Program-made: the position numbers and the translations under genes
NCBI RefSeq assembly: GCF_000725345.1
Contig: NZ_CP008852.1
Coordinates: 1,106,001-1,170,000 of the forward strand
Length of the DNA stretch: 64,000 nt
Source: Pelosinus sp. UFO1
GTDB lineage: Bacteria > Bacillota > Negativicutes > DSM-13327
Direction of reading: 5' to 3'
Shown: piece by piece, positions 1 through 64,000 of the stretch
Numbering within the stretch: position 1 is the stretch's first letter
How the letters are laid out: each line of letters opens with the position of its first letter
The notes under the pieces: model-generated
Told to the model about the DNA's origin: nothing
The model's input: the letters and a program-made list of their open reading frames with translations, nothing else
Database searches by the model: none

Positions 1-358
1 TAGTGGGTTAACGGCTGTTACGGTAGCTATTTTGTTTTTAGTTACTTTGTTTTTTTCCCCGATTGCGAAGATGTTATCAAGTATTCCTTCGGTAACAGCA
101 CCTGCCTTGATTATCGTTGGTTTTTTTATGATGAATGGCTTACGTGATATTGATTGGCAAAACATTGAAGAAGCCTTCCCGGCATTCTTAGTCGTAGCTG
201 CGATGCCACTTACCTATAGTATTGCGACAGGTATTGGCATTGGATTTATCGTCTACCCATTACTAAAATTAATGAGGGGTAAAGGGCGAGAGGTTCATCC
301 GATTTTATATTTATTTATGGTCTTATTTTTTATTCAAATTGGAATCTTAAATCACTAA
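1..358 (+). CDS. NCS2-family purine-type permease, C-terminal part (5' truncated by window)
   Basis: This is the last ~118 codons of an inner-membrane nucleobase permease of the AzgA/GhxP-like NCS2 group; the reading frame is open from base 2, so the gene starts upstream of the window. It aligns along its whole visible length with the C-terminus of the complete permease at 4572-5870, sharing blocks such as [21 protein letters not shown] and [19 protein letters not shown]. Several hydrophobic membrane segments are visible. Members take up adenine, guanine, hypoxanthine or xanthine by proton symport; the substrate cannot be told from this fragment. The gene ends at a strong hairpin shared with the convergent regulator gene. 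The family call is firm; the substrate is not. Confidence 0.85.
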   Translation, partial: SGLTAVTVAILFLVTLFFSPIAKMLSSIPSVTAPALIIVGFFMMNGLRDIDWQNIEEAFPAFLVVAAMPLTYSIATGIGIGFIVYPLLKLMRGKGREVHPILYLFMVLFFIQIGILNH

Positions 359-361
359 TAG

Positions 362-418
362 GAAAAAAGAACAGCTAGTTGAACTCTACTTCTCGTGGAG
401 ATCAGCTAGCTGTTTTTT
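362..418. terminator. bidirectional intrinsic terminator
   Basis: A stem of AACAGCTAG (370-378) with CTAGCTGTT (406-414) is followed by a T run on the plus strand and preceded by an A run that serves the minus strand. It lies between the convergent permease and Crp/Fnr genes. Confidence 0.8.
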
Positions 419-419
419 G

Positions 420-1130
420 TTAAAGTGAGTAACTCCTAAGTTTATCGAGAAGTAGGATTTGTTTCGGACTATTGATTTTTATAAATCCTTCTGCCTGTAG
501 TTTAGAAATTTTACGGCTTAAGGTCTCGCGAGTAGTACCGAATAGGCTAGCTAGCTCATGTCTTGGCAAATTAATGGTGAGTCGGATGCCTTGAGGTGTA
601 ATGACTCCCTCTTTTTCTCCCATAATGCGCAGCCACGTAATTAATCGTTGCTCAATGGTTTGTAATGAAAGATTACTAATAAATTTTTCAGCGTTGGCAA
701 GTCTTTCCGTTAGAGCATGCATCACACCTGCCGAAATTTCCGCGTTTTCCCTCATAATGTTTTTCAGGTCATCTCGGAAAAGTAGACAAATCCCTGTATC
801 TTCCAATGTCTCAGCATTAAGAAGATAGTGCTGTTCATCCATTAATAATGCTAACTCTCCAAAGAAATCTCCAGGTTCTAATAGACGTACAATTTGTTGG
901 CGACCATCCTCTGACATTTCATATACCTTTACCCGTCCGTAACGCACAATGTAAAGATGCTTGGCGATGTCTCCTTTGTTGAAGAGTATTGTACCCTTAT
1001 GATAATTTTTCTTTTTAATTAGCGTATTAATTTTTTGTAATTCATTGATGTTGAGCATCTTAAAGATAGGTACGATACTAGCGCAAATGTGTTCTGTTTG
1101 GTCTATACAATTATGCATATGATACCTCAA
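420..1130 (-). CDS. Crp/Fnr-family transcriptional regulator
   Basis: A 236-residue regulator with an N-terminal cyclic-nucleotide-type beta-barrel (about residues 25-140, including GDFFGELALL), a dimerisation helix and a C-terminal winged helix. The recognition helix reads TTRETLSRKI; the E-x-x-S-R pattern is the one FNR uses to read TTGAT half-sites. Two cysteines near the N-terminus (C8, C16) and another in the barrel recall FNR-type sensors, but their spacing differs from the E. coli iron-sulfur motif, so the signal sensed (oxygen, NO or redox) is uncertain. It is divergent from ric-fprA, whose promoter carries a matching box, so it probably controls that NO/oxygen defence operon. A repeat of part of that box lies just upstream of its own start, which suggests autoregulation. 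Confidence 0.88.
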   Translation of the reverse strand: MRYHMHNCIDQTEHICASIVPIFKMLNINELQKINTLIKKKNYHKGTILFNKGDIAKHLYIVRYGRVKVYEMSEDGRQQIVRLLEPGDFFGELALLMDEQHYLLNAETLEDTGICLLFRDDLKNIMRENAEISAGVMHALTERLANAEKFISNLSLQTIEQRLITWLRIMGEKEGVITPQGIRLTINLPRHELASLFGTTRETLSRKISKLQAEGFIKINSPKQILLLDKLRSYSL

Positions 1131-1142
1131 TTGATTTATATA
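1130..1142. promoter_or_regulatory. possible partial FNR-like half-site
   Basis: The 12-mer ATTGATTTATAT at 1130-1141 repeats the left part of the FNR-like box at 1197-1210. It sits at the start of the Crp/Fnr gene, so it could mediate autoregulation. The second half-site is missing, so this is weak. Confidence 0.3.
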
Positions 1143-1196
1143 TTCTTTTCTCTATTATAACTTGCATTGTTTAGGGCATAAAGTTAATTTTGAAAA

Positions 1197-1210
1197 TTGA
1201 TTTATATCAC
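1197..1210 (+). promoter_or_regulatory. FNR-like operator in the ric promoter
   Basis: TTGAT-TTAT-ATCAC matches the FNR consensus TTGAT-N4-ATCAA in 9 of 10 defined bases. A -10-like TATGAT lies at 1233-1238. If transcription starts about 7 bases after it (near 1245), the box centre is at about -41.5, the classic class II activator position. No good -35 is present, as expected for an activated promoter. Confidence 0.6.
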
Positions 1211-1296
1211 TTTTTTTAATCGGAATAGATAGTATGATTAAATCAAAGTTGTGGGAGATACTGTAGTTAAATAGATTATTTTGGAGGTAAGGAATT

Positions 1297-2010
1297 ATGG
1301 AAAAGAAATTTACATCTAGTCAGGCTGTGGGTGCTATTGTTGCAGAGTTCCCTCAAGCGGCTGAAATTTTTAAAGGATATAGAATCGACTTTTGTTGCGG
1401 TGGCGACAAAACGCTAAAACTAGCAGTACAAGAATTAGGTCTTGATGAGAATACTGTATTAGAACAATTAAACCAAACCTATAGTAAAACAGTAAATCAA
1501 AGTAAAAAAAGTGATGAAGTCGATTGGCGTAAGGAGTCCTTTACCACTCTTGTAGATCATATTGTTAATACACATCATCTGTACTTACAAAAAGAACTGC
1601 CACAAATCAGTGAATTTGTAACAAAAATCTTACGTGTTCATGGTCAAAATCATAGTGAATTAACGAGGGTACATAAATTGTTCCATACGTTAAAAATGGA
1701 ATTGGAGCAACATCTGATCAAAGAAGAGGAGATACTGTTTCCTCTTATAAAAGAATATGAAAAGAATCCATCCGATCAGTTACTTGATAAAATTAAACAG
1801 GTGACCAATGATATTGAAGAAGAGCATGAGCAAGCAGGGGATATTATAAAAGAACTGCGTAACATTACCAAACAATATGAGTTGCCCGCGAATACTTGTA
1901 CAACCTATCAACTTGCATATCAAAAATTAGAGGAAATGGAGTCGGATATTTTTCAACACATTCATTTGGAAAATAATATTCTTCATCCCCGTTTGCAAGG
2001 CAGAATTTAA
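1297..2010 (+). CDS. ric: iron-sulfur cluster repair di-iron protein Ric/ScdA/YtfE
   Basis: A 237-residue protein with the two family domains in order: an N-terminal ScdA_N (DUF542) domain with the motif RIDFCCGGDKTL (about residues 29-40), and a C-terminal hemerythrin-like four-helix bundle whose spaced histidines and glutamates (HHLYLQ, HKLFHTLKMELEQHLIKEEE, EEEHEQAG, HIHLENNILHP) would bind the di-iron centre. Family members restore iron-sulfur clusters damaged by nitric oxide or oxidants, in the cytoplasm. The start is set by GGAGGTAAGG. It lies 72 bases before the flavodiiron gene with no terminator between, so the two likely form one stress operon under the divergent FNR-type regulator. 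Confidence 0.93.
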   Translation: MEKKFTSSQAVGAIVAEFPQAAEIFKGYRIDFCCGGDKTLKLAVQELGLDENTVLEQLNQTYSKTVNQSKKSDEVDWRKESFTTLVDHIVNTHHLYLQKELPQISEFVTKILRVHGQNHSELTRVHKLFHTLKMELEQHLIKEEEILFPLIKEYEKNPSDQLLDKIKQVTNDIEEEHEQAGDIIKELRNITKQYELPANTCTTYQLAYQKLEEMESDIFQHIHLENNILHPRLQGRI

Positions 2011-2082
2011 AGGATCTAATAAGAGAGAATAGAGTGAGAAATAATAATTTCTAAAGATGAATAACAGTATGGGGGAATAAAG

Positions 2083-3273
2083 ATGAGCTTTAAAATTAGA
2101 GACGGTCTTACATGGGTAGGGAAAATTGACTGGGAATTACGGACATTCCATGGTGAAGAATATTCGACTCACAAAGGGACGTCTTATAATTCTTATTTGA
2201 TTCAGGACGAGAAGACAGTGTTACTAGATACAGTTTGGATGCCCTTTGCCCACGAATTTATTCAGAACTTAGAACGCGAAATTCCGTTAACAAAAATTGA
2301 TGCTCTTGTCATTACTCATGGTGAAGTTGATCATAGTGGAGCCTTACCTGAACTAATGGAAAAAATTCCTAATGTACCTATTTACTGCACAGCCAATGCG
2401 GTGAAATCCTTAAAGGGACAATATCATCAGGAGTGGAATTTTAAAATAGTTAAGACTGGGGATAGGTTGAATTTAGGTTCAAAAGAACTCATCTTTGTAG
2501 AAGCACCAATGCTACATTGGCCCGATACCATGTTTGCCTATATGACAAGTGATAATATCTTGTTTAGTAGCGATGCCTTCGGTCAGCATTATGCATCAGC
2601 ACTCATGTACAATGATCTTGTGGACCAAGGAGAATTGTACCAGGAATGCACAAAATATTATGCTAATATTTTGACTCCTCTAAGTAAATTTGTTGATAAA
2701 AAGATCAAGGAAGTTGTAGGCCTGAATCTACCAGTTGATATGATTTGTTCTAGTCATGGCGTTATTTGGCGCGATAACCCATTACAAATTGTTACTCAAT
2801 ATGCTAAGTGGGCCCTAGATTACCAAGAGAATCAAATTACCATCATATATGATACTATGTGGAATGGCACCCGCCGCATGGCCGAGGAAATTGCCCAAGG
2901 AATACAGTCAGTAGATGATACAGTAGTTGTAAAGTTATTTAATAGTGCAAAATCGGATAAAAATGATATTATTAGTGAAGTGTTTAAATCAAAAGCAATT
3001 ATTCTGGGTTCTCCCACGGTTTACAAAGGAGTATTGTCCTCTATTGCAGGAATTATGGAAGAAATAAAAGGTTTGAATTTTAAAAATAAGAAAGCTGCTG
3101 CCTTTGGTGCTTATGGATGGAGTGGGGAAGGGACTAAGGTTTTATCTAGTTTACTGCAAAGCAGTGGTTTTACCTTAGTCAATGACGGATTGCGTGAACT
3201 ATGGAATCCAGACGAGCAGGCTATTGAAAATTGTAAAAAATTTGGTAGGGACTTCCTCGCAATGATCAAATAA
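2083..3273 (+). CDS. fprA: flavodiiron protein (oxygen / nitric oxide reductase) FprA
   Basis: A 396-residue A-type flavoprotein. Residues ~1-250 form a metallo-beta-lactamase-fold di-iron domain with the signature HGEVDHSG (H-x-E-x-D-H) and further ligand regions MLHWPD, SSDAFGQH and SSHGVIWR. Residues ~255-396 form a flavodoxin domain (IIYDTMWNGTRRMAEEIAQG, GSPTVYKG, GAYGWSGEG) that binds FMN. The length is that of the simple class A enzymes, with no extra rubredoxin domain. Such proteins reduce oxygen to water or NO to nitrous oxide using electrons from rubredoxin, protecting anaerobes. The pairing with ric supports NO or oxygen detoxification. The AGTATGGGGGAATAAAG ribosome site fits the start. 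Confidence 0.93.
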   Translation: MSFKIRDGLTWVGKIDWELRTFHGEEYSTHKGTSYNSYLIQDEKTVLLDTVWMPFAHEFIQNLEREIPLTKIDALVITHGEVDHSGALPELMEKIPNVPIYCTANAVKSLKGQYHQEWNFKIVKTGDRLNLGSKELIFVEAPMLHWPDTMFAYMTSDNILFSSDAFGQHYASALMYNDLVDQGELYQECTKYYANILTPLSKFVDKKIKEVVGLNLPVDMICSSHGVIWRDNPLQIVTQYAKWALDYQENQITIIYDTMWNGTRRMAEEIAQGIQSVDDTVVVKLFNSAKSDKNDIISEVFKSKAIILGSPTVYKGVLSSIAGIMEEIKGLNFKNKKAAAFGAYGWSGEGTKVLSSLLQSSGFTLVNDGLRELWNPDEQAIENCKKFGRDFLAMIK

Positions 3274-3343
3274 AAGCAGGAAAAATAGATAGATATCGTG
3301 AAGAGTAACTAATCATAAATTTCTTGATGCAGGAGGATGGATT

Positions 3344-3499
3344 TTGTCTGATATTATTACTCTTCTATTAATGATAGGTGTACCGTTTTTTTTATTTTTA
3401 GCAGTGAAAAAAAGAGTAAAGCAAGAGAGTAGCTGGAGATTATATGCAGGTGTAGCTGCAGGCATTTTTGTATTACTAATTATTATTGCAAAAATGTAA
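3344..3499 (+). CDS. small two-helix membrane protein (51 aa)
   Basis: A short gene starting with TTG at 3344, seven bases after the strong ribosome site AGGAGG (3331-3336). The product is a hydrophobic segment (IITLLLMIGVPFFLFLA), a charged loop (KKRVKQESSWR) and a second hydrophobic segment (AGVAAGIFVLLIIIAKM), so two membrane passes. No family is recognised. It follows fprA by 70 bases without an evident terminator and is followed at once by one, so it is probably the last gene of the ric-fprA transcript. The ribosome site, clean hydrophobic pattern and terminator support a real gene; the function is unknown. Confidence 0.6.
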   Translation: MSDIITLLLMIGVPFFLFLAVKKRVKQESSWRLYAGVAAGIFVLLIIIAKM

Positions 3500-3506
3500 A
3501 TAAGAT

Positions 3507-3547
3507 CAAACATTGACTTTTTAGCAATAGTCAATGTTTGTTTTGTT
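3507..3547 (+). terminator. intrinsic terminator
   Basis: CAAACATTGAC (3507-3517) pairs with GTCAATGTTTG (3530-3540), followed by TTTTGTT. It closes the ric-fprA-small ORF unit. Confidence 0.75.
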
Positions 3548-3651
3548 ACTTTTATGGATATCAGCAGGGAAAGATTGGGGAATGTAGAAAGAGAATAGAT
3601 AGATTCATTATTGAAAAATGGTTTATGTAAATGAAATAGGAGGCTATAGAA

Positions 3652-4431
3652 ATGAAAACATTACAGAATAAAATTGTATTCATTAGCGGTGCCAGCAGCG
3701 GCATTGGTAAGGCTTGTGCTGAATTATTTGCCCAGGCAGGGGCAAAATTAATCCTGTGTGCAAGAAGTGTTGAAAAAGTACAAGAAATAGCTGATGCATT
3801 GAAGGTTCAGTACCAAGCAGATGCATTAGCTTTAAAACTTGATGTCCAAGATAAGAATGCAGTAAACCAGGTAGTGGATACATTGCCTTCGGAATGGAAG
3901 AAAATCGATATTCTAGTCAATAATGCAGGCTTGGCTCGCGGCTTAGAAAAACTACATCAAGGTGATGTGGAAGATTGGGAAGCGATGATTGACACCAACG
4001 TTAAGGGGTTATTGTATCTGACGAGGAAGATTGTTCCTCAAATGTTAGAGAATAAAGTGAATGGGCACGTCATTAATATTGGTTCCATTGCTGGCATTCA
4101 TGCTTATCCAGGTGGTGCAGTCTATTGTGCTACAAAATCAGCAGTCAAATTTTTAAGTGATGGACTTAGAATGGATGTGGTAGATACACCTATCAGAGTC
4201 ACTAATATTCAGCCGGGTATGGTGGAAACCAACTTCAGTGTAATCCGGTTTCATGGTGACCAAGGAAAAGCTGATAATGTATATGCTGGCATTAAACCTC
4301 TTGTTGCAGAGGATATTGCGGATATTGTTGTTTATGCAGCCAGCGCACCAGCTCACGTTCAAATTTGCGAAGTAACAGTTACACCTACCAACCAAGCTAC
4401 GGGTGGTGTCTTACATAAAGAGAAAAAGTAA
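3652..4431 (+). CDS. SDR-family NAD(P)-dependent oxidoreductase, YdfG-like
   Basis: A 259-residue classical short-chain dehydrogenase. The Rossmann glycine motif is SGASSGIG near the N-terminus, the structural motif NNAG follows at about residue 90, and the catalytic Ser-Tyr-x3-Lys set is GSIAGIHAYPGGAVYCATK. The C-terminal VTNIQPGMVETNFSVIRF block and overall length resemble YdfG-type enzymes, which oxidise 3-hydroxy acids such as serine or allo-threonine. That substrate assignment is by family resemblance only. AGGAGG sets the start. The gene is monocistronic, with a terminator directly after it. Confidence 0.85.
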   Translation: MKTLQNKIVFISGASSGIGKACAELFAQAGAKLILCARSVEKVQEIADALKVQYQADALALKLDVQDKNAVNQVVDTLPSEWKKIDILVNNAGLARGLEKLHQGDVEDWEAMIDTNVKGLLYLTRKIVPQMLENKVNGHVINIGSIAGIHAYPGGAVYCATKSAVKFLSDGLRMDVVDTPIRVTNIQPGMVETNFSVIRFHGDQGKADNVYAGIKPLVAEDIADIVVYAASAPAHVQICEVTVTPTNQATGGVLHKEKK

Positions 4432-4446
4432 ATAGATTGCAAAGAG

Positions 4447-4482
4447 AGCCATCTAAACAGAAATGTTTAGGTGGTTTTTTTA
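4447..4482 (+). terminator. intrinsic terminator
   Basis: CCATCTAAACA (4449-4459) pairs with TGTTTAGGTGG (4464-4474), followed by TTTTTTT. It ends the SDR gene. Confidence 0.8.
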
Positions 4483-4571
4483 GTATATACATACTAAGTG
4501 ATATATGATAAAATAAATTTCGGCCTTTTGGCCAAAATACATAATGAGAAAAAAGAATAGAGGTGTTCTAA

Positions 4572-5870
4572 TTGAGTTCATGGTTTCGACTAGAAGAGCG
4601 GGGAACTACGATATCGACTGAAATCATTGCTGGTATCACTACTTTTTTAACAATGGTGTATATTGTCATCGTAAATCCTGCTGTTTTACATATTGCTGGC
4701 ATGGATTTTGATGGTGTATTTATGGCGACCATTTTAGCCAGTGCCTTAGCAACCTTAATTATGGGGATATTTGCTAATTATCCCATTGCGATAGCACCAG
4801 GCATGGGGATGAATGCATACTTTTCCTATAGTGTTGTATTGGCAAGTGGACATTCTTGGCAGGTAGCACTAGGAGCTGTATTTATAACAGGAATTATATT
4901 CCTATTGCTTTCCTTAACCAAATTTCGTTATGTTCTTATTGATTCCATCCCTACAAGCTTAAAACATGCAATTACTGCAGGTATTGGTTTATTTATCTCT
5001 TTTATTGGGCTACAAAATGCGAAGATTGTGGTTGCCTCCCCAGCAACCTTGGTAACATTAGGTAACTTAGGTGAACCAATTACCTTTATGTCAATCGTTG
5101 GTCTTGTGATTGCCCTAGTCTTAATGGTCTATCGTGTCAAAGGTGCTATATTTGTTGGTATGCTTATTACTTCCGCCATTGCCTATTTTCGAGGTATGTT
5201 AGTATTGCCAGATAGTTTATTTATGGTGCCCCATGGTATTGTAAATACTGCGTGGCAAATGAATGTGGCAGGTGTATTTGAGCAAGGACTCTATGCAGTG
5301 GTATTTACATTTCTGCTTATTACTTTATTTGATACGACAGGCACTATGTTGGGCGTAGCTGAACAGGCAGGGTTATTAAAAGATGGTAAATTCCCTCGTG
5401 TACGAGGAGCTCTCTTAGCCGATGCCGTAGGTACCACAGTAGGAGCTGCTTTAGGCACGAGTCCAACTTCTGCCTATATCGAATCAAGTTCGGGCGTTGC
5501 CGTAGGAGGACGCACAGGCTTGACGGCTGTAGTAACTGCTATCCTGTTACTAGTTACCTTGTTTTTTGCACCTGTAGCAAAAATGTTAGCGAGTATACCA
5601 GCTGTTACGGCACCCGCTTTGATTATTGTTGGGTTCTTCATGATGGAAGGATTACGCAATATTGATTGGAACGATTTGGAGGAGGCTTTTCCTGCGTTTT
5701 TAATTGTGATTGCCATGCCTTTAACTTATAGCATTGCTACAGGCATTGGTATTGGGTTTATTGTATATCCCATTTTAAAGGTACTGCGGGGAAAAGCAGG
5801 TGCAGTTCACCCTATATTATATGTATTTGCAATATTGTTTTTCATACAGCTAGGCTTTTTTAGCCATTGA
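4572..5870 (+). CDS. NCS2-family guanine/hypoxanthine-type permease
   Basis: A complete 432-residue polytopic membrane protein of the AzgA/PbuG-like NCS2 group. The N-terminus ([28 protein letters not shown]) is the typical AzgA start, [10 protein letters not shown] is in the first half, and [16 protein letters not shown] is the conserved substrate-site helix, followed by [24 protein letters not shown]. It imports purine bases across the inner membrane; the exact base is not visible. Translation starts at TTG (4572) after AGGTG. The C-terminal third is closely similar to the truncated permease at 1-358, showing a local duplication. No purine riboswitch was seen upstream, only a GGCC-TTTT-GGCC palindrome at 4523-4534. 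Confidence 0.9.
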
Positions 5871-5872
5871 TA

Positions 5873-5914
5873 GAAAGAGAGTATTAGACGAAATCATGCT
5901 AATACTCTCTTTCT
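5873..5914 (+). terminator. intrinsic terminator
   Basis: GAAAGAGAGTATTAG (5873-5887) pairs with CTAATACTCTCTTTC (5899-5913). It ends the permease gene; the T-rich side is within the stem. Confidence 0.7.
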
Positions 5915-6002
5915 TGAAGGTAATCCTTATAGAGTATTTCCAGGAAATACGGCAAATGATTTCCCAATAATAAGGCATATGGTATGAAATAGTTGTACAA
6001 AC

Positions 6003-6011
6003 TGGTATAAT
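6003..6011 (+). promoter_or_regulatory. extended -10 promoter of the DEAD-box helicase
   Basis: TGG-TATAAT is an extended -10 element 40 bases before the helicase start. No clear -35 is present, which extended -10 promoters tolerate. Confidence 0.45.
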
Positions 6012-6050
6012 GACGAATAATCCAGAAGGATGAAGAAGAGGTGTTTTAAA

Positions 6051-7391
6051 ATGGCGGATTTTAGTTCCCTAGGTATTAGACCAGAAATTAATGTTATATT
6101 GGCACAAAGCGGCATTACCGTACCAACGGATATACAAATACAGGCGATTCCTGTTTTACTGGCAGGTAAGGATGTTGTCGGACAATCTCAAACAGGTACA
6201 GGAAAAACGTTGGCATTTGTGCTGCCAATTTTAGAGAAAATTGAAGTGAATAAACCCATCGTACAAGCTTTAATCATTACTCCAACGAGAGAATTAGCCC
6301 TTCAAATTACGCAGGAAGTAACCAAATTGGCGGATAAGCTAGGAGTTCAAGTATTATCTGTATATGGAGGGCAAGATGTAGATCGACAAATTAAGAAACT
6401 AAAAAGTGGTGCTCAAATTGTAATAGGTACTCCTGGTCGCTTAATGGATCATTTACGACGCAAAACTATTTATCTTTCAGGGGTAAGTAAGCTAGTATTA
6501 GATGAAGCGGATCAAATGCTACATATGGGATTTTTGGATGATGTGGAGGAATTAGTTCGTCAAACATCTCCCAAACGGCAAACTATGCTCTTTTCAGCAA
6601 CTATGCCTTCTAAGGTTCGTGGTTTAGCAGATCGTTATATGCGAAAACCCGTTGATATTCGGGTGCAAACCCCTAATATTACATTAGACGAAATCAAACA
6701 AATCATGGTAGAGGTTCCAGAACCAGAAAAGATGGCAAAGCTATGTACCATGATTGACGAATATCGCCCTTACTTGGCTATCGTTTTTTGTCATACAAAG
6801 CAGCGTGCCACGGCTGTGAATATAGCCCTTTCCCAGAAAGGGTATGATACAGATGAACTTCATGGAGATTTGTCTCAGGCAAAACGTGAGCAGGTTATGA
6901 GACGTTTTCGTGAGGCCAAGATTCAGATCTTAGTAGCAACGGATATTGCGGCTAGAGGATTGGATGTAGAAGGGATTACTCATGTATTTAATTATGATAT
7001 TCCACATGATGTTGATAGCTACATTCATCGTATTGGACGAACAGGACGTGCAGGACAAACTGGTATGGCAATCACTCTTATAGATCCTCATGAGCAACCT
7101 TATGTGCGCCTCATTGAACAAGGGATCAGTGCATCCATTGAAAAACATAAAGTAAGTGGTCAAAGAGTAATTAGTAAAGATAAGAGAAGAGTTTTCCAAG
7201 ACAAGAGAGAAGATCAAACAAAAGTAAGAGGAGAAAAAAAGGAAAATCCATTTATCCTGGGAAAACCGGAGAAAAAAAAGCCAGTTGGTCACAGTGGGGC
7301 TAATATAAGAAGCCGACGTAAACCAAAGGATACTGAAAAGTCCAATCAGCAGTACCAAGGCAAAAGCAAAGGCAAGAAAAGTAGAGCTTGA
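6051..7391 (+). CDS. DEAD-box ATP-dependent RNA helicase (CshA-like)
   Basis: A 446-residue RNA helicase. The ATG at 6051 is chosen because AGAAGAGGTG precedes it at good spacing, unlike the in-frame ATG at 6030. Motifs run in canonical order: Q motif region (FSSLGIRPEINVILAQSGI), motif I QTGTGKT, motif Ia PTRELA, motif II LDEADQM, motif III SAT, and motif VI HRIGRTGRAG. The last ~75 residues are a lysine- and arginine-rich disordered tail (KKENPFILGKPEKKKP), typical of RNA-binding extensions. These enzymes unwind structured RNA in mRNA decay, ribosome assembly and cold adaptation. It is apparently monocistronic or shares a transcript with the small VOC gene 55 bases downstream. Confidence 0.93.
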   Translation: MADFSSLGIRPEINVILAQSGITVPTDIQIQAIPVLLAGKDVVGQSQTGTGKTLAFVLPILEKIEVNKPIVQALIITPTRELALQITQEVTKLADKLGVQVLSVYGGQDVDRQIKKLKSGAQIVIGTPGRLMDHLRRKTIYLSGVSKLVLDEADQMLHMGFLDDVEELVRQTSPKRQTMLFSATMPSKVRGLADRYMRKPVDIRVQTPNITLDEIKQIMVEVPEPEKMAKLCTMIDEYRPYLAIVFCHTKQRATAVNIALSQKGYDTDELHGDLSQAKREQVMRRFREAKIQILVATDIAARGLDVEGITHVFNYDIPHDVDSYIHRIGRTGRAGQTGMAITLIDPHEQPYVRLIEQGISASIEKHKVSGQRVISKDKRRVFQDKREDQTKVRGEKKENPFILGKPEKKKPVGHSGANIRSRRKPKDTEKSNQQYQGKSKGKKSRA

Positions 7392-7446
7392 CAAGGTCTT
7401 ACTCTATTCTTATATAATATAATTAGTAAATAAAGGAGGTCGGGTT

Positions 7447-7809
7447 ATGAATTTTAAATTTGCTCATAACAATCTAAATGTTTTAGATTTGAAAAAAAGC
7501 ATGGAGTTTTACGAAAAAGCTCTGGGACTTGTAGAAACAGCAAGACGGGAAAAGGAAAATTTCACTCTCGTTTTTTTGGGTGATAACCAAACACCACATA
7601 AGCTAGAATTAACTTGGTTGAAAGATCGAACCACTTCCTATAACCTAGGGGACAATGAAATCCATCTTGCCTTTATTACCGATGATATGGAAAAAGCTCA
7701 TGCTTTACATAAAGAAATGGATTGTATTTGCTATGAAAATAAGGCAATGGGTATTTATTTTATCCAAGATCCAGATGGATACTGGCTAGAAATCGTGCCC
7801 CAAAGATAA
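7447..7809 (+). CDS. VOC-family protein, glyoxalase I-like
   Basis: A 120-residue single-chain vicinal-oxygen-chelate protein starting 5 bases after AAAGGAGGT. It has the two beta-alpha-beta-beta-beta repeats expected: NNLNVLDLKKSMEFYEKALGL at the N-terminus, and HLAFITDDMEKAH then YFIQDPDGYWLEIV at the C-terminus. The conserved metal-ligand positions look filled (H8, E54 in LELTWL, H74, E116), as in lactoylglutathione lyases, so a glyoxalase I activity on methylglyoxal adducts is plausible. Firmicutes often lack glutathione, so another thiol or another reaction is possible. A strong terminator follows. Confidence 0.8.
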   Translation: MNFKFAHNNLNVLDLKKSMEFYEKALGLVETARREKENFTLVFLGDNQTPHKLELTWLKDRTTSYNLGDNEIHLAFITDDMEKAHALHKEMDCICYENKAMGIYFIQDPDGYWLEIVPQR

Positions 7810-7828
7810 TAGAAGACTTAAAATGAAA

Positions 7829-7868
7829 AAAACGACAGGTTGTTAGATAACAGCCTGTCGTTTTTTTG
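7829..7868. terminator. intrinsic terminator between convergent genes
   Basis: AACGACAGGTTGTT (7831-7844) pairs with AACAGCCTGTCG (7849-7860) around a short loop, flanked by an A run on the left and TTTTTTT on the right, so it can serve both strands. Confidence 0.85.
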
Positions 7869-7877
7869 TGTACTTCT

Positions 7878-9005
7878 TTATAAAGTTAACTTTGCAATAA
7901 ATACATCTTTATTTTTGCTTAAATCAATAAATTGACCATTATCTGTACGAACGACAAGAGACATAAAGAAAGGATGATTATAAATGATTTCTGCCTTGCG
8001 TCCATCGTTTAGTTCTACATTTAAATTAAAATCAAAGCTTTCCAAATAATGATCAAAAATATCAATGATAGCTGTATCGAATTTTGTTGCACCTTCTTGT
8101 GTTAACTTGGTGCGAATTGCAAAAAAGTTAGGAGTTGTATCTTTTTCATGGAGTAAAGAATCAAAAAGATTTGCATACCCAACAATTTGTGCATAAGGAT
8201 GAATTTTGGCGGCAGTCAGGTGTAGCGGAAAACCACTACCATCTTGGTATTCATGATGATGTAACAAGATGAGAGTTGCTTCTCGCGGGAGGCCTAGACT
8301 TTTTACTAAATCGTAGCCAGCTTGTACATGTCCTTGGTAAAGGGATTGCTCTTCTAAAGATTTGCAATCCTCTTTACTGAAGATATTGTCCGGTAATTGT
8401 ATTTTACCTATATCGTGGATTAATGCACCTAACACAATGGTATGGGTGGCATCCTCTGAATAACCTAACAATTTAGCTATCTTTGCAGAAATAATTGCGA
8501 CAGACATACTATGATTGATTAAGTTTTCATGTCGGGCAGCAGTAATTTCCCGCTGCAAGGTATAGGCAAGTACGCCTGTTGTTGTTGTCGCATATTTGCA
8601 GATAATGTTGGCGATTACTGTCAATGAGGTAATGTCTTTCGATTCCTTAAGGTCTAATAGGATCTTTGAGAATTTGTGGCTAATATCACCGTATTGTTGT
8701 GAGGATTTCTCATTAAAAATAGAGGTTATTTCAGTTGGTTCCGTTTCTGCGATTGTTTTTATTTTGTCAAAGAGTTGGCTGTTCTTTGCGATGATTTCAT
8801 CGAATTGTAGAGATAAGCGTAAATCATCATCTGTGTCTTTTTCTTCTCGCAACCGAATTTCTCGCACTCCCCATAATGCTAACAATGAAATTGTTTTCTC
8901 AGAGAGAGTAGTGCCTGCCGCTAGTAGAACTTGTCCTTCAGGGTTTAAAATGTGTTCTGCGATTATATCGCCGGGTTTTAGCTCTTTTGTTTTGGCTTTA
9001 ATCAT
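7878..9005 (-). CDS. HD-GYP-type domain protein, probable c-di-GMP phosphodiesterase
   Basis: A 375-residue protein beginning after AGGAGG. Residues ~1-55 form the small N-terminal domain often found on these proteins (LKPGDIIAEHILNPEGQVLLAAGTTLSE). The HD-GYP domain is at about 150-330, with NHSMSVAIISAKIA, ALIHDIGKIQLPD and HHHEYQDGSGFPL; the last is the GYP-loop equivalent, with SGFP in place of the usual GYP. Members hydrolyse c-di-GMP using a bi- or tri-nuclear metal site, in the cytoplasm. The GYP substitution leaves open altered activity. It is a homologue of the protein at 29403-30476, with the same N-terminal module, but no c-di-GMP riboswitch was recognised upstream. Confidence 0.82.
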   Translation of the reverse strand: MIKAKTKELKPGDIIAEHILNPEGQVLLAAGTTLSEKTISLLALWGVREIRLREEKDTDDDLRLSLQFDEIIAKNSQLFDKIKTIAETEPTEITSIFNEKSSQQYGDISHKFSKILLDLKESKDITSLTVIANIICKYATTTTGVLAYTLQREITAARHENLINHSMSVAIISAKIAKLLGYSEDATHTIVLGALIHDIGKIQLPDNIFSKEDCKSLEEQSLYQGHVQAGYDLVKSLGLPREATLILLHHHEYQDGSGFPLHLTAAKIHPYAQIVGYANLFDSLLHEKDTTPNFFAIRTKLTQEGATKFDTAIIDIFDHYLESFDFNLNVELNDGRKAEIIYNHPFFMSLVVRTDNGQFIDLSKNKDVFIAKLTL

Positions 9006-9381
9006 TTTATATCCTCCTAGTTGAAAAACTCTAAATGAGTTTTTTACCTTTGTGCCGTGCAGCTAAAAAATATAGTTTAATAAATTTACATTTTATAACA
9101 GTTGTGATCATAGCATTGTTTATAGAATAAAACATTTTCTAGGTAAGTACCTCTATCAAAAGGTATAGAGATGCAAAAATACTAGGAAAAATCAATAAAA
9201 GTTTACTTGTTAAAATCATATAACAAATTTGAAAATTTAGCGAGAAGAATTTGTCGAAGTATGGAAAAATAGGTGGAAAATTATAATCACCATCACAGAG
9301 TAAGAAAAATGCAGGATAATGTTGATAAATCTAGAAATACAAGAAAGCAAGGAATATGTTATAGGAAGGATGTTTATTTAA
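9006..9381. other. divergent intergenic region, 376 bases
   Basis: An AT-rich spacer between the divergent HD-GYP and LtaS-like genes. I see small hairpins (AAAAACTC/GAGTTTTT at 9024-9042 and CTCTAT/ATAGAG near 9151-9171), but no recognisable riboswitch, operator or reading frame with a ribosome site. Promoters for both genes must lie here; I cannot place them. Confidence 0.5.
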
Positions 9382-11361
9382 GTGTCAAGGTGGGAAGAGT
9401 TAATTAAAAATATTCAACAAGATGTTAAATTATTTTTATTTATATTAGGAGTTTTTTGTTTATTTCGTATTGGTTTTATTACCGTTTTAAACTCTTATAT
9501 TAGTGAGGCGACTACGCTTAAGGATATATTTTTAGCCTTATATTATGGCATACGGATAAGCTTGAAAAGTGCAGGCTTAGTAACACTTACATCCTTTGCG
9601 TTTTGTACAATTCTTACTTTATTTATAAAGAAGGATAAAGTAAAACATGTTCGCTATATCCTAGGCTCCGTTTATATTGCAATACTAAGCCTTTTGTTTT
9701 ATGCAAGAATTCCTTATTATGAACAGTTTCACATGGGGTTTAACCAACTATTATTTAATACCTTCAATGATGATGTGACCGCAATTTTTCATACGTTAGT
9801 CCAAGAATACAATCTTCCCATTCGCCTCGTCATGACTGGGCTGACGGGAATATTTTTATCCCAAGCATTAAAAGCATTGCTCCGTACCAAGACATTTGAA
9901 TTGCCGCGTTTTTCTACTTGGTATAAAAATATTGCCTTTCGTGCATCCCTGCTGGTTCTTATTTATTATATTGTAATATTTGTGCGCTTTGGTGGAAGTA
10001 TGACTTATGCCTATAATATTGACTGGGAAAATTCAGGGGTTACAAAGGATGAATTCCTAAATGAAGCCATTTTAGACGATGTGCAAGCGTTATACCGTGC
10101 GTATACCCTTCATGAACGGGTAACCGCATCCACCGGACTGGATATGGATCCAGGGAGGATGGTGGAATATGGTAATTATTTGGCTGGTCATCAGGTCAAT
10201 TCACAAAATGTAGATGATTTTCTAAAGAAAGAGGCCCAAGGGACAAAAATTAAAAAGCCACAGCATGTATTTTTGATAATTGGGGAAAGTTATGCAAACT
10301 GGCCCTTGTTACCGCAATATAAAGATTTGAACATAGCAAATGGGATCAGAAACATTATAACCAAAGAAGATGCTGCTTACGTGCCCACATTTTTGCCCAA
10401 TGGTATGAGTACTATCTCTGGGATTATGGGAATTACTACAGGGTTAGCGGAAGCCAATTTATATCTAACTTACCTGCCTGAATCTTATAAAGAACCTTAC
10501 TCCACAGCCCTTGCACCACAAATGAAGAACTTAGGATATAAGCCTAGGTTTTGGTATGCAGGACCGACTTCTTGGGAACGAGTTAAAGATTTCACCTTAG
10601 CCCAAGGTTTTGAAGAGTTTTATGGCATGGGGGATATAGAGAGCCAGTCCGGGAATGTCTGGGGCTGCGATGATAAGTATTTATTTAAGGCTGTTGCCGC
10701 GAGGATCGATGATCCGCGCCCCACCTTTGATGTGATTATGAATATTTCGAATCATGCTCCTTATACTGTGGATTTAGAGAAAGAAGGGTTTGATCAGGAT
10801 AGCGTGATCAGGGGCTTACCTGATAAATTAAGGGAAGATAAAGAACTCATTAAGAAATTAGGACATTTTTGGTATGCAGATAAGGTTATGGCCGAATTTA
10901 TCGAAGAAATGAAGCAAAAATATCCAGATAGTTTGTTTCTTATTGTTGGCGATCATGCGGATCGGCTGAATCTCCAGTTAAATCCTAGTCTTTATGAACG
11001 CTATGCCATTCCTTTTATTGTTTATGGAAAAGGCATTACTAAAGATATTTTCCCCAAGCAGGTATCTGGTAGTCATATTAATGTAGCGCCAACCTTGCTT
11101 GAATTACTTTCCCCCCAAGGTTCTGTGTATCATTCCCTAGGAAATAGTTTGACGCGAGGCAATGATATCGGCTTTAATTACGGATTTTGGGTTACTCACG
11201 ATTCAATCGGGAGAATAGGAAATGAGAGTGCGGAAAGTGTGACGGGGACACAACCTGCAGAGCCTCCTGACTTAGTTCTTATCCAGAAAGATATTGATGC
11301 TCGAAGGGCGATGTCCTGGTGGCGGGTTAAAAATGGGAAAAATATGAATACTAAAGAATGA
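9382..11361 (+). CDS. LTA synthase-family membrane sulfatase-fold phosphotransferase
   Basis: A 659-residue protein. The first ~210 residues hold about five membrane helices; the rest is an extracytoplasmic alkaline-phosphatase/sulfatase-fold domain. Metal and catalytic landmarks visible are IGESYA (Glu ligand), the nucleophile region PNGMSTISGIMG, SNHAPYTV (His ligand) and VGDHADRL (Asp-His ligands). This is the LtaS/MdoB architecture, which transfers glycerol-phosphate from phosphatidylglycerol onto glycolipids, teichoic acid or glucans. The host appears to be a diderm, where classical lipoteichoic acid is not expected, so the acceptor is unknown. GTG (9382) is used because an upstream ATG at 9370 runs into a stop; AGGAAGGA serves as the ribosome site. 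Confidence 0.85.
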   Translation: MSRWEELIKNIQQDVKLFLFILGVFCLFRIGFITVLNSYISEATTLKDIFLALYYGIRISLKSAGLVTLTSFAFCTILTLFIKKDKVKHVRYILGSVYIAILSLLFYARIPYYEQFHMGFNQLLFNTFNDDVTAIFHTLVQEYNLPIRLVMTGLTGIFLSQALKALLRTKTFELPRFSTWYKNIAFRASLLVLIYYIVIFVRFGGSMTYAYNIDWENSGVTKDEFLNEAILDDVQALYRAYTLHERVTASTGLDMDPGRMVEYGNYLAGHQVNSQNVDDFLKKEAQGTKIKKPQHVFLIIGESYANWPLLPQYKDLNIANGIRNIITKEDAAYVPTFLPNGMSTISGIMGITTGLAEANLYLTYLPESYKEPYSTALAPQMKNLGYKPRFWYAGPTSWERVKDFTLAQGFEEFYGMGDIESQSGNVWGCDDKYLFKAVAARIDDPRPTFDVIMNISNHAPYTVDLEKEGFDQDSVIRGLPDKLREDKELIKKLGHFWYADKVMAEFIEEMKQKYPDSLFLIVGDHADRLNLQLNPSLYERYAIPFIVYGKGITKDIFPKQVSGSHINVAPTLLELLSPQGSVYHSLGNSLTRGNDIGFNYGFWVTHDSIGRIGNESAESVTGTQPAEPPDLVLIQKDIDARRAMSWWRVKNGKNMNTKE

Positions 11362-11432
11362 TTTGAACAGGACTTACCAATACTATGTAGAAGTAATAAT
11401 ATACCACCTGACAAGGAGGTTTTATAAAAAAC

Positions 11433-11564
11433 TTGCTAGTATTTGCCGACAATAAAGTAATGAGAGATTCTCTTGTAACTCTGAAGAAACTAAACAAAGT
11501 AGATGTAGAAAGATTTACAACTAGCATATTGAAGGTGGAATTCATCCAATATGTTATCTTATAA
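11433..11564 (+). CDS. possible small protein (43 aa), weak
   Basis: An open frame from TTG (11433) to TAA (11564) lies after a very strong ribosome site, AAGGAGGT (11413-11420), which has no other obvious gene to serve. The spacing of about 12 bases is long for TTG, and the in-frame ATG at 11457 is further still. The product is charged and helical (MRDSLVTLKKLNKVDVERF) with no family recognised. It could instead be the decayed remnant of a gene. The ribosome site is the only firm evidence. Confidence 0.25.
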   Translation: MLVFADNKVMRDSLVTLKKLNKVDVERFTTSILKVEFIQYVIL

Positions 11565-11576
11565 AGGGGAAGTAAA

Positions 11577-11774
11577 ATGACAAGATCCTTTACCTTATAT
11601 AGTGATCAATTAAAGAAGCTTTTGCTTCAAGTAGAACAAAATGTGCAAAAAAATCCGTTGGCCACTGACGGTATTACTATCATGATTTCAGACGGTGATC
11701 CTTGTTTAAAAGTGTTTCAAAAGGTGGGCCATGATTGGATTTATTTAGATCAAGAAGAGTTTCGTGAATGGTAA
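11577..11774 (+). CDS. small conserved-type protein of unknown function (65 aa)
   Basis: A 65-residue soluble protein with AGGGGAAG at good spacing before ATG. The sequence has an N-terminal helix (YSDQLKKLLLQVEQNVQKN) followed by a short beta-rich part (GITIMISDGDPCLKVFQKVGHDWIYLDQEEF). I do not recognise the family. No membrane segment, signal peptide or metal motif is seen. It is followed by a hairpin and the YwbE gene. The composition and ribosome site make it likely real. Confidence 0.6.
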   Translation: MTRSFTLYSDQLKKLLLQVEQNVQKNPLATDGITIMISDGDPCLKVFQKVGHDWIYLDQEEFREW

Positions 11775-11784
11775 ATGCCAAGAA

Positions 11785-11822
11785 AAAAGACCCTGTACAT
11801 CTTTGATGTGCGGGGTCTAAAG
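11785..11822 (+). terminator. possible terminator hairpin
   Basis: GACCCTGTACATC and GATGTGCGGGGTC form a long stem around TTT, but only a mixed TAAAGTTT tail follows, so termination may be partial and the YwbE gene may be read through. Confidence 0.45.
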
Positions 11823-11847
11823 TTTGCTAAAAAGAAGGAGAAATAAT

Positions 11848-12042
11848 ATGAATGGGACAGAACGAAAAAATATTAGACCAGGTACTAAAGTAAAAATTGT
11901 ACAAAAACAAGATCAACGTACTGGGCGGTTAACGGAAGGTGTAGTAAAAGATCTTCTGACAAATAGCGCGATTCATCCTCGGGGCATAAAAGTTCGTTTA
12001 GTGAATGGCATCGTAGGTAGAGTACAAGAGATCATTGGTTAA
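11848..12042 (+). CDS. YwbE-family small protein (DUF2196)
   Basis: A 64-residue basic protein starting at ATG 11848, set by AAGGAG seven bases upstream (an earlier in-frame start at 11824 lacks a site). The sequence NIRPGTKVKIVQKQDQRTGRLTEGVVKDLLTNS is the characteristic YwbE signature, with the C-terminal RGIKVRLVNGIVGRVQEI strand region. The fold is probably a small beta-barrel. The family is widespread but has no established function. The neighbours give no strong clue. Confidence 0.8.
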   Translation: MNGTERKNIRPGTKVKIVQKQDQRTGRLTEGVVKDLLTNSAIHPRGIKVRLVNGIVGRVQEIIG

Positions 12043-12086
12043 TTGGTTCAATGTATTCTTAGCTTCATAAAGGGGAGGAGAACTAT

Positions 12087-12434
12087 GTGAACTATATACC
12101 GGTTACCCAATCAAGAAAAGATCGAAGAAGCAAAAATCTGGCAGTTAGCAGAAAACTATTTTTTCAGGGGCTAAAATCTCTCTTTGTTCTGTTGGCGTGG
12201 GCATTTTTAGTATATTTATTCCAGCCGTTTATTACTGCTGTAGTATGGTGGCAAGGATATCAGCGACTACTACTAGGGAAAGCCACTGCTGTAGCCGCCG
12301 TAGTAAAAGTATTTACGATGATAGAATATGTCGTTTGCCTCAGTATTTTGTTTTTTTGGGCCATGCTTTCTTGGCAAGAGTGGAAGAAATGGCATTCTTT
12401 ACACCTTGTGGAAAATGATGTAGTAAAAAAATAA
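12087..12434 (+). CDS. small membrane protein with two helices, PgaD-like in layout
   Basis: A 115-residue protein starting at GTG (12087) after GGGGAGGAG; the overlapping ATG at 12085 is followed directly by a stop. It has a basic N-terminus, two hydrophobic segments (LKSLFVLLAWAFLVYLFQPFITAVVWW and MIEYVVCLSILFFWAMLSW) and a short cytoplasmic-type tail. The layout and the pattern WAFLVYLFQPFITAVVWW resemble PgaD, the small subunit of poly-N-acetylglucosamine synthases, but no PgaC glycosyltransferase is nearby, so this is only a suggestion. It precedes the MATE gene by 16 bases and is probably co-transcribed with it. Confidence 0.55.
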   Translation: MNYIPVTQSRKDRRSKNLAVSRKLFFQGLKSLFVLLAWAFLVYLFQPFITAVVWWQGYQRLLLGKATAVAAVVKVFTMIEYVVCLSILFFWAMLSWQEWKKWHSLHLVENDVVKK

Positions 12435-12450
12435 ATAATAGGTGTGAGAT

Positions 12451-13794
12451 ATGGAACAAACATATTCCTTAAAGGAAAAAGCAAAACAGTTTATGATTAT
12501 TTTAATTCCTATTTTGGTGACACAAGTTTTTATGTGTGCCATGACTTTCTTTGATACTATGATGTCAGGACATGCTAGTGCAAATGATTTGGTAGGCGTT
12601 GCCATTGGATCAAGTATGTGGATGCCTGTTTTCACAGGGTTAAACGGAATTTTATTTGCAGTGGTTCCCATCGTTGCTCAACTTCTTGGTGGCAAACGAA
12701 AGGAAGAAATCCCCTTTATTGTAATTCAAGCTGTCTATCTAGCCATAGCGATAGGAGTCGTTGTAATAATTGGTGGTGCCTATGCCGTTCAGCCTATTTT
12801 GAATAAGATGGAGCTCAATCCTGTAGCCTATGATATTGCGCAAAATTTTTTAAAAGCCATTTCTTTTGGTATTATACCTTTGTTTATATCGACAGTGCTT
12901 CGCTCGTTCATTGATACCTTGGGTTATACAAACATAACGATGCTAATTTCTATGGTTGCCTTACCAATTAACGTATTATTTAACTATGTACTTATTTTTG
13001 GCAAGTTCGGTTTTCCTCAGTTAGGTGGTGTAGGGGCTGGATGGGCTTCAGCAATTACTTATTGGTGCATTGTTATCATCAGTGCCTGCGTCATACAGTA
13101 CCGGCAGCCATTTCGCACATACCACATATTTAGTCGGTTTTATCGATTCTCTCTTGCCGTATGGAAAGAACAGCTTAGAATTGGGATACCAATTGGCAGT
13201 GCCATTTTTTGTGAAACGAGTATTTTTGCAGTGATTACCCTGCTTATGAGTGAATTTAGTGAAGCGACCATTGCTGCTTATCAGGTAGCGATTAATGTTG
13301 CTGCCCTTATCTATATGATACCTCTGAGTATTTCCATGGCATTAACCATCGCCGTTGGGTTTGAAGTAGGAGGTAAAAGATACAAAGATGCTAAGCAATA
13401 TAGTTATATTGGGATTGGTATCGCATTGATTATGGCTGTGCTTGCTGCTTTAGTCTTATATTTTTGGAATGAGCAGGTAGCCCGCTTATATACAGACGAT
13501 GTGGCAATTCGGAACCTAGTGCAACAATTTTTACTATATGCAGTATTTTTTCAATTGTCTGATGCAATTGCTACACCAGTACAAGGATCGTTACGAGGTT
13601 ATAAAGATGTACGCATTACATTTATTATGGCGATGATTTCTTACTGGGTCGTAGGTTTGCCCCTCGGATATGTCTTAGCGCATCATTCTTGGTTAGGAGC
13701 TTTTGGTTACTGGATTGGATTGATCGTTGGTTTAGCTTTTGGCGCTATATGTCTATCAGCACGATTAGTCAGAGTACAGCGTAAATATGTGTAA
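12451..13794 (+). CDS. MATE-family efflux transporter
   Basis: A 447-residue protein with about twelve membrane segments in two similar halves, as in MATE multidrug and toxin exporters. Recognisable blocks are PILVTQVFMCAMTFFDTMMSGHASANDLVGVAIGSS-type sequence at the N-terminus, ATPVQGSLRGYKDVR in the second half, and WVVGLPLGYVL near the C-terminus. It exports cationic drugs or metabolites using a sodium or proton gradient across the inner membrane; the substrate is not predictable. It is followed by a terminator shared with metQ. Confidence 0.9.
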   Translation: MEQTYSLKEKAKQFMIILIPILVTQVFMCAMTFFDTMMSGHASANDLVGVAIGSSMWMPVFTGLNGILFAVVPIVAQLLGGKRKEEIPFIVIQAVYLAIAIGVVVIIGGAYAVQPILNKMELNPVAYDIAQNFLKAISFGIIPLFISTVLRSFIDTLGYTNITMLISMVALPINVLFNYVLIFGKFGFPQLGGVGAGWASAITYWCIVIISACVIQYRQPFRTYHIFSRFYRFSLAVWKEQLRIGIPIGSAIFCETSIFAVITLLMSEFSEATIAAYQVAINVAALIYMIPLSISMALTIAVGFEVGGKRYKDAKQYSYIGIGIALIMAVLAALVLYFWNEQVARLYTDDVAIRNLVQQFLLYAVFFQLSDAIATPVQGSLRGYKDVRITFIMAMISYWVVGLPLGYVLAHHSWLGAFGYWIGLIVGLAFGAICLSARLVRVQRKYV

Positions 13795-13831
13795 AAAAGC
13801 TGCCCTTTTAAAAAGGGCAGCTTTTTTACAC
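13793..13831. terminator. bidirectional intrinsic terminator
   Basis: AAAAAAGCTGCCCTTTT and AAAAGGGCAGCTTTTTT form a near-perfect palindrome between the convergent MATE and metQ genes. Confidence 0.9.
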
Positions 13832-13843
13832 ATATTTAAATTT

Positions 13844-14659
13844 TTACCAAGCAGCTGTTACAGAACCTTTAAAGTGTTCTTGTATAAATGCTTTTACTTC
13901 ATCCGAGTGGTATGCTTTTATTAATTTTTGTATGGCTGGGTTTTCTTTATCTTTGCTACGTACGGCAATGATATTTGCATATGGCGAATTAATATCTTCA
14001 ATGGCAATCGCATCTTTAGTAGGTACTAATCCAGCGGTAATTGCATAGTTGGTGTTAATGGCGGCAACATCCATGTCAGCTAAGGAACGAGGAATTTGTG
14101 CTGCGTCTAACTCCTTAATTACAATTTTCTTAGGATTTTCAACAATGTCAGTAACAGCTGCCTTAAGGCCAATTCCTGGTTTTAGTTTAATGAGGCCAAG
14201 TTTTTCTAATAATAGTAGAGCTCTTCCTCCGTTTGTAGGGTCGTTAGGAATAGCAACAACAGCGTTTACTGGTAGGTCGGCAATATTTTTTAATTTACTA
14301 GAGTAAATACCCATTGGAAAAATAACTGTATTTGCTAAGGATATGATATCGTAGTTACGATCTTTGATAATGTTATCAAGGTAAGGTTTATGTTGAAAAC
14401 TGTTAACATCGATATCGCCTTGATTTAAAGCTACGTTAGGTTGAATGTAGTCATTAAATTCAACAATTTCAATTTTTAAGCCGTCTTTCTCGGCTATTTT
14501 TTTAACTTGCTCCATTACTTCTGCATGGGGGCCAGCAGTAACACCTACTTTAAGTGGTTTTTCTATCTTTGCTGTACTTTGTTGGCTGCACCCAGCAGAT
14601 AAGCCTAGGATAAAGATGAGGGTTAACAAAAGGGAAATAAACTGAATTGATTTCTTCAT
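13844..14659 (-). CDS. metQ: MetQ/NlpA-family methionine-binding lipoprotein
   Basis: A 271-residue lipoprotein. The signal peptide ends in the lipobox LSAGC, so the mature protein is anchored by its cysteine. The NlpA domain is clear: KPLKVGVTAGPHAEVMEQVKKIAEKDGL, DYIQPNVALNQGDIDVNSFQHKPYLD, and VVAIPNDPTNGGRALLLLEKLGLIKL. It binds methionine and delivers it to a MetNI ABC transporter, which is not encoded next to it. It lies downstream of a SAM-riboswitch-controlled aminotransferase on the same strand, 131 bases away, which supports a methionine role. A 92-bp dispersed repeat sits between the two genes. Confidence 0.9.
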   Translation of the reverse strand: MKKSIQFISLLLTLIFILGLSAGCSQQSTAKIEKPLKVGVTAGPHAEVMEQVKKIAEKDGLKIEIVEFNDYIQPNVALNQGDIDVNSFQHKPYLDNIIKDRNYDIISLANTVIFPMGIYSSKLKNIADLPVNAVVAIPNDPTNGGRALLLLEKLGLIKLKPGIGLKAAVTDIVENPKKIVIKELDAAQIPRSLADMDVAAINTNYAITAGLVPTKDAIAIEDINSPYANIIAVRSKDKENPAIQKLIKAYHSDEVKAFIQEHFKGSVTAAW

Positions 14660-14698
14660 AATGAATATACCTCCTATTTAATAATGTGATGGATTATT

Positions 14699-14790
14699 TT
14701 ACGGAATCAGAAAGTATAACACTTTCTTGATTCCAAGTAAGAACGACTAAGGCTTCCGCCTGCGTCTGAGGACTTGGCTTAAGCCAAGTC
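14699..14790. repeat. 92-bp multi-hairpin dispersed repeat, copy 1
   Basis: The unit contains three hairpins in order: GGAATCAGAAAGT/ACTTTCTTGATTCC, AGGC-TTCC-GCCT, and GACTTGGCTTAAGCCAAGTC. It abuts the stop codon of the aminotransferase. By eye it differs from copy 2 (24428-24519) at about 3 positions and from inverted copy 3 (32879-32971) at about 7. Confidence 0.9.
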
Positions 14791-15981
14791 TTATCTTAAT
14801 TTTTGCAATCTTTCTACTGCGGCTTCCAGTGTGGCTAATTGTTTGCAGAAGCAAAAACGTATAAAACGATGTTTGTCATTAGCATTTTCTTGATAGAAAC
14901 TAGAACCTGGTACGACAGCAACGCCAATTTTTTCAGCTAAGTAGCGAGCAAAGTCAATATCATTTTTCCACCCGAAGGAGGCGATATCAGCCATAATGTA
15001 GTAGGCTCCATCAGGACGAATGCACTCAAAACCGATGGCAGCTAATTCTTTTAACATGAAATCTCGGCGTTGACTATAAAAATCGACTAACTTTTCATAA
15101 TAAGTAGCAGCAAAACCCATGGCATGGGCAGCAGCTTCTTGCAACGGGGCAGCTGCACCCACTGTTAAGAAATCATGCATTTTCCGTATGGACTGGCTTA
15201 TTTCAGGAGATGCGATAACATAACCAATACGCCAGCCAGTAACACTGTAGGTTTTGGATATACTATTAATCGTAATGGTTCTATCTGCCATGCCAGGTAA
15301 GGTAGATAGAGGAATGTGTTTGATTTCGTCATAGATGATATGCTCATATATCTCATCAGTAATCGCTAAAACATCGTATTGAATACAAAGCTTAGCAATT
15401 AAGTCTAATTCTTCTCGATTGAACACCTTACCTGTTGGGTTGTTGGGAGTGTTAATAATAATAGCTCTTGTGCGTTCGGAAAAAGCAGCGATTAATTCTT
15501 CTTGATTAAAGGAAAAAGCTGGAGGATGTAATTGTACATATTTAGGTGTTGCACCGCAGAGTATAGCATCTGGGCCGTAATTTTCATAGAACGGCTGAAA
15601 AATAATAACTTCATCTCCAGGGTTAATCGTAGCCAAAAGTGTTGCCACCATTCCTTCTGTAGAACCGCAACACACCGTGATTTGCTTTTCTGGATCAATG
15701 TCAAGGTTGTAATCTCGTTTATTTTTCTGGGCAATGGCATCTCTTAGGGATTTGGTACCCCAAGTAATCGCATATTGGTTGTGGTTTTCTAAGATTGCTT
15801 TAACAGCGGCTTCTTTGATTTCATCTGATGCAGGAAAATCTGGAAATCCTTGTGCCAAATTGATGGCTTTATGAGCAGTGGCAATACGAGACATTTCCCG
15901 AATGACGGATTCGGTAAAGCGGCTAGCTTTTTCTGAGGCGTATTTTCTTAGAGCCTGGGTTGGTTGTGAATTATGGTTCAT
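14791..15981 (-). CDS. class I PLP-dependent aminotransferase, methionine-regulated
   Basis: A 396-residue fold-type I aminotransferase; the start at 15981 is set by AAGGAGTAAG (an earlier in-frame ATG lacks a site). Landmarks are NLAQGFPDFPA near the N-terminus, the NNPTGKVF motif, DEIYEHIIYD, and SISKTYSVTGWRIGY with the PLP lysine. The subfamily resembles YbdL/MtnE-like enzymes, which transaminate methionine and its 2-oxo analogue. A SAM riboswitch directly upstream and metQ downstream support a role in methionine synthesis or salvage; this is inference from regulation. Aromatic or aspartate aminotransferase activity is the alternative. Confidence 0.85.
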   Translation of the reverse strand: MNHNSQPTQALRKYASEKASRFTESVIREMSRIATAHKAINLAQGFPDFPASDEIKEAAVKAILENHNQYAITWGTKSLRDAIAQKNKRDYNLDIDPEKQITVCCGSTEGMVATLLATINPGDEVIIFQPFYENYGPDAILCGATPKYVQLHPPAFSFNQEELIAAFSERTRAIIINTPNNPTGKVFNREELDLIAKLCIQYDVLAITDEIYEHIIYDEIKHIPLSTLPGMADRTITINSISKTYSVTGWRIGYVIASPEISQSIRKMHDFLTVGAAAPLQEAAAHAMGFAATYYEKLVDFYSQRRDFMLKELAAIGFECIRPDGAYYIMADIASFGWKNDIDFARYLAEKIGVAVVPGSSFYQENANDKHRFIRFCFCKQLATLEAAVERLQKLR

Positions 15982-16006
15982 GCTACTTACTCCTTTTTCT
16001 TTACAA

Positions 16007-16040
16007 TAAAAAATCTTCTTCATAAGATGAAGAAGATTTT
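16007..16040 (-). terminator. SAM riboswitch terminator
   Basis: On the minus strand AAAATCTTCTTCAT pairs with ATGAAGAAGATTTT and is followed by TTTTTATTG. Its left arm can instead pair with the aptamer P1 3' strand (AGATGAAGATT), giving an antiterminator, as in S-box leaders. Confidence 0.85.
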
Positions 16041-16052
16041 ATTTCAAAATAA

Positions 16053-16157
16053 TCTTCATCTCCCAGGAATACTCCTGTTGGAATTGGCACCGTTCGCAGT
16101 ATGCGGTGGTTGCCGTAGCTTCATCGGGCCAATCCCTCAGCTAACTCTTGATGAATA
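16053..16157 (-). promoter_or_regulatory. SAM-I (S-box) riboswitch
   Basis: Read on the minus strand, the leader contains ATCAAGAG, then GAGGGATTGGCCCGATGAAG, then CGGCAACC, the core consensus of the SAM-I aptamer. P1 is closed by TTCATC (16155-16150) with GATGAA (16060-16055). With the terminator that follows, S-adenosylmethionine would stop transcription of the aminotransferase. Confidence is high because all core blocks occur in order with correct spacing. Confidence 0.92.
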
Positions 16158-16176
16158 TATGCTGTTATTGAAAATA

Positions 16177-16205
16177 ATAGTAGCATGCGATCTAGATCAT
16201 GTCAA
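16177..16205 (-). promoter_or_regulatory. promoter of the SAM-riboswitch leader
   Basis: On the minus strand TTGACA (16205-16200), a 17-base spacer and TACTAT (16182-16177) lie just upstream of the aptamer. Confidence 0.75.
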
Positions 16206-16236
16206 GTAAGTTTAAAAAGACAGATTCTTTTGTCAA

Positions 16237-16265
16237 TTGACATGTAAACTTTACAAACGTATAAT
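16237..16265 (+). promoter_or_regulatory. consensus sigma-A promoter of the MFS-larA operon
   Basis: A perfect TTGACA (16237-16242), a 17-base spacer and a perfect TATAAT (16260-16265). The 5' leader then holds a small hairpin, GAGGTCTCCC/GGGAGGACTTC (16280-16302). Such a strong promoter suggests that a repressor acts on it; the DeoR-type gene two genes downstream is the obvious candidate. Confidence 0.8.
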
Positions 16266-16327
16266 GTATTTAATGAGATGAGGTCTCCCTTGGGAGGACT
16301 TCGATACTTGTGCGGGGGGTAAATTTT

Positions 16328-17614
16328 ATGAATCAGAAAAAAACCAATTTTCGTTGGACCTTAGCAGGACTTATGTTTTTTATTAGTTTTATTTCTTACA
16401 TGGACAGAGTAAATTTATCCGTAGCCACTCCAAGCATTATGCAGGAATTAGGTTTTAGTAAAATGGATATGGGTTTAATACAAACAGCTTTCTTTGTCGG
16501 TTATGCATTTATGCAAATACCAGGTGGTATTATGGGAGAGTTTTGGGGACACCGAAGAGTCTTAGCTATAGCAGCTACTTGGTGGTCCATATTTACCGCA
16601 TTGACAGGCGCTTGTAGTAACTTTACCTTTTTCGCTGCCACTCGCGCTATGTTTGGTTTAGGTGAGGGACCTATGGCTCCAGCTATAGGGCGTTTTATTT
16701 ATCGTTGGTTTAATCCTAGTGAAAAAGGACGTGCCTCTTCTTTCATGCTAAGCGGTGTATTTTTTGGGCCGGTTGTTGGCCCGACTCTTACCGTAGCTTT
16801 AATGATGGCTTTTGGCTGGCGCTCTGTATTTGTGATTTTTGGCGTGTTAGGTTTAGTCATTGCCGGACTTTGGTATTGGCTCGCAAAAGATTCGCCTCGG
16901 ACCAGTCCTTATGTTAATGTAGCGGAAGCTGATTATATAGAAGAAGGCCTCAGTGCGAATGCTGATAAAAAAGAATTGGCCCCATGGCGTATTTTTTTAG
17001 GATCTTCTCAATTTTGGGCCATTGGTATTCAATATTTTATAACAGACTATATTATGTTTGTATTTTTGGCCTGGTTGCCTTTATACTTAATGGAGGCACA
17101 AAATTTTTCACTACAAAAGATGGGAATTGCCGCTTCTTTTCCTTGGGCTGCACTTTGTATCGTAACGGCTACGTGTGGTTATATCAGTGATAAGCTGGTA
17201 ACGTCAGGTGTTTCTAGGTATAAGTCAAGAACCTTGTTGGGGATTTCTGGATTGATTCTGTGTTGTACGACACTTTATTTAGGGGCCGTAGCGACAACAC
17301 CTTCCATGAACGTGTTGTGGCTGACAATCTCTCTAGGGTCTCTTGGATTTACTTTTAATGCGTCCTGGGCTGCTTGTCTTGACATTGGTGGTAAATTTGC
17401 TGGTTCAGTTTCTGGGTGGATGAACTTTTGGGGCAACCTGGGCGGTATTGCCGCTCCTGTTGTTACGGCATGGATTGCAACAAATTATGGATGGCAGGCT
17501 GCCATTGTGACAACTGCAGCTTCGGCTGTAGTTGGTATTATCGCATGGTTAGCTGTAAAGCCTGATGTGCCGTTGGCTATAAAAGTAGAAGAAAAGCTGG
17601 AAAAAATTGCATAG
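16328..17614 (+). CDS. MFS transporter, ACS-like (organic anion:H+ symporter type)
   Basis: A 428-residue major facilitator with twelve predicted helices. ATG 16328 is preferred because GGGGGGT precedes it; the GTG at 16310 has no site. The N-terminal signature (FISYMDRVNLSVATPSIMQELGFSKMDMG, then GYAFMQIPGGIMGE and GHRRVL) is that of the anion:cation symporter family, which carries hexuronates, galactonate, phthalate and related acids. It lies 12 bases before a LarA-type racemase, so the cargo is likely a 2-hydroxy acid such as lactate or a sugar acid. That is inference. Confidence 0.87.
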   Translation: MNQKKTNFRWTLAGLMFFISFISYMDRVNLSVATPSIMQELGFSKMDMGLIQTAFFVGYAFMQIPGGIMGEFWGHRRVLAIAATWWSIFTALTGACSNFTFFAATRAMFGLGEGPMAPAIGRFIYRWFNPSEKGRASSFMLSGVFFGPVVGPTLTVALMMAFGWRSVFVIFGVLGLVIAGLWYWLAKDSPRTSPYVNVAEADYIEEGLSANADKKELAPWRIFLGSSQFWAIGIQYFITDYIMFVFLAWLPLYLMEAQNFSLQKMGIAASFPWAALCIVTATCGYISDKLVTSGVSRYKSRTLLGISGLILCCTTLYLGAVATTPSMNVLWLTISLGSLGFTFNASWAACLDIGGKFAGSVSGWMNFWGNLGGIAAPVVTAWIATNYGWQAAIVTTAASAVVGIIAWLAVKPDVPLAIKVEEKLEKIA

Positions 17615-17626
17615 GAGAGATGCTAT

Positions 17627-18922
17627 ATGTTAAAAGAATTTTCCCTTGGCTATGGTGATCAGGAAGTTACCATATCCTTGCCTAAAGAACGTATTTTAAA
17701 CGTGGTAGAAGGCAAACCAGTTAAGGCTCTAGTCGATGTAGAAGCCGCTGTAGCTGCTGCACTAAATAACCCAATTGGCACACCGCCTCTTAAGGAGGTA
17801 GTACAGCAAGGTGACAAGGTTATGATCATAGCCAGTGATATTACTCGTAAATGGGTACGTCACGATTTGTTTTTACCAACTTTATTGAATGAATTAAATA
17901 AGTCTGGAGTACCAGATGAAGATATTTCCCTAATTGTGGCACTGGGCGCTCATCGACACCATACTCATGAAGAGAATGTAGCAACCTTTGGTCAAGAAGT
18001 GGTAGACCGCATTACCCTCTTGCAAAGTTATGCTCCAGAAACAGACGATTTTGTTTGTATCGGTCAAACGTCTCGGGGGAAAGATGTCTGTATAAATAAA
18101 CATGTAGTGAATGCAGATAAGGTTATATTGACAGGCGGTATTGTTCATCATTTAATGGCTGGTTTTGGCGGGGGACGTAAGGCAATTATGCCTGGTGTGT
18201 CTTCTTATAGTACGATCCAGGGAAATCATAGCTTATGTCTTCATGATGTTGTAGGGCAAGGCGTTAGCCTAGAGTGTATTGCGGGGAAATTAGAAAACAA
18301 TCCAATGCATGCCGATATGTTAGAAATGGCAGAACTGCTTAAACCTGCATTCTTACTCAATGCAGTCTTTACCCCAGAGGGGCAGTTCGCTTCTTTTGTG
18401 GCAGGTCACTGGCATGAAGCTTGGCTACAAGGTTGTAAGACTGCAAGCGATATCTTTGGTGTTCCTGTAAACGGCAAAGCTGACCTGGTTATTGCTTCTG
18501 CTGGTGGATTTCCTAAAGATATTAATTTATACCAAGGGTCAAAAACAATTGGTAATGCCTTTATGGCAGTAAAACCGGGGGGAGTCGTCATTTTATTATT
18601 AGAATGCCGCGATATGATGGAACCACCTGATTTTAGTGATTGGTTTAACTATGAATCTTTATATGACCGGGAGGTTGCCTTACGAGAAGCCTTTACCGTT
18701 CCAGGATTCATTGCGTTAAAACTAGGTACTATGGCCAAGGAAGTTCCTCACATTGTTGTTTCCTTGCCACGAAATAAAGAATTTATTGAAAAAACAGGTA
18801 TGTTGGCGGCTGCTAGCTTAGAAGAGGCTGTTCGTATGGCTGAAGAAAAGTTAGGCAAGAAAGACTATACCATTACAATAATGGCACATGGCGCGAATAC
18901 CGTTCCAGTAGAAGGTGTTTGA
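17627..18922 (+). CDS. larA: LarA-family nickel-dependent 2-hydroxyacid racemase
   Basis: A 431-residue LarA (DUF2088) protein. Diagnostic blocks are ASDITRKWVRHDLFLP, ALGAHRHHT (with the first catalytic histidine) and GIVHHLMAGFGGGRKAIMPGVSSY, which carries the second histidine and the lysine that binds the nickel-pincer nucleotide. LarA enzymes racemise lactate, and relatives act on other 2-hydroxy acids. The cofactor makers LarB, LarC and LarE are not in this window, so they must be elsewhere if the enzyme is active. It is co-transcribed with an MFS importer and followed by a DeoR-type regulator, which suggests a dedicated catabolic unit. The true substrate is unknown. Confidence 0.85.
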   Translation: MLKEFSLGYGDQEVTISLPKERILNVVEGKPVKALVDVEAAVAAALNNPIGTPPLKEVVQQGDKVMIIASDITRKWVRHDLFLPTLLNELNKSGVPDEDISLIVALGAHRHHTHEENVATFGQEVVDRITLLQSYAPETDDFVCIGQTSRGKDVCINKHVVNADKVILTGGIVHHLMAGFGGGRKAIMPGVSSYSTIQGNHSLCLHDVVGQGVSLECIAGKLENNPMHADMLEMAELLKPAFLLNAVFTPEGQFASFVAGHWHEAWLQGCKTASDIFGVPVNGKADLVIASAGGFPKDINLYQGSKTIGNAFMAVKPGGVVILLLECRDMMEPPDFSDWFNYESLYDREVALREAFTVPGFIALKLGTMAKEVPHIVVSLPRNKEFIEKTGMLAAASLEEAVRMAEEKLGKKDYTITIMAHGANTVPVEGV

Positions 18923-18944
18923 AACAATTCGATATATAATTAAT

Positions 18945-18984
18945 AGAGGAAGTTTACAATCTTAAGGTTGTAAACTTCCTTTTG
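18945..18984 (+). terminator. intrinsic terminator
   Basis: AGGAAGTTTACAA (18947-18959) pairs exactly with TTGTAAACTTCCT (18968-18980), followed by TTTG. It ends the MFS-larA transcript. Confidence 0.85.
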
Positions 18985-19049
18985 CTACTATAGTAAAAAG
19001 ATTTATGTAGTTATATAATGTAACTATCTGATGTGTTAGGAGTGTGTGC

Positions 19050-19820
19050 ATGTTAACGAATATTAAGAGAAGAAAGGATATTTTGAATCTTATCTTTAAG
19101 CTAGGGTCGGTAAAGGTGACAGCCTTAGCTCAGCAATATGAAGTAAATGAAGCAACAATCCGTAGAGATTTGAAATATTTATCTGAGAGTAATAATATAA
19201 AGTTAGCCTATGGTGGAGCTTATATGGAAGAGGGGAAAACTTGCTACTCCATTGCAGAAGTACATCTGGCCAATAAAAGGATGCAGAACTTTGAGGAAAA
19301 GCAAGTAATTGCACGTAAGGCTGCAATGTTAATTAAAGATGGTGAAACAATTGCTTTAAATGCGGGCAGTACCGTAGAATACATTTTGGATTATTTAGAG
19401 AATATTACTTCTTTAAACGTTGTTACTTTATGTGTACATGTTGCAGTTAAAGCGGCGAGTCTCCCTTATGTGTCTGTATATATGCCGGGAGGGAAAATGA
19501 GAAATTCTTCAGGTGTTTTTTGTGGTGGAGATAGTGAAGAATTTTTGAGGAAATTCAGTGTGGATAAATGCTTCCTCGGTGTAGCAGCTGTAAATCTTAA
19601 AAAAGGTGTCATGCATCCTGTCTTTGAAGAAATCGCTAACAATAGAGTTTTACTAGATATCGCCGAACAAAAGTATATGTTATCTGATTCTTCTAAACTT
19701 GATTGTGTTTCATTAGCTAGTATGGCAGAATTAGAAGAATTCAATGGCTTTATTGTTGATAATAAATTTCCTGATGTATATAGAGAGTTTGCCGAATTGA
19801 ATAATATTGAAATTATTTAA
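19050..19820 (+). CDS. DeoR/GlpR-family transcriptional regulator
   Basis: A 256-residue regulator. ATG 19050 is chosen because AGGAG lies 7 bases upstream. The N-terminal DeoR helix-turn-helix (RRKDILNLIFKLGSVKVTALAQQYEVNEATIRRDLKYL in outline, with the typical EATIRRDL) is followed by the DeoRC sensor domain with LNAGSTVEYILDYL, whose family binds sugar phosphates. It lies just after the MFS-larA pair and before a HAD phosphatase. It probably represses one or both, in response to a phosphorylated intermediate; this is inferred from position. Confidence 0.88.
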   Translation: MLTNIKRRKDILNLIFKLGSVKVTALAQQYEVNEATIRRDLKYLSESNNIKLAYGGAYMEEGKTCYSIAEVHLANKRMQNFEEKQVIARKAAMLIKDGETIALNAGSTVEYILDYLENITSLNVVTLCVHVAVKAASLPYVSVYMPGGKMRNSSGVFCGGDSEEFLRKFSVDKCFLGVAAVNLKKGVMHPVFEEIANNRVLLDIAEQKYMLSDSSKLDCVSLASMAELEEFNGFIVDNKFPDVYREFAELNNIEII

Positions 19821-19826
19821 GGTTTC

Positions 19827-19858
19827 GAAGAGTCCTAATATGGGCTCTTCTTTTTTTG
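19827..19858 (+). terminator. intrinsic terminator
   Basis: GAAGAGTCC and GGGCTCTTC form a stem (with a G-T pair) followed by TTTTTTT. It ends the DeoR gene. Confidence 0.85.
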
Positions 19859-19861
19859 CGA

Positions 19862-19889
19862 TTGACAAAGAATGGAAGAGATGTAATAA
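19862..19889 (+). promoter_or_regulatory. probable promoter of the HAD phosphatase
   Basis: TTGACA (19862-19867), a 16-base spacer and TAATAA (19884-19889). The leader to the GTG start is then ~160 bases, with no recognised element in it. Confidence 0.45.
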
Positions 19890-20055
19890 TAAAAACGACA
19901 AGAAAATGCATGATGTACATATAAAGTTTATATATTAATGCTATGAAATATATAATTGTTATGTAAAACGTGCAAAAACATAATGAAAGGTTGGTGTGTT
20001 CTTTTGAAATGAGCCTAATGTAAAAGTCGAGAGAAAAGAGAGGAGACTTTGTATT

Positions 20056-20937
20056 GTGTTCAGTGAAAATAAGATAGTAACAAAACAAGAAAAGGTGAAA
20101 TCATTAAAAGATATAAAGTGTTTTGCACTTGATATGGATGGGACTGTATATTTAGGGAATAAAATACTGCCAGGTGTACTAGAATTTCTGAGTTATTTGC
20201 GTACTACGGGTAGAGATTTTTTATTTCTGACGAATAACTCCTCTAAAGATGCAACTTTCTATGCCAATAAACTTAAGATGTTAGGTATTAATTGCAGTGA
20301 AAGTAATATTTTAACATCTGGTGAGGCCACAGCCCTTTATCTAAAAAATACTAAAAATTGCAAAAATATATATTTACTTGGAACACCTGCTTTAGAAGAA
20401 GAGTTTAGAAGGCATGGATTTATAGTAACAGCAGATAATCCTGAATATGTAGTATTAGGATTTGATACTACATTAACATATGAAAAATTAGTCATCGCGT
20501 GTGATCTTATACGGCATAATATACCTTATATTGCGACTCATCCAGATTTTAATTGTCCTACAGAAACTGGCTATATACCAGATTGTGGTGCTATGGCTGC
20601 ATTGATAAAAGCATCAACAGGTTGTTCCCCTCAGGTTGTGGGCAAACCCAATAAGGAAATTGTGGAAGCCTTATTAAATAAAAAAAGTTATCCTCTTGAA
20701 GAAATGGCAATGGTTGGTGATCGATTATATACTGATATAGCTACAGGATGTAATGCAGGTATGGTCTCTGTGTTAGTACTCAGTGGAGAATCCAAAATAT
20801 CAGATGTTGAGCAGTCGGTCTTTAAACCTGACTATATATTTGATAACTTAGGAGGTTTAGGTCAAGCACTTTCTGCTAGTGACAAAGAAGAGGATTTGAT
20901 TCATATGGGCTCCTCTAGAGAATTAATCGTCGGATAA
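20056..20937 (+). CDS. HAD-IIA family phosphatase (NagD / p-nitrophenylphosphatase-like)
   Basis: A 293-residue haloacid-dehalogenase hydrolase with a type IIA cap. Motif I is DMDGTVYLG (nucleophile and acid aspartates), motif II is LFLTNNSS, the lysine of motif III is in VVGKPNKEIV, and motif IV is AMVGDRLYTDI. Relatives dephosphorylate phosphoglycolate, glycerol phosphate or nucleotides. The gene starts at GTG after GAGGAG. The position after a DeoR regulator suggests control by a sugar phosphate, but no direct link to LarA chemistry can be shown. Confidence 0.87.
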   Translation: MFSENKIVTKQEKVKSLKDIKCFALDMDGTVYLGNKILPGVLEFLSYLRTTGRDFLFLTNNSSKDATFYANKLKMLGINCSESNILTSGEATALYLKNTKNCKNIYLLGTPALEEEFRRHGFIVTADNPEYVVLGFDTTLTYEKLVIACDLIRHNIPYIATHPDFNCPTETGYIPDCGAMAALIKASTGCSPQVVGKPNKEIVEALLNKKSYPLEEMAMVGDRLYTDIATGCNAGMVSVLVLSGESKISDVEQSVFKPDYIFDNLGGLGQALSASDKEEDLIHMGSSRELIVG

Positions 20938-21003
20938 GAAAAGCAAGTCTATCGCAAAAAAGAAGAGAGACTCTTAGAAGGGATTATAAAGGTATAAGGT
21001 AAA

Positions 21004-21046
21004 GGGTGTTTGCAATCAATAGGGTTGTAAACACTTTTTGTTTTTA
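21004..21046 (+). terminator. intrinsic terminator
   Basis: GTGTTTGCAA (21006-21015) pairs with TTGTAAACAC (21025-21034), followed by TTTTTG and a T run. Confidence 0.8.
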
Positions 21047-21172
21047 AAGAAGATTTAAAATTACTGCAGGATTGTTTTTAGTTATGAAGAAGAAACTAAA
21101 GAGAAGATCAAATTTACGATACCTTCTTCGTTTTTAGTTTATAGGTAATGAATCGATAAAGGAGTGCTTTAT

Positions 21173-22558
21173 ATGGAATATCGTATTGAGAAAGATTCAA
21201 TGGGAGAAATAAAAGTGCCAGCGGATAAATTATGGGGAGCCCAAACACAACGTAGTTTTGAAAATTTTCGTATTGGAATAGAAAAGATGCCCTATGAGTT
21301 AGTTGGTGTATTTGCCATATTAAAGAAAGCAGCTGCCTTAGTAAATGAGAAACTAGGTGTACTTGATACAAAACGCTCTCAGGCCATCGTTAAGGCTTGT
21401 GATGAGGTGTTAGCCGGAAAACTAGATGGCAACTTTCCTCTTGCCGTGTGGCAAACGGGAAGTGGCACTCAGTTTAATATGAATATAAATGAAGTATTGG
21501 CACATAGAGCGACTCAGTTGCTAGCCGAAGGAGCAGAGCCTTTAGTCGTTCATCCCAATGATCATGTGAATAAATCCCAAAGCTCTAATGATATTTTCCC
21601 TACGGCGATTCATGTTGCCGGCGTAACATTAGTGATTGATAAACTATTACCTGCAATTGCCTCTTTAAAAGAAACGTTAGATCAGAAATCAAAAGAATTC
21701 AGTGAAATCATAAAAATTGGCAGAACTCATTTAATGGATGCGACACCTCTTACTATGGGACAGGAAATAAGCGGTTGGGTGCGGATGTTAGAACGGAACG
21801 AAGAAATGCTGACCATAGGTATTAACTTTATGCGGGACTTGGCCATGGGAGGAACGGCTGTTGGGACTGGTATTAATTCCCCTATGAACTTTGGCGAACT
21901 CGTTGCTGCAGAAATTACCAAGTTAACGGGCAAGGAATTTCGTACAGCTCCTAATAAATTTCATGCGTTAACAAGTAAAGATGAGGTAGTCGTCGTTCAT
22001 GGTATGATGAAGGCATTAGCTGCTGATTTAATGAAGATTGCCAATGATGTTCGTTGGCTTGCAAGTGGTCCACGGTGCGGTATTGGAGAGATTAAAATAC
22101 CCGAGAATGAGCCAGGCAGCTCCATTATGCCTGCAAAAGTCAATCCAACTCAATCCGAAGCATTGACAATGATTGTTGCCCAGGTATTTGGTAATGACAC
22201 CACAATTTCTTTTGCTGCTAGCCAAGGAAACTTTCAATTAAATGTATTTATGCCTGTCATTGTTTATAATTTCTTGCAGTCCATTCGGCTACTTTCGGAT
22301 GGGATGAACTCTTTTAATGTTAATTGTGCGGTAGGTATACAGGCAAATACTGAGATTATTGATTTTTATTTGCACCAATCACTAATACTTATTACAGGCT
22401 TAGTACCCCTAATTGGTTATGATAAGGCAGCCCAAATTGCTAAAAGTGCGGTAAAGGAAGGCATTACATTAAAAGAATCTGCCTTAGCCACAGGGTGGGT
22501 TAGTGAAGCACAGTATGAAGAATATATGAATCCTACAATCTTGGTAAAACCAAGATAG
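21173..22558 (+). CDS. fumC: class II fumarate hydratase
   Basis: A 461-residue fumarase of the aspartase/fumarase superfamily. ATG 21173 is chosen because AAAGGAG lies about 8 bases upstream. Signature elements are the N-terminal MGEIKVPADKLWGAQTQRS, TGSGTQFNMNINEV, SSNDIFPTAIH, GRTHLMDATPLTMGQE and the loop GSSIMPAKVNPTQSE, which holds the catalytic serine. FumC interconverts fumarate and malate without an iron-sulfur cluster, so it is oxygen-stable. Aspartase is the alternative in this family, but the WGAQTQRS and GIGEIKIPENEPGSS pattern favours fumarase. It appears monocistronic. Confidence 0.93.
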   Translation: MEYRIEKDSMGEIKVPADKLWGAQTQRSFENFRIGIEKMPYELVGVFAILKKAAALVNEKLGVLDTKRSQAIVKACDEVLAGKLDGNFPLAVWQTGSGTQFNMNINEVLAHRATQLLAEGAEPLVVHPNDHVNKSQSSNDIFPTAIHVAGVTLVIDKLLPAIASLKETLDQKSKEFSEIIKIGRTHLMDATPLTMGQEISGWVRMLERNEEMLTIGINFMRDLAMGGTAVGTGINSPMNFGELVAAEITKLTGKEFRTAPNKFHALTSKDEVVVVHGMMKALAADLMKIANDVRWLASGPRCGIGEIKIPENEPGSSIMPAKVNPTQSEALTMIVAQVFGNDTTISFAASQGNFQLNVFMPVIVYNFLQSIRLLSDGMNSFNVNCAVGIQANTEIIDFYLHQSLILITGLVPLIGYDKAAQIAKSAVKEGITLKESALATGWVSEAQYEEYMNPTILVKPR

Positions 22559-22602
22559 TGTCTGTAGGGCTTAAGATGATAGACTATCTATAAAGAAGAC
22601 TT

Positions 22603-22706
22603 GATTCAGGTGGAGTTTTAACTCCATCTGAATCTTAGTCGCACTTATCCAGGGACTTAGCCGCTCTTAACTCCCACTTATAGAAGATGGGAGTCTTAGA
22701 GCGGTT
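22603..22706. repeat. two-hairpin intergenic element
   Basis: GATTCAGGTGGAGTT and AACTCCATCTGAATC form the first stem; CCGCTCTTAACTCCCA and TGGGAGTCTTAGAGCGG form the second. The linker TCTTAGTCGCACTTA resembles the TCTTAGTCGCTCTTA of the 92-bp repeat at 32879-32971, so the two elements look related in design. It may act as the fumC terminator on transcription. Confidence 0.6.
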
Positions 22707-22750
22707 TAGTCATCGGATAATAACTTTTACAAAAAAACATAGGATTAGAG

Positions 22751-22780
22751 TTGACATGACAAACTAGATTAGTCTATACT
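22751..22780 (+). promoter_or_regulatory. promoter of the lysine riboswitch leader
   Basis: TTGACA (22751-22756), an 18-base spacer and TATACT (22775-22780), about 20 bases before the aptamer. Confidence 0.6.
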
Positions 22781-22801
22781 TAGAAAAATGACAGATGAAT
22801 A

Positions 22802-22975
22802 GCTAGAAGATAGAGGCGCGGTATATTAAGAATATGTATCTAGAGTAGCCAGCGATGAAAGATACAAAAAGGAATAACCGCCGAAGTGGAAGGGTTTGGC
22901 AAAGACCTTTTCGTTGGTTTTGTATTGAATAAATACAAGACTGTCATCCAATTTTGGGTGGAGTGCTATCTGCAT
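22802..22975 (+). promoter_or_regulatory. lysine riboswitch (L-box)
   Basis: Conserved L-box segments occur in order: GATAGAGGCGCGG, TTAAGAATA, AGTAGCC, GGAATAACCGCCGAAG, the GGGTTTGGCAAAGACC stem, ACAAGACTGTCATCC and GGTGGAGTGCTATC. P1 pairs GATAG with CTATC. A terminator at 23006 follows and then lysA, so lysine would switch off lysine synthesis by early termination. Confidence 0.92.
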
Positions 22976-23005
22976 AACTGATTATGAGATATGTTAGATT
23001 CTTAT

Positions 23006-23042
23006 AGCGGTTTGCGGGATGGTTTCCGCAAACTGCTTTTTG
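23006..23042 (+). terminator. lysine riboswitch terminator
   Basis: AGCGGTTTGCGG (23006-23017) pairs with CCGCAAACTGCT (23026-23037), followed by TTTTTGTTTT. Confidence 0.88.
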
Positions 23043-23095
23043 TTTTACACTATAACTTACCAAATAATAAACAATTTCAGGAGGTCTATACAAAA

Positions 23096-24379
23096 ATGGC
23101 AGAAAAAACATTACCCTTTACAAAGATTGAACTAGAAGAAATTATAAAAAAATATCCAACACCATTTCATATTTATGATGAGCAGGCCATTCGAAATAAT
23201 GTTCGAAAATTATTGGCGGCTTTTTCCTGGGCGCCAGGATTTAAAGAATATTTTGCTGTAAAAGCAACACCAAATCCTCATATTTTAAAGGTGCTAAGAG
23301 AAGAAGGCGTTGGAGCTGACTGCAGTTCTCTGCCAGAACTTATTCTTTCTGAACAAGCTGGAATAACAGGAGAAGAAATTGTCTTTTCCTCCAACGATAC
23401 ACCAGTAGAAGATTACCAAGCGGCCAAAAAGCTGGGAGCTATTATTAATTTGGATGATATTAGCCACATTGAATATTTGGAGAAGCACGTTGGTTTACCT
23501 GACATCCTTTCCTTCCGCTACAATCCGGGTCCCTTATTGGAAGGTGGAAATGATATTATTGGGTATCCAGAGGAAGCAAAATATGGTTTAACGAGAGAAC
23601 AAATTTTAGAAGCTTACAAAATTGTGCAAAGTAAAGGGGTAAAACGTTTTGCTCTGCATACCATGGTAATTTCTAATGAACTAAATTCAGATAGCTTTGT
23701 TGCAACGGCAAATATGATGTTTGATTTAGTAATTGAAGTGTATGAAAAATTAGGGATTCGGATTGAAATGATCGATTTGGGCGGTGGAATTGGTATTCCT
23801 TACCGTCCAGAACAAGAAGCTGTTGACCTAGATGTTGTCAGCCAAGGGGTGCGTAAGGCTTATGAAGAAAAAATTGTGGCGAAGGGACTACATCCTTTGA
23901 AAATTACCATGGAGTGTGGCAGAATGATAACAGGACCTTATGGTTATCTTGTATCTACTGTACTGCACAAAAAAGAGATTTATAAAAACTATGTAGGTCT
24001 TGATTCTTGCATGGCAAATTTAATGCGCCCAGCATTATATGGTTCCTATCATCATATTACGGTCGTGGGAAAAGAAAATGCTCCACTAGATCATGTATAT
24101 GATGTAACAGGTTCACTTTGCGAAAATAATGATAAATTCGCTATTGACCGTAATTTACCTCGTATTGATATTGGTGACATTATTGTTATGCATGATGCGG
24201 GTGCTCATGGGCATGCAATGGGCTTTAATTACAATGGAAAATTGCGTTCCGCAGAATTATTATTAAAGGGTGACGGCCAGGTGCAGATGATTCGTCGGGC
24301 AGAAACCATTGGGGATTATTTTGCTACCTTGGATTTTGAAAAAACGGAAATAAAATTAGCAGCAGCTACTAAAAAATAA
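23096..24379 (+). CDS. lysA: diaminopimelate decarboxylase
   Basis: A 427-residue fold-type III PLP decarboxylase. The start at ATG 23096 follows CAGGAGG; the longer open frame begins inside the riboswitch terminator and is not used. The PLP lysine is in EYFAVKATPNPHIL; other landmarks are EMIDLGGGIGIPYRPE (phosphate-binding glycine loop), MECGRMITGPYGYLV and GSLCENNDKFA with the C-x-x-N/D motif. It converts meso-diaminopimelate to lysine, the last step of the pathway. The upstream lysine riboswitch independently supports this. The sequence is diverged from the commonest LysA form, so a related amino-acid decarboxylase is a small possibility. Confidence 0.9.
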   Translation: MAEKTLPFTKIELEEIIKKYPTPFHIYDEQAIRNNVRKLLAAFSWAPGFKEYFAVKATPNPHILKVLREEGVGADCSSLPELILSEQAGITGEEIVFSSNDTPVEDYQAAKKLGAIINLDDISHIEYLEKHVGLPDILSFRYNPGPLLEGGNDIIGYPEEAKYGLTREQILEAYKIVQSKGVKRFALHTMVISNELNSDSFVATANMMFDLVIEVYEKLGIRIEMIDLGGGIGIPYRPEQEAVDLDVVSQGVRKAYEEKIVAKGLHPLKITMECGRMITGPYGYLVSTVLHKKEIYKNYVGLDSCMANLMRPALYGSYHHITVVGKENAPLDHVYDVTGSLCENNDKFAIDRNLPRIDIGDIIVMHDAGAHGHAMGFNYNGKLRSAELLLKGDGQVQMIRRAETIGDYFATLDFEKTEIKLAAATKK

Positions 24380-24393
24380 TGAATAAATAATGG

Positions 24394-24427
24394 AACAGGC
24401 AGGTTGTAGTAGACCTGTCTGTTTTTT
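24394..24427 (+). terminator. intrinsic terminator
   Basis: AACAGGCAGGT (24394-24404) pairs with ACCTGTCTGTT (24413-24423), followed by TTTT. It ends lysA; the 92-bp repeat begins at the next base. Confidence 0.85.
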
Positions 24428-24519
24428 ACGGAATCAGAAAGTATAACACTTCCTTGATTCCAAGTAAGAACGACTAAGGCTTCTGCCTGCGTCTGAGGAC
24501 TTGGCCTAAGCCAAGTCTT
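24428..24519. repeat. 92-bp multi-hairpin dispersed repeat, copy 2
   Basis: Same order and strand as copy 1, beginning ACGGAATCAGAAAGTATAAC and ending in the GACTTGGCCTAAGCCAAGTC palindrome. About 3 differences from copy 1 by eye. It is inserted between the lysA terminator and the butyrate kinase gene. Confidence 0.9.
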
Positions 24520-24639
24520 TTCTTATTTAAAAGCAGGAAATAAGAAAAATAAAATGAAATAAGTAAAGAATATATGAACAGAATATTTGGTGAAATTTCA
24601 ATACATAGAATGAAACTGAAATGTTATGGGAGGAACTTT

Positions 24640-25725
24640 ATGGCTAAAGAATATGGGGCAGCGGAAAGGTTATTGGTAATTAACCCGGGGGCAACATCAA
24701 CAAAATTTGCTGTATACGATGGAGAAAAAATAGTTTTTAAAAAGACCGTCGAGCATTCTGTAGCGGATACTAGTGGCTTCATAAAAGTAGTAGATCAGTA
24801 TGAATATCGGTTGCGATTAATTTTAAAACAAGTAGCAGCAGAAGGGGTTGACATTGCCACGTTAAAAGCAGTGGTGGCGCGTGGTGGGATTTTGAAACCT
24901 CTTAAGGGCGGAACGTATTGTATTAGTCAAGATATGGTGGATGATCTCAAAGCAGCCAAATTTGGTGAACATGCTTCTAACTTGGGCGCTGTCATGGCTT
25001 ATGGGCTAGCAGAAACATTGAAGATCCCTTCTTATATTGTTGATCCTGTTTCTGTAGATGAAATGGAACCAGTAGCGCGAATATCCGGTTTGCCTGATTT
25101 ACCAAGGATCAGCCTATCCCATGCATTAAACACGAAAGCTGTTGCGCGTAAGGTGGCAAACCAACTAGGTAAAAACTATGAGGATATGAATCTAATTGTT
25201 GCTCATTTAGGAACAGGTGTTTCTGTAACACCGCATAAAAAGGGTAGAATGATTGATGTAAATAATGCAAAAGAAGAAGGGCCTTTTTCTCCAGATCGTT
25301 GTGGTGGACTGCCGGTAGGTCAATTTTTAAAGTTGGCTTTGTCAGATAAGTATACCTCGGCGGAGCTGCGAGAAAAATTAAGCAATAAAGGCGGAATCTA
25401 TGCCTATCTTGGTACAACGGATATTCGAGAAGCATTTGCGATGGCAGATGGAGGTAATGTAGAAGCTAAGCTAGTATTAGATGCCTTTTGTTATCAAGTA
25501 GCCAAAGAAATTGGTGCTATGGCTACAGTGCTAGCAGGCAATGTAGAACATATCATTTTAACAGGGGGTATTGCTCATTCAGAACGTATTACTGATGAAA
25601 TAAAGAATAGAGTTATGTTTATTGCTCCTGTGACCGTTGTACCAGGGGAAGAAGAACTAGAAGCATTAGCTTTTGGTGCCCTTAGAGTACTAAGAGGCCA
25701 GGAACCGGCACAGAATTATTGTTAG
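24640..25725 (+). CDS. buk: butyrate kinase (or branched-chain fatty acid kinase)
   Basis: A 361-residue acetokinase-family kinase. ATG 24640 follows GGGAGGAAC; an in-frame ATG at 24574 has no site. Family signatures are LVINPGATSTKFAVYDG at the N-terminus, SLSHALNTKAVARKVA, LIVAHLGTGVSVTPHKKGRMIDV and IILTGGIAHSERI. The length and these motifs fit Buk rather than acetate kinase (~400 residues). It makes ATP from butyryl- or isobutyryl-phosphate. It is followed after 15 bases by ptb and then a 2-oxoacid:ferredoxin oxidoreductase, so its in-vivo substrate may be a branched-chain acyl phosphate. Confidence 0.9.
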   Translation: MAKEYGAAERLLVINPGATSTKFAVYDGEKIVFKKTVEHSVADTSGFIKVVDQYEYRLRLILKQVAAEGVDIATLKAVVARGGILKPLKGGTYCISQDMVDDLKAAKFGEHASNLGAVMAYGLAETLKIPSYIVDPVSVDEMEPVARISGLPDLPRISLSHALNTKAVARKVANQLGKNYEDMNLIVAHLGTGVSVTPHKKGRMIDVNNAKEEGPFSPDRCGGLPVGQFLKLALSDKYTSAELREKLSNKGGIYAYLGTTDIREAFAMADGGNVEAKLVLDAFCYQVAKEIGAMATVLAGNVEHIILTGGIAHSERITDEIKNRVMFIAPVTVVPGEEELEALAFGALRVLRGQEPAQNYC

Positions 25726-25740
25726 GTAGGAGGTGATTAT

Positions 25741-26646
25741 TTGTACTGCTCTTATGACGAAATAGTAGCGGAAATTAAAAATCGCGGTCAGGTAATGATT
25801 AGCGTAGCCGTGGCCCAGGATAAAGAGGTATTGTCTGCGATTAAAATGGTGCAAGAAGTTGGTATTGCTCAGGCTATCTTAGTAGGCGATGCTGCTTTAA
25901 TTACCCCTATGCTTGCAGAAGTTGGGCTATCTAATGAAACCAAAATCATTCATGAAGCAGATATAACGAAAGCTGCACAAAAGGCAGTTTCCATAGTGAA
26001 ACGCGGTCAAGCCCAGGTATTGATGAAAGGTTTAATTAATAGTAGTGATTTCTTGCGAGCTGTGCTTCATAAAGAAGAAGGTTTGCGAACAGGTAGACTA
26101 CTTAGCCACCTCGGAGCATTTGAAATTCCAGGTCAAAAGAAACTTTTGTTTATTACGGATGGTGGGATGAATATTGCTCCTACCGTAGAAGAAAAAAAAG
26201 AAATCCTCCTTAACTCTATGTTGGCTTTGCAGGCGATGGGCATTAAAGAACCTCATGTAGCAGTATTAACTGCCAATGAAGTGGTAAATGGAAAAATGCC
26301 TGCCACGGTGGATGCACAAACCCTAACCCAAATGAGTGCAGCTGGCCAGTTCCCTTTAGGGATTATCGAAGGTCCGATTGCTCTTGATGTAGCAGTAAGT
26401 CAAGATGCGGCAAAACATAAAGGTATTACCAGCAAAGTGTCAGGAAATGTGGATTTAATTTTAGTACCGAATATCGAAACGGGGAATGCTCTGGGGAAAT
26501 CTCTGATTTATTTTGCGAATAGCAAAATGGCAGGGATTGTATTAGGGGCAACCCATCCGATTGTTATGACTTCACGGTCTGAAACACCGGAAGGGAAAAT
26601 GAATTCTATTGCCCTAGCATGTTTAGTAAATAGTAATATTTCATAA
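25741..26646 (+). CDS. ptb: phosphate butyryltransferase
   Basis: A 301-residue phosphotransacylase of the Ptb/Pta_PTB family, starting with TTG after GGAGGTG at seven bases. Landmarks are QAILVGDAALI, QVLMKGLINSSDFLRAVLHKEEGLRTGRLLSHLG and the C-terminal GNALGKSLIYFANSKMAGIVLGATHPIVMTSRS. It exchanges CoA for phosphate on butyryl- or branched acyl-CoA. It sits between buk and the ferredoxin oxidoreductase genes. A gap of ~108 bases with no terminator follows, so one operon is likely. Confidence 0.9.
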   Translation: MYCSYDEIVAEIKNRGQVMISVAVAQDKEVLSAIKMVQEVGIAQAILVGDAALITPMLAEVGLSNETKIIHEADITKAAQKAVSIVKRGQAQVLMKGLINSSDFLRAVLHKEEGLRTGRLLSHLGAFEIPGQKKLLFITDGGMNIAPTVEEKKEILLNSMLALQAMGIKEPHVAVLTANEVVNGKMPATVDAQTLTQMSAAGQFPLGIIEGPIALDVAVSQDAAKHKGITSKVSGNVDLILVPNIETGNALGKSLIYFANSKMAGIVLGATHPIVMTSRSETPEGKMNSIALACLVNSNIS

Positions 26647-26754
26647 ATACAAGAATAGATGTGTAATAAAGATGACAAGTGTATATCTTAGCCAAAGAGT
26701 ACATAGCTACATTTCGTTAATGCAGCTGTATGGAATTTGAAAGGAGTTGATTTG

Positions 26755-26970
26755 ATGTCAAAAGTTGTTGTATTACGGGAGTACTGTAAGAGTTGCGGCT
26801 TGTGCGTAGATATCTGCCCCAAACAGGTACTAGCCATTGGTGATACGACCAATCAAAAGGGATATTATGCAGTTGTGGTAAAAGATGAATCAAAATGTAT
26901 AGGGTGCGCTATGTGCGGAGCGATGTGTCCTGATGTAGCATTGGAAGTTTCTCGGAAGAAAAGGAGCTGA
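26755..26970 (+). CDS. 2-oxoacid:ferredoxin oxidoreductase, delta (ferredoxin) subunit
   Basis: A 71-residue ferredoxin-like subunit with two 4Fe-4S motifs, CKSCGLCVDICPKQV and CIGCAMCGAMCPDVA. ATG 26755 is set by AAGGAG. It passes electrons from the thiamine-diphosphate enzyme to ferredoxin. It is followed 4 bases later by the alpha subunit, so it is the first gene of the four-subunit set (delta-alpha-beta-gamma). Confidence 0.92.
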   Translation: MSKVVVLREYCKSCGLCVDICPKQVLAIGDTTNQKGYYAVVVKDESKCIGCAMCGAMCPDVALEVSRKKRS

Positions 26971-26974
26971 CCTT

Positions 26975-28045
26975 ATGAAAAAGATATTAATAAAAGGCAA
27001 TGAAGCCATTGCAGAGGCGGCCATTCAAGCTGGCTGTAAATTGTTTTTTGGTTATCCAATAACCCCTTCTACAGAAGTGGTTGAATATTTGTCTAAGCAT
27101 TTACCCAAGGCCGGAGGTACCGTGCTTCAAGGGGAAGATGAAGTTGCTTCGATTAATATGTGTTATGGTGCAGCAACAACAGGTACTCGCGTAATGACGG
27201 CTACCTCAAGCCCTGGCTTTAGCTTAAAGCAAGAGGGGATGTCTTACTTGGCGGCAGCTGAGCTGCCAGTGGTTGTGGTGAATGTCAATCGAGCTGGTCC
27301 TGGGTTAGGCGGACTGGGCCCTGCACAATCGGATTATTTCCAGTGTACCAAGGGAGGCGGCCATGGGGATTATCGGTTGATTGTTTTGGCACCATCTAAA
27401 AGTCAAGAGTTATACGATTTTACTATGGAAGCTTTTGACTTAGCGGATAAATACCGGAATCCTGTACTGATTATGGCAGATGGATTTTTGGGCCAAATGA
27501 TGGAACCTGTAGAAATAAAAGAACGGCCACAGGTAGAACTTCCCCCAAAAGACTGGGTTGTAGACGGCTGCCGAGGACGGCAAAAGCGTAAGATAGTGAG
27601 TTATTCCTTAACGAATGAAATTGGGGAAGCAAATTGCCTAAAATGGCAGGATAAATATGAGAAGATCAAAGAGACAGAGCAGCGTTGGGAAGAATTTTAT
27701 ACCGAAGATGCAGAATATCTCATTGTAGGATATGGAACTTGCGGTCGCATTGGTAAAAGTGTAGTACTAAATGCTCGTAAGGCGGGAATTAAGCTAGGAC
27801 TTATCCGTCCAATCACTTTATGGCCCTTTCCAGAAAAGGGATTTGCGCCCTATAAAGAAAAAATTAAGGGAATCGTCACAGTAGAGCTTAATGCAGGACA
27901 AATGATTGAAGACGTAAAGTTGGCAATCGAATGCCGTGTGCCTGTTTATTTGTGCAATCGGCAAGGGGGAATGATGCCTTCTGAAAATGAAATACTAGAG
28001 TTTATCGGGAAAGTTTTTGATTTGTCGCTGGTAAGGGAGGCATAA
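26975..28045 (+). CDS. 2-oxoacid:ferredoxin oxidoreductase, alpha subunit (KorA/VorB type)
   Basis: A 356-residue alpha subunit. The N-terminal pyrimidine-binding domain has GNEAIAEAAIQAGCKLFFGYPITPSTEV in outline, then GEDEVASINMCYGAATTGTRVMTATSSPG and VNVNRAGPGLGGLGPAQSDYFQ. The C-terminal transketolase-like domain includes LIVGYGTCGRIGKSVV. With the other subunits it oxidatively decarboxylates a 2-oxoacid to acyl-CoA, CO2 and reduced ferredoxin. The sequence alone does not separate 2-oxoglutarate from branched-chain 2-oxoacid enzymes; the buk-ptb neighbours favour the branched-chain or 2-oxobutyrate types. Confidence 0.9.
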   Translation: MKKILIKGNEAIAEAAIQAGCKLFFGYPITPSTEVVEYLSKHLPKAGGTVLQGEDEVASINMCYGAATTGTRVMTATSSPGFSLKQEGMSYLAAAELPVVVVNVNRAGPGLGGLGPAQSDYFQCTKGGGHGDYRLIVLAPSKSQELYDFTMEAFDLADKYRNPVLIMADGFLGQMMEPVEIKERPQVELPPKDWVVDGCRGRQKRKIVSYSLTNEIGEANCLKWQDKYEKIKETEQRWEEFYTEDAEYLIVGYGTCGRIGKSVVLNARKAGIKLGLIRPITLWPFPEKGFAPYKEKIKGIVTVELNAGQMIEDVKLAIECRVPVYLCNRQGGMMPSENEILEFIGKVFDLSLVREA

Positions 28046-28047
28046 GA

Positions 28048-28800
28048 ATGGAAGTTATATTTAAAAGAACAACAGGCTTAACCGGAATTCCCTTTCATTA
28101 CTGCCCAGGGTGTACCCATGGAATTATTCATCGTATCATTGGGGAAGTAATGGAGGAACTAGGTATTATTGAAGACACAATTGGTGTAGCTCCTGTAGGG
28201 TGCGCCGGTTTTTCCTTAGACTTCTTTAGCTGTGACTTTGTGGGAGCAGCCCATGGAAGGGCTCAAGCTGTGGCTACTGGGATAAAACGTTCTCTACCGG
28301 ATAAAATGGTATTTACTTACCAAGGGGATGGAGATATTGCTGCTATTGGTACTGCTCATGCTATACATGTTGCAGCCCGGGGTGAAAAGATTACATCTAT
28401 TATGGTAAATAATGCAGTATTTGGTATGACAGGTGGACAAATGGCGCCAACTACTCTTCCAGGTCAAGTTACGACTACCAGCCCTTATGGGCGAGATTGC
28501 GCTTTATCTGGATCACCGATAGATTTGCCTAAAACCGTAGCTACCTTAGAAGGGGCAGTCTATGTAGCAGCCGTATCTGTTGATTCTCCTAAAAACATTT
28601 TTGCTGCCAAAAAAGCCATAAAAAGGGCTTTTCAAGTTCAACAATTAGGACTAGGATTTTCCTTGGTTAGTATTTTATCAACCTGTCCAACAAACTGGGG
28701 CTTATCTCCTGTGGACAGTTTAAAATGGTTACAGGAAAAAATGTTACCTCTTTATCAAATGGGAGAACTTAAGGTTCCTGAGGAGGTAAAAGGATTATGA
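28048..28800 (+). CDS. 2-oxoacid:ferredoxin oxidoreductase, beta subunit (ThDP-binding)
   Basis: A 250-residue beta subunit with the thiamine-diphosphate site: HYCPGCTHGI near the N-terminus, GVAPVGCAGFSLDFFSCD, TYQGDGDIAAIGTAHAIHVAARGE (the GDG...N motif is completed by VNNAVFGMTGGQMAPTT). It overlaps the gamma gene by four bases (ATGA), indicating translational coupling. The length and motifs match KorB/VorA-type subunits rather than the fused pyruvate enzyme. Confidence 0.92.
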   Translation: MEVIFKRTTGLTGIPFHYCPGCTHGIIHRIIGEVMEELGIIEDTIGVAPVGCAGFSLDFFSCDFVGAAHGRAQAVATGIKRSLPDKMVFTYQGDGDIAAIGTAHAIHVAARGEKITSIMVNNAVFGMTGGQMAPTTLPGQVTTTSPYGRDCALSGSPIDLPKTVATLEGAVYVAAVSVDSPKNIFAAKKAIKRAFQVQQLGLGFSLVSILSTCPTNWGLSPVDSLKWLQEKMLPLYQMGELKVPEEVKGL

Positions 28801-29327
28801 TTGATACCATTATATTATCAGGATTTGGTGGTCAAGGTGTCATGTTTATTGGTAAAGTACTAGCATACGCAGCCATGGAAAAAGAGTTACAAGTTTGTTG
28901 GATTCCTTCTTACGGCCCTGAAATGCGGGGCGGGACTGCCAACTGTTCTGTGATTATTTCCGACGAAGAAATTCACTCACCAGTAATTGAAAAAGCAGAT
29001 GTGGCGATCGTTCTCAATCAACCTTCCTATGATAAATTTCTATCACGGATTAAACCGGGTGGTGCGCTTGTCGTTAATTCTTCGATTGTAGAAAGTACTG
29101 CTGCTCGCCATGATATTAAACTTATTTCCCTGCCAGCAACAGAGATTGCCAACGAATTAGGAAAACCAGCCTTAGCTAATATGGTATGTCTGGGGGCGCT
29201 TATTCCAAGCTTGAAGTTACTCAATCTTAATGCCATAGAGAAAGCGATGCATGAAGTAGTGGGTAAGAAAAAACCAGAACTCTTTGCCGTTAATATGGAG
29301 GCAATAAAAAAAGGGTTAGATCGGTAA
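28797..29327 (+). CDS. 2-oxoacid:ferredoxin oxidoreductase, gamma subunit
   Basis: A 176-residue gamma subunit with the typical start TIILSGFGGQGVMFIGKVLAYAA, followed by SYGPEMRGGTANCSVIIS and the C-terminal PELFAVNMEAIKKGL. It completes the delta-alpha-beta-gamma enzyme, and a terminator follows directly. Together with ptb and buk it forms a complete route from a 2-oxoacid to an acid plus ATP and reduced ferredoxin. Confidence 0.92.
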   Translation: MIDTIILSGFGGQGVMFIGKVLAYAAMEKELQVCWIPSYGPEMRGGTANCSVIISDEEIHSPVIEKADVAIVLNQPSYDKFLSRIKPGGALVVNSSIVESTAARHDIKLISLPATEIANELGKPALANMVCLGALIPSLKLLNLNAIEKAMHEVVGKKKPELFAVNMEAIKKGLDR

Positions 29328-29332
29328 ATAGT

Positions 29333-29374
29333 AAAAAAGGCCTACTCTTTGGTTACCAAAGAGTAGGCCTTTTC
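29333..29374 (+). terminator. intrinsic terminator
   Basis: AAGGCCTACTCTTTGG and CCAAAGAGTAGGCCTT form a long perfect stem followed by TTTCG. It ends the buk-to-oxidoreductase unit, and its A-rich left flank may also serve the convergent HD-GYP gene. Confidence 0.85.
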
Positions 29375-29402
29375 GCAGATCAGAAACGATAGAGCATTGT
29401 TC

Positions 29403-30476
29403 TTACTCTTTACGATTTTGAATCTTGGAAATCAAAATTTGAGGATTATCTGCTAATCGAAGATCCCTAGTCGGCATGTAAGGTGAGCCATCTGGATAAG
29501 AGATAAGGCGGATGACAGGTCGTTGTGGGGAAGATCCAGGGATGGAAACAACAACAGCCAAATCTCCCGTATTCAGTAAGACTTCCATACCGGGCATATA
29601 GGTAGCTATCTTTGATAAGAAAACTCGCCCGTAAGTTTCATCAAAACTAGTTCCGAGGCCAGAAGCGATAATGTTATATGCTTCGTCTGGTTCCATAGCC
29701 TTTCGATAAGGGCGATGTCCAGTGATGGCTTCGTAAACATCTGTTATTGTTAGCAAACGCGCATAATTAAGGATTTCTTCCCCTTGTAGTCCGCGGGGAT
29801 AACCTGTACCATCAACCTTTTCATGATGTTGCCAAGCCATATGAGCAACAAGACTTGAAATTTCCCACCGCTTGTTTACTAATAAATGAAAACCAGACTC
29901 TGGATGTTGCTTAATAATTCCAAATTCCTGTTCAGTCAAACGGTCAGGTTTATTAATAATTTCTTTATCTACTTCTATTTTTCCCAGATCATGAAGCAAT
30001 GCACCGCAGGTAATTTCTTTGATTTGTAAAATGGAAAAATTGCAAAAACGGGCCAGTAATGCTGTGTATATGGCGCAATTTAGAGAGTGTGCCAAGGTAT
30101 AATCATCATGGGTTGCAATACCCGTTAATTGAATCGCTACGGATGGTTGGAGGATTAATTCTTCTACAATATCAGAGGCAAGGCTACAGATTGGATCCAT
30201 GGCAAAATTTTCGCCCCGATTCACTTTCTCCATAGTAGTACTTAATATTGCTAAAGCACGTTGTTGTGTTTCAAGGGAAAGATATTCTGGAATTTTTATA
30301 TCGGCATATCGATTGTCTCGAATAAACAGGGCATTTACATCCAAAGCTCGTAGTTTATCGAGATATTCTTCAGTTAAAGTCACTCCTGAAGCCAATAATA
30401 CCTGTCCCTTTTTATTTAAAAGATGTCGCGCTAATGTCATACCTGGGATAACATCGTTTAAACTGATTTGTCTCAA
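29403..30476 (-). CDS. HD-GYP domain c-di-GMP phosphodiesterase
   Basis: A 357-residue protein. It starts at TTG (30476) after AAAGGAGC. Residues ~1-50 are the same small N-terminal module as in the HD-GYP protein at 7878-9005 (MTLARHLLNKKGQVLLASGVTLTEEYLDKL in outline). The HD-GYP domain has AHSLNCAIYTALLA, ALLHDLGKIEVDKEIINKPDRLT and QHHEKVDGTGYPRGL, with the HD metal pair and an intact GYP, so hydrolysis of c-di-GMP is likely. A c-di-GMP riboswitch with a terminator lies in its leader, so the enzyme's expression is probably set by its own substrate. Confidence 0.9.
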   Translation of the reverse strand: MRQISLNDVIPGMTLARHLLNKKGQVLLASGVTLTEEYLDKLRALDVNALFIRDNRYADIKIPEYLSLETQQRALAILSTTMEKVNRGENFAMDPICSLASDIVEELILQPSVAIQLTGIATHDDYTLAHSLNCAIYTALLARFCNFSILQIKEITCGALLHDLGKIEVDKEIINKPDRLTEQEFGIIKQHPESGFHLLVNKRWEISSLVAHMAWQHHEKVDGTGYPRGLQGEEILNYARLLTITDVYEAITGHRPYRKAMEPDEAYNIIASGLGTSFDETYGRVFLSKIATYMPGMEVLLNTGDLAVVVSIPGSSPQRPVIRLISYPDGSPYMPTRDLRLADNPQILISKIQNRKE

Positions 30477-30561
30477 GATAAAAGCTCCTTTGTTGTATAA
30501 AAATCAGCATAAATTATGCCCGTGTTTCTAATCGACAAGGTTATTAGCAAAGTAAGCATAT

Positions 30562-30600
30562 AAAAAAGCTTAACTGCATAATGAGCCAGTTAAGCTTATC
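30562..30600 (-). terminator. c-di-GMP riboswitch terminator
   Basis: On the minus strand AAGCTTAACTG (30597-30587) pairs with CAGTTAAGCTT (30577-30567), followed by TTTTT. Confidence 0.85.
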
Positions 30601-30602
30601 AT

Positions 30603-30692
30603 AATCATGCAGCGTGGCGATCATAGATCTCTAAAAAAATCCGTAGACCCTATAGCTTTGCGTCCATACTTTTCAGTATGTTTGCTAATAAA
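30603..30692 (-). promoter_or_regulatory. c-di-GMP-I riboswitch (GEMM) before the HD-GYP gene
   Basis: On the minus strand the leader reads AGCAAACATACTGAAAAGTA, then TGGACGCAAAGC, then AGGGTCTACGG and ATGATCGCCACGC. These are the GEMM core blocks in order, with a GNRA-type tetraloop (GAAA) and the tetraloop receptor arm. A terminator follows at once and the controlled gene is a c-di-GMP phosphodiesterase, which supports the call. Confidence 0.88.
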
Positions 30693-30917
30693 AGTTTTTC
30701 TAAATAAAACTACCATACGTGAATGGTGTCAGTTTTAAAATAATAGCATATAATTATAGCAGATTATGTCATATACTGAAGAGTATATCAGAAATTGTTA
30801 GCAGATGGAATATCCAGACCTATTTTTCGAATCTTTTTTAGCGGTGGAATATTTTTTAGTGAAAAATCATAGTAGTAGAATAAGAGTGGGCGCTAATATC
30901 GTGGGAGGCGGCTAGAA
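30693..30917. other. divergent intergenic region between HD-GYP and MntR-like genes
   Basis: AT-rich, with a TATAAT on the minus strand at 30758-30753 that may serve the riboswitch leader; its -35 is poor. No further element is recognised on the plus-strand side apart from the ribosome site GGGAGGCGG before 30918. Confidence 0.4.
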
Positions 30918-31340
30918 ATGCTATCACCCAGTTTGGAAGATTATTTAGAAGAATTGTATCGGTTGTCTCTAACGAGTGAGATTGTTCGTGTGACTGATAT
31001 AAGCCAAAAATTAGGGGTATCTTTGCCTTCTGTTAGTAAAGCCTTAGGGAAGTTAAAAGCAGATCAATATATTCATTATCAACCATATGGTGTAATTAGT
31101 TTGACAGAAGCTGGTAAAAAAATGGGAAGTTTTTTGGTTGAGCGGAATAGACTATTACAAGAATTTTTGACGCTGATTTGTGCTGATTGTGATAGTGATG
31201 CTGAGGCAGAAGCTATGGAGCATTATCTATCCCAAGGTACGATTCATTCCATCCAATTAGTAGTGAAGTTTATGAAAAATCATCCCGAATATTATCAGCT
31301 ATTTTTAGAATATGTGGCTAAAAACCAAGCTGTAGAATAA
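30918..31340 (+). CDS. MntR/DtxR-family metal-responsive repressor
   Basis: A 140-residue regulator of the short, two-domain (MntR-like) type. The N-terminal winged helix (LEDYLEELYRLS, then VTDISQKLGVSLPSVSKALGKLK) is followed by a dimerisation and metal-binding domain. Compared from memory with Bacillus MntR ligands (D8, E11, H77, E99, E102, H103), the equivalents seen are D8, E11, E98, E101 and H102, but position 77 is Asn in VERNRLLQEF rather than His. Metal selectivity may therefore differ. The convergent neighbour is the manganese transporter MntH, so manganese or iron repression is likely. Its operator may be the palindrome at 32729. Confidence 0.85.
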   Translation: MLSPSLEDYLEELYRLSLTSEIVRVTDISQKLGVSLPSVSKALGKLKADQYIHYQPYGVISLTEAGKKMGSFLVERNRLLQEFLTLICADCDSDAEAEAMEHYLSQGTIHSIQLVVKFMKNHPEYYQLFLEYVAKNQAVE

Positions 31341-31391
31341 AGGTTAACCAAAGCGTACCATTGGCCTTCAGTACATAAAATATAAGAAATA

Positions 31392-32669
31392 CTATGCTTG
31401 CCCTGAAAAGATTAGGTACAGTAAGACCGCATTCAAGGTAAGTATCATGCAAATGATAATCCAACCCAATATGTTAGTCATGGTACCATTCTTAAAACGT
31501 CCCATGATTTCTTTTTTGTTACTAATCAGCAAAAGGGGAATAATAGCACCCGGTAAGGCAAAACTTAATACTACTTGGCTTGTTACAAGGGCACTCATCG
31601 GATTGATGCCTGCTAAGATAATAGCCATACCAGGTAACATGGTAATGAGACGCCTGATGCTAATCGGGATATCAAAGCCCACGAAGCCATTTAAGATAAC
31701 TTCTCCAGCCATAGTGCCAACGGTAGAAGAAGATAATCCCGAGGCTAAGAGAGCGAGGCCAAAGGCTCCAGCTGCCATATTGCCCATGAGAGGCTGCAAG
31801 GTCATATAAGCTGCTTCAATACTGTCAACAGTAAGACCATTGCCTTTAAATATAGCTGCTGATACAATAACCATAGCGGCATTCACAATAAAGGCCATAT
31901 TCATAGCAACAAATACATCTATTTTGGCCATCTTTAAGTGATGAACACAGTCGCTTTCGTCATTTGTACGACGATTTTGCACCAAATGAGAGTGTAGATA
32001 AATAACGTGAGGCATAACCGTAGCTCCTAGCATGCCGACAGCTACCAGTAAGCTGTCAGAGGTGAGCATAGGAACAGCCACATGATAAGCAACTTGCCCC
32101 CATTCTGGACTAGACATGAACATTTCCCATATATAAGATATGCTTATAACGGCTACCATTGTCGTAATGATTCGTTCCACAATTTGCTGCCCATATTTTT
32201 GCATGTGGCAGATGAAGTAAGTGATAAATCCTGTAAGTATTGCTGACCAAACTAAGGGGATATTAAATAGTAAGTAAAAACCAAGGACGCCTCCCAAAAA
32301 CTCTGCAAGATCGGTAGCCATAGCCGCCAGGGTTGCTATAGTCCATAAGAACCAATTCACGCCTCGTGAAAAGACATTGCCGCAGTGTACTGGTAAACTA
32401 ACTCCAGTAGCAATGCCAACTTTTGCAGAGAGAATTTGGACAAAGATAGCCATCAAATTACTCCAAAGAATGACCCATAGTAAGTTATAACCAAATTGGG
32501 AACCACCACTAATGTTAGTACCGAAATTTCCAGGATCCATATACGCTACGCTGACAATAAAAGCAGGTCCGAGGTATTTTAATAGCCCTTTGGCCTTGGT
32601 TTTAATTTCTTCCCCAGGTATTAACGGCAAATTAATCGGTAGGCTGGTGATAAATTGATCTTCCTTCAA
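31392..32669 (-). CDS. mntH: Nramp-family divalent metal:H+ symporter MntH
   Basis: A 425-residue protein with eleven or so membrane helices. The start TTG (32669) is chosen because AAGGAG lies 8 bases upstream; a GTG at 32678 overlaps that site. The metal-binding helix 1 motif is MDPGNFGTN and the helix 6 motif is GATVMPHVIYLHSHL, both diagnostic of Nramp. It imports manganese, iron or other divalent metals with protons across the inner membrane. A perfect 16-bp palindrome lies in its promoter, and an MntR-like repressor gene is convergent with it. Confidence 0.92.
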   Translation of the reverse strand: MKEDQFITSLPINLPLIPGEEIKTKAKGLLKYLGPAFIVSVAYMDPGNFGTNISGGSQFGYNLLWVILWSNLMAIFVQILSAKVGIATGVSLPVHCGNVFSRGVNWFLWTIATLAAMATDLAEFLGGVLGFYLLFNIPLVWSAILTGFITYFICHMQKYGQQIVERIITTMVAVISISYIWEMFMSSPEWGQVAYHVAVPMLTSDSLLVAVGMLGATVMPHVIYLHSHLVQNRRTNDESDCVHHLKMAKIDVFVAMNMAFIVNAAMVIVSAAIFKGNGLTVDSIEAAYMTLQPLMGNMAAGAFGLALLASGLSSSTVGTMAGEVILNGFVGFDIPISIRRLITMLPGMAIILAGINPMSALVTSQVVLSFALPGAIIPLLLISNKKEIMGRFKNGTMTNILGWIIICMILTLNAVLLYLIFSGQA

Positions 32670-32720
32670 TATTCCCACTCCTTACGTAAGTGCTATGTGT
32701 AATTACTACTACAAAACACA

Positions 32721-32749
32721 ATAGTATGGTTAGCCATGGCTAACTTTTA
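32721..32749 (-). promoter_or_regulatory. mntH promoter with palindromic operator
   Basis: A perfect palindrome GTTAGCCATGGCTAAC at 32729-32744 fills the spacer between a minus-strand -10 TACTAT (32726-32721) and a weak -35 region. Its GTTAGCC half-sites resemble DtxR-family operators. The placement fits direct repression, probably by the MntR-like protein. Confidence 0.55.
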
Positions 32750-32823
32750 AAACGCTTTAATTACTATATAATATGTAATGATAATAATTTTGTTACCAAG
32801 GAAGAGACAATTGGATATAGAAC

Positions 32824-32850
32824 TTGACAATTTAAAAAGAATAGTATAAT
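32824..32850 (+). promoter_or_regulatory. possible promoter of cbiK
   Basis: TTGACA (32824-32829) and TATAAT (32845-32850) with a short 15-base spacer. If used, the 92-bp repeat and the hairpin at ~33013-33040 lie in the cbiK leader. Confidence 0.35.
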
Positions 32851-32878
32851 TTTTAAATAGAATAAAGAAGAAATAAGA

Positions 32879-32971
32879 AAAGACTTGGCTTGTGCCAAGT
32901 GCTCGGACGCAGGCAGAAGTCTTAGTCGCTCTTACTTGGAATCAAGAAAGTGTTATACTTTCTGATTCCGT
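32879..32971. repeat. 92-bp multi-hairpin dispersed repeat, copy 3 (inverted)
   Basis: The reverse complement of copies 1 and 2, from the GACTTGGCTTGTGCCAAGT arm to TTCTGATTCCGT. By eye about 7 differences from copy 1, all in the first half; the last ~40 bases are identical. It lies between mntH and cbiK. Confidence 0.9.
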
Positions 32972-33009
32972 AAATAAGCACAGAGTGCTATATAGTTCTT
33001 TTTGATGAA

Positions 33010-33047
33010 ATCAAATCTTCCGCCTTTGGTTGGGAGATTTATTTTAT
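33010..33047 (+). other. hairpin in the cbiK leader, possible attenuator
   Basis: AAATCTTCCGCC and GTTGGGAGATTT form an imperfect stem followed by ATTTTAT. It could be a weak terminator or attenuator 40 bases before cbiK. No B12 riboswitch was recognised here. Confidence 0.35.
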
Positions 33048-33088
33048 ATGCAGTATTTTCGATATAAGGAATAAAAGAGGAGTTACAT

Positions 33089-33892
33089 ATGTTAAAAAAA
33101 GCTATTTTAGTAGTTAGTTTTGGTACAACCTATCAGGATGGAATGAAGTCAAGTATTGAAAGCATAGAAAATAAAATAAAATCTACTTTTCCTCAGTATG
33201 AAGTGCGAAGGGCCTTTACCTCCCGCATTGTTATCAAAAGATTAGCAAAGAGGGATGGCCTTGAAATTGATACGGAAAAAGAAGCATTGCAAAAGCTGCA
33301 GGAAGAAGGATACCAAGAAGTATATATTCAACCCTTGCATGTGGTAGTAGGAGAAGAATATGATAAGGTTAAAAGAATGGTTGCTCATTATGCCCACGCT
33401 GAAATATTCGAAAAGATTGCCCTTGGTCGCGCTCTTTTGTATTATACGGGACAAGAAGGCAAACCAGATGATTATCTAGAGGTAATAGACGCGATAAGAA
33501 CACAGCTTCCAAAGGTAAAAGAACAAGAAGCCGTTGTTTTTATGGGGCATGGTGGAGTACACCCTGGTAATACTGCTTATTCTACTTTGCAAATGAAACT
33601 GGAAGATGCCAATCTAGAACATGTGTATGTTTATACGGTGGAAGGTTTTCCCTCATTGGAGAGGGTTATAAAAAAATTAAAACAAAAGGATATCAAAAAA
33701 GTAACTTTGATGCCATTTATGCTTGTATCTGGCGATCACGTTGCAAATGATATGGCTAGTGATGAGGAAGATTCGGCGAAATCCCAGTTACTACAGGCTG
33801 GATTTGAAGTTGCTATTTATCTTCATGGTTTAGGAGAAAATTCAGGGATTCAGGATCTTTATGTTCAGCATTTAAAAGATATACTGAATTAA
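33089..33892 (+). CDS. cbiK: anaerobic sirohydrochlorin cobaltochelatase CbiK
   Basis: A 267-residue class II chelatase that inserts cobalt into sirohydrochlorin, the entry to anaerobic cobalamin synthesis. The start ILVVSFGTTYQDGMKSSIESIENKI and EVRRAFTSRIVIKRL are typical of CbiK. The metal-binding histidines are in QPLHVVVGEEYD and VVFMGHGGVHPGNTAYST; the C-terminal LMPFMLVSGDHVANDM is also conserved. There is no signal peptide, so it is cytoplasmic, unlike the periplasmic Desulfovibrio form. It precedes cobO and the large cobamide region. Confidence 0.93.
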   Translation: MLKKAILVVSFGTTYQDGMKSSIESIENKIKSTFPQYEVRRAFTSRIVIKRLAKRDGLEIDTEKEALQKLQEEGYQEVYIQPLHVVVGEEYDKVKRMVAHYAHAEIFEKIALGRALLYYTGQEGKPDDYLEVIDAIRTQLPKVKEQEAVVFMGHGGVHPGNTAYSTLQMKLEDANLEHVYVYTVEGFPSLERVIKKLKQKDIKKVTLMPFMLVSGDHVANDMASDEEDSAKSQLLQAGFEVAIYLHGLGENSGIQDLYVQHLKDILN

Positions 33893-33932
33893 CTGGACAA
33901 AACAGCGGTAACTAAGAAAGGAAGAGGGTTAC

Positions 33933-34466
33933 ATGGAAAAAAGAGAAGGCCTAATTATTGTTCATACAGGGAATGGTAAGGGAAAGACTACGGCATCCTT
34001 AGGCCTGGGGTTAAGAGCCTGGGGACAGGGGTTTAAAGTATTAATATTGCAATTTATAAAAGGGAATTGGAAATATGGAGAGCTAAAGGCAGCAGACGCT
34101 TTGGGGTCCAACTTTGTAATGCGGCAAATGGGAGAAGGTTTTGTCCGAAATAGTACGGAAGATTCTTTGATAGATCATCGCCAGGCAGCCCAAGAGGCAT
34201 TACAAGTGGCTAGAAAAGAAATCGTATCCGAAGAATGGGATATGATTATCTTAGACGAAATTAATTATGCAATTAAGTTTGGTGTTCTCTCTTTAGAGTC
34301 TGTACTAGAAGTATTAGAAGTAAAGCCCGATTCACTACATCTTGTCTTAACAGGGCGGGAGGTTCGTGATGAAATTATTGCAAAAGCCGATTTAGTGACA
34401 GAGATGAAAGAAATTAAGCATCCTTATAAAAAAGGAATTAAGGCACAAAGAGGAATCGAATTTTAA
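33933..34466 (+). CDS. cobO: cob(I)alamin / cob(I)yrinate adenosyltransferase, CobA/CobO type
   Basis: A 177-residue adenosyltransferase with the P-loop VHTGNGKGKTTASLGLGLRAWG at the N-terminus, LQFIKGNWKYGE, WDMIILDEINYAI and LVLTGREVRDEIIAKADLVTEM, all features of CobA/BtuR/CobO. It transfers the adenosyl group of ATP to the reduced cobalt of corrinoids. It is 40 bases after cbiK, so the two are probably co-transcribed. It can serve both de novo synthesis and salvage of imported corrinoids. Confidence 0.93.
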   Translation: MEKREGLIIVHTGNGKGKTTASLGLGLRAWGQGFKVLILQFIKGNWKYGELKAADALGSNFVMRQMGEGFVRNSTEDSLIDHRQAAQEALQVARKEIVSEEWDMIILDEINYAIKFGVLSLESVLEVLEVKPDSLHLVLTGREVRDEIIAKADLVTEMKEIKHPYKKGIKAQRGIEF

Positions 34467-34489
34467 AGAGATTATTAGCAAGGAACTGC

Positions 34490-34517
34490 TTGACAATTCT
34501 GTAAAAACATTATAAAG
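34490..34517 (+). promoter_or_regulatory. probable promoter of cobalamin riboswitch 1
   Basis: TTGACA (34490-34495) is followed by an A/T-rich -10 region (CATTATAAAGT); the exact hexamer is unclear. It begins just after cobO ends. Confidence 0.5.
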
Positions 34518-34549
34518 TGAATCTTGTAACATAGACAAATTTCATATGA

Positions 34550-34750
34550 ATGGTATAGGTGCCCTTCGGGGCTTAATAGGGAAGTTCGGTTCAAAGCCGG
34601 CGCGGTCCCGCCACTGTAATGAGGAGTGAACCCATGGTTATGCCACTGAGACGACAGTCTTGGGAAGGTATGGGCAAGCAATGATTCAGAGTCAGGAGAA
34701 CTGCCTATATAGCAATCACCGTTATAACCTGCGAGAGATGGGGAGGGGAT
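34550..34750 (+). promoter_or_regulatory. cobalamin (adenosylcobalamin) riboswitch 1
   Basis: The aptamer has GGTGCCC, AATAGGGAAG, GCCGGCGCGGTCCCGCCACTGTAA, TATGCCACTG, GGGAAGG and the B12 box GTCAGGAGAACTGCCTATAT. It lies in the leader of the nitrogenase-like and BtuB genes, so cobalamin would shut off the downstream uptake operon. It is very similar to riboswitch 2 (45503). Confidence 0.95.
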
Positions 34751-34784
34751 TTGTACGATAGTTTTTTTATTGTGCTTATTTTTT

Positions 34785-34806
34785 CCCGGCGTATATGTAC
34801 GCCGGG
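34785..34806 (+). other. strong hairpin after riboswitch 1
   Basis: CCCGGCGTA pairs with TACGCCGGG around a short loop. No T run follows, so it may be part of the expression platform rather than a terminator. Confidence 0.5.
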
Positions 34807-34831
34807 ATTACTATTTGCTTTATGCTATTGT

Positions 34832-34868
34832 AAAATCTCTTAGCCTTTTTAGGTTAGGAGATTTTTTT
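34832..34868 (+). terminator. cobalamin riboswitch 1 terminator
   Basis: AAATCTCTTAGCCT (34832-34845) pairs with AGGTTAGGAGATTT (34851-34864) and ends in a T run, ~40 bases before the nitrogenase-like gene. Confidence 0.8.
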
Positions 34869-34908
34869 ACGGCTATTTTTAGGAGCGATAAAAATAGGGG
34901 GATTGGAT

Positions 34909-36216
34909 ATGATTACGAGCCATTTGACCTACATGTGTCAGGAAAACAACAGTTGTGGATTGACAGGTGCAACTACTTTCTTTGCAGGTATTCCAGATGC
35001 TGTTATAGTAATTAACAGTCCTTTATGTTGTTACTTTTCAACCCAAGGGTATATTGAAAAACAATGCCCTACTGCTGGAAGACGATTTTTTTGCTCTCCA
35101 ATAAATGAAAATGCTGTACCCCTCGGTACAGAAAAATATCTACTAACTATTCTAGATTCAATAAAACAAAATTATCAGCCATCTATAGTGCTATTGGAGA
35201 ATAGCTGTACAAATATCACTAGTAATGATGACCTTTTGCAGATTGCTAAGCAAGCAAATATGAATTGTCCTGTTGTTTGTTTAGATAGTCACGATTTGCA
35301 TGAAGGTTTTTGGGCAGGATATCAGGCAGCTGCTAAGGCTTACTATCGTAATATGCCTCTTCGGTCCCGTAGTGTAGTAAAAACAAAAACAGTTAATTTA
35401 CTAGGATGTACTTTTGGATATTATAATGAATTTTATGATTTGCAAGAATTAAGACGTATGTTGACGTTAGCGGGTTATGAAGTATTAGCTTGTCCAGGAG
35501 CAGGAAGCACTACCCAGGAAATCGCAAATATGACCCAAGCACAACTGAATATCGTCGTGCATGACGAACTAGGAAGGGAGATAGCAGAGTTATTAGAAGA
35601 AGAGTACAATATCCCTTATGTCTCCCTATTACCTCCTTATGGTTTACGGGGTTCTTTAAATTGGTTAAAAGCGATTGATTATTATATGTCTGGAGAAAGT
35701 AATGGGCTAAAAACGCTTCATCAAGAAGCAAATCTTCTAGTACAAGGACTTAGTATTATTAGCAAAGATAAGCAAAAGCTTTGGGGAGATATATGGTTTG
35801 AAAATATAATCATTGCAGCTCCGTCTTCAGTAGCTTTTGGTATATCTCAGGCAGTACGTAATGAATGGGTAGATACCAAAGAAATCATAACTGTATTGCA
35901 TAATGGAGTTCCTTTCAAACAGAGTTATCCTGATTATATTGGTATCGTATTAGATGGATATAAAGACCAACAGAAAATTGAGCAACATTTAGCAGGTCTA
36001 GCAGGAGGATTGCTTATGGCGAGTAGTAAAGAGAAAGCGATTTTGCATCAAAAAGCAGTTGAAAATATAGAATATCAGCATATCTCCTTACCCCTTTATG
36101 ATGAAATGATACTTAAAAATCGCCCTCTTATGGGACTACGGGGTACTAGTCATATGGTAGAAGGGTTTTGGAATAAACATATATCGCTAAAGAAAGCGTG
36201 GTTACTTAGTAAGTAA
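34909..36216 (+). CDS. orphan nitrogenase component 1-like protein in cobamide operon
   Basis: A 435-residue protein of the nitrogenase component 1 superfamily (NifD/NifE/BchN/CfbD relatives). ATG 34909 fits AGGGGG; the TTG at 34903 is too close to it. Three cysteine regions line up with the P-cluster ligands of NifD: NNSCGLTGATTFFAGIPDAV (C16), INSPLCCYFS (C40/C41) and LLENSCTNITSNDD (C100). The second half keeps the family blocks NIVVHDELGREIAELLEEEY and PYVSLLPPYGLRGSLNWL. No NifH-type ATPase, NifK-type partner or nif gene is in the window. It is the first gene after a cobalamin riboswitch, before the corrinoid receptor, so it may act on a corrinoid or related tetrapyrrole; its real reaction is unknown. 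Confidence 0.8.
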   Translation: MITSHLTYMCQENNSCGLTGATTFFAGIPDAVIVINSPLCCYFSTQGYIEKQCPTAGRRFFCSPINENAVPLGTEKYLLTILDSIKQNYQPSIVLLENSCTNITSNDDLLQIAKQANMNCPVVCLDSHDLHEGFWAGYQAAAKAYYRNMPLRSRSVVKTKTVNLLGCTFGYYNEFYDLQELRRMLTLAGYEVLACPGAGSTTQEIANMTQAQLNIVVHDELGREIAELLEEEYNIPYVSLLPPYGLRGSLNWLKAIDYYMSGESNGLKTLHQEANLLVQGLSIISKDKQKLWGDIWFENIIIAAPSSVAFGISQAVRNEWVDTKEIITVLHNGVPFKQSYPDYIGIVLDGYKDQQKIEQHLAGLAGGLLMASSKEKAILHQKAVENIEYQHISLPLYDEMILKNRPLMGLRGTSHMVEGFWNKHISLKKAWLLSK

Positions 36217-36308
36217 CTGTTGTAAAGCTAGCAACAGATAATAACTTAAGTGGCTAAAAGATTTTTATCTTTTTTAGTTAATATCAAATATACATAGGAG
36301 GGAAAAGT

Positions 36309-38207
36309 GTGAAGCAGATAAAGGCCAAGCTATGTGCCTGTGTGTTAAGTAGTGCCCTATTACTACAAATGCAAAATGTGTATGCAAATGAAAGTGAGGA
36401 ATATTCCTTTGATCAAATGGTGGTGACAGCCAATCGGGTACCTACAAAAATAACAGAAACAGCTGCTAATGTAACAGTAATTACGAAAGAGGAAATTGAA
36501 GAAGGTAACTATCATAATATCGGAGAAGTGCTACAACATATACCAGGAATTTCTATAGGGTCTAATGGTGCTCCAGGCAGCATCAGTGCTGCATTTATTA
36601 ATGGAAGTGAACAAGTTGTGGTGATGATTGACGGTAGGCGCATGAATTTGCCCAATGGCATAGGTGGACTTGGTATGGCTACTACCAATTTAACTAGTTT
36701 GATCGGCATAGAGAACATTGAACGTATTGAAATAGTAAAAGGGGGTAGATCTGCTTTATATGGTGCAGATGCTGTTGGCGGTGTAATTAATATCATTACT
36801 AAAAAAGGTGAAAAAAATCAGACAGCAGTAACAGTAGCAGGAGGTAACTGGGATAGTAAGAATTACACCCTGGTTAACGAGGGTAAAAAAGATAACCTGA
36901 GTTGGTTCTTTACTGCTGATAAAAAACAAATAAGTGATTATTCAGATGGGAATAACAAAACATATAGGTATACGGGTATTGATCAAGAAGCCTATACATT
37001 GCGGTTAGACCAAAAAGTGAATAATGGCAATTTAAGTTTTTCATATGAAAACTTTCATCATGAAAATGAAGGGAAAGCAGCTAATAAATATGAAAATACC
37101 AATCAGCATAATTGGGACTTTACCTATACGGAAGATACCTCTACAAATACAGATTACCAAATTAAATTTTATCAAAATGCTAACCATCGTTTTGGCTTAG
37201 GTAATAATACTTCGGATCGATATGATCATGACGTTAGCACGAAAGGTTTCAACTATCAGGTAAATTCTAAAATAAATGAGAAAAATTCGTTAACGACTGG
37301 AATTGATTGGCGAAAAGACGAGATTGAAAGTAGTGAGTATGGTAGTAAAGATAGCACCGTAAAAGCGATTTATTTACAGGATAAATGGAATATAACGGAT
37401 AAGTTTAGTATTATTCCCGGGATTCGTTATGATAATAGTGATATATACGGAAATAAAACAACCCCACAGCTAGGGGCAAATTATAAACAAAATGAGCGCA
37501 CTACTTATTATGCGTCGTGGGGTAAAGTGTTCCAAACACCACGTTTTGATGATTTATACTGGCCATCATCAGTTGATCCTGCAAATGCGTATTATCCAGG
37601 TTCACCAGAGACCCATTATGATGGTAACCCTAATTTAAAACCGGAAACTGGGTGGAATGCCGAAATTGGAGTGAATCATAAATTTGATAATACATTAGAA
37701 GGAAATTTCTCAGTTTTTACTCGTAGGCTAAATGATGCGATTGCTTGGAAAAATGTTAGTACAAATTCTGCAATAGAATATTGGACTCCTTCTAATGTTG
37801 ATAAGCAAAAAGCCGATGGTTTTGAAATGCAGTTGACTAAGAGACTTACTGCTGAATTAAAAACATTCATTGGCTATAACTATTTGCGTGTTAGGAATAA
37901 AACACAATATGATAGTAATTTTGTCAGAGACAAAAATATACCAGATGAAACATGGAATATTGGCATGTCTTATGGATCTAACAAAATAAATGCTGATATA
38001 AAAGGCACGGCTGTTATGGGAAGAACCAATAGCCAATTTATAGAAAAAAGTTACTGGTTATGGGATGCGAATGTTAATTTAAAACTAGATAAGAATAATA
38101 CCGCTTTTTTAACCGTAAATAACATACTCGATAAATATTATGATACTACTGCTGGTAAGCCTTGTAGCGGACGTAATTACTTGATTGGATTAAAAACGAT
38201 ATTTTAG
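36309..38207 (+). CDS. btuB: BtuB-like TonB-dependent corrinoid receptor
   Basis: A 632-residue outer-membrane receptor. A signal peptide ends after NVYANES, then comes a TonB box (DQMVVTANRVP), a plug domain (NIGEVLQHIPGISIGSNGAPG, IERIEIVKGGRSALYGADAVGGVINIITKK) and a ~22-strand beta-barrel ending in the aromatic IGLKTIF typical of barrel C-termini. The start is GTG after AGGAGGG. The cobalamin riboswitch upstream and the Btu transport genes downstream indicate cobamide or cobinamide as cargo. It proves that the host has an outer membrane. Confidence 0.9.
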   Translation: MKQIKAKLCACVLSSALLLQMQNVYANESEEYSFDQMVVTANRVPTKITETAANVTVITKEEIEEGNYHNIGEVLQHIPGISIGSNGAPGSISAAFINGSEQVVVMIDGRRMNLPNGIGGLGMATTNLTSLIGIENIERIEIVKGGRSALYGADAVGGVINIITKKGEKNQTAVTVAGGNWDSKNYTLVNEGKKDNLSWFFTADKKQISDYSDGNNKTYRYTGIDQEAYTLRLDQKVNNGNLSFSYENFHHENEGKAANKYENTNQHNWDFTYTEDTSTNTDYQIKFYQNANHRFGLGNNTSDRYDHDVSTKGFNYQVNSKINEKNSLTTGIDWRKDEIESSEYGSKDSTVKAIYLQDKWNITDKFSIIPGIRYDNSDIYGNKTTPQLGANYKQNERTTYYASWGKVFQTPRFDDLYWPSSVDPANAYYPGSPETHYDGNPNLKPETGWNAEIGVNHKFDNTLEGNFSVFTRRLNDAIAWKNVSTNSAIEYWTPSNVDKQKADGFEMQLTKRLTAELKTFIGYNYLRVRNKTQYDSNFVRDKNIPDETWNIGMSYGSNKINADIKGTAVMGRTNSQFIEKSYWLWDANVNLKLDKNNTAFLTVNNILDKYYDTTAGKPCSGRNYLIGLKTIF

Positions 38208-38345
38208 CTGTTAGTATCAGAAGGTGAAGTTTTTTACTGAAACACTGCAGTGTAGTATGACACACTTGCTACCAGTGTAATGAAATCTACTTATGTTACA
38301 ATTGTCAGGAAAAATAAGCTAATTTTATTGTAAAGGACTTAAGCT

Positions 38346-39338
38346 ATGTTAAAACTTGTGAATCTATCTAACTGTGCATCGGATTTGGAGCTTATTCATA
38401 ATAGTCCAGAATGTTTACGAGCATTCTTGAATCAGCATCATTTAGATGGGCTGGAAATGATGTTTTGTGATTCTTGGGATTCACGCGTCCATAAAAAGGA
38501 GTGGATCCAAGGAGTACATCTACGTTTTTGGCCCAATTGGCTGGATTTTTGGCATGGTAACAGACAAGAATTACTTAGGCAATTTGGCAGTGACGATCAA
38601 ATTGAAGCTTGTTATGGTGCTTTGAATCCCGCTGGGTGGTTGAATGTATACCGAGATAATATTCGTAAAGCAAAAATGGCAGGAGCCAAATACCTTGTGT
38701 TTCATGTCAGTCAGGCGCGGATTCCAGAATTGTTTAATTGGCAGTTTAACTATTCAGATCAAGAAGTTATTGAGGCTACCCTTGAGGTAGTGAATCAATT
38801 GGTTGAAGATATACCGCCTGATATGGAATTGTTATTTGAAAATTTATGGTGGCCAGGGTTAACATTGCAAAATAAAGAACTTACTGCTTTGTTACTGAAT
38901 AAAGTGAAGCATTCCAAAGTTGGTATTATGCTAGATGTTGGGCATTTAATGAATACCAATCCAGAATTAAAGAGCCAAGATGAGGGGATAGACTATGTAC
39001 TTAAAATTATTGAATCATTAGGTCAATATAAAAATTACATTTACGGTATACATCTACATCATTCTTTATCAGGTGAATACATAAAGCAAAGTAGAGGTAT
39101 AGCCGTACCACAGAAAAATATTTTGGCAAGAGCAATGAGTCATGTACTTAAAATTGATGAGCATCTACCATTTACGTCTCCAGCAGTCAATCGGATTCTT
39201 GAATTAGTACAACCTCGATATGTGGTGCATGAATTTATGTATACATCCATTGCAGATTGGTCAAGAAAAGTTACTACGCAACAGCAAGCAGTGCGATATT
39301 TAGGAGATTTAACAAATGAAAAAAATGTTTATCGTTAG
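38346..39338 (+). CDS. cbiR: TIM-barrel AP-endonuclease-2 family protein, probable CbiR cobamide-remodelling enzyme
   Basis: A 330-residue protein of the xylose-isomerase-like TIM-barrel (AP endonuclease 2) superfamily. Putative metal ligands fall on successive strands: GVHL, VFHVS, LLFENLWW, MLDVGHLMN and GIHLHHS, then VVHEF near the C-terminus. CbiR, described from Akkermansia, belongs to this superfamily and hydrolyses the nucleotide loop of cobamides so that the lower ligand can be replaced. Here the gene lies between btuB and btuF, overlapping btuF by 23 bases, under a cobalamin riboswitch, which is the context expected for CbiR. The identification is inference from fold and context; a sugar-phosphate isomerase is the alternative. 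Confidence 0.62.
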   Translation: MLKLVNLSNCASDLELIHNSPECLRAFLNQHHLDGLEMMFCDSWDSRVHKKEWIQGVHLRFWPNWLDFWHGNRQELLRQFGSDDQIEACYGALNPAGWLNVYRDNIRKAKMAGAKYLVFHVSQARIPELFNWQFNYSDQEVIEATLEVVNQLVEDIPPDMELLFENLWWPGLTLQNKELTALLLNKVKHSKVGIMLDVGHLMNTNPELKSQDEGIDYVLKIIESLGQYKNYIYGIHLHHSLSGEYIKQSRGIAVPQKNILARAMSHVLKIDEHLPFTSPAVNRILELVQPRYVVHEFMYTSIADWSRKVTTQQQAVRYLGDLTNEKNVYR

Positions 39339-40266
39339 TTTGCTAGTCAGTTATACTCTCCTATTGATAACTGGTTGTGCATCTCATTCACAATCTAATA
39401 AATCTACAGTAGGGTATGAAGTACAAGACTCACAAGGTTACATCGTGAAACTTCCCAACAAACCTATCCGTATCGCCTCTCTGTCTTTAGGAGCAGATGA
39501 AATAATAGTAGGGTTAGTTTCTATGGAACGTATTTTGGCTTTGACATATTTAGCAGATGATCCAGGTATATCCAATGTAGCGGAGCAAGCCAAGTTAGTA
39601 CCCAACAAGGTAAAAGCTAACCCAGAGACCATAATTGCCTTAGAACCTGATTTACTATTTATCGCGGATTGGCAGCCGGTAGAATTGATTCAGATCCTTC
39701 GAGAAGCCGGGATTCCGGTGTATGTCTATAAAACACCGAAGACGATTGCTGATGTAAAACTTGTAATTTATGAAATAGCACATGCTGTTGGCGAAGAAAA
39801 AAGGGGCCAAGAAATGGTGGCTCAAATGGAGCAACAATTATTGATGGTCCAAAAGTCCCTGGAAAAGGTTAGCAGAGCAGAAGGAAAGACGGTGGTACTG
39901 TTTTCTTTAATGGGGGGGATTGGTGGGAAAGGAAGTTTATTTGATGATATATGTCAGTATGCTGGTGTCATAAACGGAGCCAGCAAAGTAGGAGTTGGCA
40001 AAAATGAGATTATGTCAAAAGAACAAATTGTTAAAGCCAATCCTGACGTTCTGATTATGCCCATGTGGGATTACTCAGGAAAAATAGATATAAATCAATT
40101 CAAATCTGAGATACAAGCTGATCCAGCATTTCAAACCCTTACAGCGATTAGGCAACAGCAATTAGTTATGATCCCCGATCGCCACTTATCCTGTACTTCC
40201 CAATACATAGTGCAAGGAGTAGTGGATGTTGCGAAGGCGGCTTATCCGCAAGATGGCAATCTATGA
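39316..40266 (+). CDS. btuF: BtuF-like corrinoid-binding lipoprotein
   Basis: A 316-residue class III substrate-binding lipoprotein. The signal peptide ends in the lipobox LITGC. The domain pattern is that of BtuF/FhuD/FecB proteins: QGYIVKLPNKPIRIASLSLGADEIIVGL in outline, LEPDLLFIADWQP in the first lobe, a long helix, then ANPDVLIMPMWDYSG in the second lobe. It binds corrinoid in the periplasm and passes it to BtuCD. The start overlaps cbiR and its stop overlaps btuC (ATGA), showing tight coupling. Confidence 0.88.
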   Translation: MKKMFIVSLLVSYTLLLITGCASHSQSNKSTVGYEVQDSQGYIVKLPNKPIRIASLSLGADEIIVGLVSMERILALTYLADDPGISNVAEQAKLVPNKVKANPETIIALEPDLLFIADWQPVELIQILREAGIPVYVYKTPKTIADVKLVIYEIAHAVGEEKRGQEMVAQMEQQLLMVQKSLEKVSRAEGKTVVLFSLMGGIGGKGSLFDDICQYAGVINGASKVGVGKNEIMSKEQIVKANPDVLIMPMWDYSGKIDINQFKSEIQADPAFQTLTAIRQQQLVMIPDRHLSCTSQYIVQGVVDVAKAAYPQDGNL

Positions 40267-41326
40267 GAGAGGAAGGGATTAGGACGCAAAATAATCGAGG
40301 GAAGAAGGCTAAGAATAGAATAATAGTAATGAGTATCTTATTACTAGGTGTTATGTTATTTTCTATTTCCTGGGGAACCATGCAAATTCCTTGGAACGAG
40401 ACATTGCTAATTATAGCAGGGCATATTCCTTTTGGGGGGCTGCAGCTTCCCGTTGCTGATTCTGAATATCAGGCTGTAGTGTGGCAGATTCGGTTGCCTC
40501 GTGTTTTGGTAGGTATGTTGGTAGGAGCTGCTTTAAGTACTTCAGGGGCCGTGATGCAAGGTATATTTGGCAATCCTCTGGCTGATCCTGGCATCATCGG
40601 TGTTTCGAGTGGCGCTGCGTTTGGTGCTGTCGTAGCAATTTCACTTGGTCTTACGTCAAACAGTATATTTATCACGCCAATTTTTGCTTTGGTAGGAGCA
40701 ATTTTGGCAGTTAGTTTAACTGTTTTTTTATCCATGTTACGAGGAAAAATTCCAGTGATGACCTTATTATTATCAGGTGTGGCTGTTAGTATGTTGATGG
40801 GAGCTTTCACATCTGGCATCTTGACTTTGATGAATGAATCTCGTGTACGGGAATATTTATTTTGGATGGTAGGGGGGCTGGATTATCGCAGGTGGGAACA
40901 TGTTTATTTAGCGGTTGGCCCGATCTGTAGTGGTTTAGTTATTTTATGTTTGTTAGCTAGACATCTCAATGTTTTGGCATTAGGCGAGCAGGAAGCCAAA
41001 TCTGTAGGTGTACCTGTAGTTGCTTTGCGAATGTTGTTATTATTCGTTGCTGCATTTACTACGGCCATTGCCGTGTGTGTAAGCGGTACTATTGGATTTG
41101 TAGGTTTAATTGTACCTCATATTATGCGAATTATGGTTGGGCCAGAACACCGCTGGTTGCTTCCATGTAGTGCAATAGGAGGGGCTTTGTTTTTAGTGTT
41201 TTGTGATACTTTAGGGCGAATGATTTTTCCGCCTAATGAAATTCGTGTAGGTATTATGACGGCTTTACTAGGGGCACCCTACTTTTTATATTTGCTGCGA
41301 AAGGCGCAGCAAACTGGAGGCGCTTC

Positions 41327-41330
<4 letters not shown>
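40263..41330 (+). CDS. btuC: BtuC-like ABC transporter permease (FecCD family)
   Basis: A 355-residue permease of the FecCD/BtuC family with about ten helices. Signature blocks are WQIRLPRVLVGMLVGAALSTSGAVMQGIFGNPLADPGIIGVSSGAAFGA in outline and SGTIGFVGLIVPHIMRIMVGPEHRWLLP, the region that contacts the ATPase. It overlaps btuF upstream and btuD downstream by four bases each. It carries corrinoid across the inner membrane. Confidence 0.92.
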
Positions 41331-42593
<1,263 letters not shown>

Positions 42594-42637
42594 GCAAATA
42601 ATATCTGATGAGATATTAGGACGGGAGAGTAAATAAT

Positions 42638-43282
42638 ATGGATTTTTTGTCACAATGTATGTCTTTATTTGCTAAAGGTGGTCCAGTCATGTATGTGATT
42701 GTAGGATGTTCTTTAGCTGTAGTAGCGATTGGTGTGGAACGATTTTTCTATTATAAACAGATGTCTACGGACTCCCAAGCATTTATTGAAAAACTAAAAC
42801 CTTTATTGGAACAAGAAAAATTAGCAGAAGCACAGCATTTGTGCGGACAAACGACAGCTGTGATTGGAATTTTAGGGGCAGAAGGATTACTAGCATATCA
42901 AAAAGAGAGTAATATAGAAAAGGCCATGGATGGTACAGCGGCATTGTTAGCAGCTAGATTACGAGAATATTTAAATTATCTAAGCTCTATTGTTACCTTA
43001 TCTCCTTTATTAGGCTTGTTAGGAACTGTCATTGGTATGATTAATTCTTTTAGTATTTTCAATGTAAAAAATGGGCAGCCCATGGCGATTACAGGAGGAG
43101 TAGGTGAAGCCTTAGTTGCAACGGCCACTGGATTAATTGTAGCCATTATGGCGTTAGTCGTGCACAGCTATTTTACCCATCGTTTGGATAAATTGGTTAC
43201 GGATATGGAACAAGTCTATACAATAGTGATAACTCGACTTTATATAAAAGAAACTCGGAGGAAAAGTCATGAAATTGCGTAG
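42638..43282 (+). CDS. exbB: ExbB/TolQ-family proton channel subunit
   Basis: A 214-residue MotA/TolQ/ExbB-type inner-membrane protein with three helices. An N-terminal helix (GGPVMYVIVGCSLAVVAIGVERFF) is followed by a cytoplasmic domain and the paired helices with SPLLGLLGTVIGMINSF and GGVGEALVATATGLIVAIMALVVHSYF, the family signature. With ExbD and TonB it energises the outer-membrane receptor. GGGAGAG sets the start; it overlaps exbD by 14 bases. Confidence 0.93.
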   Translation: MDFLSQCMSLFAKGGPVMYVIVGCSLAVVAIGVERFFYYKQMSTDSQAFIEKLKPLLEQEKLAEAQHLCGQTTAVIGILGAEGLLAYQKESNIEKAMDGTAALLAARLREYLNYLSSIVTLSPLLGLLGTVIGMINSFSIFNVKNGQPMAITGGVGEALVATATGLIVAIMALVVHSYFTHRLDKLVTDMEQVYTIVITRLYIKETRRKSHEIA

Positions 43283-43679
43283 TTTACGCATTGAAAATCA
43301 ACCAGCATTAATGATTATTCCGATGATTGATATTATCTTTTTTTTATTAGTTTTTTTTATGATGAGTACCTTATATATGGTGGAGCAACATACCATTCCA
43401 ATCAACTTGCCGCAAGCTACTGCGGTTCAACAAGAAATAACGAAAAATAGTAACATTACAGTTTTAAAAGATGGCAGAGTCATGTTTGAGCAGGAGGAAA
43501 TCCCACTCTCATTATTACAAAAACGTATTAATGCAGAGCTAGCAAAACAACCTGATATTCTATTTGTAGTGCGGGCAGACAAGCAAGGGCAGTATGGTCA
43601 GGTGGTGGCAGTGTTAGATGAACTAAAATTGTCTGGGGCACGTAGAGTGGCTGTGGCTACTGATCAGAAAGGAAAATAG
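43269..43679 (+). CDS. exbD: ExbD/TolR-family protein
   Basis: A 136-residue single-span protein. The N-terminal membrane helix carries the conserved aspartate in MIIPMIDIIFFLLVFFMM, which takes part in the proton path. The periplasmic domain follows (ITVLKDGRVMFEQEEIP, DILFVVRADKQGQYGQVVAVLDELKLSGARRVAVAT). It partners ExbB and TonB in the same operon. Confidence 0.93.
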   Translation: MKLRSLRIENQPALMIIPMIDIIFFLLVFFMMSTLYMVEQHTIPINLPQATAVQQEITKNSNITVLKDGRVMFEQEEIPLSLLQKRINAELAKQPDILFVVRADKQGQYGQVVAVLDELKLSGARRVAVATDQKGK

Positions 43680-43684
43680 AAGAT

Positions 43685-44431
43685 ATGATCCGACCACGTT
43701 TGCGTAAATCAATTGTCATTTCTGTGATTTTTCATATATTGCTTTTGGGTATCGTAGGTTTGCTGGCAGGTAGATTTTTTCCATTGATGGATTCCGAAAC
43801 CTACATTGAATTAGAATTACTAACAGATACAGTGGCAGAAGGAGCACAATCGAATGAATCATCACCAGTTGCAAAGAATACGCCCCAAACTGCTGCTTAT
43901 CCTGAAACCACAACCGTTATAAAGAGTACTACTGCCTTATCAGTTGCTCCTAAAGCAGTGGCTGTGACAGAAGACTTAGCGGTAGTGGCGGTTGAAGCGG
44001 CATCCACATTTCAATCTATGAGTGACAATGGGCAAGGAAGCAACTCTTCGAATACAAGTACAACTGATGGAGGTACTGGGAATGGATCAGGAAAGGGGAC
44101 TGCTGGCAATAGCGGAGGCGGGAATGGCAATTCTGGTAGTAATTCAGGAAATAAGCAGATCACTAGGCCAAGCATTTTATCCAAGGTAGATCCTGATTAT
44201 CCTGAAACAGCGCGAACAGCAGGTTTAGAAGGTACGGTTCTCGTGAAGATACAAATATTAGCGAATGGTTTGGCTGGAGACATAACCGTGAATCATTCAT
44301 CAGGGCATGGTATTTTAGATGAGGCAGCAATAGTAGCAGTTCGTCAATGGCGATTTATACCTGCCAAAAATCAGGAGAATGTCAGTATTATGTGTTACAC
44401 GACAATGCCTATTTCCTTCCGGTTGAAGTAG
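43685..44431 (+). CDS. tonB: TonB energy transducer
   Basis: A 248-residue TonB: a membrane anchor (SIVISVIFHILLLGIVGLLAG), a long low-complexity linker of Ser, Asn, Gly and Thr (about residues 115-155), and the C-terminal TonB domain (DPDYPETARTAGLEGTVLVKIQILANG in outline, ending AIVAVRQWRFIPAK). The linker is Gly/Ser/Asn-rich rather than the usual Pro/Glu/Lys-rich. It links the ExbBD motor to the BtuB-like receptor and closes the riboswitch 1 operon. Confidence 0.92.
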   Translation: MIRPRLRKSIVISVIFHILLLGIVGLLAGRFFPLMDSETYIELELLTDTVAEGAQSNESSPVAKNTPQTAAYPETTTVIKSTTALSVAPKAVAVTEDLAVVAVEAASTFQSMSDNGQGSNSSNTSTTDGGTGNGSGKGTAGNSGGGNGNSGSNSGNKQITRPSILSKVDPDYPETARTAGLEGTVLVKIQILANGLAGDITVNHSSGHGILDEAAIVAVRQWRFIPAKNQENVSIMCYTTMPISFRLK

Positions 44432-44583
44432 AGAATCCCATGTTAAGTTCTTTGCAGAGATAGGAAAAAAGTAGAGTCATGGTATATAATAGAAATAACA
44501 TCCATCCGTTCCTTTGACTATTAATAAGAGGATAAGCACAGTGGCGCAGAATACACTGCGGTAGATTTTTGATTCTTCTATTT

Positions 44584-44615
44584 TTTCTCTGCGTCCTCTG
44601 CATCTCTGTGGTTAA
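44584..44615 (-). repeat. short direct-repeat tract (CACAGAG/GCAGAGGAC type)
   Basis: On the minus strand AACCACAGAGATGCAGAGG then ACGCAGAGAAA, a widespread kind of intergenic tract. It is similar in pattern to the inverted-repeat element at 54369-54463. No reading frame uses it. Confidence 0.5.
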
Positions 44616-44669
44616 AAAATAGATTTTATTACTATACTATATTAATGTTTAACAAACAGGAGCTGACTT

Positions 44670-45437
44670 ATGAATTATTCTTTTGAGGGAAAAGTAGCCG
44701 TTATTACTGGCGGTACTTCTGGTATTGGTTTAGAAACAGGGCGCCAATTGCTATCACAAGGCGCAAAAGTTACTCTGATTGGAAGCCAGGAAGAAAAGGG
44801 GAAAATGGCCTTGCAAGAATTGGCTAGTTTTGAGGAACAAGTATGCTTTATTCGAGGCGATATTCGTAAAGCTAGTCAATGTCAAGAGGTTATAGACAAG
44901 GCAGTGGCCTTGTTTGGTGGTCTTGATATCGTCATCAATTCTGCTGGTATCTATATGGAGAAACTTATTGGCGAAGTGACAGAAGATGAGTTTGATAACA
45001 TGATGAATGTGAATATAAAGGGAACTTATTTTATTTGTAAATATGCCTTACCTCACCTGCGTCAAAGAGGGGGCGGGGCGATTGTAAATCTTTCATCTGA
45101 TGCAGGGATCAATGGAAATTCTTTGTGTACAACATATTGTGCATCCAAAGGTGCAGTGACGACCTTTACAAAGGCATTGTCCTTAGAAAGTATTCATTAT
45201 GGAATTCGTGCGAATTGTGTATGTCCAGGTGATGTAGATACCCCCATGCTGCAGCAGCAGTTAGCAGGAGTCGATAACCCGCAGGAATATTTACGCGATA
45301 TGTCCTCGATTTATCCCATTGGGCGTATTGGTGAGGCTCATGAGATTGCCAATGTTATTTGTTTTCTGGCATCAGACCAAGCATCCTTTGTTAACGGGGC
45401 TGTGTGGAGCGTTGACGGTGGATTGACATCCTGTTAA
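44670..45437 (+). CDS. SDR-family NAD(P)-dependent dehydrogenase
   Basis: A 255-residue classical SDR with TGGTSGIG at the N-terminus, NSAGIY near residue 90, and the catalytic set NLSSDAGINGNSLCTTYCASKGAV. The C-terminal CPGDVDTPML and FLASDQASFVNGAVWSVDGG blocks mark FabG/glucose-dehydrogenase-like members. The substrate is unknown. It lies between the two cobamide units with its own ribosome site and 238-base leader, so it need not belong to either. Confidence 0.85.
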   Translation: MNYSFEGKVAVITGGTSGIGLETGRQLLSQGAKVTLIGSQEEKGKMALQELASFEEQVCFIRGDIRKASQCQEVIDKAVALFGGLDIVINSAGIYMEKLIGEVTEDEFDNMMNVNIKGTYFICKYALPHLRQRGGGAIVNLSSDAGINGNSLCTTYCASKGAVTTFTKALSLESIHYGIRANCVCPGDVDTPMLQQQLAGVDNPQEYLRDMSSIYPIGRIGEAHEIANVICFLASDQASFVNGAVWSVDGGLTSC

Positions 45438-45440
45438 TGC

Positions 45441-45469
45441 TTGACAAGTTAAATTATTTATTATACAGT
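45441..45469 (+). promoter_or_regulatory. probable promoter of cobalamin riboswitch 2
   Basis: TTGACA (45441-45446) followed by an A/T-rich region with TTATACAG as the -10 area, arranged like the promoter of riboswitch 1. Confidence 0.5.
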
Positions 45470-45502
45470 TATTACTAAGAGAACAGTGAAAACTAAATAT
45501 TG

Positions 45503-45705
45503 ACGGTATAGGTGCCCTTGTGGGCTTAATAGGGAAGTCGGTTTAAATCCGGCGCGGTCCCGCCACTGTAATGAGGAGCGAATCCACAGTTATGCCACTG
45601 AAAATGATTTTTCGGGAAGGTGTGGATAAGTAATGATTCAAAGCCAGGAGAACTGCCTATATAGCAATCGCCGTTATAACCTGCGAGAGATGGGGAGGAG
45701 ATTAG
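45503..45705 (+). promoter_or_regulatory. cobalamin (adenosylcobalamin) riboswitch 2
   Basis: The same blocks as riboswitch 1: GGTGCCC, AATAGGGAAG, CCGGCGCGGTCCCGCCACTG, TATGCCACTG, GGGAAGG and the B12 box GCCAGGAGAACTGCCTATAT. Long stretches of 20 or more bases are identical between the two, suggesting duplication. It controls cbiL and the second Btu set. Confidence 0.95.
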
Positions 45706-45786
45706 TACAATTGTACTGAATGCGAGATCAAAATGCCCTTGGCAACGATTTTTCATGATTACAGAGTTCTATAATTGTATTTATTG

Positions 45787-45821
45787 AAATCTTCCAGCTA
45801 ATGTAACGGAAGGTTTTTTTG
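45787..45821 (+). terminator. cobalamin riboswitch 2 terminator
   Basis: AAATCTTCC (45787-45795) pairs with GGAAGGTTT (45808-45816) followed by TTTTG, ~50 bases before cbiL. Confidence 0.75.
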
Positions 45822-45869
45822 TTGTTACAAGATATTTAACATACTACAAATCATGCTGAGGAGGACGTT

Positions 45870-46577
45870 ATGTCAGGAATTTTTTATGGTGTTGGTGTAG
45901 GACCAGGGGATCCCCAATTACTTACATTAAAGGCAGTAGAAGTAATTAAAAATGCGGATGTTGTTATTGCTCCTAAAACGGAGAAAAAAGAAGACAGCAC
46001 GGCGCTATCCATTGCTCGTCCCTATTTGAAAGCTGATGTTGAGATATTAAAGTTGGTTTTCCCAATGGTAAGCAATACTGATACTTTGGCAGATGCATGG
46101 GAAAATAATAAAAATAGTATATTAAAAGAACTGCAAGCAGGGAAAAAGGTTGTATTTTTAACATTGGGGGATCCAATGTTTTATAGTACATATATGTATG
46201 TTTATCGTTTATTAAAGGACTGTGGACACGGGATCGAAACCATACCAGGTGTTCCTGCTTTTTGTGCCATAGGCAGTCAGCTAGGACAACCTTTAGCAGA
46301 GGGCAATGATGTAATTAGCATTATTCCTGCTACAATGGCAGAGGGAGAAATGGATAAAGTATTAGCTATTTCTGATAATGTTGTATTGATGAAAGTATAT
46401 AAGAACTTCGGAAAAGTAGTAGAAAAACTGGAACAGTATGGTTTTGGTGATAATGCGGTTATGATTAGCAAATGTGGTTTGCCTGATGAACAGGTAAGCT
46501 ATAATTTAAGCGAAGTTGATGGAACAAACGTTAATTATTTGACGACAATTTTGGCAAAGAAACGCAAACTTGGCTAG
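45870..46577 (+). CDS. cbiL: cobalt-factor II / precorrin-2 C20-methyltransferase CbiL
   Basis: A 235-residue SAM-dependent tetrapyrrole methylase. Motifs are the N-terminal GVGVGPGDPQLLTLKAVEVIKNADVV, VVFLTLGDPMFYSTYMYVYRLL and ETIPGVPAFCAIGSQLGQPLAEG, and CGLPDEQV near the C-terminus, which match the CobI/CbiL subgroup. It methylates C20 of cobalt-factor II in the anaerobic route, consistent with CbiK at 33 kb. AGGAGG sets the start. It is the first gene after riboswitch 2; other cbi genes are not in this window. Confidence 0.9.
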   Translation: MSGIFYGVGVGPGDPQLLTLKAVEVIKNADVVIAPKTEKKEDSTALSIARPYLKADVEILKLVFPMVSNTDTLADAWENNKNSILKELQAGKKVVFLTLGDPMFYSTYMYVYRLLKDCGHGIETIPGVPAFCAIGSQLGQPLAEGNDVISIIPATMAEGEMDKVLAISDNVVLMKVYKNFGKVVEKLEQYGFGDNAVMISKCGLPDEQVSYNLSEVDGTNVNYLTTILAKKRKLG

Positions 46578-46612
46578 GCCTTATATGGAATTATAAAAAA
46601 GGGATGAATGAT

Positions 46613-46652
46613 TTCGCCGGATAGCTTTATCCGGCCTTTCCCATTTTTTATG
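46613..46652 (+). terminator. hairpin between cbiL and btuF2
   Basis: GCCGGATA and TATCCGGC form a tight stem followed by CTTTCCCATTTTTT. It may be a partial terminator or attenuator inside the operon. Confidence 0.5.
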
Positions 46653-46670
46653 TATGAAAGGGGAATTGTT

Positions 46671-47639
46671 GTGAAAGGGAAATTTGCTTATTTGATTTGT
46701 ATACTTAGTGTAATGGGGCTGCTTTTTACAGGGTGTGCTTCTCAATCTCAAGATAAGGCAATAACAAAATCATCTGGTGATTATTTGCAAATGACAGATG
46801 ATGCGGGACGTTTAGTGGTACTCCCCAAAAAGCCACAACGCATAGTCGTATTATCTACTTCTTATTTAGATGTGTTATACGGTATCGGCGGCAAGGCAGT
46901 AGGACGGCCTAGCTCGAAGACACCTCAAACCTTTCCCGCATCGCAAGACCTTCCGGAAGTAGGGTTCGTCTATAATGTAAATAGTGAGCAAGTGTTAGCA
47001 TTGCAACCTGATTTAGTAATTGGTTTTCAAGGAATTCATGATAAATTGGTTCCTATATTGGAAAGCAGTAAGATTCCTGTTATGATTCTGAAAATGAAAA
47101 CCTATGATGATATTTTAGCAAAGGTAAAACTATTTGGTGATATAGCTGGTACTCAAGAACAGGCTCAGAGTCTTCTTACTGAAATGCAGACAAAAATCAA
47201 TGGAGTAACAGCCAAACTGCCAGCACAAAGTAAAAGAGTAGTGATATTACATGCGACGGCGAAAAATGTTACAGTAGAGTTAGAAAATACAATTGCTGGT
47301 AATGTGGCGAACATTTTAAAAATCAAAAACATTGCCGCAGACAGTACCCCTATGGTTGGTGATGGCGAGGTGACTCCTTATAGTTTAGAAAAATTGGTGG
47401 AAGGCGATGCAGATATTATCTTGGTGGTAACCATGGGGAATATGACAGAAATTGAAAAAAGAATGAAAGCAGATATTGAAAGTAATCCAGCCTGGAACGG
47501 TTTACGAGCAGTAAAGACAGGAAAGGTATTTTTTCTGCCAGGGGAATTATTTCAACTAAATCCTGGTATTCGTTTTCATGAATCTGTTGAATATATGGCC
47601 AAAGTAGTATATCCAGAGGTTTATGGCAATGTTAAATAG
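46671..47639 (+). CDS. second BtuF-like substrate-binding lipoprotein
   Basis: A 322-residue class III binding protein. The start is GTG 46671, after GAAAGGGGA; the longer open frame begins within a hairpin and lacks a signal peptide at its N-terminus. The lipobox is LFTGC. Domain blocks are GRLVVLPKKPQRIVVLSTSYLDVLYGIGG in outline and LQPDLVIGF, with DADIILVVTMGN in the second lobe. It may bind cobalamin, cobinamide or an iron-siderophore; riboswitch 2 upstream favours a corrinoid. It overlaps the permease gene by 17 bases. Confidence 0.85.
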   Translation: MKGKFAYLICILSVMGLLFTGCASQSQDKAITKSSGDYLQMTDDAGRLVVLPKKPQRIVVLSTSYLDVLYGIGGKAVGRPSSKTPQTFPASQDLPEVGFVYNVNSEQVLALQPDLVIGFQGIHDKLVPILESSKIPVMILKMKTYDDILAKVKLFGDIAGTQEQAQSLLTEMQTKINGVTAKLPAQSKRVVILHATAKNVTVELENTIAGNVANILKIKNIAADSTPMVGDGEVTPYSLEKLVEGDADIILVVTMGNMTEIEKRMKADIESNPAWNGLRAVKTGKVFFLPGELFQLNPGIRFHESVEYMAKVVYPEVYGNVK

Positions 47640-48645
47640 AAACAATCTCTTTAATACTATGCTTGGTGACCGGAGTCAATGGCGAGTTTTTATTATCCTA
47701 GTATTCGCAGTTTGTGCTTTTGGTGGCATCCTGCTCAGTTTACGTGTTGGATCCTTATCGATAAGTGTCAATGATATTGTATCAGCCATTTTTTCGGATA
47801 ATTCAGGGGCTAATCGTCAAGTAATTTGGAATATTCGATTGCCTCGGACTTTAGTGGGGGCCTTGGTGGGGGTTAATTTGTCCTTAGCGGGGGCAATTCT
47901 TCAAGGTGTCATGAAAAACCCTTTAGCGGACCCTCATATTATTGGAGTGTCTTCGGGGGCGGGATTAGCTGGTGTAAGCATTATGGTACTGTTTCCCCAT
48001 AAGGAATATTTAGTGACGCCTGTTGCTTTTATGGGAGCGATGGTGGCCGCTGTTTTTATCTATATATTAGCGTGGAAAGGTGGCATTCGCCCTGTACGCA
48101 TTATCTTAGCTGGGGTGGCTGTATCAGCCTTTTTAAATTCTGCTATTTCTGCCTTATTGGTTTTCTATAGTGATCGGGTTCATGGGGCATTGATGTGGAT
48201 GGTAGGGGGCCTATCAGCTCGTAGTTGGCCTCACTTAGATATTATATTGCCTTATACGATTATTGGTGGCATCTTAGCTATATTGGGAGCAAGACGACTA
48301 AATATATTAAACTTAGGGGACGAGATTGCCAGAGGGCTAGGGCTAAATGTGGAAGCTTCTAGAATCGCTATGACAGCAGTGGCAGCCTTATTAGCAGCGA
48401 GTGCTGTTAGTGTGGTAGGCTTACTTGGTTTTGTCGGACTTATCGTACCGCACGCGGCGAGGTTATTAGTGGGTTCTGATTATCGTTATTTATTACCTGC
48501 CTCCGCTTTACTAGGTGTAGCAGTTGTTACCTTAAGTGATACCTTGGCAAGAGTTGCATTCTCCCCAATTGAAATTCCCGTAGGAATCATTATGGCCTTT
48601 ATAGGCGCGCCCTTTTTTCTCTACTTATTAAGGAGGGATGCCTAA
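47623..48645 (+). CDS. second BtuC-like ABC permease
   Basis: A 340-residue FecCD/BtuC permease with about ten helices: IRLPRTLVGALVGVNLSLAGAILQGVMKNPLADPHIIGVSSGAGLAG in outline, and GLLGFVGLIVPHAARLLVGSDYRYLLPASALLG near the C-terminus. It is homologous to the permease at 40263, but clearly diverged. Its start lies inside the binding-protein gene, and its stop overlaps the ATPase gene as TAATG. Confidence 0.92.
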   Translation: MAMLNRNNLFNTMLGDRSQWRVFIILVFAVCAFGGILLSLRVGSLSISVNDIVSAIFSDNSGANRQVIWNIRLPRTLVGALVGVNLSLAGAILQGVMKNPLADPHIIGVSSGAGLAGVSIMVLFPHKEYLVTPVAFMGAMVAAVFIYILAWKGGIRPVRIILAGVAVSAFLNSAISALLVFYSDRVHGALMWMVGGLSARSWPHLDIILPYTIIGGILAILGARRLNILNLGDEIARGLGLNVEASRIAMTAVAALLAASAVSVVGLLGFVGLIVPHAARLLVGSDYRYLLPASALLGVAVVTLSDTLARVAFSPIEIPVGIIMAFIGAPFFLYLLRRDA

Positions 48646-49436
48646 TGACCTTCATGAAAGGAGAGGGGCTATCTGTAAGTTTCGGTGATGAAATAGTGTT
48701 GAAAAATCTTTCAGTAGAAATAGAAGAAGGGAAGATTATTGCTATTTTAGGTCCGAATGGTTCAGGGAAAAGCACCTTACTTAAAGTTTTATCTCGGAAT
48801 ATAAAACCGAATAAGGGTAGTGTATATCTAGATGATAAGAATTTAGTGCAGTTTAGTGGGAAAACCCTTGCTCAAAAAATGGCTGTATTGCCTCAATCGC
48901 CCCAGGCACCTAGTGATTTAACAGTGAGGGATTTAGTAGAATTTGGACGTTTTCCTCACCAAAGTTGGTGGCAAGGTAAATCAAAACAAGATGATGATTG
49001 TGTAGGTTGGGCCTTGCGGCAAACAGGCCTTATCCAGATGGCCGATCGAGTGGTTAGTACCCTGTCTGGCGGTGAACGGCAAAGGGTTTGGATTGCGATG
49101 GCTTTGGCCCAAAAACCTGAGATTTTGCTTTTGGATGAGCCAACCACCTACCTTGATATTTGTCATCAGTTAGAAATAATGGAACTGTTAGCTAACTTTA
49201 ATAATGAGCAACATCTTACAGTAGTGATGGTGTTGCATGACATTAATCATGCAGCTCGATATTCGGATTATGTTGTTGTTGTGCAAGATGGACAGGTTTT
49301 TGCTGCAGGTAGTCCTCGGGAAGTCATTACAGAACATACTTTACGAGAAGTTTTTGGTGTTGAGAGTGAGGTTATTCTCGATAAGGCAGGAAAGCCAGTA
49401 GTCATCATTCAGGGATTAACCTGTAAGATAGGCTAA
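48645..49436 (+). CDS. second BtuD-like ABC ATPase
   Basis: A 263-residue ATPase of the iron/cobalamin importer class with Walker A GPNGSGKST, signature LSGGERQR, Walker B ILLLDEPTTYLD and LHDINHAARYSD with the switch histidine. It is of normal length and lacks the C-terminal domain of the BtuD at 41327. It completes the second binding protein-permease-ATPase set of the riboswitch 2 operon. Confidence 0.92.
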   Translation: MTFMKGEGLSVSFGDEIVLKNLSVEIEEGKIIAILGPNGSGKSTLLKVLSRNIKPNKGSVYLDDKNLVQFSGKTLAQKMAVLPQSPQAPSDLTVRDLVEFGRFPHQSWWQGKSKQDDDCVGWALRQTGLIQMADRVVSTLSGGERQRVWIAMALAQKPEILLLDEPTTYLDICHQLEIMELLANFNNEQHLTVVMVLHDINHAARYSDYVVVVQDGQVFAAGSPREVITEHTLREVFGVESEVILDKAGKPVVIIQGLTCKIG

Positions 49437-49464
49437 GATTTGATGATAAGTAGGGGATAGTAAA

Positions 49465-50304
49465 ATGATTCAAATAGAAGGTTTTAGCAAGAGCTTTGGT
49501 GAACGGGTTGCCGTGGATAATTTATCCTTAAGCATTGCTAAAGGAGAAATTTTTGGCTTGTTAGGACCCAATGGAGCTGGAAAAACAACGACTATTCGAG
49601 TGCTAACCATGCTAACTCGTCCAACAGCTGGAAAAATTATCATTGATGGCTTGGAAGCATCTCAGGATGAAAAGCATATTAAAGCTGTAATCGGCGTAGT
49701 CCCGCAGCATTTCAATTTGGATATCGATTTGACTCCCAGAGAAAATCTTGAGCTTCATGGGCGTCTGCATCATATGTTACCAGAGGTGCGGAAAAAAAGA
49801 ATTGAAGAGCTACTAAAGTATGTGGAACTCGATGATCGAGCAAATGATATGGTACAGAAATTTTCTGGCGGCATGAAGCGGCGCTTAATGATTGCCAGAG
49901 CTTTATTACACCAGCCAAAGGTTCTTTTTCTCGATGAACCGACAGTAGGACTGGATCCACAAGTGCGTCGCCGCTTATGGGATCTTATACGACGTCTGAA
50001 AAATGAAGGACTTACGGTACTATTGACAACTCACTATATTGAAGAGGCAGAGAACTTATGCCAACGAGTTGCGATTATGGAAAAAGGAAAACTGATTGCC
50101 ATGGATAGTCCCATTGCGATTTGTAAGCGTTTTGGGGAGTATGTGGTGGAGTGGTCAGACGATAAGGGGACGAAGACAAAGTTCTTTCCTGATCGAAATT
50201 CTGCTTCTAGTTTTGCCACTACCTTAACGACTACGACTACTTTGCGTCAGGCAAATCTCGAAGATGCCTTTGTTGAGTTGACGGGACGAAAGGTGGTAAA
50301 TTAA
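49465..50304 (+). CDS. ABC-2 type exporter ATPase
   Basis: A 279-residue ATPase of the DrrA/CcmA-like class: Walker A GPNGAGKTT, VPQHFNLDIDLTPRENLELHGRLH, signature FSGGMKRR, Walker B VLFLDEPTVGLDPQ and LTTHYIEEAENLCQR. A small C-terminal extension follows, as in drug and heme exporters. It begins 28 bases after the btuD2 stop and overlaps the permease (TAATG). Its cargo is unknown; linkage to the cobamide unit could be accidental. Confidence 0.9.
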   Translation: MIQIEGFSKSFGERVAVDNLSLSIAKGEIFGLLGPNGAGKTTTIRVLTMLTRPTAGKIIIDGLEASQDEKHIKAVIGVVPQHFNLDIDLTPRENLELHGRLHHMLPEVRKKRIEELLKYVELDDRANDMVQKFSGGMKRRLMIARALLHQPKVLFLDEPTVGLDPQVRRRLWDLIRRLKNEGLTVLLTTHYIEEAENLCQRVAIMEKGKLIAMDSPIAICKRFGEYVVEWSDDKGTKTKFFPDRNSASSFATTLTTTTTLRQANLEDAFVELTGRKVVN

Positions 50305-51044
50305 TGGTATACGATATTTGGACAGTCTTTTGGCGGGATTGGCTGGTATTGAAACGGCGCATTGGCCGATTTATTCTCTCGCGGATGGTGTCGCCCGTCT
50401 TGTACTTAGTAGCCTTTGGTTGGGGGTTAGGGCGTAGTATTCAAGTGAATCAAGGCAGTTATTTGGATTTTATCGTTCCTGGTATTATTGCATTAAATTC
50501 CATGAATATTAGTTTTAACTCCGTAGGCAGCCCACTTAATATGAGTAGGTTGTATCATAAGACATTAGAAGAATATTTAATTGCGCCGATTGCCTCTAGT
50601 TCTTTTGTGATTGGAAAAGTGTTATCAGGTGCCTTAAGAGGATTGATCTCATCTGTTATTATTATTGCATTAGCCTATCTCTTTGGTGCTCATGCTTTGA
50701 TTAACAGTTGGTTTCTGTTGACCTTGGTCTTAAATTGTCTGGTATTTGCCTCCATGGCCTTTGTAGCGGCTATGATTATGAATTCACATGAGGATATGGC
50801 TAATTTTAATACCTACATATTATTGCCTATGTCCTTTTTGTGTGCCACTTTTTTTGTGCCAGATCATTTGCCAACACTTATGCGCTTAATCATTGAACTA
50901 CTGCCTCTTACACATGCAAGCTACGCTTTGCGAGCAATCGCCCTTGGGGGAGATGTACCAAAGCTTTCTTTGCTGGTTATGCTAGTTTATAGTATCTCCT
51001 TTACAGGAATCGGCATATGGTTACTCGAAAAAGTTCGGGAATAG
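50304..51044 (+). CDS. ABC-2 type exporter permease
   Basis: A 246-residue six-helix permease of the ABC-2 class (NodJ/DrrB-like). Recognisable are SRMVSPVLYLVAFGWGLGRSI, YLDFIVPGIIALNSMNISFNS, and the conserved LPLTHASYALRAIALGG near the C-terminus. It pairs with the preceding ATPase to export lipids, drugs or polysaccharide; the substrate is not visible. A terminator follows. Confidence 0.88.
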   Translation: MVYDIWTVFWRDWLVLKRRIGRFILSRMVSPVLYLVAFGWGLGRSIQVNQGSYLDFIVPGIIALNSMNISFNSVGSPLNMSRLYHKTLEEYLIAPIASSSFVIGKVLSGALRGLISSVIIIALAYLFGAHALINSWFLLTLVLNCLVFASMAFVAAMIMNSHEDMANFNTYILLPMSFLCATFFVPDHLPTLMRLIIELLPLTHASYALRAIALGGDVPKLSLLVMLVYSISFTGIGIWLLEKVRE

Positions 51045-51047
51045 AGA

Positions 51048-51080
51048 AAAACATCTGCCTAATATAGGCAGATGTTTTGT
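51048..51080. terminator. bidirectional intrinsic terminator
   Basis: AAAACATCTGCCT (51048-51060) pairs with AGGCAGATGTTTT (51066-51078). It separates the ABC-2 permease from the convergent M20 gene. Confidence 0.85.
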
Positions 51081-51092
51081 TATTGAAAAAGT

Positions 51093-52268
51093 CTATCTTG
51101 TAGGGGAAGCAAGTTTCATGGCGGAACGGACCATAATTTCTGTGCCGTAAGCTAAGGATCTTTCGTCGATATCATATTTAGGATGATGTTGAGGATAGAT
51201 AATACCTTCCTCTTCATTACCAACACCAATAAAAATAAAAGCTCCAGGAATTTTTTCCAGATAGCAGGAAAAGTCTTCCCCACCCATTACTGGATCAATT
51301 AGCAAACTATTTTCTTTAGAAAGGCTAACGGCACTAGCATTAAACAATACATCTGCAACCTCGGGGTTGTTGATGACTGGCGAAAATCCAAAGATTGTAT
51401 CAATTTGGAAAGTGGCACCTGCTCCTTGGCAGATACCGCTGACAACTTCTTCAATTCGTTTAAAAATAGTAGTTTTAACTTCTTTCGAAAAAGAACGCAC
51501 TGTGCCAACTAAGGTTGCTGTATCAGGAATTATATTGAAGGTATCTCCTGATCGAAATACACCAATGGACAAAACTGCTTGTTCTAGTGGATCAATATTG
51601 CGACTTACAATGGTATGAAGTGCTGTTACGACTTGGGCGCCGACAAGTAGGGCATCGATGGTTTGATGAGGCATAGATCCATGGCCGCCTCTGCCTTTTA
51701 TTTGAATCGTAAACTGATCAGGCGAAGCCATCATGCGATTATAGCTAATTCCGCTTGTTCCGACCCTTAGGGTTTGCCAAAGGTGGGCTCCAATGATGGC
51801 ATCAACATCTGTAAGAGCGCCCTCCTTTATCATTAGGGCTGCTCCTCCGGGGAAACATTCTTCGCTAGGCTGAAACAAAAAGCGTATATTTCCTGTTAAT
51901 CTGTCTTTTAGATCTACAAATGTTTTTGCTGCTCCAATGAGCATAGCAGTATGACCATCGTGTCCACAAGCATGGCAGACTCCTGGATTTTGGGACTGAT
52001 ATGGCTTGCCGCATTCATCTTCCAGTTCTAAGGCATCTATGTCAGCACGGATCCCAATGGTTTTTCCAGGAAAAGCTCCTTTTAGGTCAGCAATGACACC
52101 TGTGCCTGCTATTTTGCGGGGGACAAGTCCTAAGGAAAATAATTCATCCATAATTTTTTGTTGGGTGTTAAACTCTTTTGCGCTTAGTTCGGGATAGGTA
52201 TGAAAGTGACGGCGCAAGGCAATAATAGAGTCCGCATGTCTTTTAATGCTGTTTTTAATGTCTGGCAA
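51093..52268 (-). CDS. M20 family amidohydrolase (hippuricase/N-acyl-amino-acid type)
   Basis: A 391-residue M20D metallopeptidase. It starts at TTG after GGGGG at eight bases. Features are RRHFHTYPELSAKEFNTQQ at the N-terminus, GIRADIDALELED, PGVCHACGHDGHTAMLIGAAKTF, PSEECFPGGAALMI and MGGEDFSCYLEKIPGAFIFIGVGN, giving the conserved Cys/His/Glu metal set. Such enzymes remove acyl groups from amino acids, including amides of indole-acetate or acetyl-diaminopimelate. The substrate is unknown. It is monocistronic. Confidence 0.88.
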   Translation of the reverse strand: MPDIKNSIKRHADSIIALRRHFHTYPELSAKEFNTQQKIMDELFSLGLVPRKIAGTGVIADLKGAFPGKTIGIRADIDALELEDECGKPYQSQNPGVCHACGHDGHTAMLIGAAKTFVDLKDRLTGNIRFLFQPSEECFPGGAALMIKEGALTDVDAIIGAHLWQTLRVGTSGISYNRMMASPDQFTIQIKGRGGHGSMPHQTIDALLVGAQVVTALHTIVSRNIDPLEQAVLSIGVFRSGDTFNIIPDTATLVGTVRSFSKEVKTTIFKRIEEVVSGICQGAGATFQIDTIFGFSPVINNPEVADVLFNASAVSLSKENSLLIDPVMGGEDFSCYLEKIPGAFIFIGVGNEEEGIIYPQHHPKYDIDERSLAYGTEIMVRSAMKLASPTR

Positions 52269-52391
52269 TCAAATGACCCCCTTTTAAAGAATAATAAACC
52301 CCATTATATACCTTGGAATGGTGAAATAAAAGGAAAAAATATAGGTGATTCCTATGCTCCTATAATCTAAATAAGAAAATTTATGGAAAAA

Positions 52392-52441
52392 TAGACAAGA
52401 ATGTTCTTATATGATATTATATACCACATAAGAACATTCTT
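52392..52441 (+). promoter_or_regulatory. znuA promoter with two AGAA-N2-TTCT palindromes
   Basis: TAGACA (52392-52397), a 17-base spacer and TATTAT (52415-52420) form the promoter. AAGAATGTTCTT (52397-52408) lies in the spacer and AAGAACATTCTT (52430-52441) just after the start region. The two are reverse complements of each other, 14 bases of perfect inverted repeat. The arrangement suggests repression, probably by a Fur/Zur-type protein. Confidence 0.65.
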
Positions 52442-52458
52442 AATAAGGGGAAATGAAG

Positions 52459-53400
52459 ATGAGAAAAAAATGGTCAATAGCGCTAATTTTGCTAGTAGCT
52501 GTATTTTTAATGGCTGGGTGTGGCGGAACGAAATCTGCAGCACCAGAAGGAGCTAAAAAAATTAAAGTTGTAGCTACTATGTATCCAGTATATGAATTCG
52601 TAAAACAAGTAGGCGGTGATAAGGTGGATGTAGTTATGCTCATACCACCAGGTGCTGAACCCCATGATTGGGAACCAACTGCAAAAGATATTATTCAAAT
52701 CAAAGATGCTAAAATTTTTGCTTACCATGGAATTGGGTTTGAGCCAGTTGAAAAGTTGTTAACAAAAGATGTATTGGGTAATGCCCTTCCATTAGAAATA
52801 ACGAAAGATGTTACAAAATTGCCAACTAGTCACGAAGACGAGGAAGAAGAACACGGTCATGGCCACGGAGAAGATCATAAATATGATCCCCATACTTGGC
52901 TTGATCCAGTGTCTGTACAACAAGAAGTAAATACAATTGCTCAAGCACTAGCTTCTGTGGATGAAAAAAACGCGGAAGTTTACAAAAAAAATGCAGAAAC
53001 TTATAATAAGAAGTTGGCAGATTTAGACGAAAAATATAAGAAAACTCTAACTGGGATGACCAATAAAGAGATTGTTACGAGTCATAAGGCTTTTGCTTAC
53101 TTAGCAAATCGTTATGGTTTTGAACAATTAGGTATTATGGGAATTTCTCCTGATGCAGAGCCTACCCCTGATAAGATGGCAAAAATCACGGAATTTTGCC
53201 GTGAGCATAAGGTGAAATACATATTCTTTGAAACCTTAACCAGCCCTAAATTGGCTCAAACGATTGCTAAAGAAACCGGAGCTCAGTTGCTAGTCTTAAA
53301 TCCTATTGAAAGCTTAACAGAGCAGGAAACAAAAGAAGGTAAAGATTATATTGCAATTATGAACGAAAATTTAGTGAACCTAGAGAAGGCTTTAAAGTAA
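52459..53400 (+). CDS. znuA: ZnuA-family zinc/manganese-binding lipoprotein
   Basis: A 313-residue cluster A-I substrate-binding lipoprotein. ATG 52459 fits AAGGGG better than the ATG at 52453. The lipobox is LMAGC. Metal ligands are seen in PGAEPHDWEP, the His/Glu-rich loop HEDEEEEHGHGHGEDHK and YDPHTWLDP, then SHKAFAYLANRYGF and FFETLTSP. The histidine loop is typical of zinc-specific ZnuA. No ZnuB permease or ZnuC ATPase is adjacent: the next gene is on the other strand. It may serve a transporter encoded elsewhere. Confidence 0.9.
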   Translation: MRKKWSIALILLVAVFLMAGCGGTKSAAPEGAKKIKVVATMYPVYEFVKQVGGDKVDVVMLIPPGAEPHDWEPTAKDIIQIKDAKIFAYHGIGFEPVEKLLTKDVLGNALPLEITKDVTKLPTSHEDEEEEHGHGHGEDHKYDPHTWLDPVSVQQEVNTIAQALASVDEKNAEVYKKNAETYNKKLADLDEKYKKTLTGMTNKEIVTSHKAFAYLANRYGFEQLGIMGISPDAEPTPDKMAKITEFCREHKVKYIFFETLTSPKLAQTIAKETGAQLLVLNPIESLTEQETKEGKDYIAIMNENLVNLEKALK

Positions 53401-53412
53401 GAATAAGTAAAG

Positions 53413-53458
53413 TGAACACCCCTTTGTGTACAATCAAATGTACCCTAAGGGGTGTTAT
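53413..53458. terminator. intrinsic terminator
   Basis: AACACCCCTT (53415-53424) pairs with AAGGGGTGTT (53447-53456), and an inner GTACA/TGTAC (53427-53431, 53439-53443) adds to the stem. It serves znuA and perhaps the convergent gene. Confidence 0.8.
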
Positions 53459-53475
53459 TTAATGCCTTCTTCCTG

Positions 53476-54171
53476 TTATTTGCCATGTATAACATATAGT
53501 AATGCTAATAAGATAGGCTGGTGTATAAGATAGATAGCTAAAGATTGTCTACCTAGCCAAGTAATAGTTTGAGGGGGATGCAGAGCTATTAAGCTCTTCT
53601 TAGAGGCATATACTGTTTTTCCTGCAATAATGCCAGCTAAAAATACTCCATACCAAGGAAATACTGGGTAGAAATCTAAAGAGGCGAAAGTAGCTGACTG
53701 CAGGCCTAAGGGAAAAAGATAAGGCGAGGTTACAAAACGTTCTGCGAAAACTAGTCCGAGAGTAATGGATGAAATGCTTAGTAAGAATAGTAATCTTATT
53801 GATAATTGCTGTATAAGCCTAGCAGAGATTAGGCTTATGCCAAGAAAATGCAGGATACCAAAACGAATATAAAAATCGCTATTATATAAATAAGTGACAG
53901 CGGTTAATACCATGGACCAGATAAATACCTTAATCCCATGGTTTGTACTACGAAAACTTAAGGTACTACTGATGCCACAAAGGAACATGAACAATATGGC
54001 AGATAATTTTCCTTCTATGTACCAAAAACCTCGGAAATAATCTACATTATAGAAGTAGAAATCTTTTAGATCAACAATAAGATGAAAGAGTATCATGAGA
54101 ATAATCGCTATGCCTCGAGCAAAGTCGATTTCTTCAATACGTTTATTATTTGTTATATCTTTATGCAGCAT
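53476..54171 (-). CDS. DUF1624 membrane protein (heparan-alpha-glucosaminide N-acetyltransferase-like)
   Basis: A 231-residue membrane protein with about seven helices. The N-terminal RIEEIDFARGIAIILMILFHLIVDLKDF and FWYIEGKLSAILFMFLCGIS blocks are those of the HGSNAT catalytic domain (DUF1624). The histidine in ILFHLIVD corresponds to the family's active-site region. These proteins are thought to acetylate glycans across a membrane; the bacterial roles are unknown. TTAGGAG sets the start. It is monocistronic. Confidence 0.8.
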   Translation of the reverse strand: MLHKDITNNKRIEEIDFARGIAIILMILFHLIVDLKDFYFYNVDYFRGFWYIEGKLSAILFMFLCGISSTLSFRSTNHGIKVFIWSMVLTAVTYLYNSDFYIRFGILHFLGISLISARLIQQLSIRLLFLLSISSITLGLVFAERFVTSPYLFPLGLQSATFASLDFYPVFPWYGVFLAGIIAGKTVYASKKSLIALHPPQTITWLGRQSLAIYLIHQPILLALLYVIHGK

Positions 54172-54543
54172 AAGAGTCTCCTAATAAATATTGATAGCAT
54201 AATAAGTGTAATCATTTTGTAAGATAAAGGCAATCAAAAGTAAGGAATAAATACTAAATAGTACAAAAAAAGGAAACTTCAGGTGAATATAGCAGGGTAA
54301 ATTGAATAGTTGTCGAAATAAACAGTAAATTACAAAAAATGATAAGAAAAACGCTACGCGTCCTTTTTGAACCACAAAGACACAAAGGTCACAAAGGGGT
54401 TCTATCCATTTCATTCCCATCTTCTTTGTGTGCCGCGATAGCGGCATTGTGTCTTTGTGGTTCAATCTTTTTAACTAGAAATTTATAAATTCTGATACCA
54501 TAAGAAAAGACGAATTGTCAATAAAGTAAAAGGTGGTGAGTTT
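54172..54543. other. intergenic region, 372 bases
   Basis: This stretch holds the inverted-repeat element at 54369-54463. The rest is AT-rich with no supported gene; an open frame on the minus strand at 54181-54465 covers the repeat and is not considered coding. The sensor kinase promoter must lie here but is not placed. Confidence 0.6.
54369..54463. repeat. 95-bp element with 17-bp perfect terminal inverted repeats
   Basis: GAACCACAAAGACACAA (54369-54385) and TTGTGTCTTTGTGGTTC (54447-54463) are exact reverse complements. Internally there is CAAAGGTCACAAAGGGG and a GCCGCGATAGCGGC hairpin. The CACAAAG-type tracts resemble a class of short intergenic repeats common in bacteria. Confidence 0.75.
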
Positions 54544-56577
54544 TTGGCAGAGGCGAAGACAATAGAGGGATCGGATTTTTTACAAAAAATTCTTGATACG
54601 ATTTCACAGCCCATTTTCTTTAAAGATAATACAGGCAAATATTTAGGATGTAATAAAGCCTTTGAAAAATTTCATGAATTATCTAAACACGAAATTTTAG
54701 GAAAAACCATATTGGATATAGAGTCGTCGAAACTTGGTCAAATGTATTATCAGCAAGATGTAGACTTACTTAGTAAAGGTGAAGTGGAAAGGCGAGACAT
54801 TGTATTTATAAAAAATGATCGTGTTTTAATGATGAATAAAAACACCTATCTCAATACGGATGGTTCTGTAGGAGGTTTAGTTGGTGTTATTAATGATATT
54901 ACTGAGTTAAAAGAAAACCAACAGCAGCTACGGGAGAGTCAAGAACAATTAAAAGTACTGATCACATCGATCCAAGATATGATATTTACATTGAATTTAG
55001 AAGGATGCTGCACAGGTTTTTATGGACAGTGGGCTACAAAGGCTGGCGTACTCGATGCAGAATACATTGGAGAGACATTACATCATATATTTGCTGATAG
55101 TTACGAAGAGTTTGAAAGGGATATTTTCCCTAAGGTATTAGCGGGGCAAGATGTTATGTATGAATGCCAGCTAGGTAGTGCAATGGGTGGGAAACAGGCG
55201 CAGATATCTTTATCCCCTATTTATAACGAAAATCACCAAATTGCTGGTGTTGTAGGCGTGGGACGAGATGTCACTGTCCAGCAAATGGTATTGGAAGCCC
55301 TAAGAGAAAGTGAAAATATGTATAGGGGGCTGGTAGATACAACGCCTTATGGTATCATTTTGACTGATATTAGTGGAAGAATCCAAATCGTTAACCAACA
55401 GTCCGCTTTTTTACACAACTTCGATGATCTTGAGGAAATGATGGGTAAGAACTTCTTTTCTTTGGTAGAGTTGGAAGAACAAAAACGCATGCAAGGGCTT
55501 TTTTCTAAAGTAATTGAAAAGGGTAAGGCGCAAAAGGCCGAATTTAGTTTAGTAAAACATAAGGGTGGGTCTTTTCTTAGTGAGGTTATAACTTCATCCG
55601 TACTAGACGCACAAGGGAACCCCAAATTCTTCATTAACGTGGAACGTGATATTACAGAAGAAAAAAGTATGCAGGAAGTTTTAAAAGGAAAAAATGAGGA
55701 GTTGCATTTTACAATAGCCCAATTAAAAGTCGCACAAGTTAAACTTGTTCAGCAGGAAAAATTGGCTGGAATTGGTCAACTGGCTGCTGGGGTTGCTCAT
55801 GAGATAAATAATCCCCTGGGTTTTGTTATTAGCAATTACTCTACCTTAAAAAATTATGTAGAACGTTTGCGAACAATTATTCAGGAATATAGCAATATAA
55901 AAACCGTAGCAGAAAAAATTAATGACCCTCACCTGACAGAATTTGTTGCGAAAATGAATCAACTAGAGAAGGAAAAAAAGATTAGCTTTGTATTGGAAGA
56001 TATTCAAGATCTATTTAAGGAATCAAATGATGGCTTGGAACGAGTTGGTAAAATTGTTACCGGTCTTCGTAACTTCGCTAGAATTGATCAAGAGACAGAC
56101 TTTCAAGAATATGACTTGAATGAAGGGATAAAAAATACACTAGTTGTTGCTAGAAATGAACTAAAATACTGTGCCAATGTGGAAGAAAATTTAGGTGATA
56201 TTCCATGCATTGAGGCAGTCGGCAGCCATATTAATCAGGTATTATTAAATATAATAGTAAACGCGGGTCAGGCTATTAAACAAAAGCAGGTAGAAGCACT
56301 AGGTTTGATACGAATTACTACATATACCTTTGGTGAATTTGTTTACTGTGAAATCTCTGATGATGGTGTTGGGATAGCAGAAGAAAATAAAGAGAAGATT
56401 TTTGAAGCATTTTTTACCACCAAGCCAATCGGTCAAGGAACTGGTTTAGGCTTGAGCATATCCCATGATATTATTGTCAACAAACATCATGGTGAAATTA
56501 TCCTCGATAGTACTGTAGGGATAGGTACTGTGTTTATTATGAAACTTCCAATTCAGCAGACTAAACAAAGTCTATAG
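54544..56577 (+). CDS. PAS-domain sensor histidine kinase (cytoplasmic)
   Basis: A 677-residue kinase starting at TTG after AAAGGTGGTG. Three PAS domains are seen: ~10-120 (ILDTISQPIFFKDNTGKYLGCNKAFEKF), ~135-255 and ~260-375 (TTPYGIILTDISGRIQIVNQQSAF in outline). The HisKA segment with the phospho-acceptor histidine is QLAAGVAHEINNPLGFVISNYSTL at ~415-440, and the ATPase domain has NIIVNAGQAIKQ, ISDDGVGIAEENKEKIFEAFFTT and GTGLGLSISHDIIV. No membrane segment is present, so the signal is cytoplasmic (redox, ligand or phosphorelay). It probably acts on the response regulator 95 bases downstream. Confidence 0.92.
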   Translation: MAEAKTIEGSDFLQKILDTISQPIFFKDNTGKYLGCNKAFEKFHELSKHEILGKTILDIESSKLGQMYYQQDVDLLSKGEVERRDIVFIKNDRVLMMNKNTYLNTDGSVGGLVGVINDITELKENQQQLRESQEQLKVLITSIQDMIFTLNLEGCCTGFYGQWATKAGVLDAEYIGETLHHIFADSYEEFERDIFPKVLAGQDVMYECQLGSAMGGKQAQISLSPIYNENHQIAGVVGVGRDVTVQQMVLEALRESENMYRGLVDTTPYGIILTDISGRIQIVNQQSAFLHNFDDLEEMMGKNFFSLVELEEQKRMQGLFSKVIEKGKAQKAEFSLVKHKGGSFLSEVITSSVLDAQGNPKFFINVERDITEEKSMQEVLKGKNEELHFTIAQLKVAQVKLVQQEKLAGIGQLAAGVAHEINNPLGFVISNYSTLKNYVERLRTIIQEYSNIKTVAEKINDPHLTEFVAKMNQLEKEKKISFVLEDIQDLFKESNDGLERVGKIVTGLRNFARIDQETDFQEYDLNEGIKNTLVVARNELKYCANVEENLGDIPCIEAVGSHINQVLLNIIVNAGQAIKQKQVEALGLIRITTYTFGEFVYCEISDDGVGIAEENKEKIFEAFFTTKPIGQGTGLGLSISHDIIVNKHHGEIILDSTVGIGTVFIMKLPIQQTKQSL

Positions 56578-56671
56578 TGAGGTCAAAGGTATCCTCTTTT
56601 TAGACGTAAAAGTTAGTTAAAGATGTGAATAGGTGTTGGTAAAGTATTCGATATAATTAGGAGGGTATAAT

Positions 56672-57718
56672 ATGGGTAACGTATCAGGAAACGAACAAAG
56701 TATATCTTCTGTTTTATTTGTTGACGATGAAGCTAACATTCTGAGTTCCATACGTCGGGCAGTGATTGATGAAGAATATGTAGCTTATTTTGCTGGGAGC
56801 GGTTTGGAAGCTCTAAGTATTATGGAAAAGAATGAGATTAGCGTAATTGTTACCGATATGAGAATGCCTGGAATGGACGGATTGCAATTACTAAAGATTG
56901 TAAAAGAAAAGTATCCTAATACGGTGAAAATTGTATTATCCGGATATACTCAATTATCCCAAGTATTAGCAACGGTAAATCAGGCAGATATTTTTAATTT
57001 TATTGCCAAGCCTTGGGATATGGAAACGGAGCTCAAATATGTAATTGATAAAGCCCTTGAACACTATCAACTTAAGAAAAACGAAGCACAGCTTAAAGAA
57101 AAATTAGAAATACGCAATATGGCTTATCAAAATGTTTTAAAAAAGATGGAAGTTAATGCAAACCACAGAGAAGGGCAACTACAACATATTAGAAAAATTA
57201 ATAAATTACTATTAGAATCGATAGAGAGAATTGACGACAATGAGAGTAAGTTCTTGGCAATGTTGTTGAATGATTATATAGAAAAATTGCCTGGAGGGAC
57301 GGATGAATTTTCTGTAGATAAACTAGTTGAGGCACTAAAAGTATTAGTTACGGCAGACCCTTTATATAGTTCGGCTACTTGTAAAGTAGAGAATGCTTGT
57401 CAGGGAGGAGTCCAAGGGAATTATGATTTAATTCAACTTGCTGTAGTTTCTTTACTAAAGATTGTTCCTGTACATCATTATGGTAAAGGCTTGTATATTC
57501 AAATCTCTGTAAAGGAGAAGGAGGCTAAAGTCGTATTAGATTTCGCTATCTTCTTTCTGGATGCTGATGGTATCTATAAAGATCAGTATTCTCAACATTC
57601 TTATCAAACAATGGAGAAAGTTATGAGCGAAATTATGGGAGGGAAATTTACGGCATTGCGTAAGGACGAGAAACAAAGCATACAATTAGAGTTTATTTTA
57701 GAAAAATATCAACATTAA
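56672..57718 (+). CDS. response regulator with uncharacterised C-terminal output region
   Basis: A 348-residue protein. The N-terminal receiver (about 1-140) has VLFVDDEANILSSI, the phosphorylation site in VTDMRMPGMDGLQLL, LSGYTQ and the lysine of NFIAKPWDMETELKYV. The latter block is common in RpfG/HupR-type receivers. The rest (~145-348) is helical, then a mixed region with CKVENACQGGVQGNYDLIQLAVVSLLKIV, which resembles a histidine-kinase ATPase-like or dimerisation fold rather than a DNA-binding domain. No HD-GYP, GGDEF or helix-turn-helix motif is seen. It probably partners the preceding PAS kinase. Confidence 0.85.
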   Translation: MGNVSGNEQSISSVLFVDDEANILSSIRRAVIDEEYVAYFAGSGLEALSIMEKNEISVIVTDMRMPGMDGLQLLKIVKEKYPNTVKIVLSGYTQLSQVLATVNQADIFNFIAKPWDMETELKYVIDKALEHYQLKKNEAQLKEKLEIRNMAYQNVLKKMEVNANHREGQLQHIRKINKLLLESIERIDDNESKFLAMLLNDYIEKLPGGTDEFSVDKLVEALKVLVTADPLYSSATCKVENACQGGVQGNYDLIQLAVVSLLKIVPVHHYGKGLYIQISVKEKEAKVVLDFAIFFLDADGIYKDQYSQHSYQTMEKVMSEIMGGKFTALRKDEKQSIQLEFILEKYQH

Positions 57719-57742
57719 TTGGGCATAATATGGTATATATGA

Positions 57743-57777
57743 TAAAGAAGACTTGGCGTAAGCCAAGTCTTCTTATT
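57743..57777. terminator. intrinsic terminator (GACTTGGC-type)
   Basis: AAGAAGACTTGGC (57745-57757) pairs perfectly with GCCAAGTCTTCTT (57762-57774). The AGACTTGGC..GCCAAGTCT arm is the same as the end hairpin of the 92-bp repeat. Confidence 0.8.
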
Positions 57778-57787
57778 GTTTCTGCTA

Positions 57788-58126
57788 TTATTGTTTTACT
57801 AAGATTAGCATCATTTTAAAATTTTCTACAGCATCCAAACCATGAGGAATATTAGATGGCATAACTAGAGTTTGACCCTTGTGGGCAGCAAACTTGTTTT
57901 CCCCCACAGTAATACTGGCCTCACCGTCAAGTATGTAGACCATCGCATCGCCAGGTGCGGAATGGGTGCTCACAGCTTCTCCCTTGGCGAAAGCAAAAAG
58001 TGTTAAGGTAAGTGCATCGTTTTGCACTAGAGTAAGACTAACTACGCGTCCCTCTTGATATTCTACTAAACTAGCCATTTCTAAGGCAGTGCTAAACTCG
58101 ATATTTTTAATGAATTTTTTTTCCAT
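57788..58126 (-). CDS. cupin-domain protein
   Basis: A 112-residue single-domain cupin. ATG (58126) lies 10 bases after GGAGG; the TTG at 58135 is too close to it. Cupin motif 1 is STHSAPGDAMVYILDGEASI and motif 2 is LVMPSNIPHGLDAV, with the histidines of the metal site only partly conserved (H in THSAPGD, H in IPHGL). Small cupins of this type may bind small ligands or metals; no function is assigned. It is monocistronic. Confidence 0.8.
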   Translation of the reverse strand: MEKKFIKNIEFSTALEMASLVEYQEGRVVSLTLVQNDALTLTLFAFAKGEAVSTHSAPGDAMVYILDGEASITVGENKFAAHKGQTLVMPSNIPHGLDAVENFKMMLILVKQ

Positions 58127-58315
58127 GTGAATCAATCCTCCGTCTTATTTATTTTTTTATTCTATTACTATTGTACATGCTAATGTATCCTGTTTCTGTG
58201 ATAATTATCACAATTATTATATTTTGGAGTATCACATTTAAATATAATTTCATATATTATCTTGTGGTAGGCATAAGAAATATTCTCTTTATTTTCTCAA
58301 AGGAGTGAAATATTT

Positions 58316-60160
58316 ATGTGTGGAATTACAGGATGGATCGACTGGGAAAGAAATCTTGAGAATGAAGGTCATATAGTAGGGAATATGATGGAAACATTAG
58401 CTGCTCGTGGCCCTGATGCTTCAGGTATGTATTTATCAAAACACGCAGCCTTTGGTCATAGACGCTTGAGTGTAGTTGATCTTGTGAATGGTGCGCAGCC
58501 CATGATTAGAGATAGAGGGGAACAACGGTACGTAATTACTTATAATGGAGAACTTTATAACACACCTGAGTTACGGCAAGCATTAGAGTCTAAAGGGTAT
58601 ACCTTCCGCACAACTTGCGATACGGAGGTTTTGCTAACTGCCTATATAGAGTGGGGACCCTCTTGTGTAGAACGATTTAATGGGATATTTGCTTTTGGTA
58701 TTTGGGATGAGAGACAGCAGACCTTGTTTCTTTCACGTGATCGGATAGGAGTCAAACCTCTATTTTATACCAACAAAGGGAATTGGCTTCTATTTGGCTC
58801 AGAGCTAAAAGCATTGCTGGCACATCCTGAGGTTCGCCCACAGGTTGATAGTGAAGGCTTAGCAGAGGTATTTATCATTGGACCTGGTCGAACTCCAGGG
58901 CACGGTGTATTTAAAGGCATAGATGAATTAAGGCCTGGACATAGTATGCTATATAGTCGAAGTGGCGTAAAGATAAGTCAATATTGGGCGCTGGAAAGTA
59001 TGCCTCATAAAGATGACTTTGATACCACAGTCAGTACGGTTGGGGAGCTTTTACAGGATATTGTTAAACGTCAATTAGTTGCTGATGTTCCAGTATGTAC
59101 CTTATTATCGGGTGGGCTTGATTCAAGTGCATTAACCGCTTTGGCAGCAATTAACTACCGCCAAGATGGATTAGGAGGTATTCATACATATTCTGTAGAT
59201 TACCTGAATAATGAGCAATATTTTAAGGCAAACGATTTTCAGCCCAATTCAGACGCTCCTTGGGTGCGCCGTGTCTCTGACTTATATGCTACTTCCCACC
59301 ACAATATAATATTGGATACACCCGAATTAGCTGGTAGTTTACCGAACGCTGCAATTTCACGGGATTTACCAGGAATGGCGGATGTAGATACTTCCTTATA
59401 TTTGTTTTGCCGGGAAATTAAAAAAGGAGCTACAGTTGCCTTATCAGGTGAATGTGCTGATGAAGTATTTGGTGGCTATCCTTGGTTTTATCGTGAAGAA
59501 ATGATCAATGCCTCAAGCTTTCCTTGGGCACCAAAACCTGAGGTACGAATGGAATGGTTATCTCCTGAGCTAGGACTTAGGACTAAGCCTCATGAGTACT
59601 TAAAACGACGCTATCAGGAAGCATTAGCCGAGGTGCCACAGTTACCAGGTGAGGATGCTCAATCGGCCCGTATGCGAGAAATATTTTATCTGAGTCTAAC
59701 ACGTTGGATGCCTACCTTGCTTGATCGCAAAGATCGTATGAGTATGGCTTTCGGTCTTGAGGTAAGAGTTCCTTATTGTGATCATAGATTAGTTGAATAT
59801 GTATGGAACGTACCTTGGAGTATGAAAAATTACCATGAAAGAGAAAAAGGTTTATTAAGGCATGCTTTAGTTGGAATTTTGCCTGAGGATGTTTTATGGA
59901 GAAAGAAAAGTCCATACCCAAAAACTCATAATCCATCCTATTTGAACACAGTACGTCAGTGGGTATTACGTATTTTAGATGATCCTTCTTCCCCGTTAAA
60001 AAATGTAGTGGATGTAGCTAAAGTGCGTTCTATGGCGCAACCTGATTCTCCTATATCTAATATACCCTGGTTTGGTCAGCTCATGACAAATGCTCAGTTA
60101 TTTGCCTATTTAATTCAAGTAGATACTTGGCTGAGAGAGTATAAGGTGGAAATGGTCTAA
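58316..60160 (+). CDS. asnB: asparagine synthase (glutamine-hydrolysing)
   Basis: A 614-residue class B enzyme. The catalytic Cys2 follows the initiator Met (MCGITGWIDWERN), followed by the Ntn glutaminase domain (ARGPDASG, HRRLSVVDLVNGAQPM, TYNGELYN) and then the ATP-dependent synthetase domain with the PP-motif LLSGGLDSSALTALAA, GECADEVFGGYPWF and DRKDRMSMAFGLEVRVPYCDHRLVEYVW. It makes asparagine from aspartate, glutamine and ATP. AAAGGAG sets the start. The length is that of the long AsnB type, which can also amidate cell-wall diaminopimelate in Gram-positives, an alternative role. Confidence 0.9.
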   Translation: MCGITGWIDWERNLENEGHIVGNMMETLAARGPDASGMYLSKHAAFGHRRLSVVDLVNGAQPMIRDRGEQRYVITYNGELYNTPELRQALESKGYTFRTTCDTEVLLTAYIEWGPSCVERFNGIFAFGIWDERQQTLFLSRDRIGVKPLFYTNKGNWLLFGSELKALLAHPEVRPQVDSEGLAEVFIIGPGRTPGHGVFKGIDELRPGHSMLYSRSGVKISQYWALESMPHKDDFDTTVSTVGELLQDIVKRQLVADVPVCTLLSGGLDSSALTALAAINYRQDGLGGIHTYSVDYLNNEQYFKANDFQPNSDAPWVRRVSDLYATSHHNIILDTPELAGSLPNAAISRDLPGMADVDTSLYLFCREIKKGATVALSGECADEVFGGYPWFYREEMINASSFPWAPKPEVRMEWLSPELGLRTKPHEYLKRRYQEALAEVPQLPGEDAQSARMREIFYLSLTRWMPTLLDRKDRMSMAFGLEVRVPYCDHRLVEYVWNVPWSMKNYHEREKGLLRHALVGILPEDVLWRKKSPYPKTHNPSYLNTVRQWVLRILDDPSSPLKNVVDVAKVRSMAQPDSPISNIPWFGQLMTNAQLFAYLIQVDTWLREYKVEMV

Positions 60161-60173
60161 CATTGCAGACGCC

Positions 60174-60212
60174 AATCATGCCCGAAGAGTTATCTTAGGG
60201 CATGATTTTATT
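60174..60212 (+). terminator. intrinsic terminator
   Basis: AATCATGCCC (60174-60183) pairs with GGGCATGATT (60198-60207), followed by TTATTATT. It ends asnB. Confidence 0.75.
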
Positions 60213-60310
60213 ATTACCATTAAACGAACACCAGTTCGACAAGCTTTGCACAAATTTTTGATTATAATAAGAGACATCTAAATTATATGGAAAGAGTGAA
60301 GGTACTAGTT

Positions 60311-60475
60311 GTGAAAAAAATATGTTGTAGTATAGAGCGGTTACGGAATGAAATGCATAGAGTGGCACTTGAGAAAGGCATATCACATCCAGATGTGCTA
60401 ATCATTAGTCAAATGCTAGATCAAGTGATGAATGAATTAGACAAAGAGGTTTTAATAAAAAACAGGAATCAATGA
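60311..60475 (+). CDS. Spo0E-family aspartyl-phosphate phosphatase
   Basis: A 54-residue protein of the Spo0E family. The start is GTG 60311, eight bases after GAAGG; the longer frame from 60287 lacks a ribosome site. Two helices are predicted: IERLRNEMHRVALEKGISHPDVLI and ISQMLDQVMNELDKEV, with the family motif S-Q-x-L-D. These proteins dephosphorylate Spo0A-P and delay sporulation. It therefore supports a spore-forming host. It lies alone between asnB and the chemoreceptor. Confidence 0.85.
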   Translation: MKKICCSIERLRNEMHRVALEKGISHPDVLIISQMLDQVMNELDKEVLIKNRNQ

Positions 60476-60573
60476 ATCTCAATCAGTCTTGTAGTTGGAA
60501 AATTATATACGCAACTTATGGAAGATTATCTTTGCAGGAAATTGACAAAAAATGGCGAAGTTAATTACCAAAG

Positions 60574-60660
60574 TTAAATATGGCAAACCTACCGAAAGAT
60601 AGGGACGCAAAGCCATGGGTCTAAAGATAGTAAGTAATCTAAGATTGCCAGGTTGCTCAA
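60574..60660 (+). promoter_or_regulatory. c-di-GMP-I riboswitch (GEMM) before the chemoreceptor
   Basis: Core blocks in order: ATATGGCAAACCTACCGAAA, AGGGACGCAAAGCCATGGGTCT and ATTGCCAGGTTGCTC. The GAAA tetraloop and GCAAAGCC receptor are plain. The 3' part of the aptamer overlaps the left arm of the terminator, so c-di-GMP binding should oppose termination or the reverse. Confidence 0.92.
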
Positions 60661-60696
60661 TGTATTGATATGAGTAACCTGGCAATCTTTATTTAT
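60640..60696 (+). terminator. c-di-GMP riboswitch terminator
   Basis: GATTGCCAGGTTGCTCA (60643-60659) pairs with TGAGTAACCTGGCAATC (60671-60687), followed by TTTATTTAT. Confidence 0.85.
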
Positions 60697-60802
60697 GCCT
60701 AAAGGAGGATGAAAAGAAAATTACTTTAGTTGAAACATACAGATAATTTGCAGGCTATATAGTAGAAAGTAATCGAAAATACATTACACTATGGAGGAAA
60801 AA

Positions 60803-62518
60803 ATGAACATATTAAACGATATGAAAGTAAGCCTTAAATTAAGTATACTAATTGTTATTTCTTTGCTATCCATGAGTATTATAGGGTATACAGGATATTA
60901 TTATCTTCAGCAGTCAAATGCAGATATTAACTCGATGTATGCGGATCAATTAGTGCCAATTGCTCTTATAAATGCAAATCGTGCTCATATTAATAAAGTT
61001 AATGGAGCCATACTAGAATTAATGATTACAACGGATAATAATAGAAATAACGAGTTAAAAAAGATCATAGATGAGCAGGTAAAAGCCTTTAATGAGAATA
61101 TGATAGAGCTTGAAAAAGCCAATTTAGATGAGAAGGCAAAGGAACAGTTAAATGGGATCAAAACAGCCATAGGGAAGTATCGCGTTGCTAGACAACCAGT
61201 TATTGACTTGGCGATGCAAAATAGAAATGTAGAAGCGTATGCACTCTACGTTGCTACAGTGGAATCAGTAGCGAGTGACACGATTAATAAATGCACAGAT
61301 CTTTCAACATATAGTATTAACATGGCAAAACAAACACATGATGATAGCAAAATATCATTTGAGAAATCAACACATATTGTCATTGGTATCATTCTAGTAT
61401 CCTTACTTATTTTAGGATTGAGTGGGTGGTATATAACCCAAATTATAGCCAATCCGCTAAATACAATGGTGCTGATTTGTAAAGAATTTGCAGCAGGTGA
61501 TTTTCGAGATAAAACGCGAAGGATTCTTAGAAAAGACGAAGTTGGTCAAGTGGGCGATGCCTTGGCGGATATGCGTGTCTCTATTCGAAATTTGATGAAA
61601 CAAATCAATGATTCTTCTGAGCAATTGGCAGCCTCATCGGAGGAATTGACTGCTAGTGCAGATCAATCGGCTCAAGCTGCAAACCAAGTGGCTGCATCCA
61701 TTACCGATGTGGCACATGGTGCAGAAAAACAACTAAGTGTGGCGGACAACACATCAACTGTGGTTCAGCAGATGTCAGTTACTATCCAGCAAGTTGCTGT
61801 CAATGCCAATGAAGTATCTGATCAATCAGCGCAGGCTGCAAATAAGGCAAATGAAGGTAATACGTTAGTAGATAAAGCGATAAATCAGATGTCACACATA
61901 GAACAGACTGTTAATACTTCGGCTTTGGTAGTTGCAAAATTGGGAGAACGTTCTAAGGAAATCGGGCAAATTGTAGATACTATCTCTGGTATTGCTAGTC
62001 AGACAAACTTATTAGCTTTAAATGCTGCTATCGAAGCAGCGCGTGCGGGAGAACAAGGGCGTGGCTTTGCGGTAGTAGCAGAAGAAGTTCGTAAGTTAGC
62101 AGAACAATCGCAAGATGCAGCTAAGCATATTGCCGAACTGATTGGCGAAATTCAAGGAGATACTGACAAAGCAGTAATATCCATGAATGATGGTACTCGC
62201 GAGGTTAAGCTGGGAGCAGAAGTAGTAAATGATAGTGGAAGGGCTTTCCAAGAAATTGCATTTCTGATAAACAAAGTATCTGACCAAACAAAAGAAATAT
62301 CAACCGCCATAGAACAGATGGCGATTAACGGTCAACACATTGTTGGCTCAGTAAAGCAAATTGATGAACTAAGTAAAAAGGCCTCTGGAGAAGCGCAGAC
62401 CGTATCCGCCGCAACACAAGAGCAATCTGCATCTATGGAAGAAATCGCCTCATCCAGCCAAGCGCTAGCCCATTTAGCAATGGATCTTCGGGAAGCTGTT
62501 AGTAAATTTCAAGTTTAA
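60803..62518 (+). CDS. methyl-accepting chemotaxis protein under c-di-GMP control
   Basis: A 571-residue chemoreceptor. The start at 60803 is set by GGAGG (60793-60797). It has an N-terminal helix, a periplasmic four-helix-bundle sensor (~30-190, 4HB_MCP type), a second membrane helix ([19 protein letters not shown]), a HAMP domain ([20 protein letters not shown]) and a long signalling domain with the tip [42 protein letters not shown] c-di-GMP riboswitch with terminator lies upstream, tying its expression to the second messenger. The ligand is unknown. Confidence 0.92.
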
Positions 62519-62585
62519 TTAAAAATATCCTACTTATGATAAATGTCAGCTTCAGGTTAGATATAATTAAGAGAATTGGGGAGTC

Positions 62586-62630
62586 AAAACAATGTCCTGG
62601 GAAGAGAATCCTAGGGCATTGTTTTATTTT
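62586..62630 (+). terminator. intrinsic terminator
   Basis: AAAACAATGTCCTGGG and CCTAGGGCATTGTTTT form an imperfect stem followed by ATTTTATTT. It ends the chemoreceptor gene. Confidence 0.75.
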
Positions 62631-62686
62631 ATATCTAGGGTATTTCTTTTATTTAATCTTTAGTCTAAATTACATGTAAATGTAAC

Positions 62687-62725
62687 TTGACAGTCACAAT
62701 TCTGTTACAATTCTATTCTATAATT
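62687..62725 (+). promoter_or_regulatory. promoter region of the His/Arg-rich secreted protein
   Basis: TTGACA at 62687 is followed by A/T-rich candidate -10 sequences (TTACAAT, TATAATT), so a sigma-A promoter is likely but the exact -10 is unclear. Confidence 0.4.
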
Positions 62726-62752
62726 AAAATAACAAATGAAGGAGTGATTTAA

Positions 62753-63079
62753 ATGAAAAATATAGCTAAAAAAATAGCGGTTTTATCAATGGTTGGTATG
62801 ATGCAAATCGGTTTTGGTGCATCCGTAATAGAAGCTTCACCACTACATAATCAGCCCCCAGTACAGCAACAAGATGATCGACATGATAAACATGATCAAG
62901 GTCAAGATCGACATGAAAGAGAACGTGCAGAAAAGGAAAGGCATGAAAGAGAAATGAGACGGCGTCCTCATGAAGGCGAACGAGAATGGCATGAACGTCA
63001 AAATCGAGAAAATGAACGACACGAAGAAAACTTGAGACGAATTGCTCATGGTATTTTAGATCTAATTCTCGATAACTAA
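62753..63079 (+). CDS. secreted His/Arg/Glu-rich protein (108 aa), function unknown
   Basis: The first ~29 residues form a signal peptide (KKIAVLSMVGMMQIGFGASVIEA). The mature part is almost entirely charged: DDRHDKHDQGQDRHERERAE, KERHEREMRRRPHEGERE and WHERQNRENERHEENLRR, an irregular repeat of HER/HEx units, then a short hydrophobic tail (IAHGILDLILDN). With ~14 histidines it might bind metal or act as a periplasmic buffer or chaperone; a coiled-coil-like helix is also possible. No family is recognised. It has its own ribosome site (GAAGGAG) and a terminator after it. Confidence 0.75.
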   Translation: MKNIAKKIAVLSMVGMMQIGFGASVIEASPLHNQPPVQQQDDRHDKHDQGQDRHERERAEKERHEREMRRRPHEGEREWHERQNRENERHEENLRRIAHGILDLILDN

Positions 63080-63110
63080 AGCTCTTAGTGCATTGCTAGG
63101 CATACTAACA

Positions 63111-63146
63111 TAAAAAACTGTCTTGTCATTTGATGAGATGGTTTTT
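63111..63146 (+). terminator. intrinsic terminator
   Basis: AAAAAACTGTCTT and GAGATGGTTTTTT form a stem with a T run after the secreted-protein gene. Confidence 0.65.
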
Positions 63147-63162
63147 TCAGCTGATGAAATTA

Positions 63163-63218
63163 CAAAATTGTACATTATAGTATTCAAAAGAATTTCAATG
63201 CTATAATGTACAATTTTG
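63163..63218. repeat. 18-bp perfect inverted repeat, 20-base loop
   Basis: CAAAATTGTACATTATAG (63163-63180) is the exact reverse complement of CTATAATGTACAATTTTG (63201-63218). There is no T run after it, so it is not a simple terminator. It lies ~60 bases before a small ORF, and each arm contains TATAAT on one strand. Confidence 0.85.
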
Positions 63219-63278
63219 GATATAGGTATTTTAATGTAAGAATAATATTTTTGGAGAATAGGTTAAAAGAGGTGCTTC

Positions 63279-63416
63279 ATGTCAGATGATATTCTAGAAA
63301 TAGAAATGAGTAAAGAAGAATTAGAACATCTAATCATCGAACTTCCTCAAATTTTGAAAGAGCTTGAGGAAGGAGCTATAAAGGATATAGTAATAGAAAA
63401 AGTAACAAATCTGTAA
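63279..63416 (+). CDS. small acidic protein (45 aa), unknown
   Basis: A 45-residue acidic helical protein starting at ATG 63279 after AAAAGAGGTG. The sequence is rich in Glu, Ile and Leu (ILEIEMSKEELEHLIIELPQ, ILKELEEGAIKDIVIEKV), suggesting an amphipathic helix or two. No family is recognised. It lies after the inverted repeat and is not on the same transcript as the upstream gene if the terminator works. Confidence 0.55.
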   Translation: MSDDILEIEMSKEELEHLIIELPQILKELEEGAIKDIVIEKVTNL

Positions 63417-63445
63417 GAAGGAGAATTTGTGACAAATGCGAATCA

Positions 63446-63474
63446 AGAAGGTTTGGCATGTGCAAAGTCTTCTT
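63446..63474. repeat. degenerate copy of the GACTTGGC hairpin
   Basis: GAAGGTTTGGC/GCAAAGTCTTC resembles the AAGACTTGGC..GCCAAGTCTT arms at 14.7, 24.5, 32.9 and 57.7 kb with mismatches. It may be a decayed copy or a terminator of the small acidic gene. Confidence 0.45.
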
Positions 63475-63581
63475 AATATTATGATGAAATTTCTAAAAAG
63501 GGTGACTAAAATAGAATTTTGTGATAGAATGCAAGTATACATAACAAGTTTATGTTTAATTATGGAAAAGGAGAATGAGAA

Positions 63582-64000
63582 ATGTTTAAACGGAATGTAA
63601 GGATCTTATTGGCTGCCAGTTTGTTACTTATTGTAGCTTTAGTTGCAGGGTGTGGTGGTGGTTCAGGCCTTCAGCGTGTAGCAGGACTTAGTGCAACGGA
63701 AACAGTAACTACTTTTTTTGATGCTGCCAAGAATAATCGTATGGAAGAAGCTAGTTTGTATGTTTCTGCTGCCTCAAAAAGCGACCCCAAAACAGTGGTA
63801 AAATTTATGACTGGGCAATCAGAATTAACACAAATCAAGAATTCTAATATCATGTCAATCAAACAAGTAGCCCAACAAGGGAACTATGCAGCTCTTTTGG
63901 TAACAACACAAGAACAGAATACTTTCAAGATTAATATGAAACCAGTCGGATTAGAAAAAGAAAATGGTGAGTGGTATATTATAGATTTTGATCAAATCTA
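63582..64000 (+). CDS. small lipoprotein, DUF4878-like (3' end at window edge)
   Basis: Starts at ATG 63582 after AAAAGGAGAATG. The first ~25 residues form a lipoprotein signal ending in VALVAGC, followed by a Gly/Ser spacer. The mature domain (about residues 37-139) begins ATETVTTFFDAAKNNRMEEASLYVS and ends EKENGEWYIIDFDQI, a pattern of NTF2-like DUF4878 lipoproteins. The last visible bases, TA, probably begin the stop codon. Function is unknown; such domains are often anchored sensors or accessory proteins. Confidence 0.7.
   Translation, partial: MFKRNVRILLAASLLLIVALVAGCGGGSGLQRVAGLSATETVTTFFDAAKNNRMEEASLYVSAASKSDPKTVVKFMTGQSELTQIKNSNIMSIKQVAQQGNYAALLVTTQEQNTFKINMKPVGLEKENGEWYIIDFDQI

Follow-up and report, generated by a model that had tools for sequence, protein, structure and literature searches.

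To our knowledge, nitrogenase relatives whose function has been established use N2, methylated sulfur compounds, a sulfonate or, in the chlorophyll and F430 pathways, porphyrin-type rings as their substrates. Chlorophyll synthesis employs BchHID together with BchLNB and F430 synthesis employs CfbA together with CfbCD; in both, a chelatase stands beside a NifH-driven reductase. DPOR (BchL-BchN-BchB) combines a NifH-type ATPase with two component-1 subunits. CfbC/CfbD, the Ni-sirohydrochlorin a,c-diamide reductive cyclase of the F430 pathway, is a tetrapyrrole reductase with a NifH-type partner, and CfbD is described as a homodimer (PMC12176620). Group IV, with the methylthio-alkane reductase MarHDK, comprises NifHDK-like gene sets; group IV-A MarHDK-like genes have been reported near corrinoid methyltransferase clusters, a related but distinct case (PMC10418091). 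Among chelatase relatives, the CobN-related HmuS is able to remove metal from a tetrapyrrole and takes iron out of heme in gut commensals (PMC12583661); the word "nitrogenase" is absent from the main text of that paper and of a paper on CobN and ChlD (PMC9227772). Our searches of open-licence papers found no nitrogenase-like gene tied to cobamide salvage.

The window analysed here is a stretch of 64,000 nucleotides from the genome of Pelosinus sp. UFO1. It holds the following run of forward-strand features, in which a nitrogenase component 1-type protein, P0001, is the first gene behind a cobalamin riboswitch:

33089-33892, + strand: CbiK cobalt chelatase (PF06180), 5' of the riboswitch
33933-34466, + strand: CobA adenosyltransferase (PF02572), 5' of the riboswitch
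34540-34722, + strand: cobalamin riboswitch aptamer RF00174 (Rfam 106.3 bits, gathering 31.5; 208.8 bits with model R1, which was built from 20 sequences including this one)
34832-34867, + strand: hairpin with a 15-bp stem and a U tract, likely intrinsic terminator of the expression platform
34909-36216, + strand: solo N1b, nitrogenase component 1-type protein P0001 (PF00148, E 7.8e-45)
36309-38207, + strand: TonB-dependent outer-membrane receptor, BtuB-like (PF00593, PF07715; TIGR01779)
38346-39338, + strand: AP endonuclease 2 superfamily protein (AP_endonuc_2, PF01261, 36.1 bits), CbiR-like, putative cobamide remodelling
39316-40266, + strand: periplasmic binding protein (Peripla_BP_2, PF01497), BtuF-like
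40263-41330, + strand: FecCD permease (PF01032), BtuC-like; best NCBIfam model BtuC, below cut-off
41327-42562, + strand: ABC ATPase (PF00005) with a C-terminal extension, BtuD-like; best NCBIfam model PRK09536 (corrinoid ABC transporter ATPase), below cut-off
42638-43282, 43269-43679 and 43685-44431, + strand: open reading frames of the same run, with homologous runs in the neighbourhood maps, which we take to be ExbB, ExbD and TonB-like genes

The initial annotation of this DNA had placed a gene of the nitrogenase component 1 superfamily at 34909-36216, behind a B12 riboswitch and ahead of BtuB, CbiR-like and Btu genes. The reading frame is real, running from the ATG at 34909 to the stop codon at 36216 and encoding 435 aa, and the Rfam match and the gene models agree with the described order. 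A GGGGG run a few bases 5' of the ATG could act as a ribosome-binding site. The aptamer lies on the same strand, 187 nt before the ATG, and the region 34820-34880 in between folds with -21.9 kcal/mol. The terminator consensus scan has no entry for this hairpin; together with its U's and its place between aptamer and start codon it looks like a terminator-type switch, so that corrinoid binding would probably halt transcription. The TonB-dependent receptor scores 203 bits with the NCBIfam TonB-B12 model (TIGR01779) and 181 bits with the TonB-hemin model, both under cut-off, and no B12-specific model is among the NCBIfam matches of the BtuF-like protein. CbiR has been described as a clade of the AP endonuclease 2 superfamily with genes beside cobamide genes (PMC7733943). 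Elsewhere in the window, a second cobalamin riboswitch was noted in the region 45493-46577 / 46608-51044, followed by a methyltransferase-like reading frame, presumably of the CbiL type, and another BtuF/FecCD/ATPase set. The window also has a lysine riboswitch (22803-22976), a SAM riboswitch (16053-16157) and two c-di-GMP-I riboswitches (60572-60660, 30605-30696).

PF00148 is the sole Pfam domain of P0001 and covers residues 16-419 with 153.9 bits against a gathering threshold of 28.6. Thirteen NCBIfam models matched the protein and none passed: the best, the NifE equivalog, gave 83.3 of the 505.1 bits needed, followed among others by BchB (79.2 of 490.4), NifD (40 of 653.6), CfbD TIGR03282 (24.3 of 268.4) and BchN (20.9 of 420). 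When sequence profiles alone are compared, NifE, NifD and BchB come out about equal. An AF2 model computed from 40 sequences (pLDDT 87.5, pTM 0.89, residues 1-14 of low confidence) has the component-1 fold. A PDB search with it gave 139 matches (E<=0.001), and the 50 listed among them are all nitrogenase, NifEN, DPOR or methylthio-alkane reductase chains. The nearest solved fold among the matches listed is BchB of DPOR (8vqh_B, Z 38.5, rmsd 2.9 over 411 residues, 17% identity), followed by methylthio-alkane reductase (Z 36.7) and by nitrogenases and NifEN (Z about 30-33). DPOR binds a tetrapyrrole, so the predicted fold would agree with a tetrapyrrole substrate, short of proof.

Relatives of P0001 were found in 8 of 10 genomes of the family and 4 of 398 genomes sampled across the phylum (E<=1e-20), only one of the latter outside the class and at 24% identity; 81 of the 380 genomes of the class carry an orthologue (E<=1e-30). 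The named carriers include Pelosinus, Sporomusa (S. ovata), Anaerospora, Phascolarctobacterium, Succiniclasticum, Selenomonas, Schwartzia and Dialister. A scan of genome contigs with P0001 as a single protein found no relative; the closer alignment A3 as query gave 48 named loci. Two records carry labels at odds with this distribution: an N1b 52% identical to P0001 sits on a 48-kb contig (L134) recorded as Pelotomaculum propionicicum, presumably a member of another class, by transfer or contamination, and a metagenome-assembled genome labelled Acholeplasmataceae (G029, L175) carries the cluster although the genome set places it in the class, so that its label is probably wrong.

The set read closely comprises 56 loci (the window and 55 others) with 58 genes orthologous to P0001, here called N1b, from 28 genera. 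In 50 of the 58, N1b stands directly behind a second component-1 gene, N1a, and in 39 the order is NifH-N1a-N1b with nifH first; N1b is solo in eight. The initial annotation had regarded P0001 as an orphan protein. Because 39 of the 58 orthologues follow a NifH of their own clade and a second component-1 subunit, and because 10 of these 39 operons have a cobalamin riboswitch before nifH, that description has to be given up: judged by its orthologues, P0001 belongs to a B12-regulated NifH-type system, as its N1b subunit, and not to an orphan family. One clade NifH narrowly misses the thresholds of both the NifH and the CfbC model (CfbC 370.5 against 402 bits). Cysteine regions had also been proposed at C16, C40/41 and C100, and these positions are right in so far as C16 is kept in 56, C41 in 58 and C100 in 55 of the 58 N1b proteins. 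C40 is not conserved; position 40 is Trp in 43 of 43 paired N1b proteins, so that C41, not C40, is the ligand-like residue. N1a has three conserved cysteines of its own, kept in 49, 49 and 50 of 50 proteins.

In a quick tree with NifD, NifK, NifE, NifN, Vnf, long-branched BchN and BchB and 13 of the 16 paralogues of the host genome, but no CfbD or Mar rows, N1a and N1b each lie on one side of a fully supported branch, N1b (SH-aLRT 100) apart from NifD and NifE. The P0001 clade thus falls outside the NifD/K/E/N and BchN/B rows, the placement on which the initial annotation had made its proposal of a separate role depend. A place for P0001 within the genome's own nitrogenase or nitrogenase-like clusters was considered and rejected: the 13 PF00148 paralogues in the tree fall in other clades, and the tree leaves out the remaining three, because two are truncated by a locus end or lie close to one and BLAST did not recover the third. 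G081 (L095), G035 (L098), G060 (L097) and G277 (L093) carry a second, diverged lineage of N1a-N1b pairs. No NifH precedes these pairs, and L095 alone shows one at another place in the stretch read.

The neighbourhood of the relatives was surveyed by BLAST (E<=1e-20) in the stretches read. CobN occurs in 28 of 56 loci (20 genera), ChlI in 17, ChlD in 23, CbiZ in 20 (17 genera), CbiR in 20 (11 genera), a BtuF-like protein in 38, a radical SAM protein in 15 and a carbon-nitrogen hydrolase in 7; the neighbourhood maps add a CobA cluster in 11 loci. Orthologues unlinked to cobamide genes had been named as evidence against a role in cobamide metabolism, and the linkage is borne out in most: riboswitch, CbiZ, CbiR or CbiK is present in 36 of 56 loci and 22 of 28 genera, and the other 20 loci, 8 of them with CobN, have no cobamide-specific mark in the stretch read. 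The archetype of a full cluster (L065 of G078) reads CobN, permease, ATPase, radical SAM, riboswitch, then NifH-N1a-N1b-CbiR-BtuF-hydrolase-CbiZ-ChlI-ChlD-ExbB-ExbD-TonB. Genome-wide, CobN is found in 71 of 81 genomes with N1b against 46 of 299 others, and CbiZ in 55 of 81 against 54 of 299, counts that are inflated by genome kinship. At least 48 genomes have CobN <=15 kb from N1b, and at least 42 have CbiZ <=25 kb from it. Ten N1b genomes have no CobN: G000 (the window genome), G003, G006 and G008 of Pelosinus, G091 and G093 of the genus g39, and G272, G328, G329 and G376. In the Pelosinus genomes G004, G005 and G009 it is present, not beside N1b.

Counting riboswitches <=400 nt before the first gene, a cobalamin riboswitch precedes nifH by 74-367 nt in 10 of 39 NifH-first operons from 8 genera and 7 families (L057, L058, L059, L061, L062, L064, L065, L068, L072, L083). 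Several of the counted loci had contributed to the 20 riboswitches behind model R1; the ten cases were therefore checked with Rfam, which confirms all ten. The other 29 operons have none within 400 nt, although three have one at about 1-1.7 kb, and two loci (L056, L067) start at a contig end, so that any riboswitch would lie outside the sequence. Among 80 genomes, at least 0 to at least 27 cobalamin riboswitches were counted per genome; with 27 in 5 Mb, the chance of one lying <=400 nt before a given gene is estimated at about 1 in a thousand.

Several riboswitch-rich or unusual regions were noted alongside. At L058:4131-7784 of Sporomusa ovata (G298), NifH-N1a-N1b with its riboswitch is immediately followed by genes for a 4Fe-4S protein, a protein resembling 2-hydroxyglutaryl-CoA dehydratase (HGD-D) and a BcrAD/BadFG ATPase, so that the run possibly includes another type of ATP-driven low-potential reductase; the same locus has a fragment of CobN at 12631-13416. 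At least 14 and at least 10 cobalamin riboswitches surround two CobN genes each in G303:C1 (about 696000-786000) and G298:C4 (about 470000-617000). A ZMP/ZTP riboswitch, probably belonging to the next gene, stands shortly 3' of N1b at L046, L047 and L075 in two Schwartzia (g61) genomes.

The eight solo genes are those of six Pelosinus loci (the window and L051-L055) and two loci of a second genus, g39 (L091, L092); among the loci read, the solo state was seen in these two genera. A riboswitch stands 187-191 nt before the gene in 6 of the 8, and a scan of six further Pelosinus orthologues found a cobalamin riboswitch ahead of each. The g39 order is TonR-CbiR-BtuF-FecCD-ATPase-N1b-ExbB, with a riboswitch some 6.5 kb upstream. 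As the initial annotation had stated, the window contains no partner: among the 17 PF00148 loci and four full-length NifH matches of the host genome, only P0001 lies inside it. Its suggestion to look for a NifH elsewhere in the genome succeeded in part, in that NifH genes exist and none is dedicated; the best NifH of the solo-genus genomes is <=57% identical to that of the clade, compared with 76-79% in four relatives. No dedicated NifH was found in the eight Pelosinus genomes (five 100% complete, three 83-89%) or in both g39 genomes (G091, G093). That the partner had merely moved was likewise rejected, because in the window genome no component-1 protein exceeds 31% identity to N1a, with only part of N1a aligned, and the best NifH reaches 57%, so that no dedicated copy of either partner is found there. 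Among its NifH proteins are nif-type ones, 57% and 53% identical to that of the clade, which might serve. Two Pelosinus genomes, G006 and G009, carry an additional N1a-N1b pair; in G007 (89% complete) P0001 has no match at E<=1e-20, the frame being intact in 7 of 8 Pelosinus genomes.

The solo proteins differ from the paired ones in a particular part of the sequence. Conservation was taken from 43 paired rows of the 58, after removal of five diverged (L093, L095, L096, L097, L098), eight solo and two paired Pelosinus rows. At 71 conserved positions the Pelosinus solo proteins show 10-12 departures, those of g39 show 23 and the two paired Pelosinus copies one each; paired rows have 2.3 on average and at most 9. 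Departures in any of the six Pelosinus solo rows affect 14 of 29 conserved columns up to residue 135 and 2 of 42 beyond it, and columns changed in all six rows number 6 of 29 and 0 of 42; for g39 the figures are 19 of 29 and 3 of 42. Paired rows average 0.9 departures in the N-terminal and 1.4 in the remaining part (at most 3 and 7). In this alignment, changes at conserved positions cluster, in both solo genera, in the cysteine-bearing N-terminal third. All six Pelosinus solo rows, P0001 included, retain the three cysteines C16, C41 and C100, whereas g39 has lost C16 and C100. Behind C100, within the LIGDD stretch (104-108), positions 104-106 are changed in all six Pelosinus solo rows, as are G37 and G129, and positions 107, 108 and 132 are changed in some; P0001 itself keeps D107 and D108. 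The equivalent stretch of NifD presumably faces and docks the Fe protein. Between P0001 (reference G000) and five Pelosinus orthologues, dN/dS is about 0.09-0.20 (dN 0.15-0.18, dS 0.9-1.6), and by this measure the Pelosinus solo N1b is under purifying selection. A tree on the C-terminal columns parts the two solo groups; a topology that joins them is weakly rejected (p-AU 0.037), and g39 sits on a long stem. The solo state likely arose twice, in Pelosinus and in g39.

Compared with the described systems, NifH-N1a-N1b resembles DPOR in architecture, in a class I chelatase near the genes (CobN/BchH family, seen in L125) and in the fold of P0001. It differs in that P0001 scores far below the BchB cut-off, the tree sets N1a and N1b apart from the long-branched BchN and BchB, the N1b loci show cobamide genes and riboswitches with no chlorophyll genes seen, N1a and N1b each have three conserved cysteines, and the solo form has neither a dedicated NifH nor a second subunit. 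CfbC/CfbD is similar through the CfbC score of one clade NifH and the homodimeric state, which P0001 may share; in contrast, P0001 falls far short of the CfbD model (24 of 268 bits), is bacterial with adjoining B12 genes and derives from a form with two different subunits. The cysteine pattern and the N-terminal half recall NifE and NifD, yet the best of these scores is 83 of 505 bits and N1b forms its own branch with support 100. Likeness to group IV lies in the gene sets and the fold (Z 36.7), while the genome's own clusters at 2.96-3.02 Mb, which we take to be group IV-like, form clades separate from N1b, joined with Treponema saccharophilum genes. These clusters (G000:C1:2958001-3030000, L107-L110) comprise 10 component-1 and two NifH genes in several groups with ABC ATPases nearby; 8 of the 10 are in the tree and group with genes of the T. 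saccharophilum plasmid pTS2. CobN/HmuS with ChlI and ChlD are neighbours in many three-gene clusters, an arrangement that parallels the chelatase and NifH-driven reductase of chlorophyll and F430 synthesis, although the Pelosinus window genome has no CobN.

P0001 seems to be a subunit of an undescribed B12-regulated, ATP-driven enzyme that was kept alone after partner loss. The sequences themselves give its descent, the gene order, the riboswitch, the missing partner, the places of change, the selection and the predicted fold, whereas its cluster, substrate, oligomeric state and exact task we infer as follows. P0001 descends from the N1b subunit of a NifH-N1a-N1b two-component system, which in several Negativicutes genera is under cobalamin riboswitch control and is encoded along with corrinoid uptake, with remodelling by CbiR and CbiZ and with the CobN-ChlI-ChlD chelatase. 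In this complex, ATP-gated electrons from NifH would probably have passed through a cluster held by three cysteines per subunit and reduced a tetrapyrrole, most likely a corrinoid, at the ring or at the cobalt. Corrinoid is the likeliest substrate given the riboswitch and the many neighbours of cobamide salvage, and expression under B12 shortage would speak for its salvage or activation and against its destruction. Pelosinus has lost the dedicated NifH and retained N1b at the head of the B12-uptake operon. P0001 would now most likely be a homo-oligomeric corrinoid-binding carrier or redox mediator with its NifH docking gone, a role preferred because a dedicated ATP-driven partner is absent, the partner-facing part is changed and the rest is kept. 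Reduction, delivery or remodelling of a corrinoid, as put forward by the initial annotation, is likewise inferred. That P0001 is a stand-alone corrinoid-handling protein of this kind, derived from a NifH-N1a-N1b corrinoid reductase, is our leading but tentative reading, to which we give a little less than an even chance.

The retention of C16, C41, C100, D107 and D108 would be easier to understand if Fe-S binding or docking had survived than if P0001 were simply a carrier, and on this ground P0001 could still be catalytic: a CfbD-like homodimer with an Fe-S cluster on the three cysteines, driven by another NifH and reducing the corrinoid ring, or Co(II) to Co(I) for CobA. The four full-length NifH matches in the genome, the best 57% identical to the dedicated NifH, could supply the electrons, cobA and cbiK lie just 5' of the riboswitch, and a homodimer has its precedent in CfbD as described (PMC12176620). 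Against this, residues 104-106, G37 and G129 are changed in six of six Pelosinus solo rows and 107, 108 and 132 in some, the paired Pelosinus copies keep LIGDD with one departure each of 71 although they too have no adjacent NifH, and the second solo lineage has lost C16 and C100; we regard continued catalysis as unlikely, if the most serious of the alternatives. Less probable still is a heme or other porphyrin substrate for the clade; CobN would then remove iron in the manner of HmuS, and the link to B12 would be secondary. Another tetrapyrrole could be the substrate, since 20 of 56 loci have no cobamide-specific mark in the stretch read (8 of these with CobN) and 29 of 39 NifH-first operons no riboswitch within 400 nt; CobN in 28 of 56 loci, the removal of iron from heme that is reported for HmuS (PMC12583661) and the 181-bit TonB-hemin match of the window receptor point the same way. 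They have to be set against cobalamin riboswitches shortly before nifH in 8 genera, the cobamide-acting CbiZ and CbiR in 20 loci each, permease and ATPase models that are best for B12, though below cut-off, and the lack of CobN in the window genome.

The place of P0001 at the head of an uptake operon, kept alone with a changed N-terminal part, would also suit a sensor or regulator that binds imported corrinoid and signals to the operon or the transporter; with PF00148 as its only Pfam domain, and a riboswitch that already senses B12, we consider this improbable. The idea of a functionless, decaying remnant of a lost three-gene enzyme could draw on the loss of the dedicated NifH, the changes at conserved positions and the missing match in the 89%-complete G007, but it is largely refuted by a dN/dS of about 0.09-0.20; the frame is intact in 7 of 8 Pelosinus genomes, and the six N-terminal columns changed in all six solo rows are not a random pattern, which leaves it a very slight chance. 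The corrinoid-handling reading is the one we carry forward.

For the family as a whole we propose, slightly more tentatively than the role of P0001, that NifH-N1a-N1b may be the first nitrogenase-family enzyme to act on B12-type corrinoids, ATP-driven and altering the ring or cobalt together with CobN-ChlI-ChlD during salvage under B12 shortage, and that Pelosinus and one other genus each freed one subunit into a stand-alone corrinoid handler. If this is true, vitamin B12 would join the substrates of nitrogenase relatives, and the testable claim would be that anaerobes of gut and soil salvage cobamides through an energy-costly, so far undescribed step. The solo proteins would then offer a natural experiment on what a nitrogenase-like subunit retains once its ATP-driven partner is gone, and P0001 may point to a further step in the handling of vitamin B12 by anaerobic bacteria.
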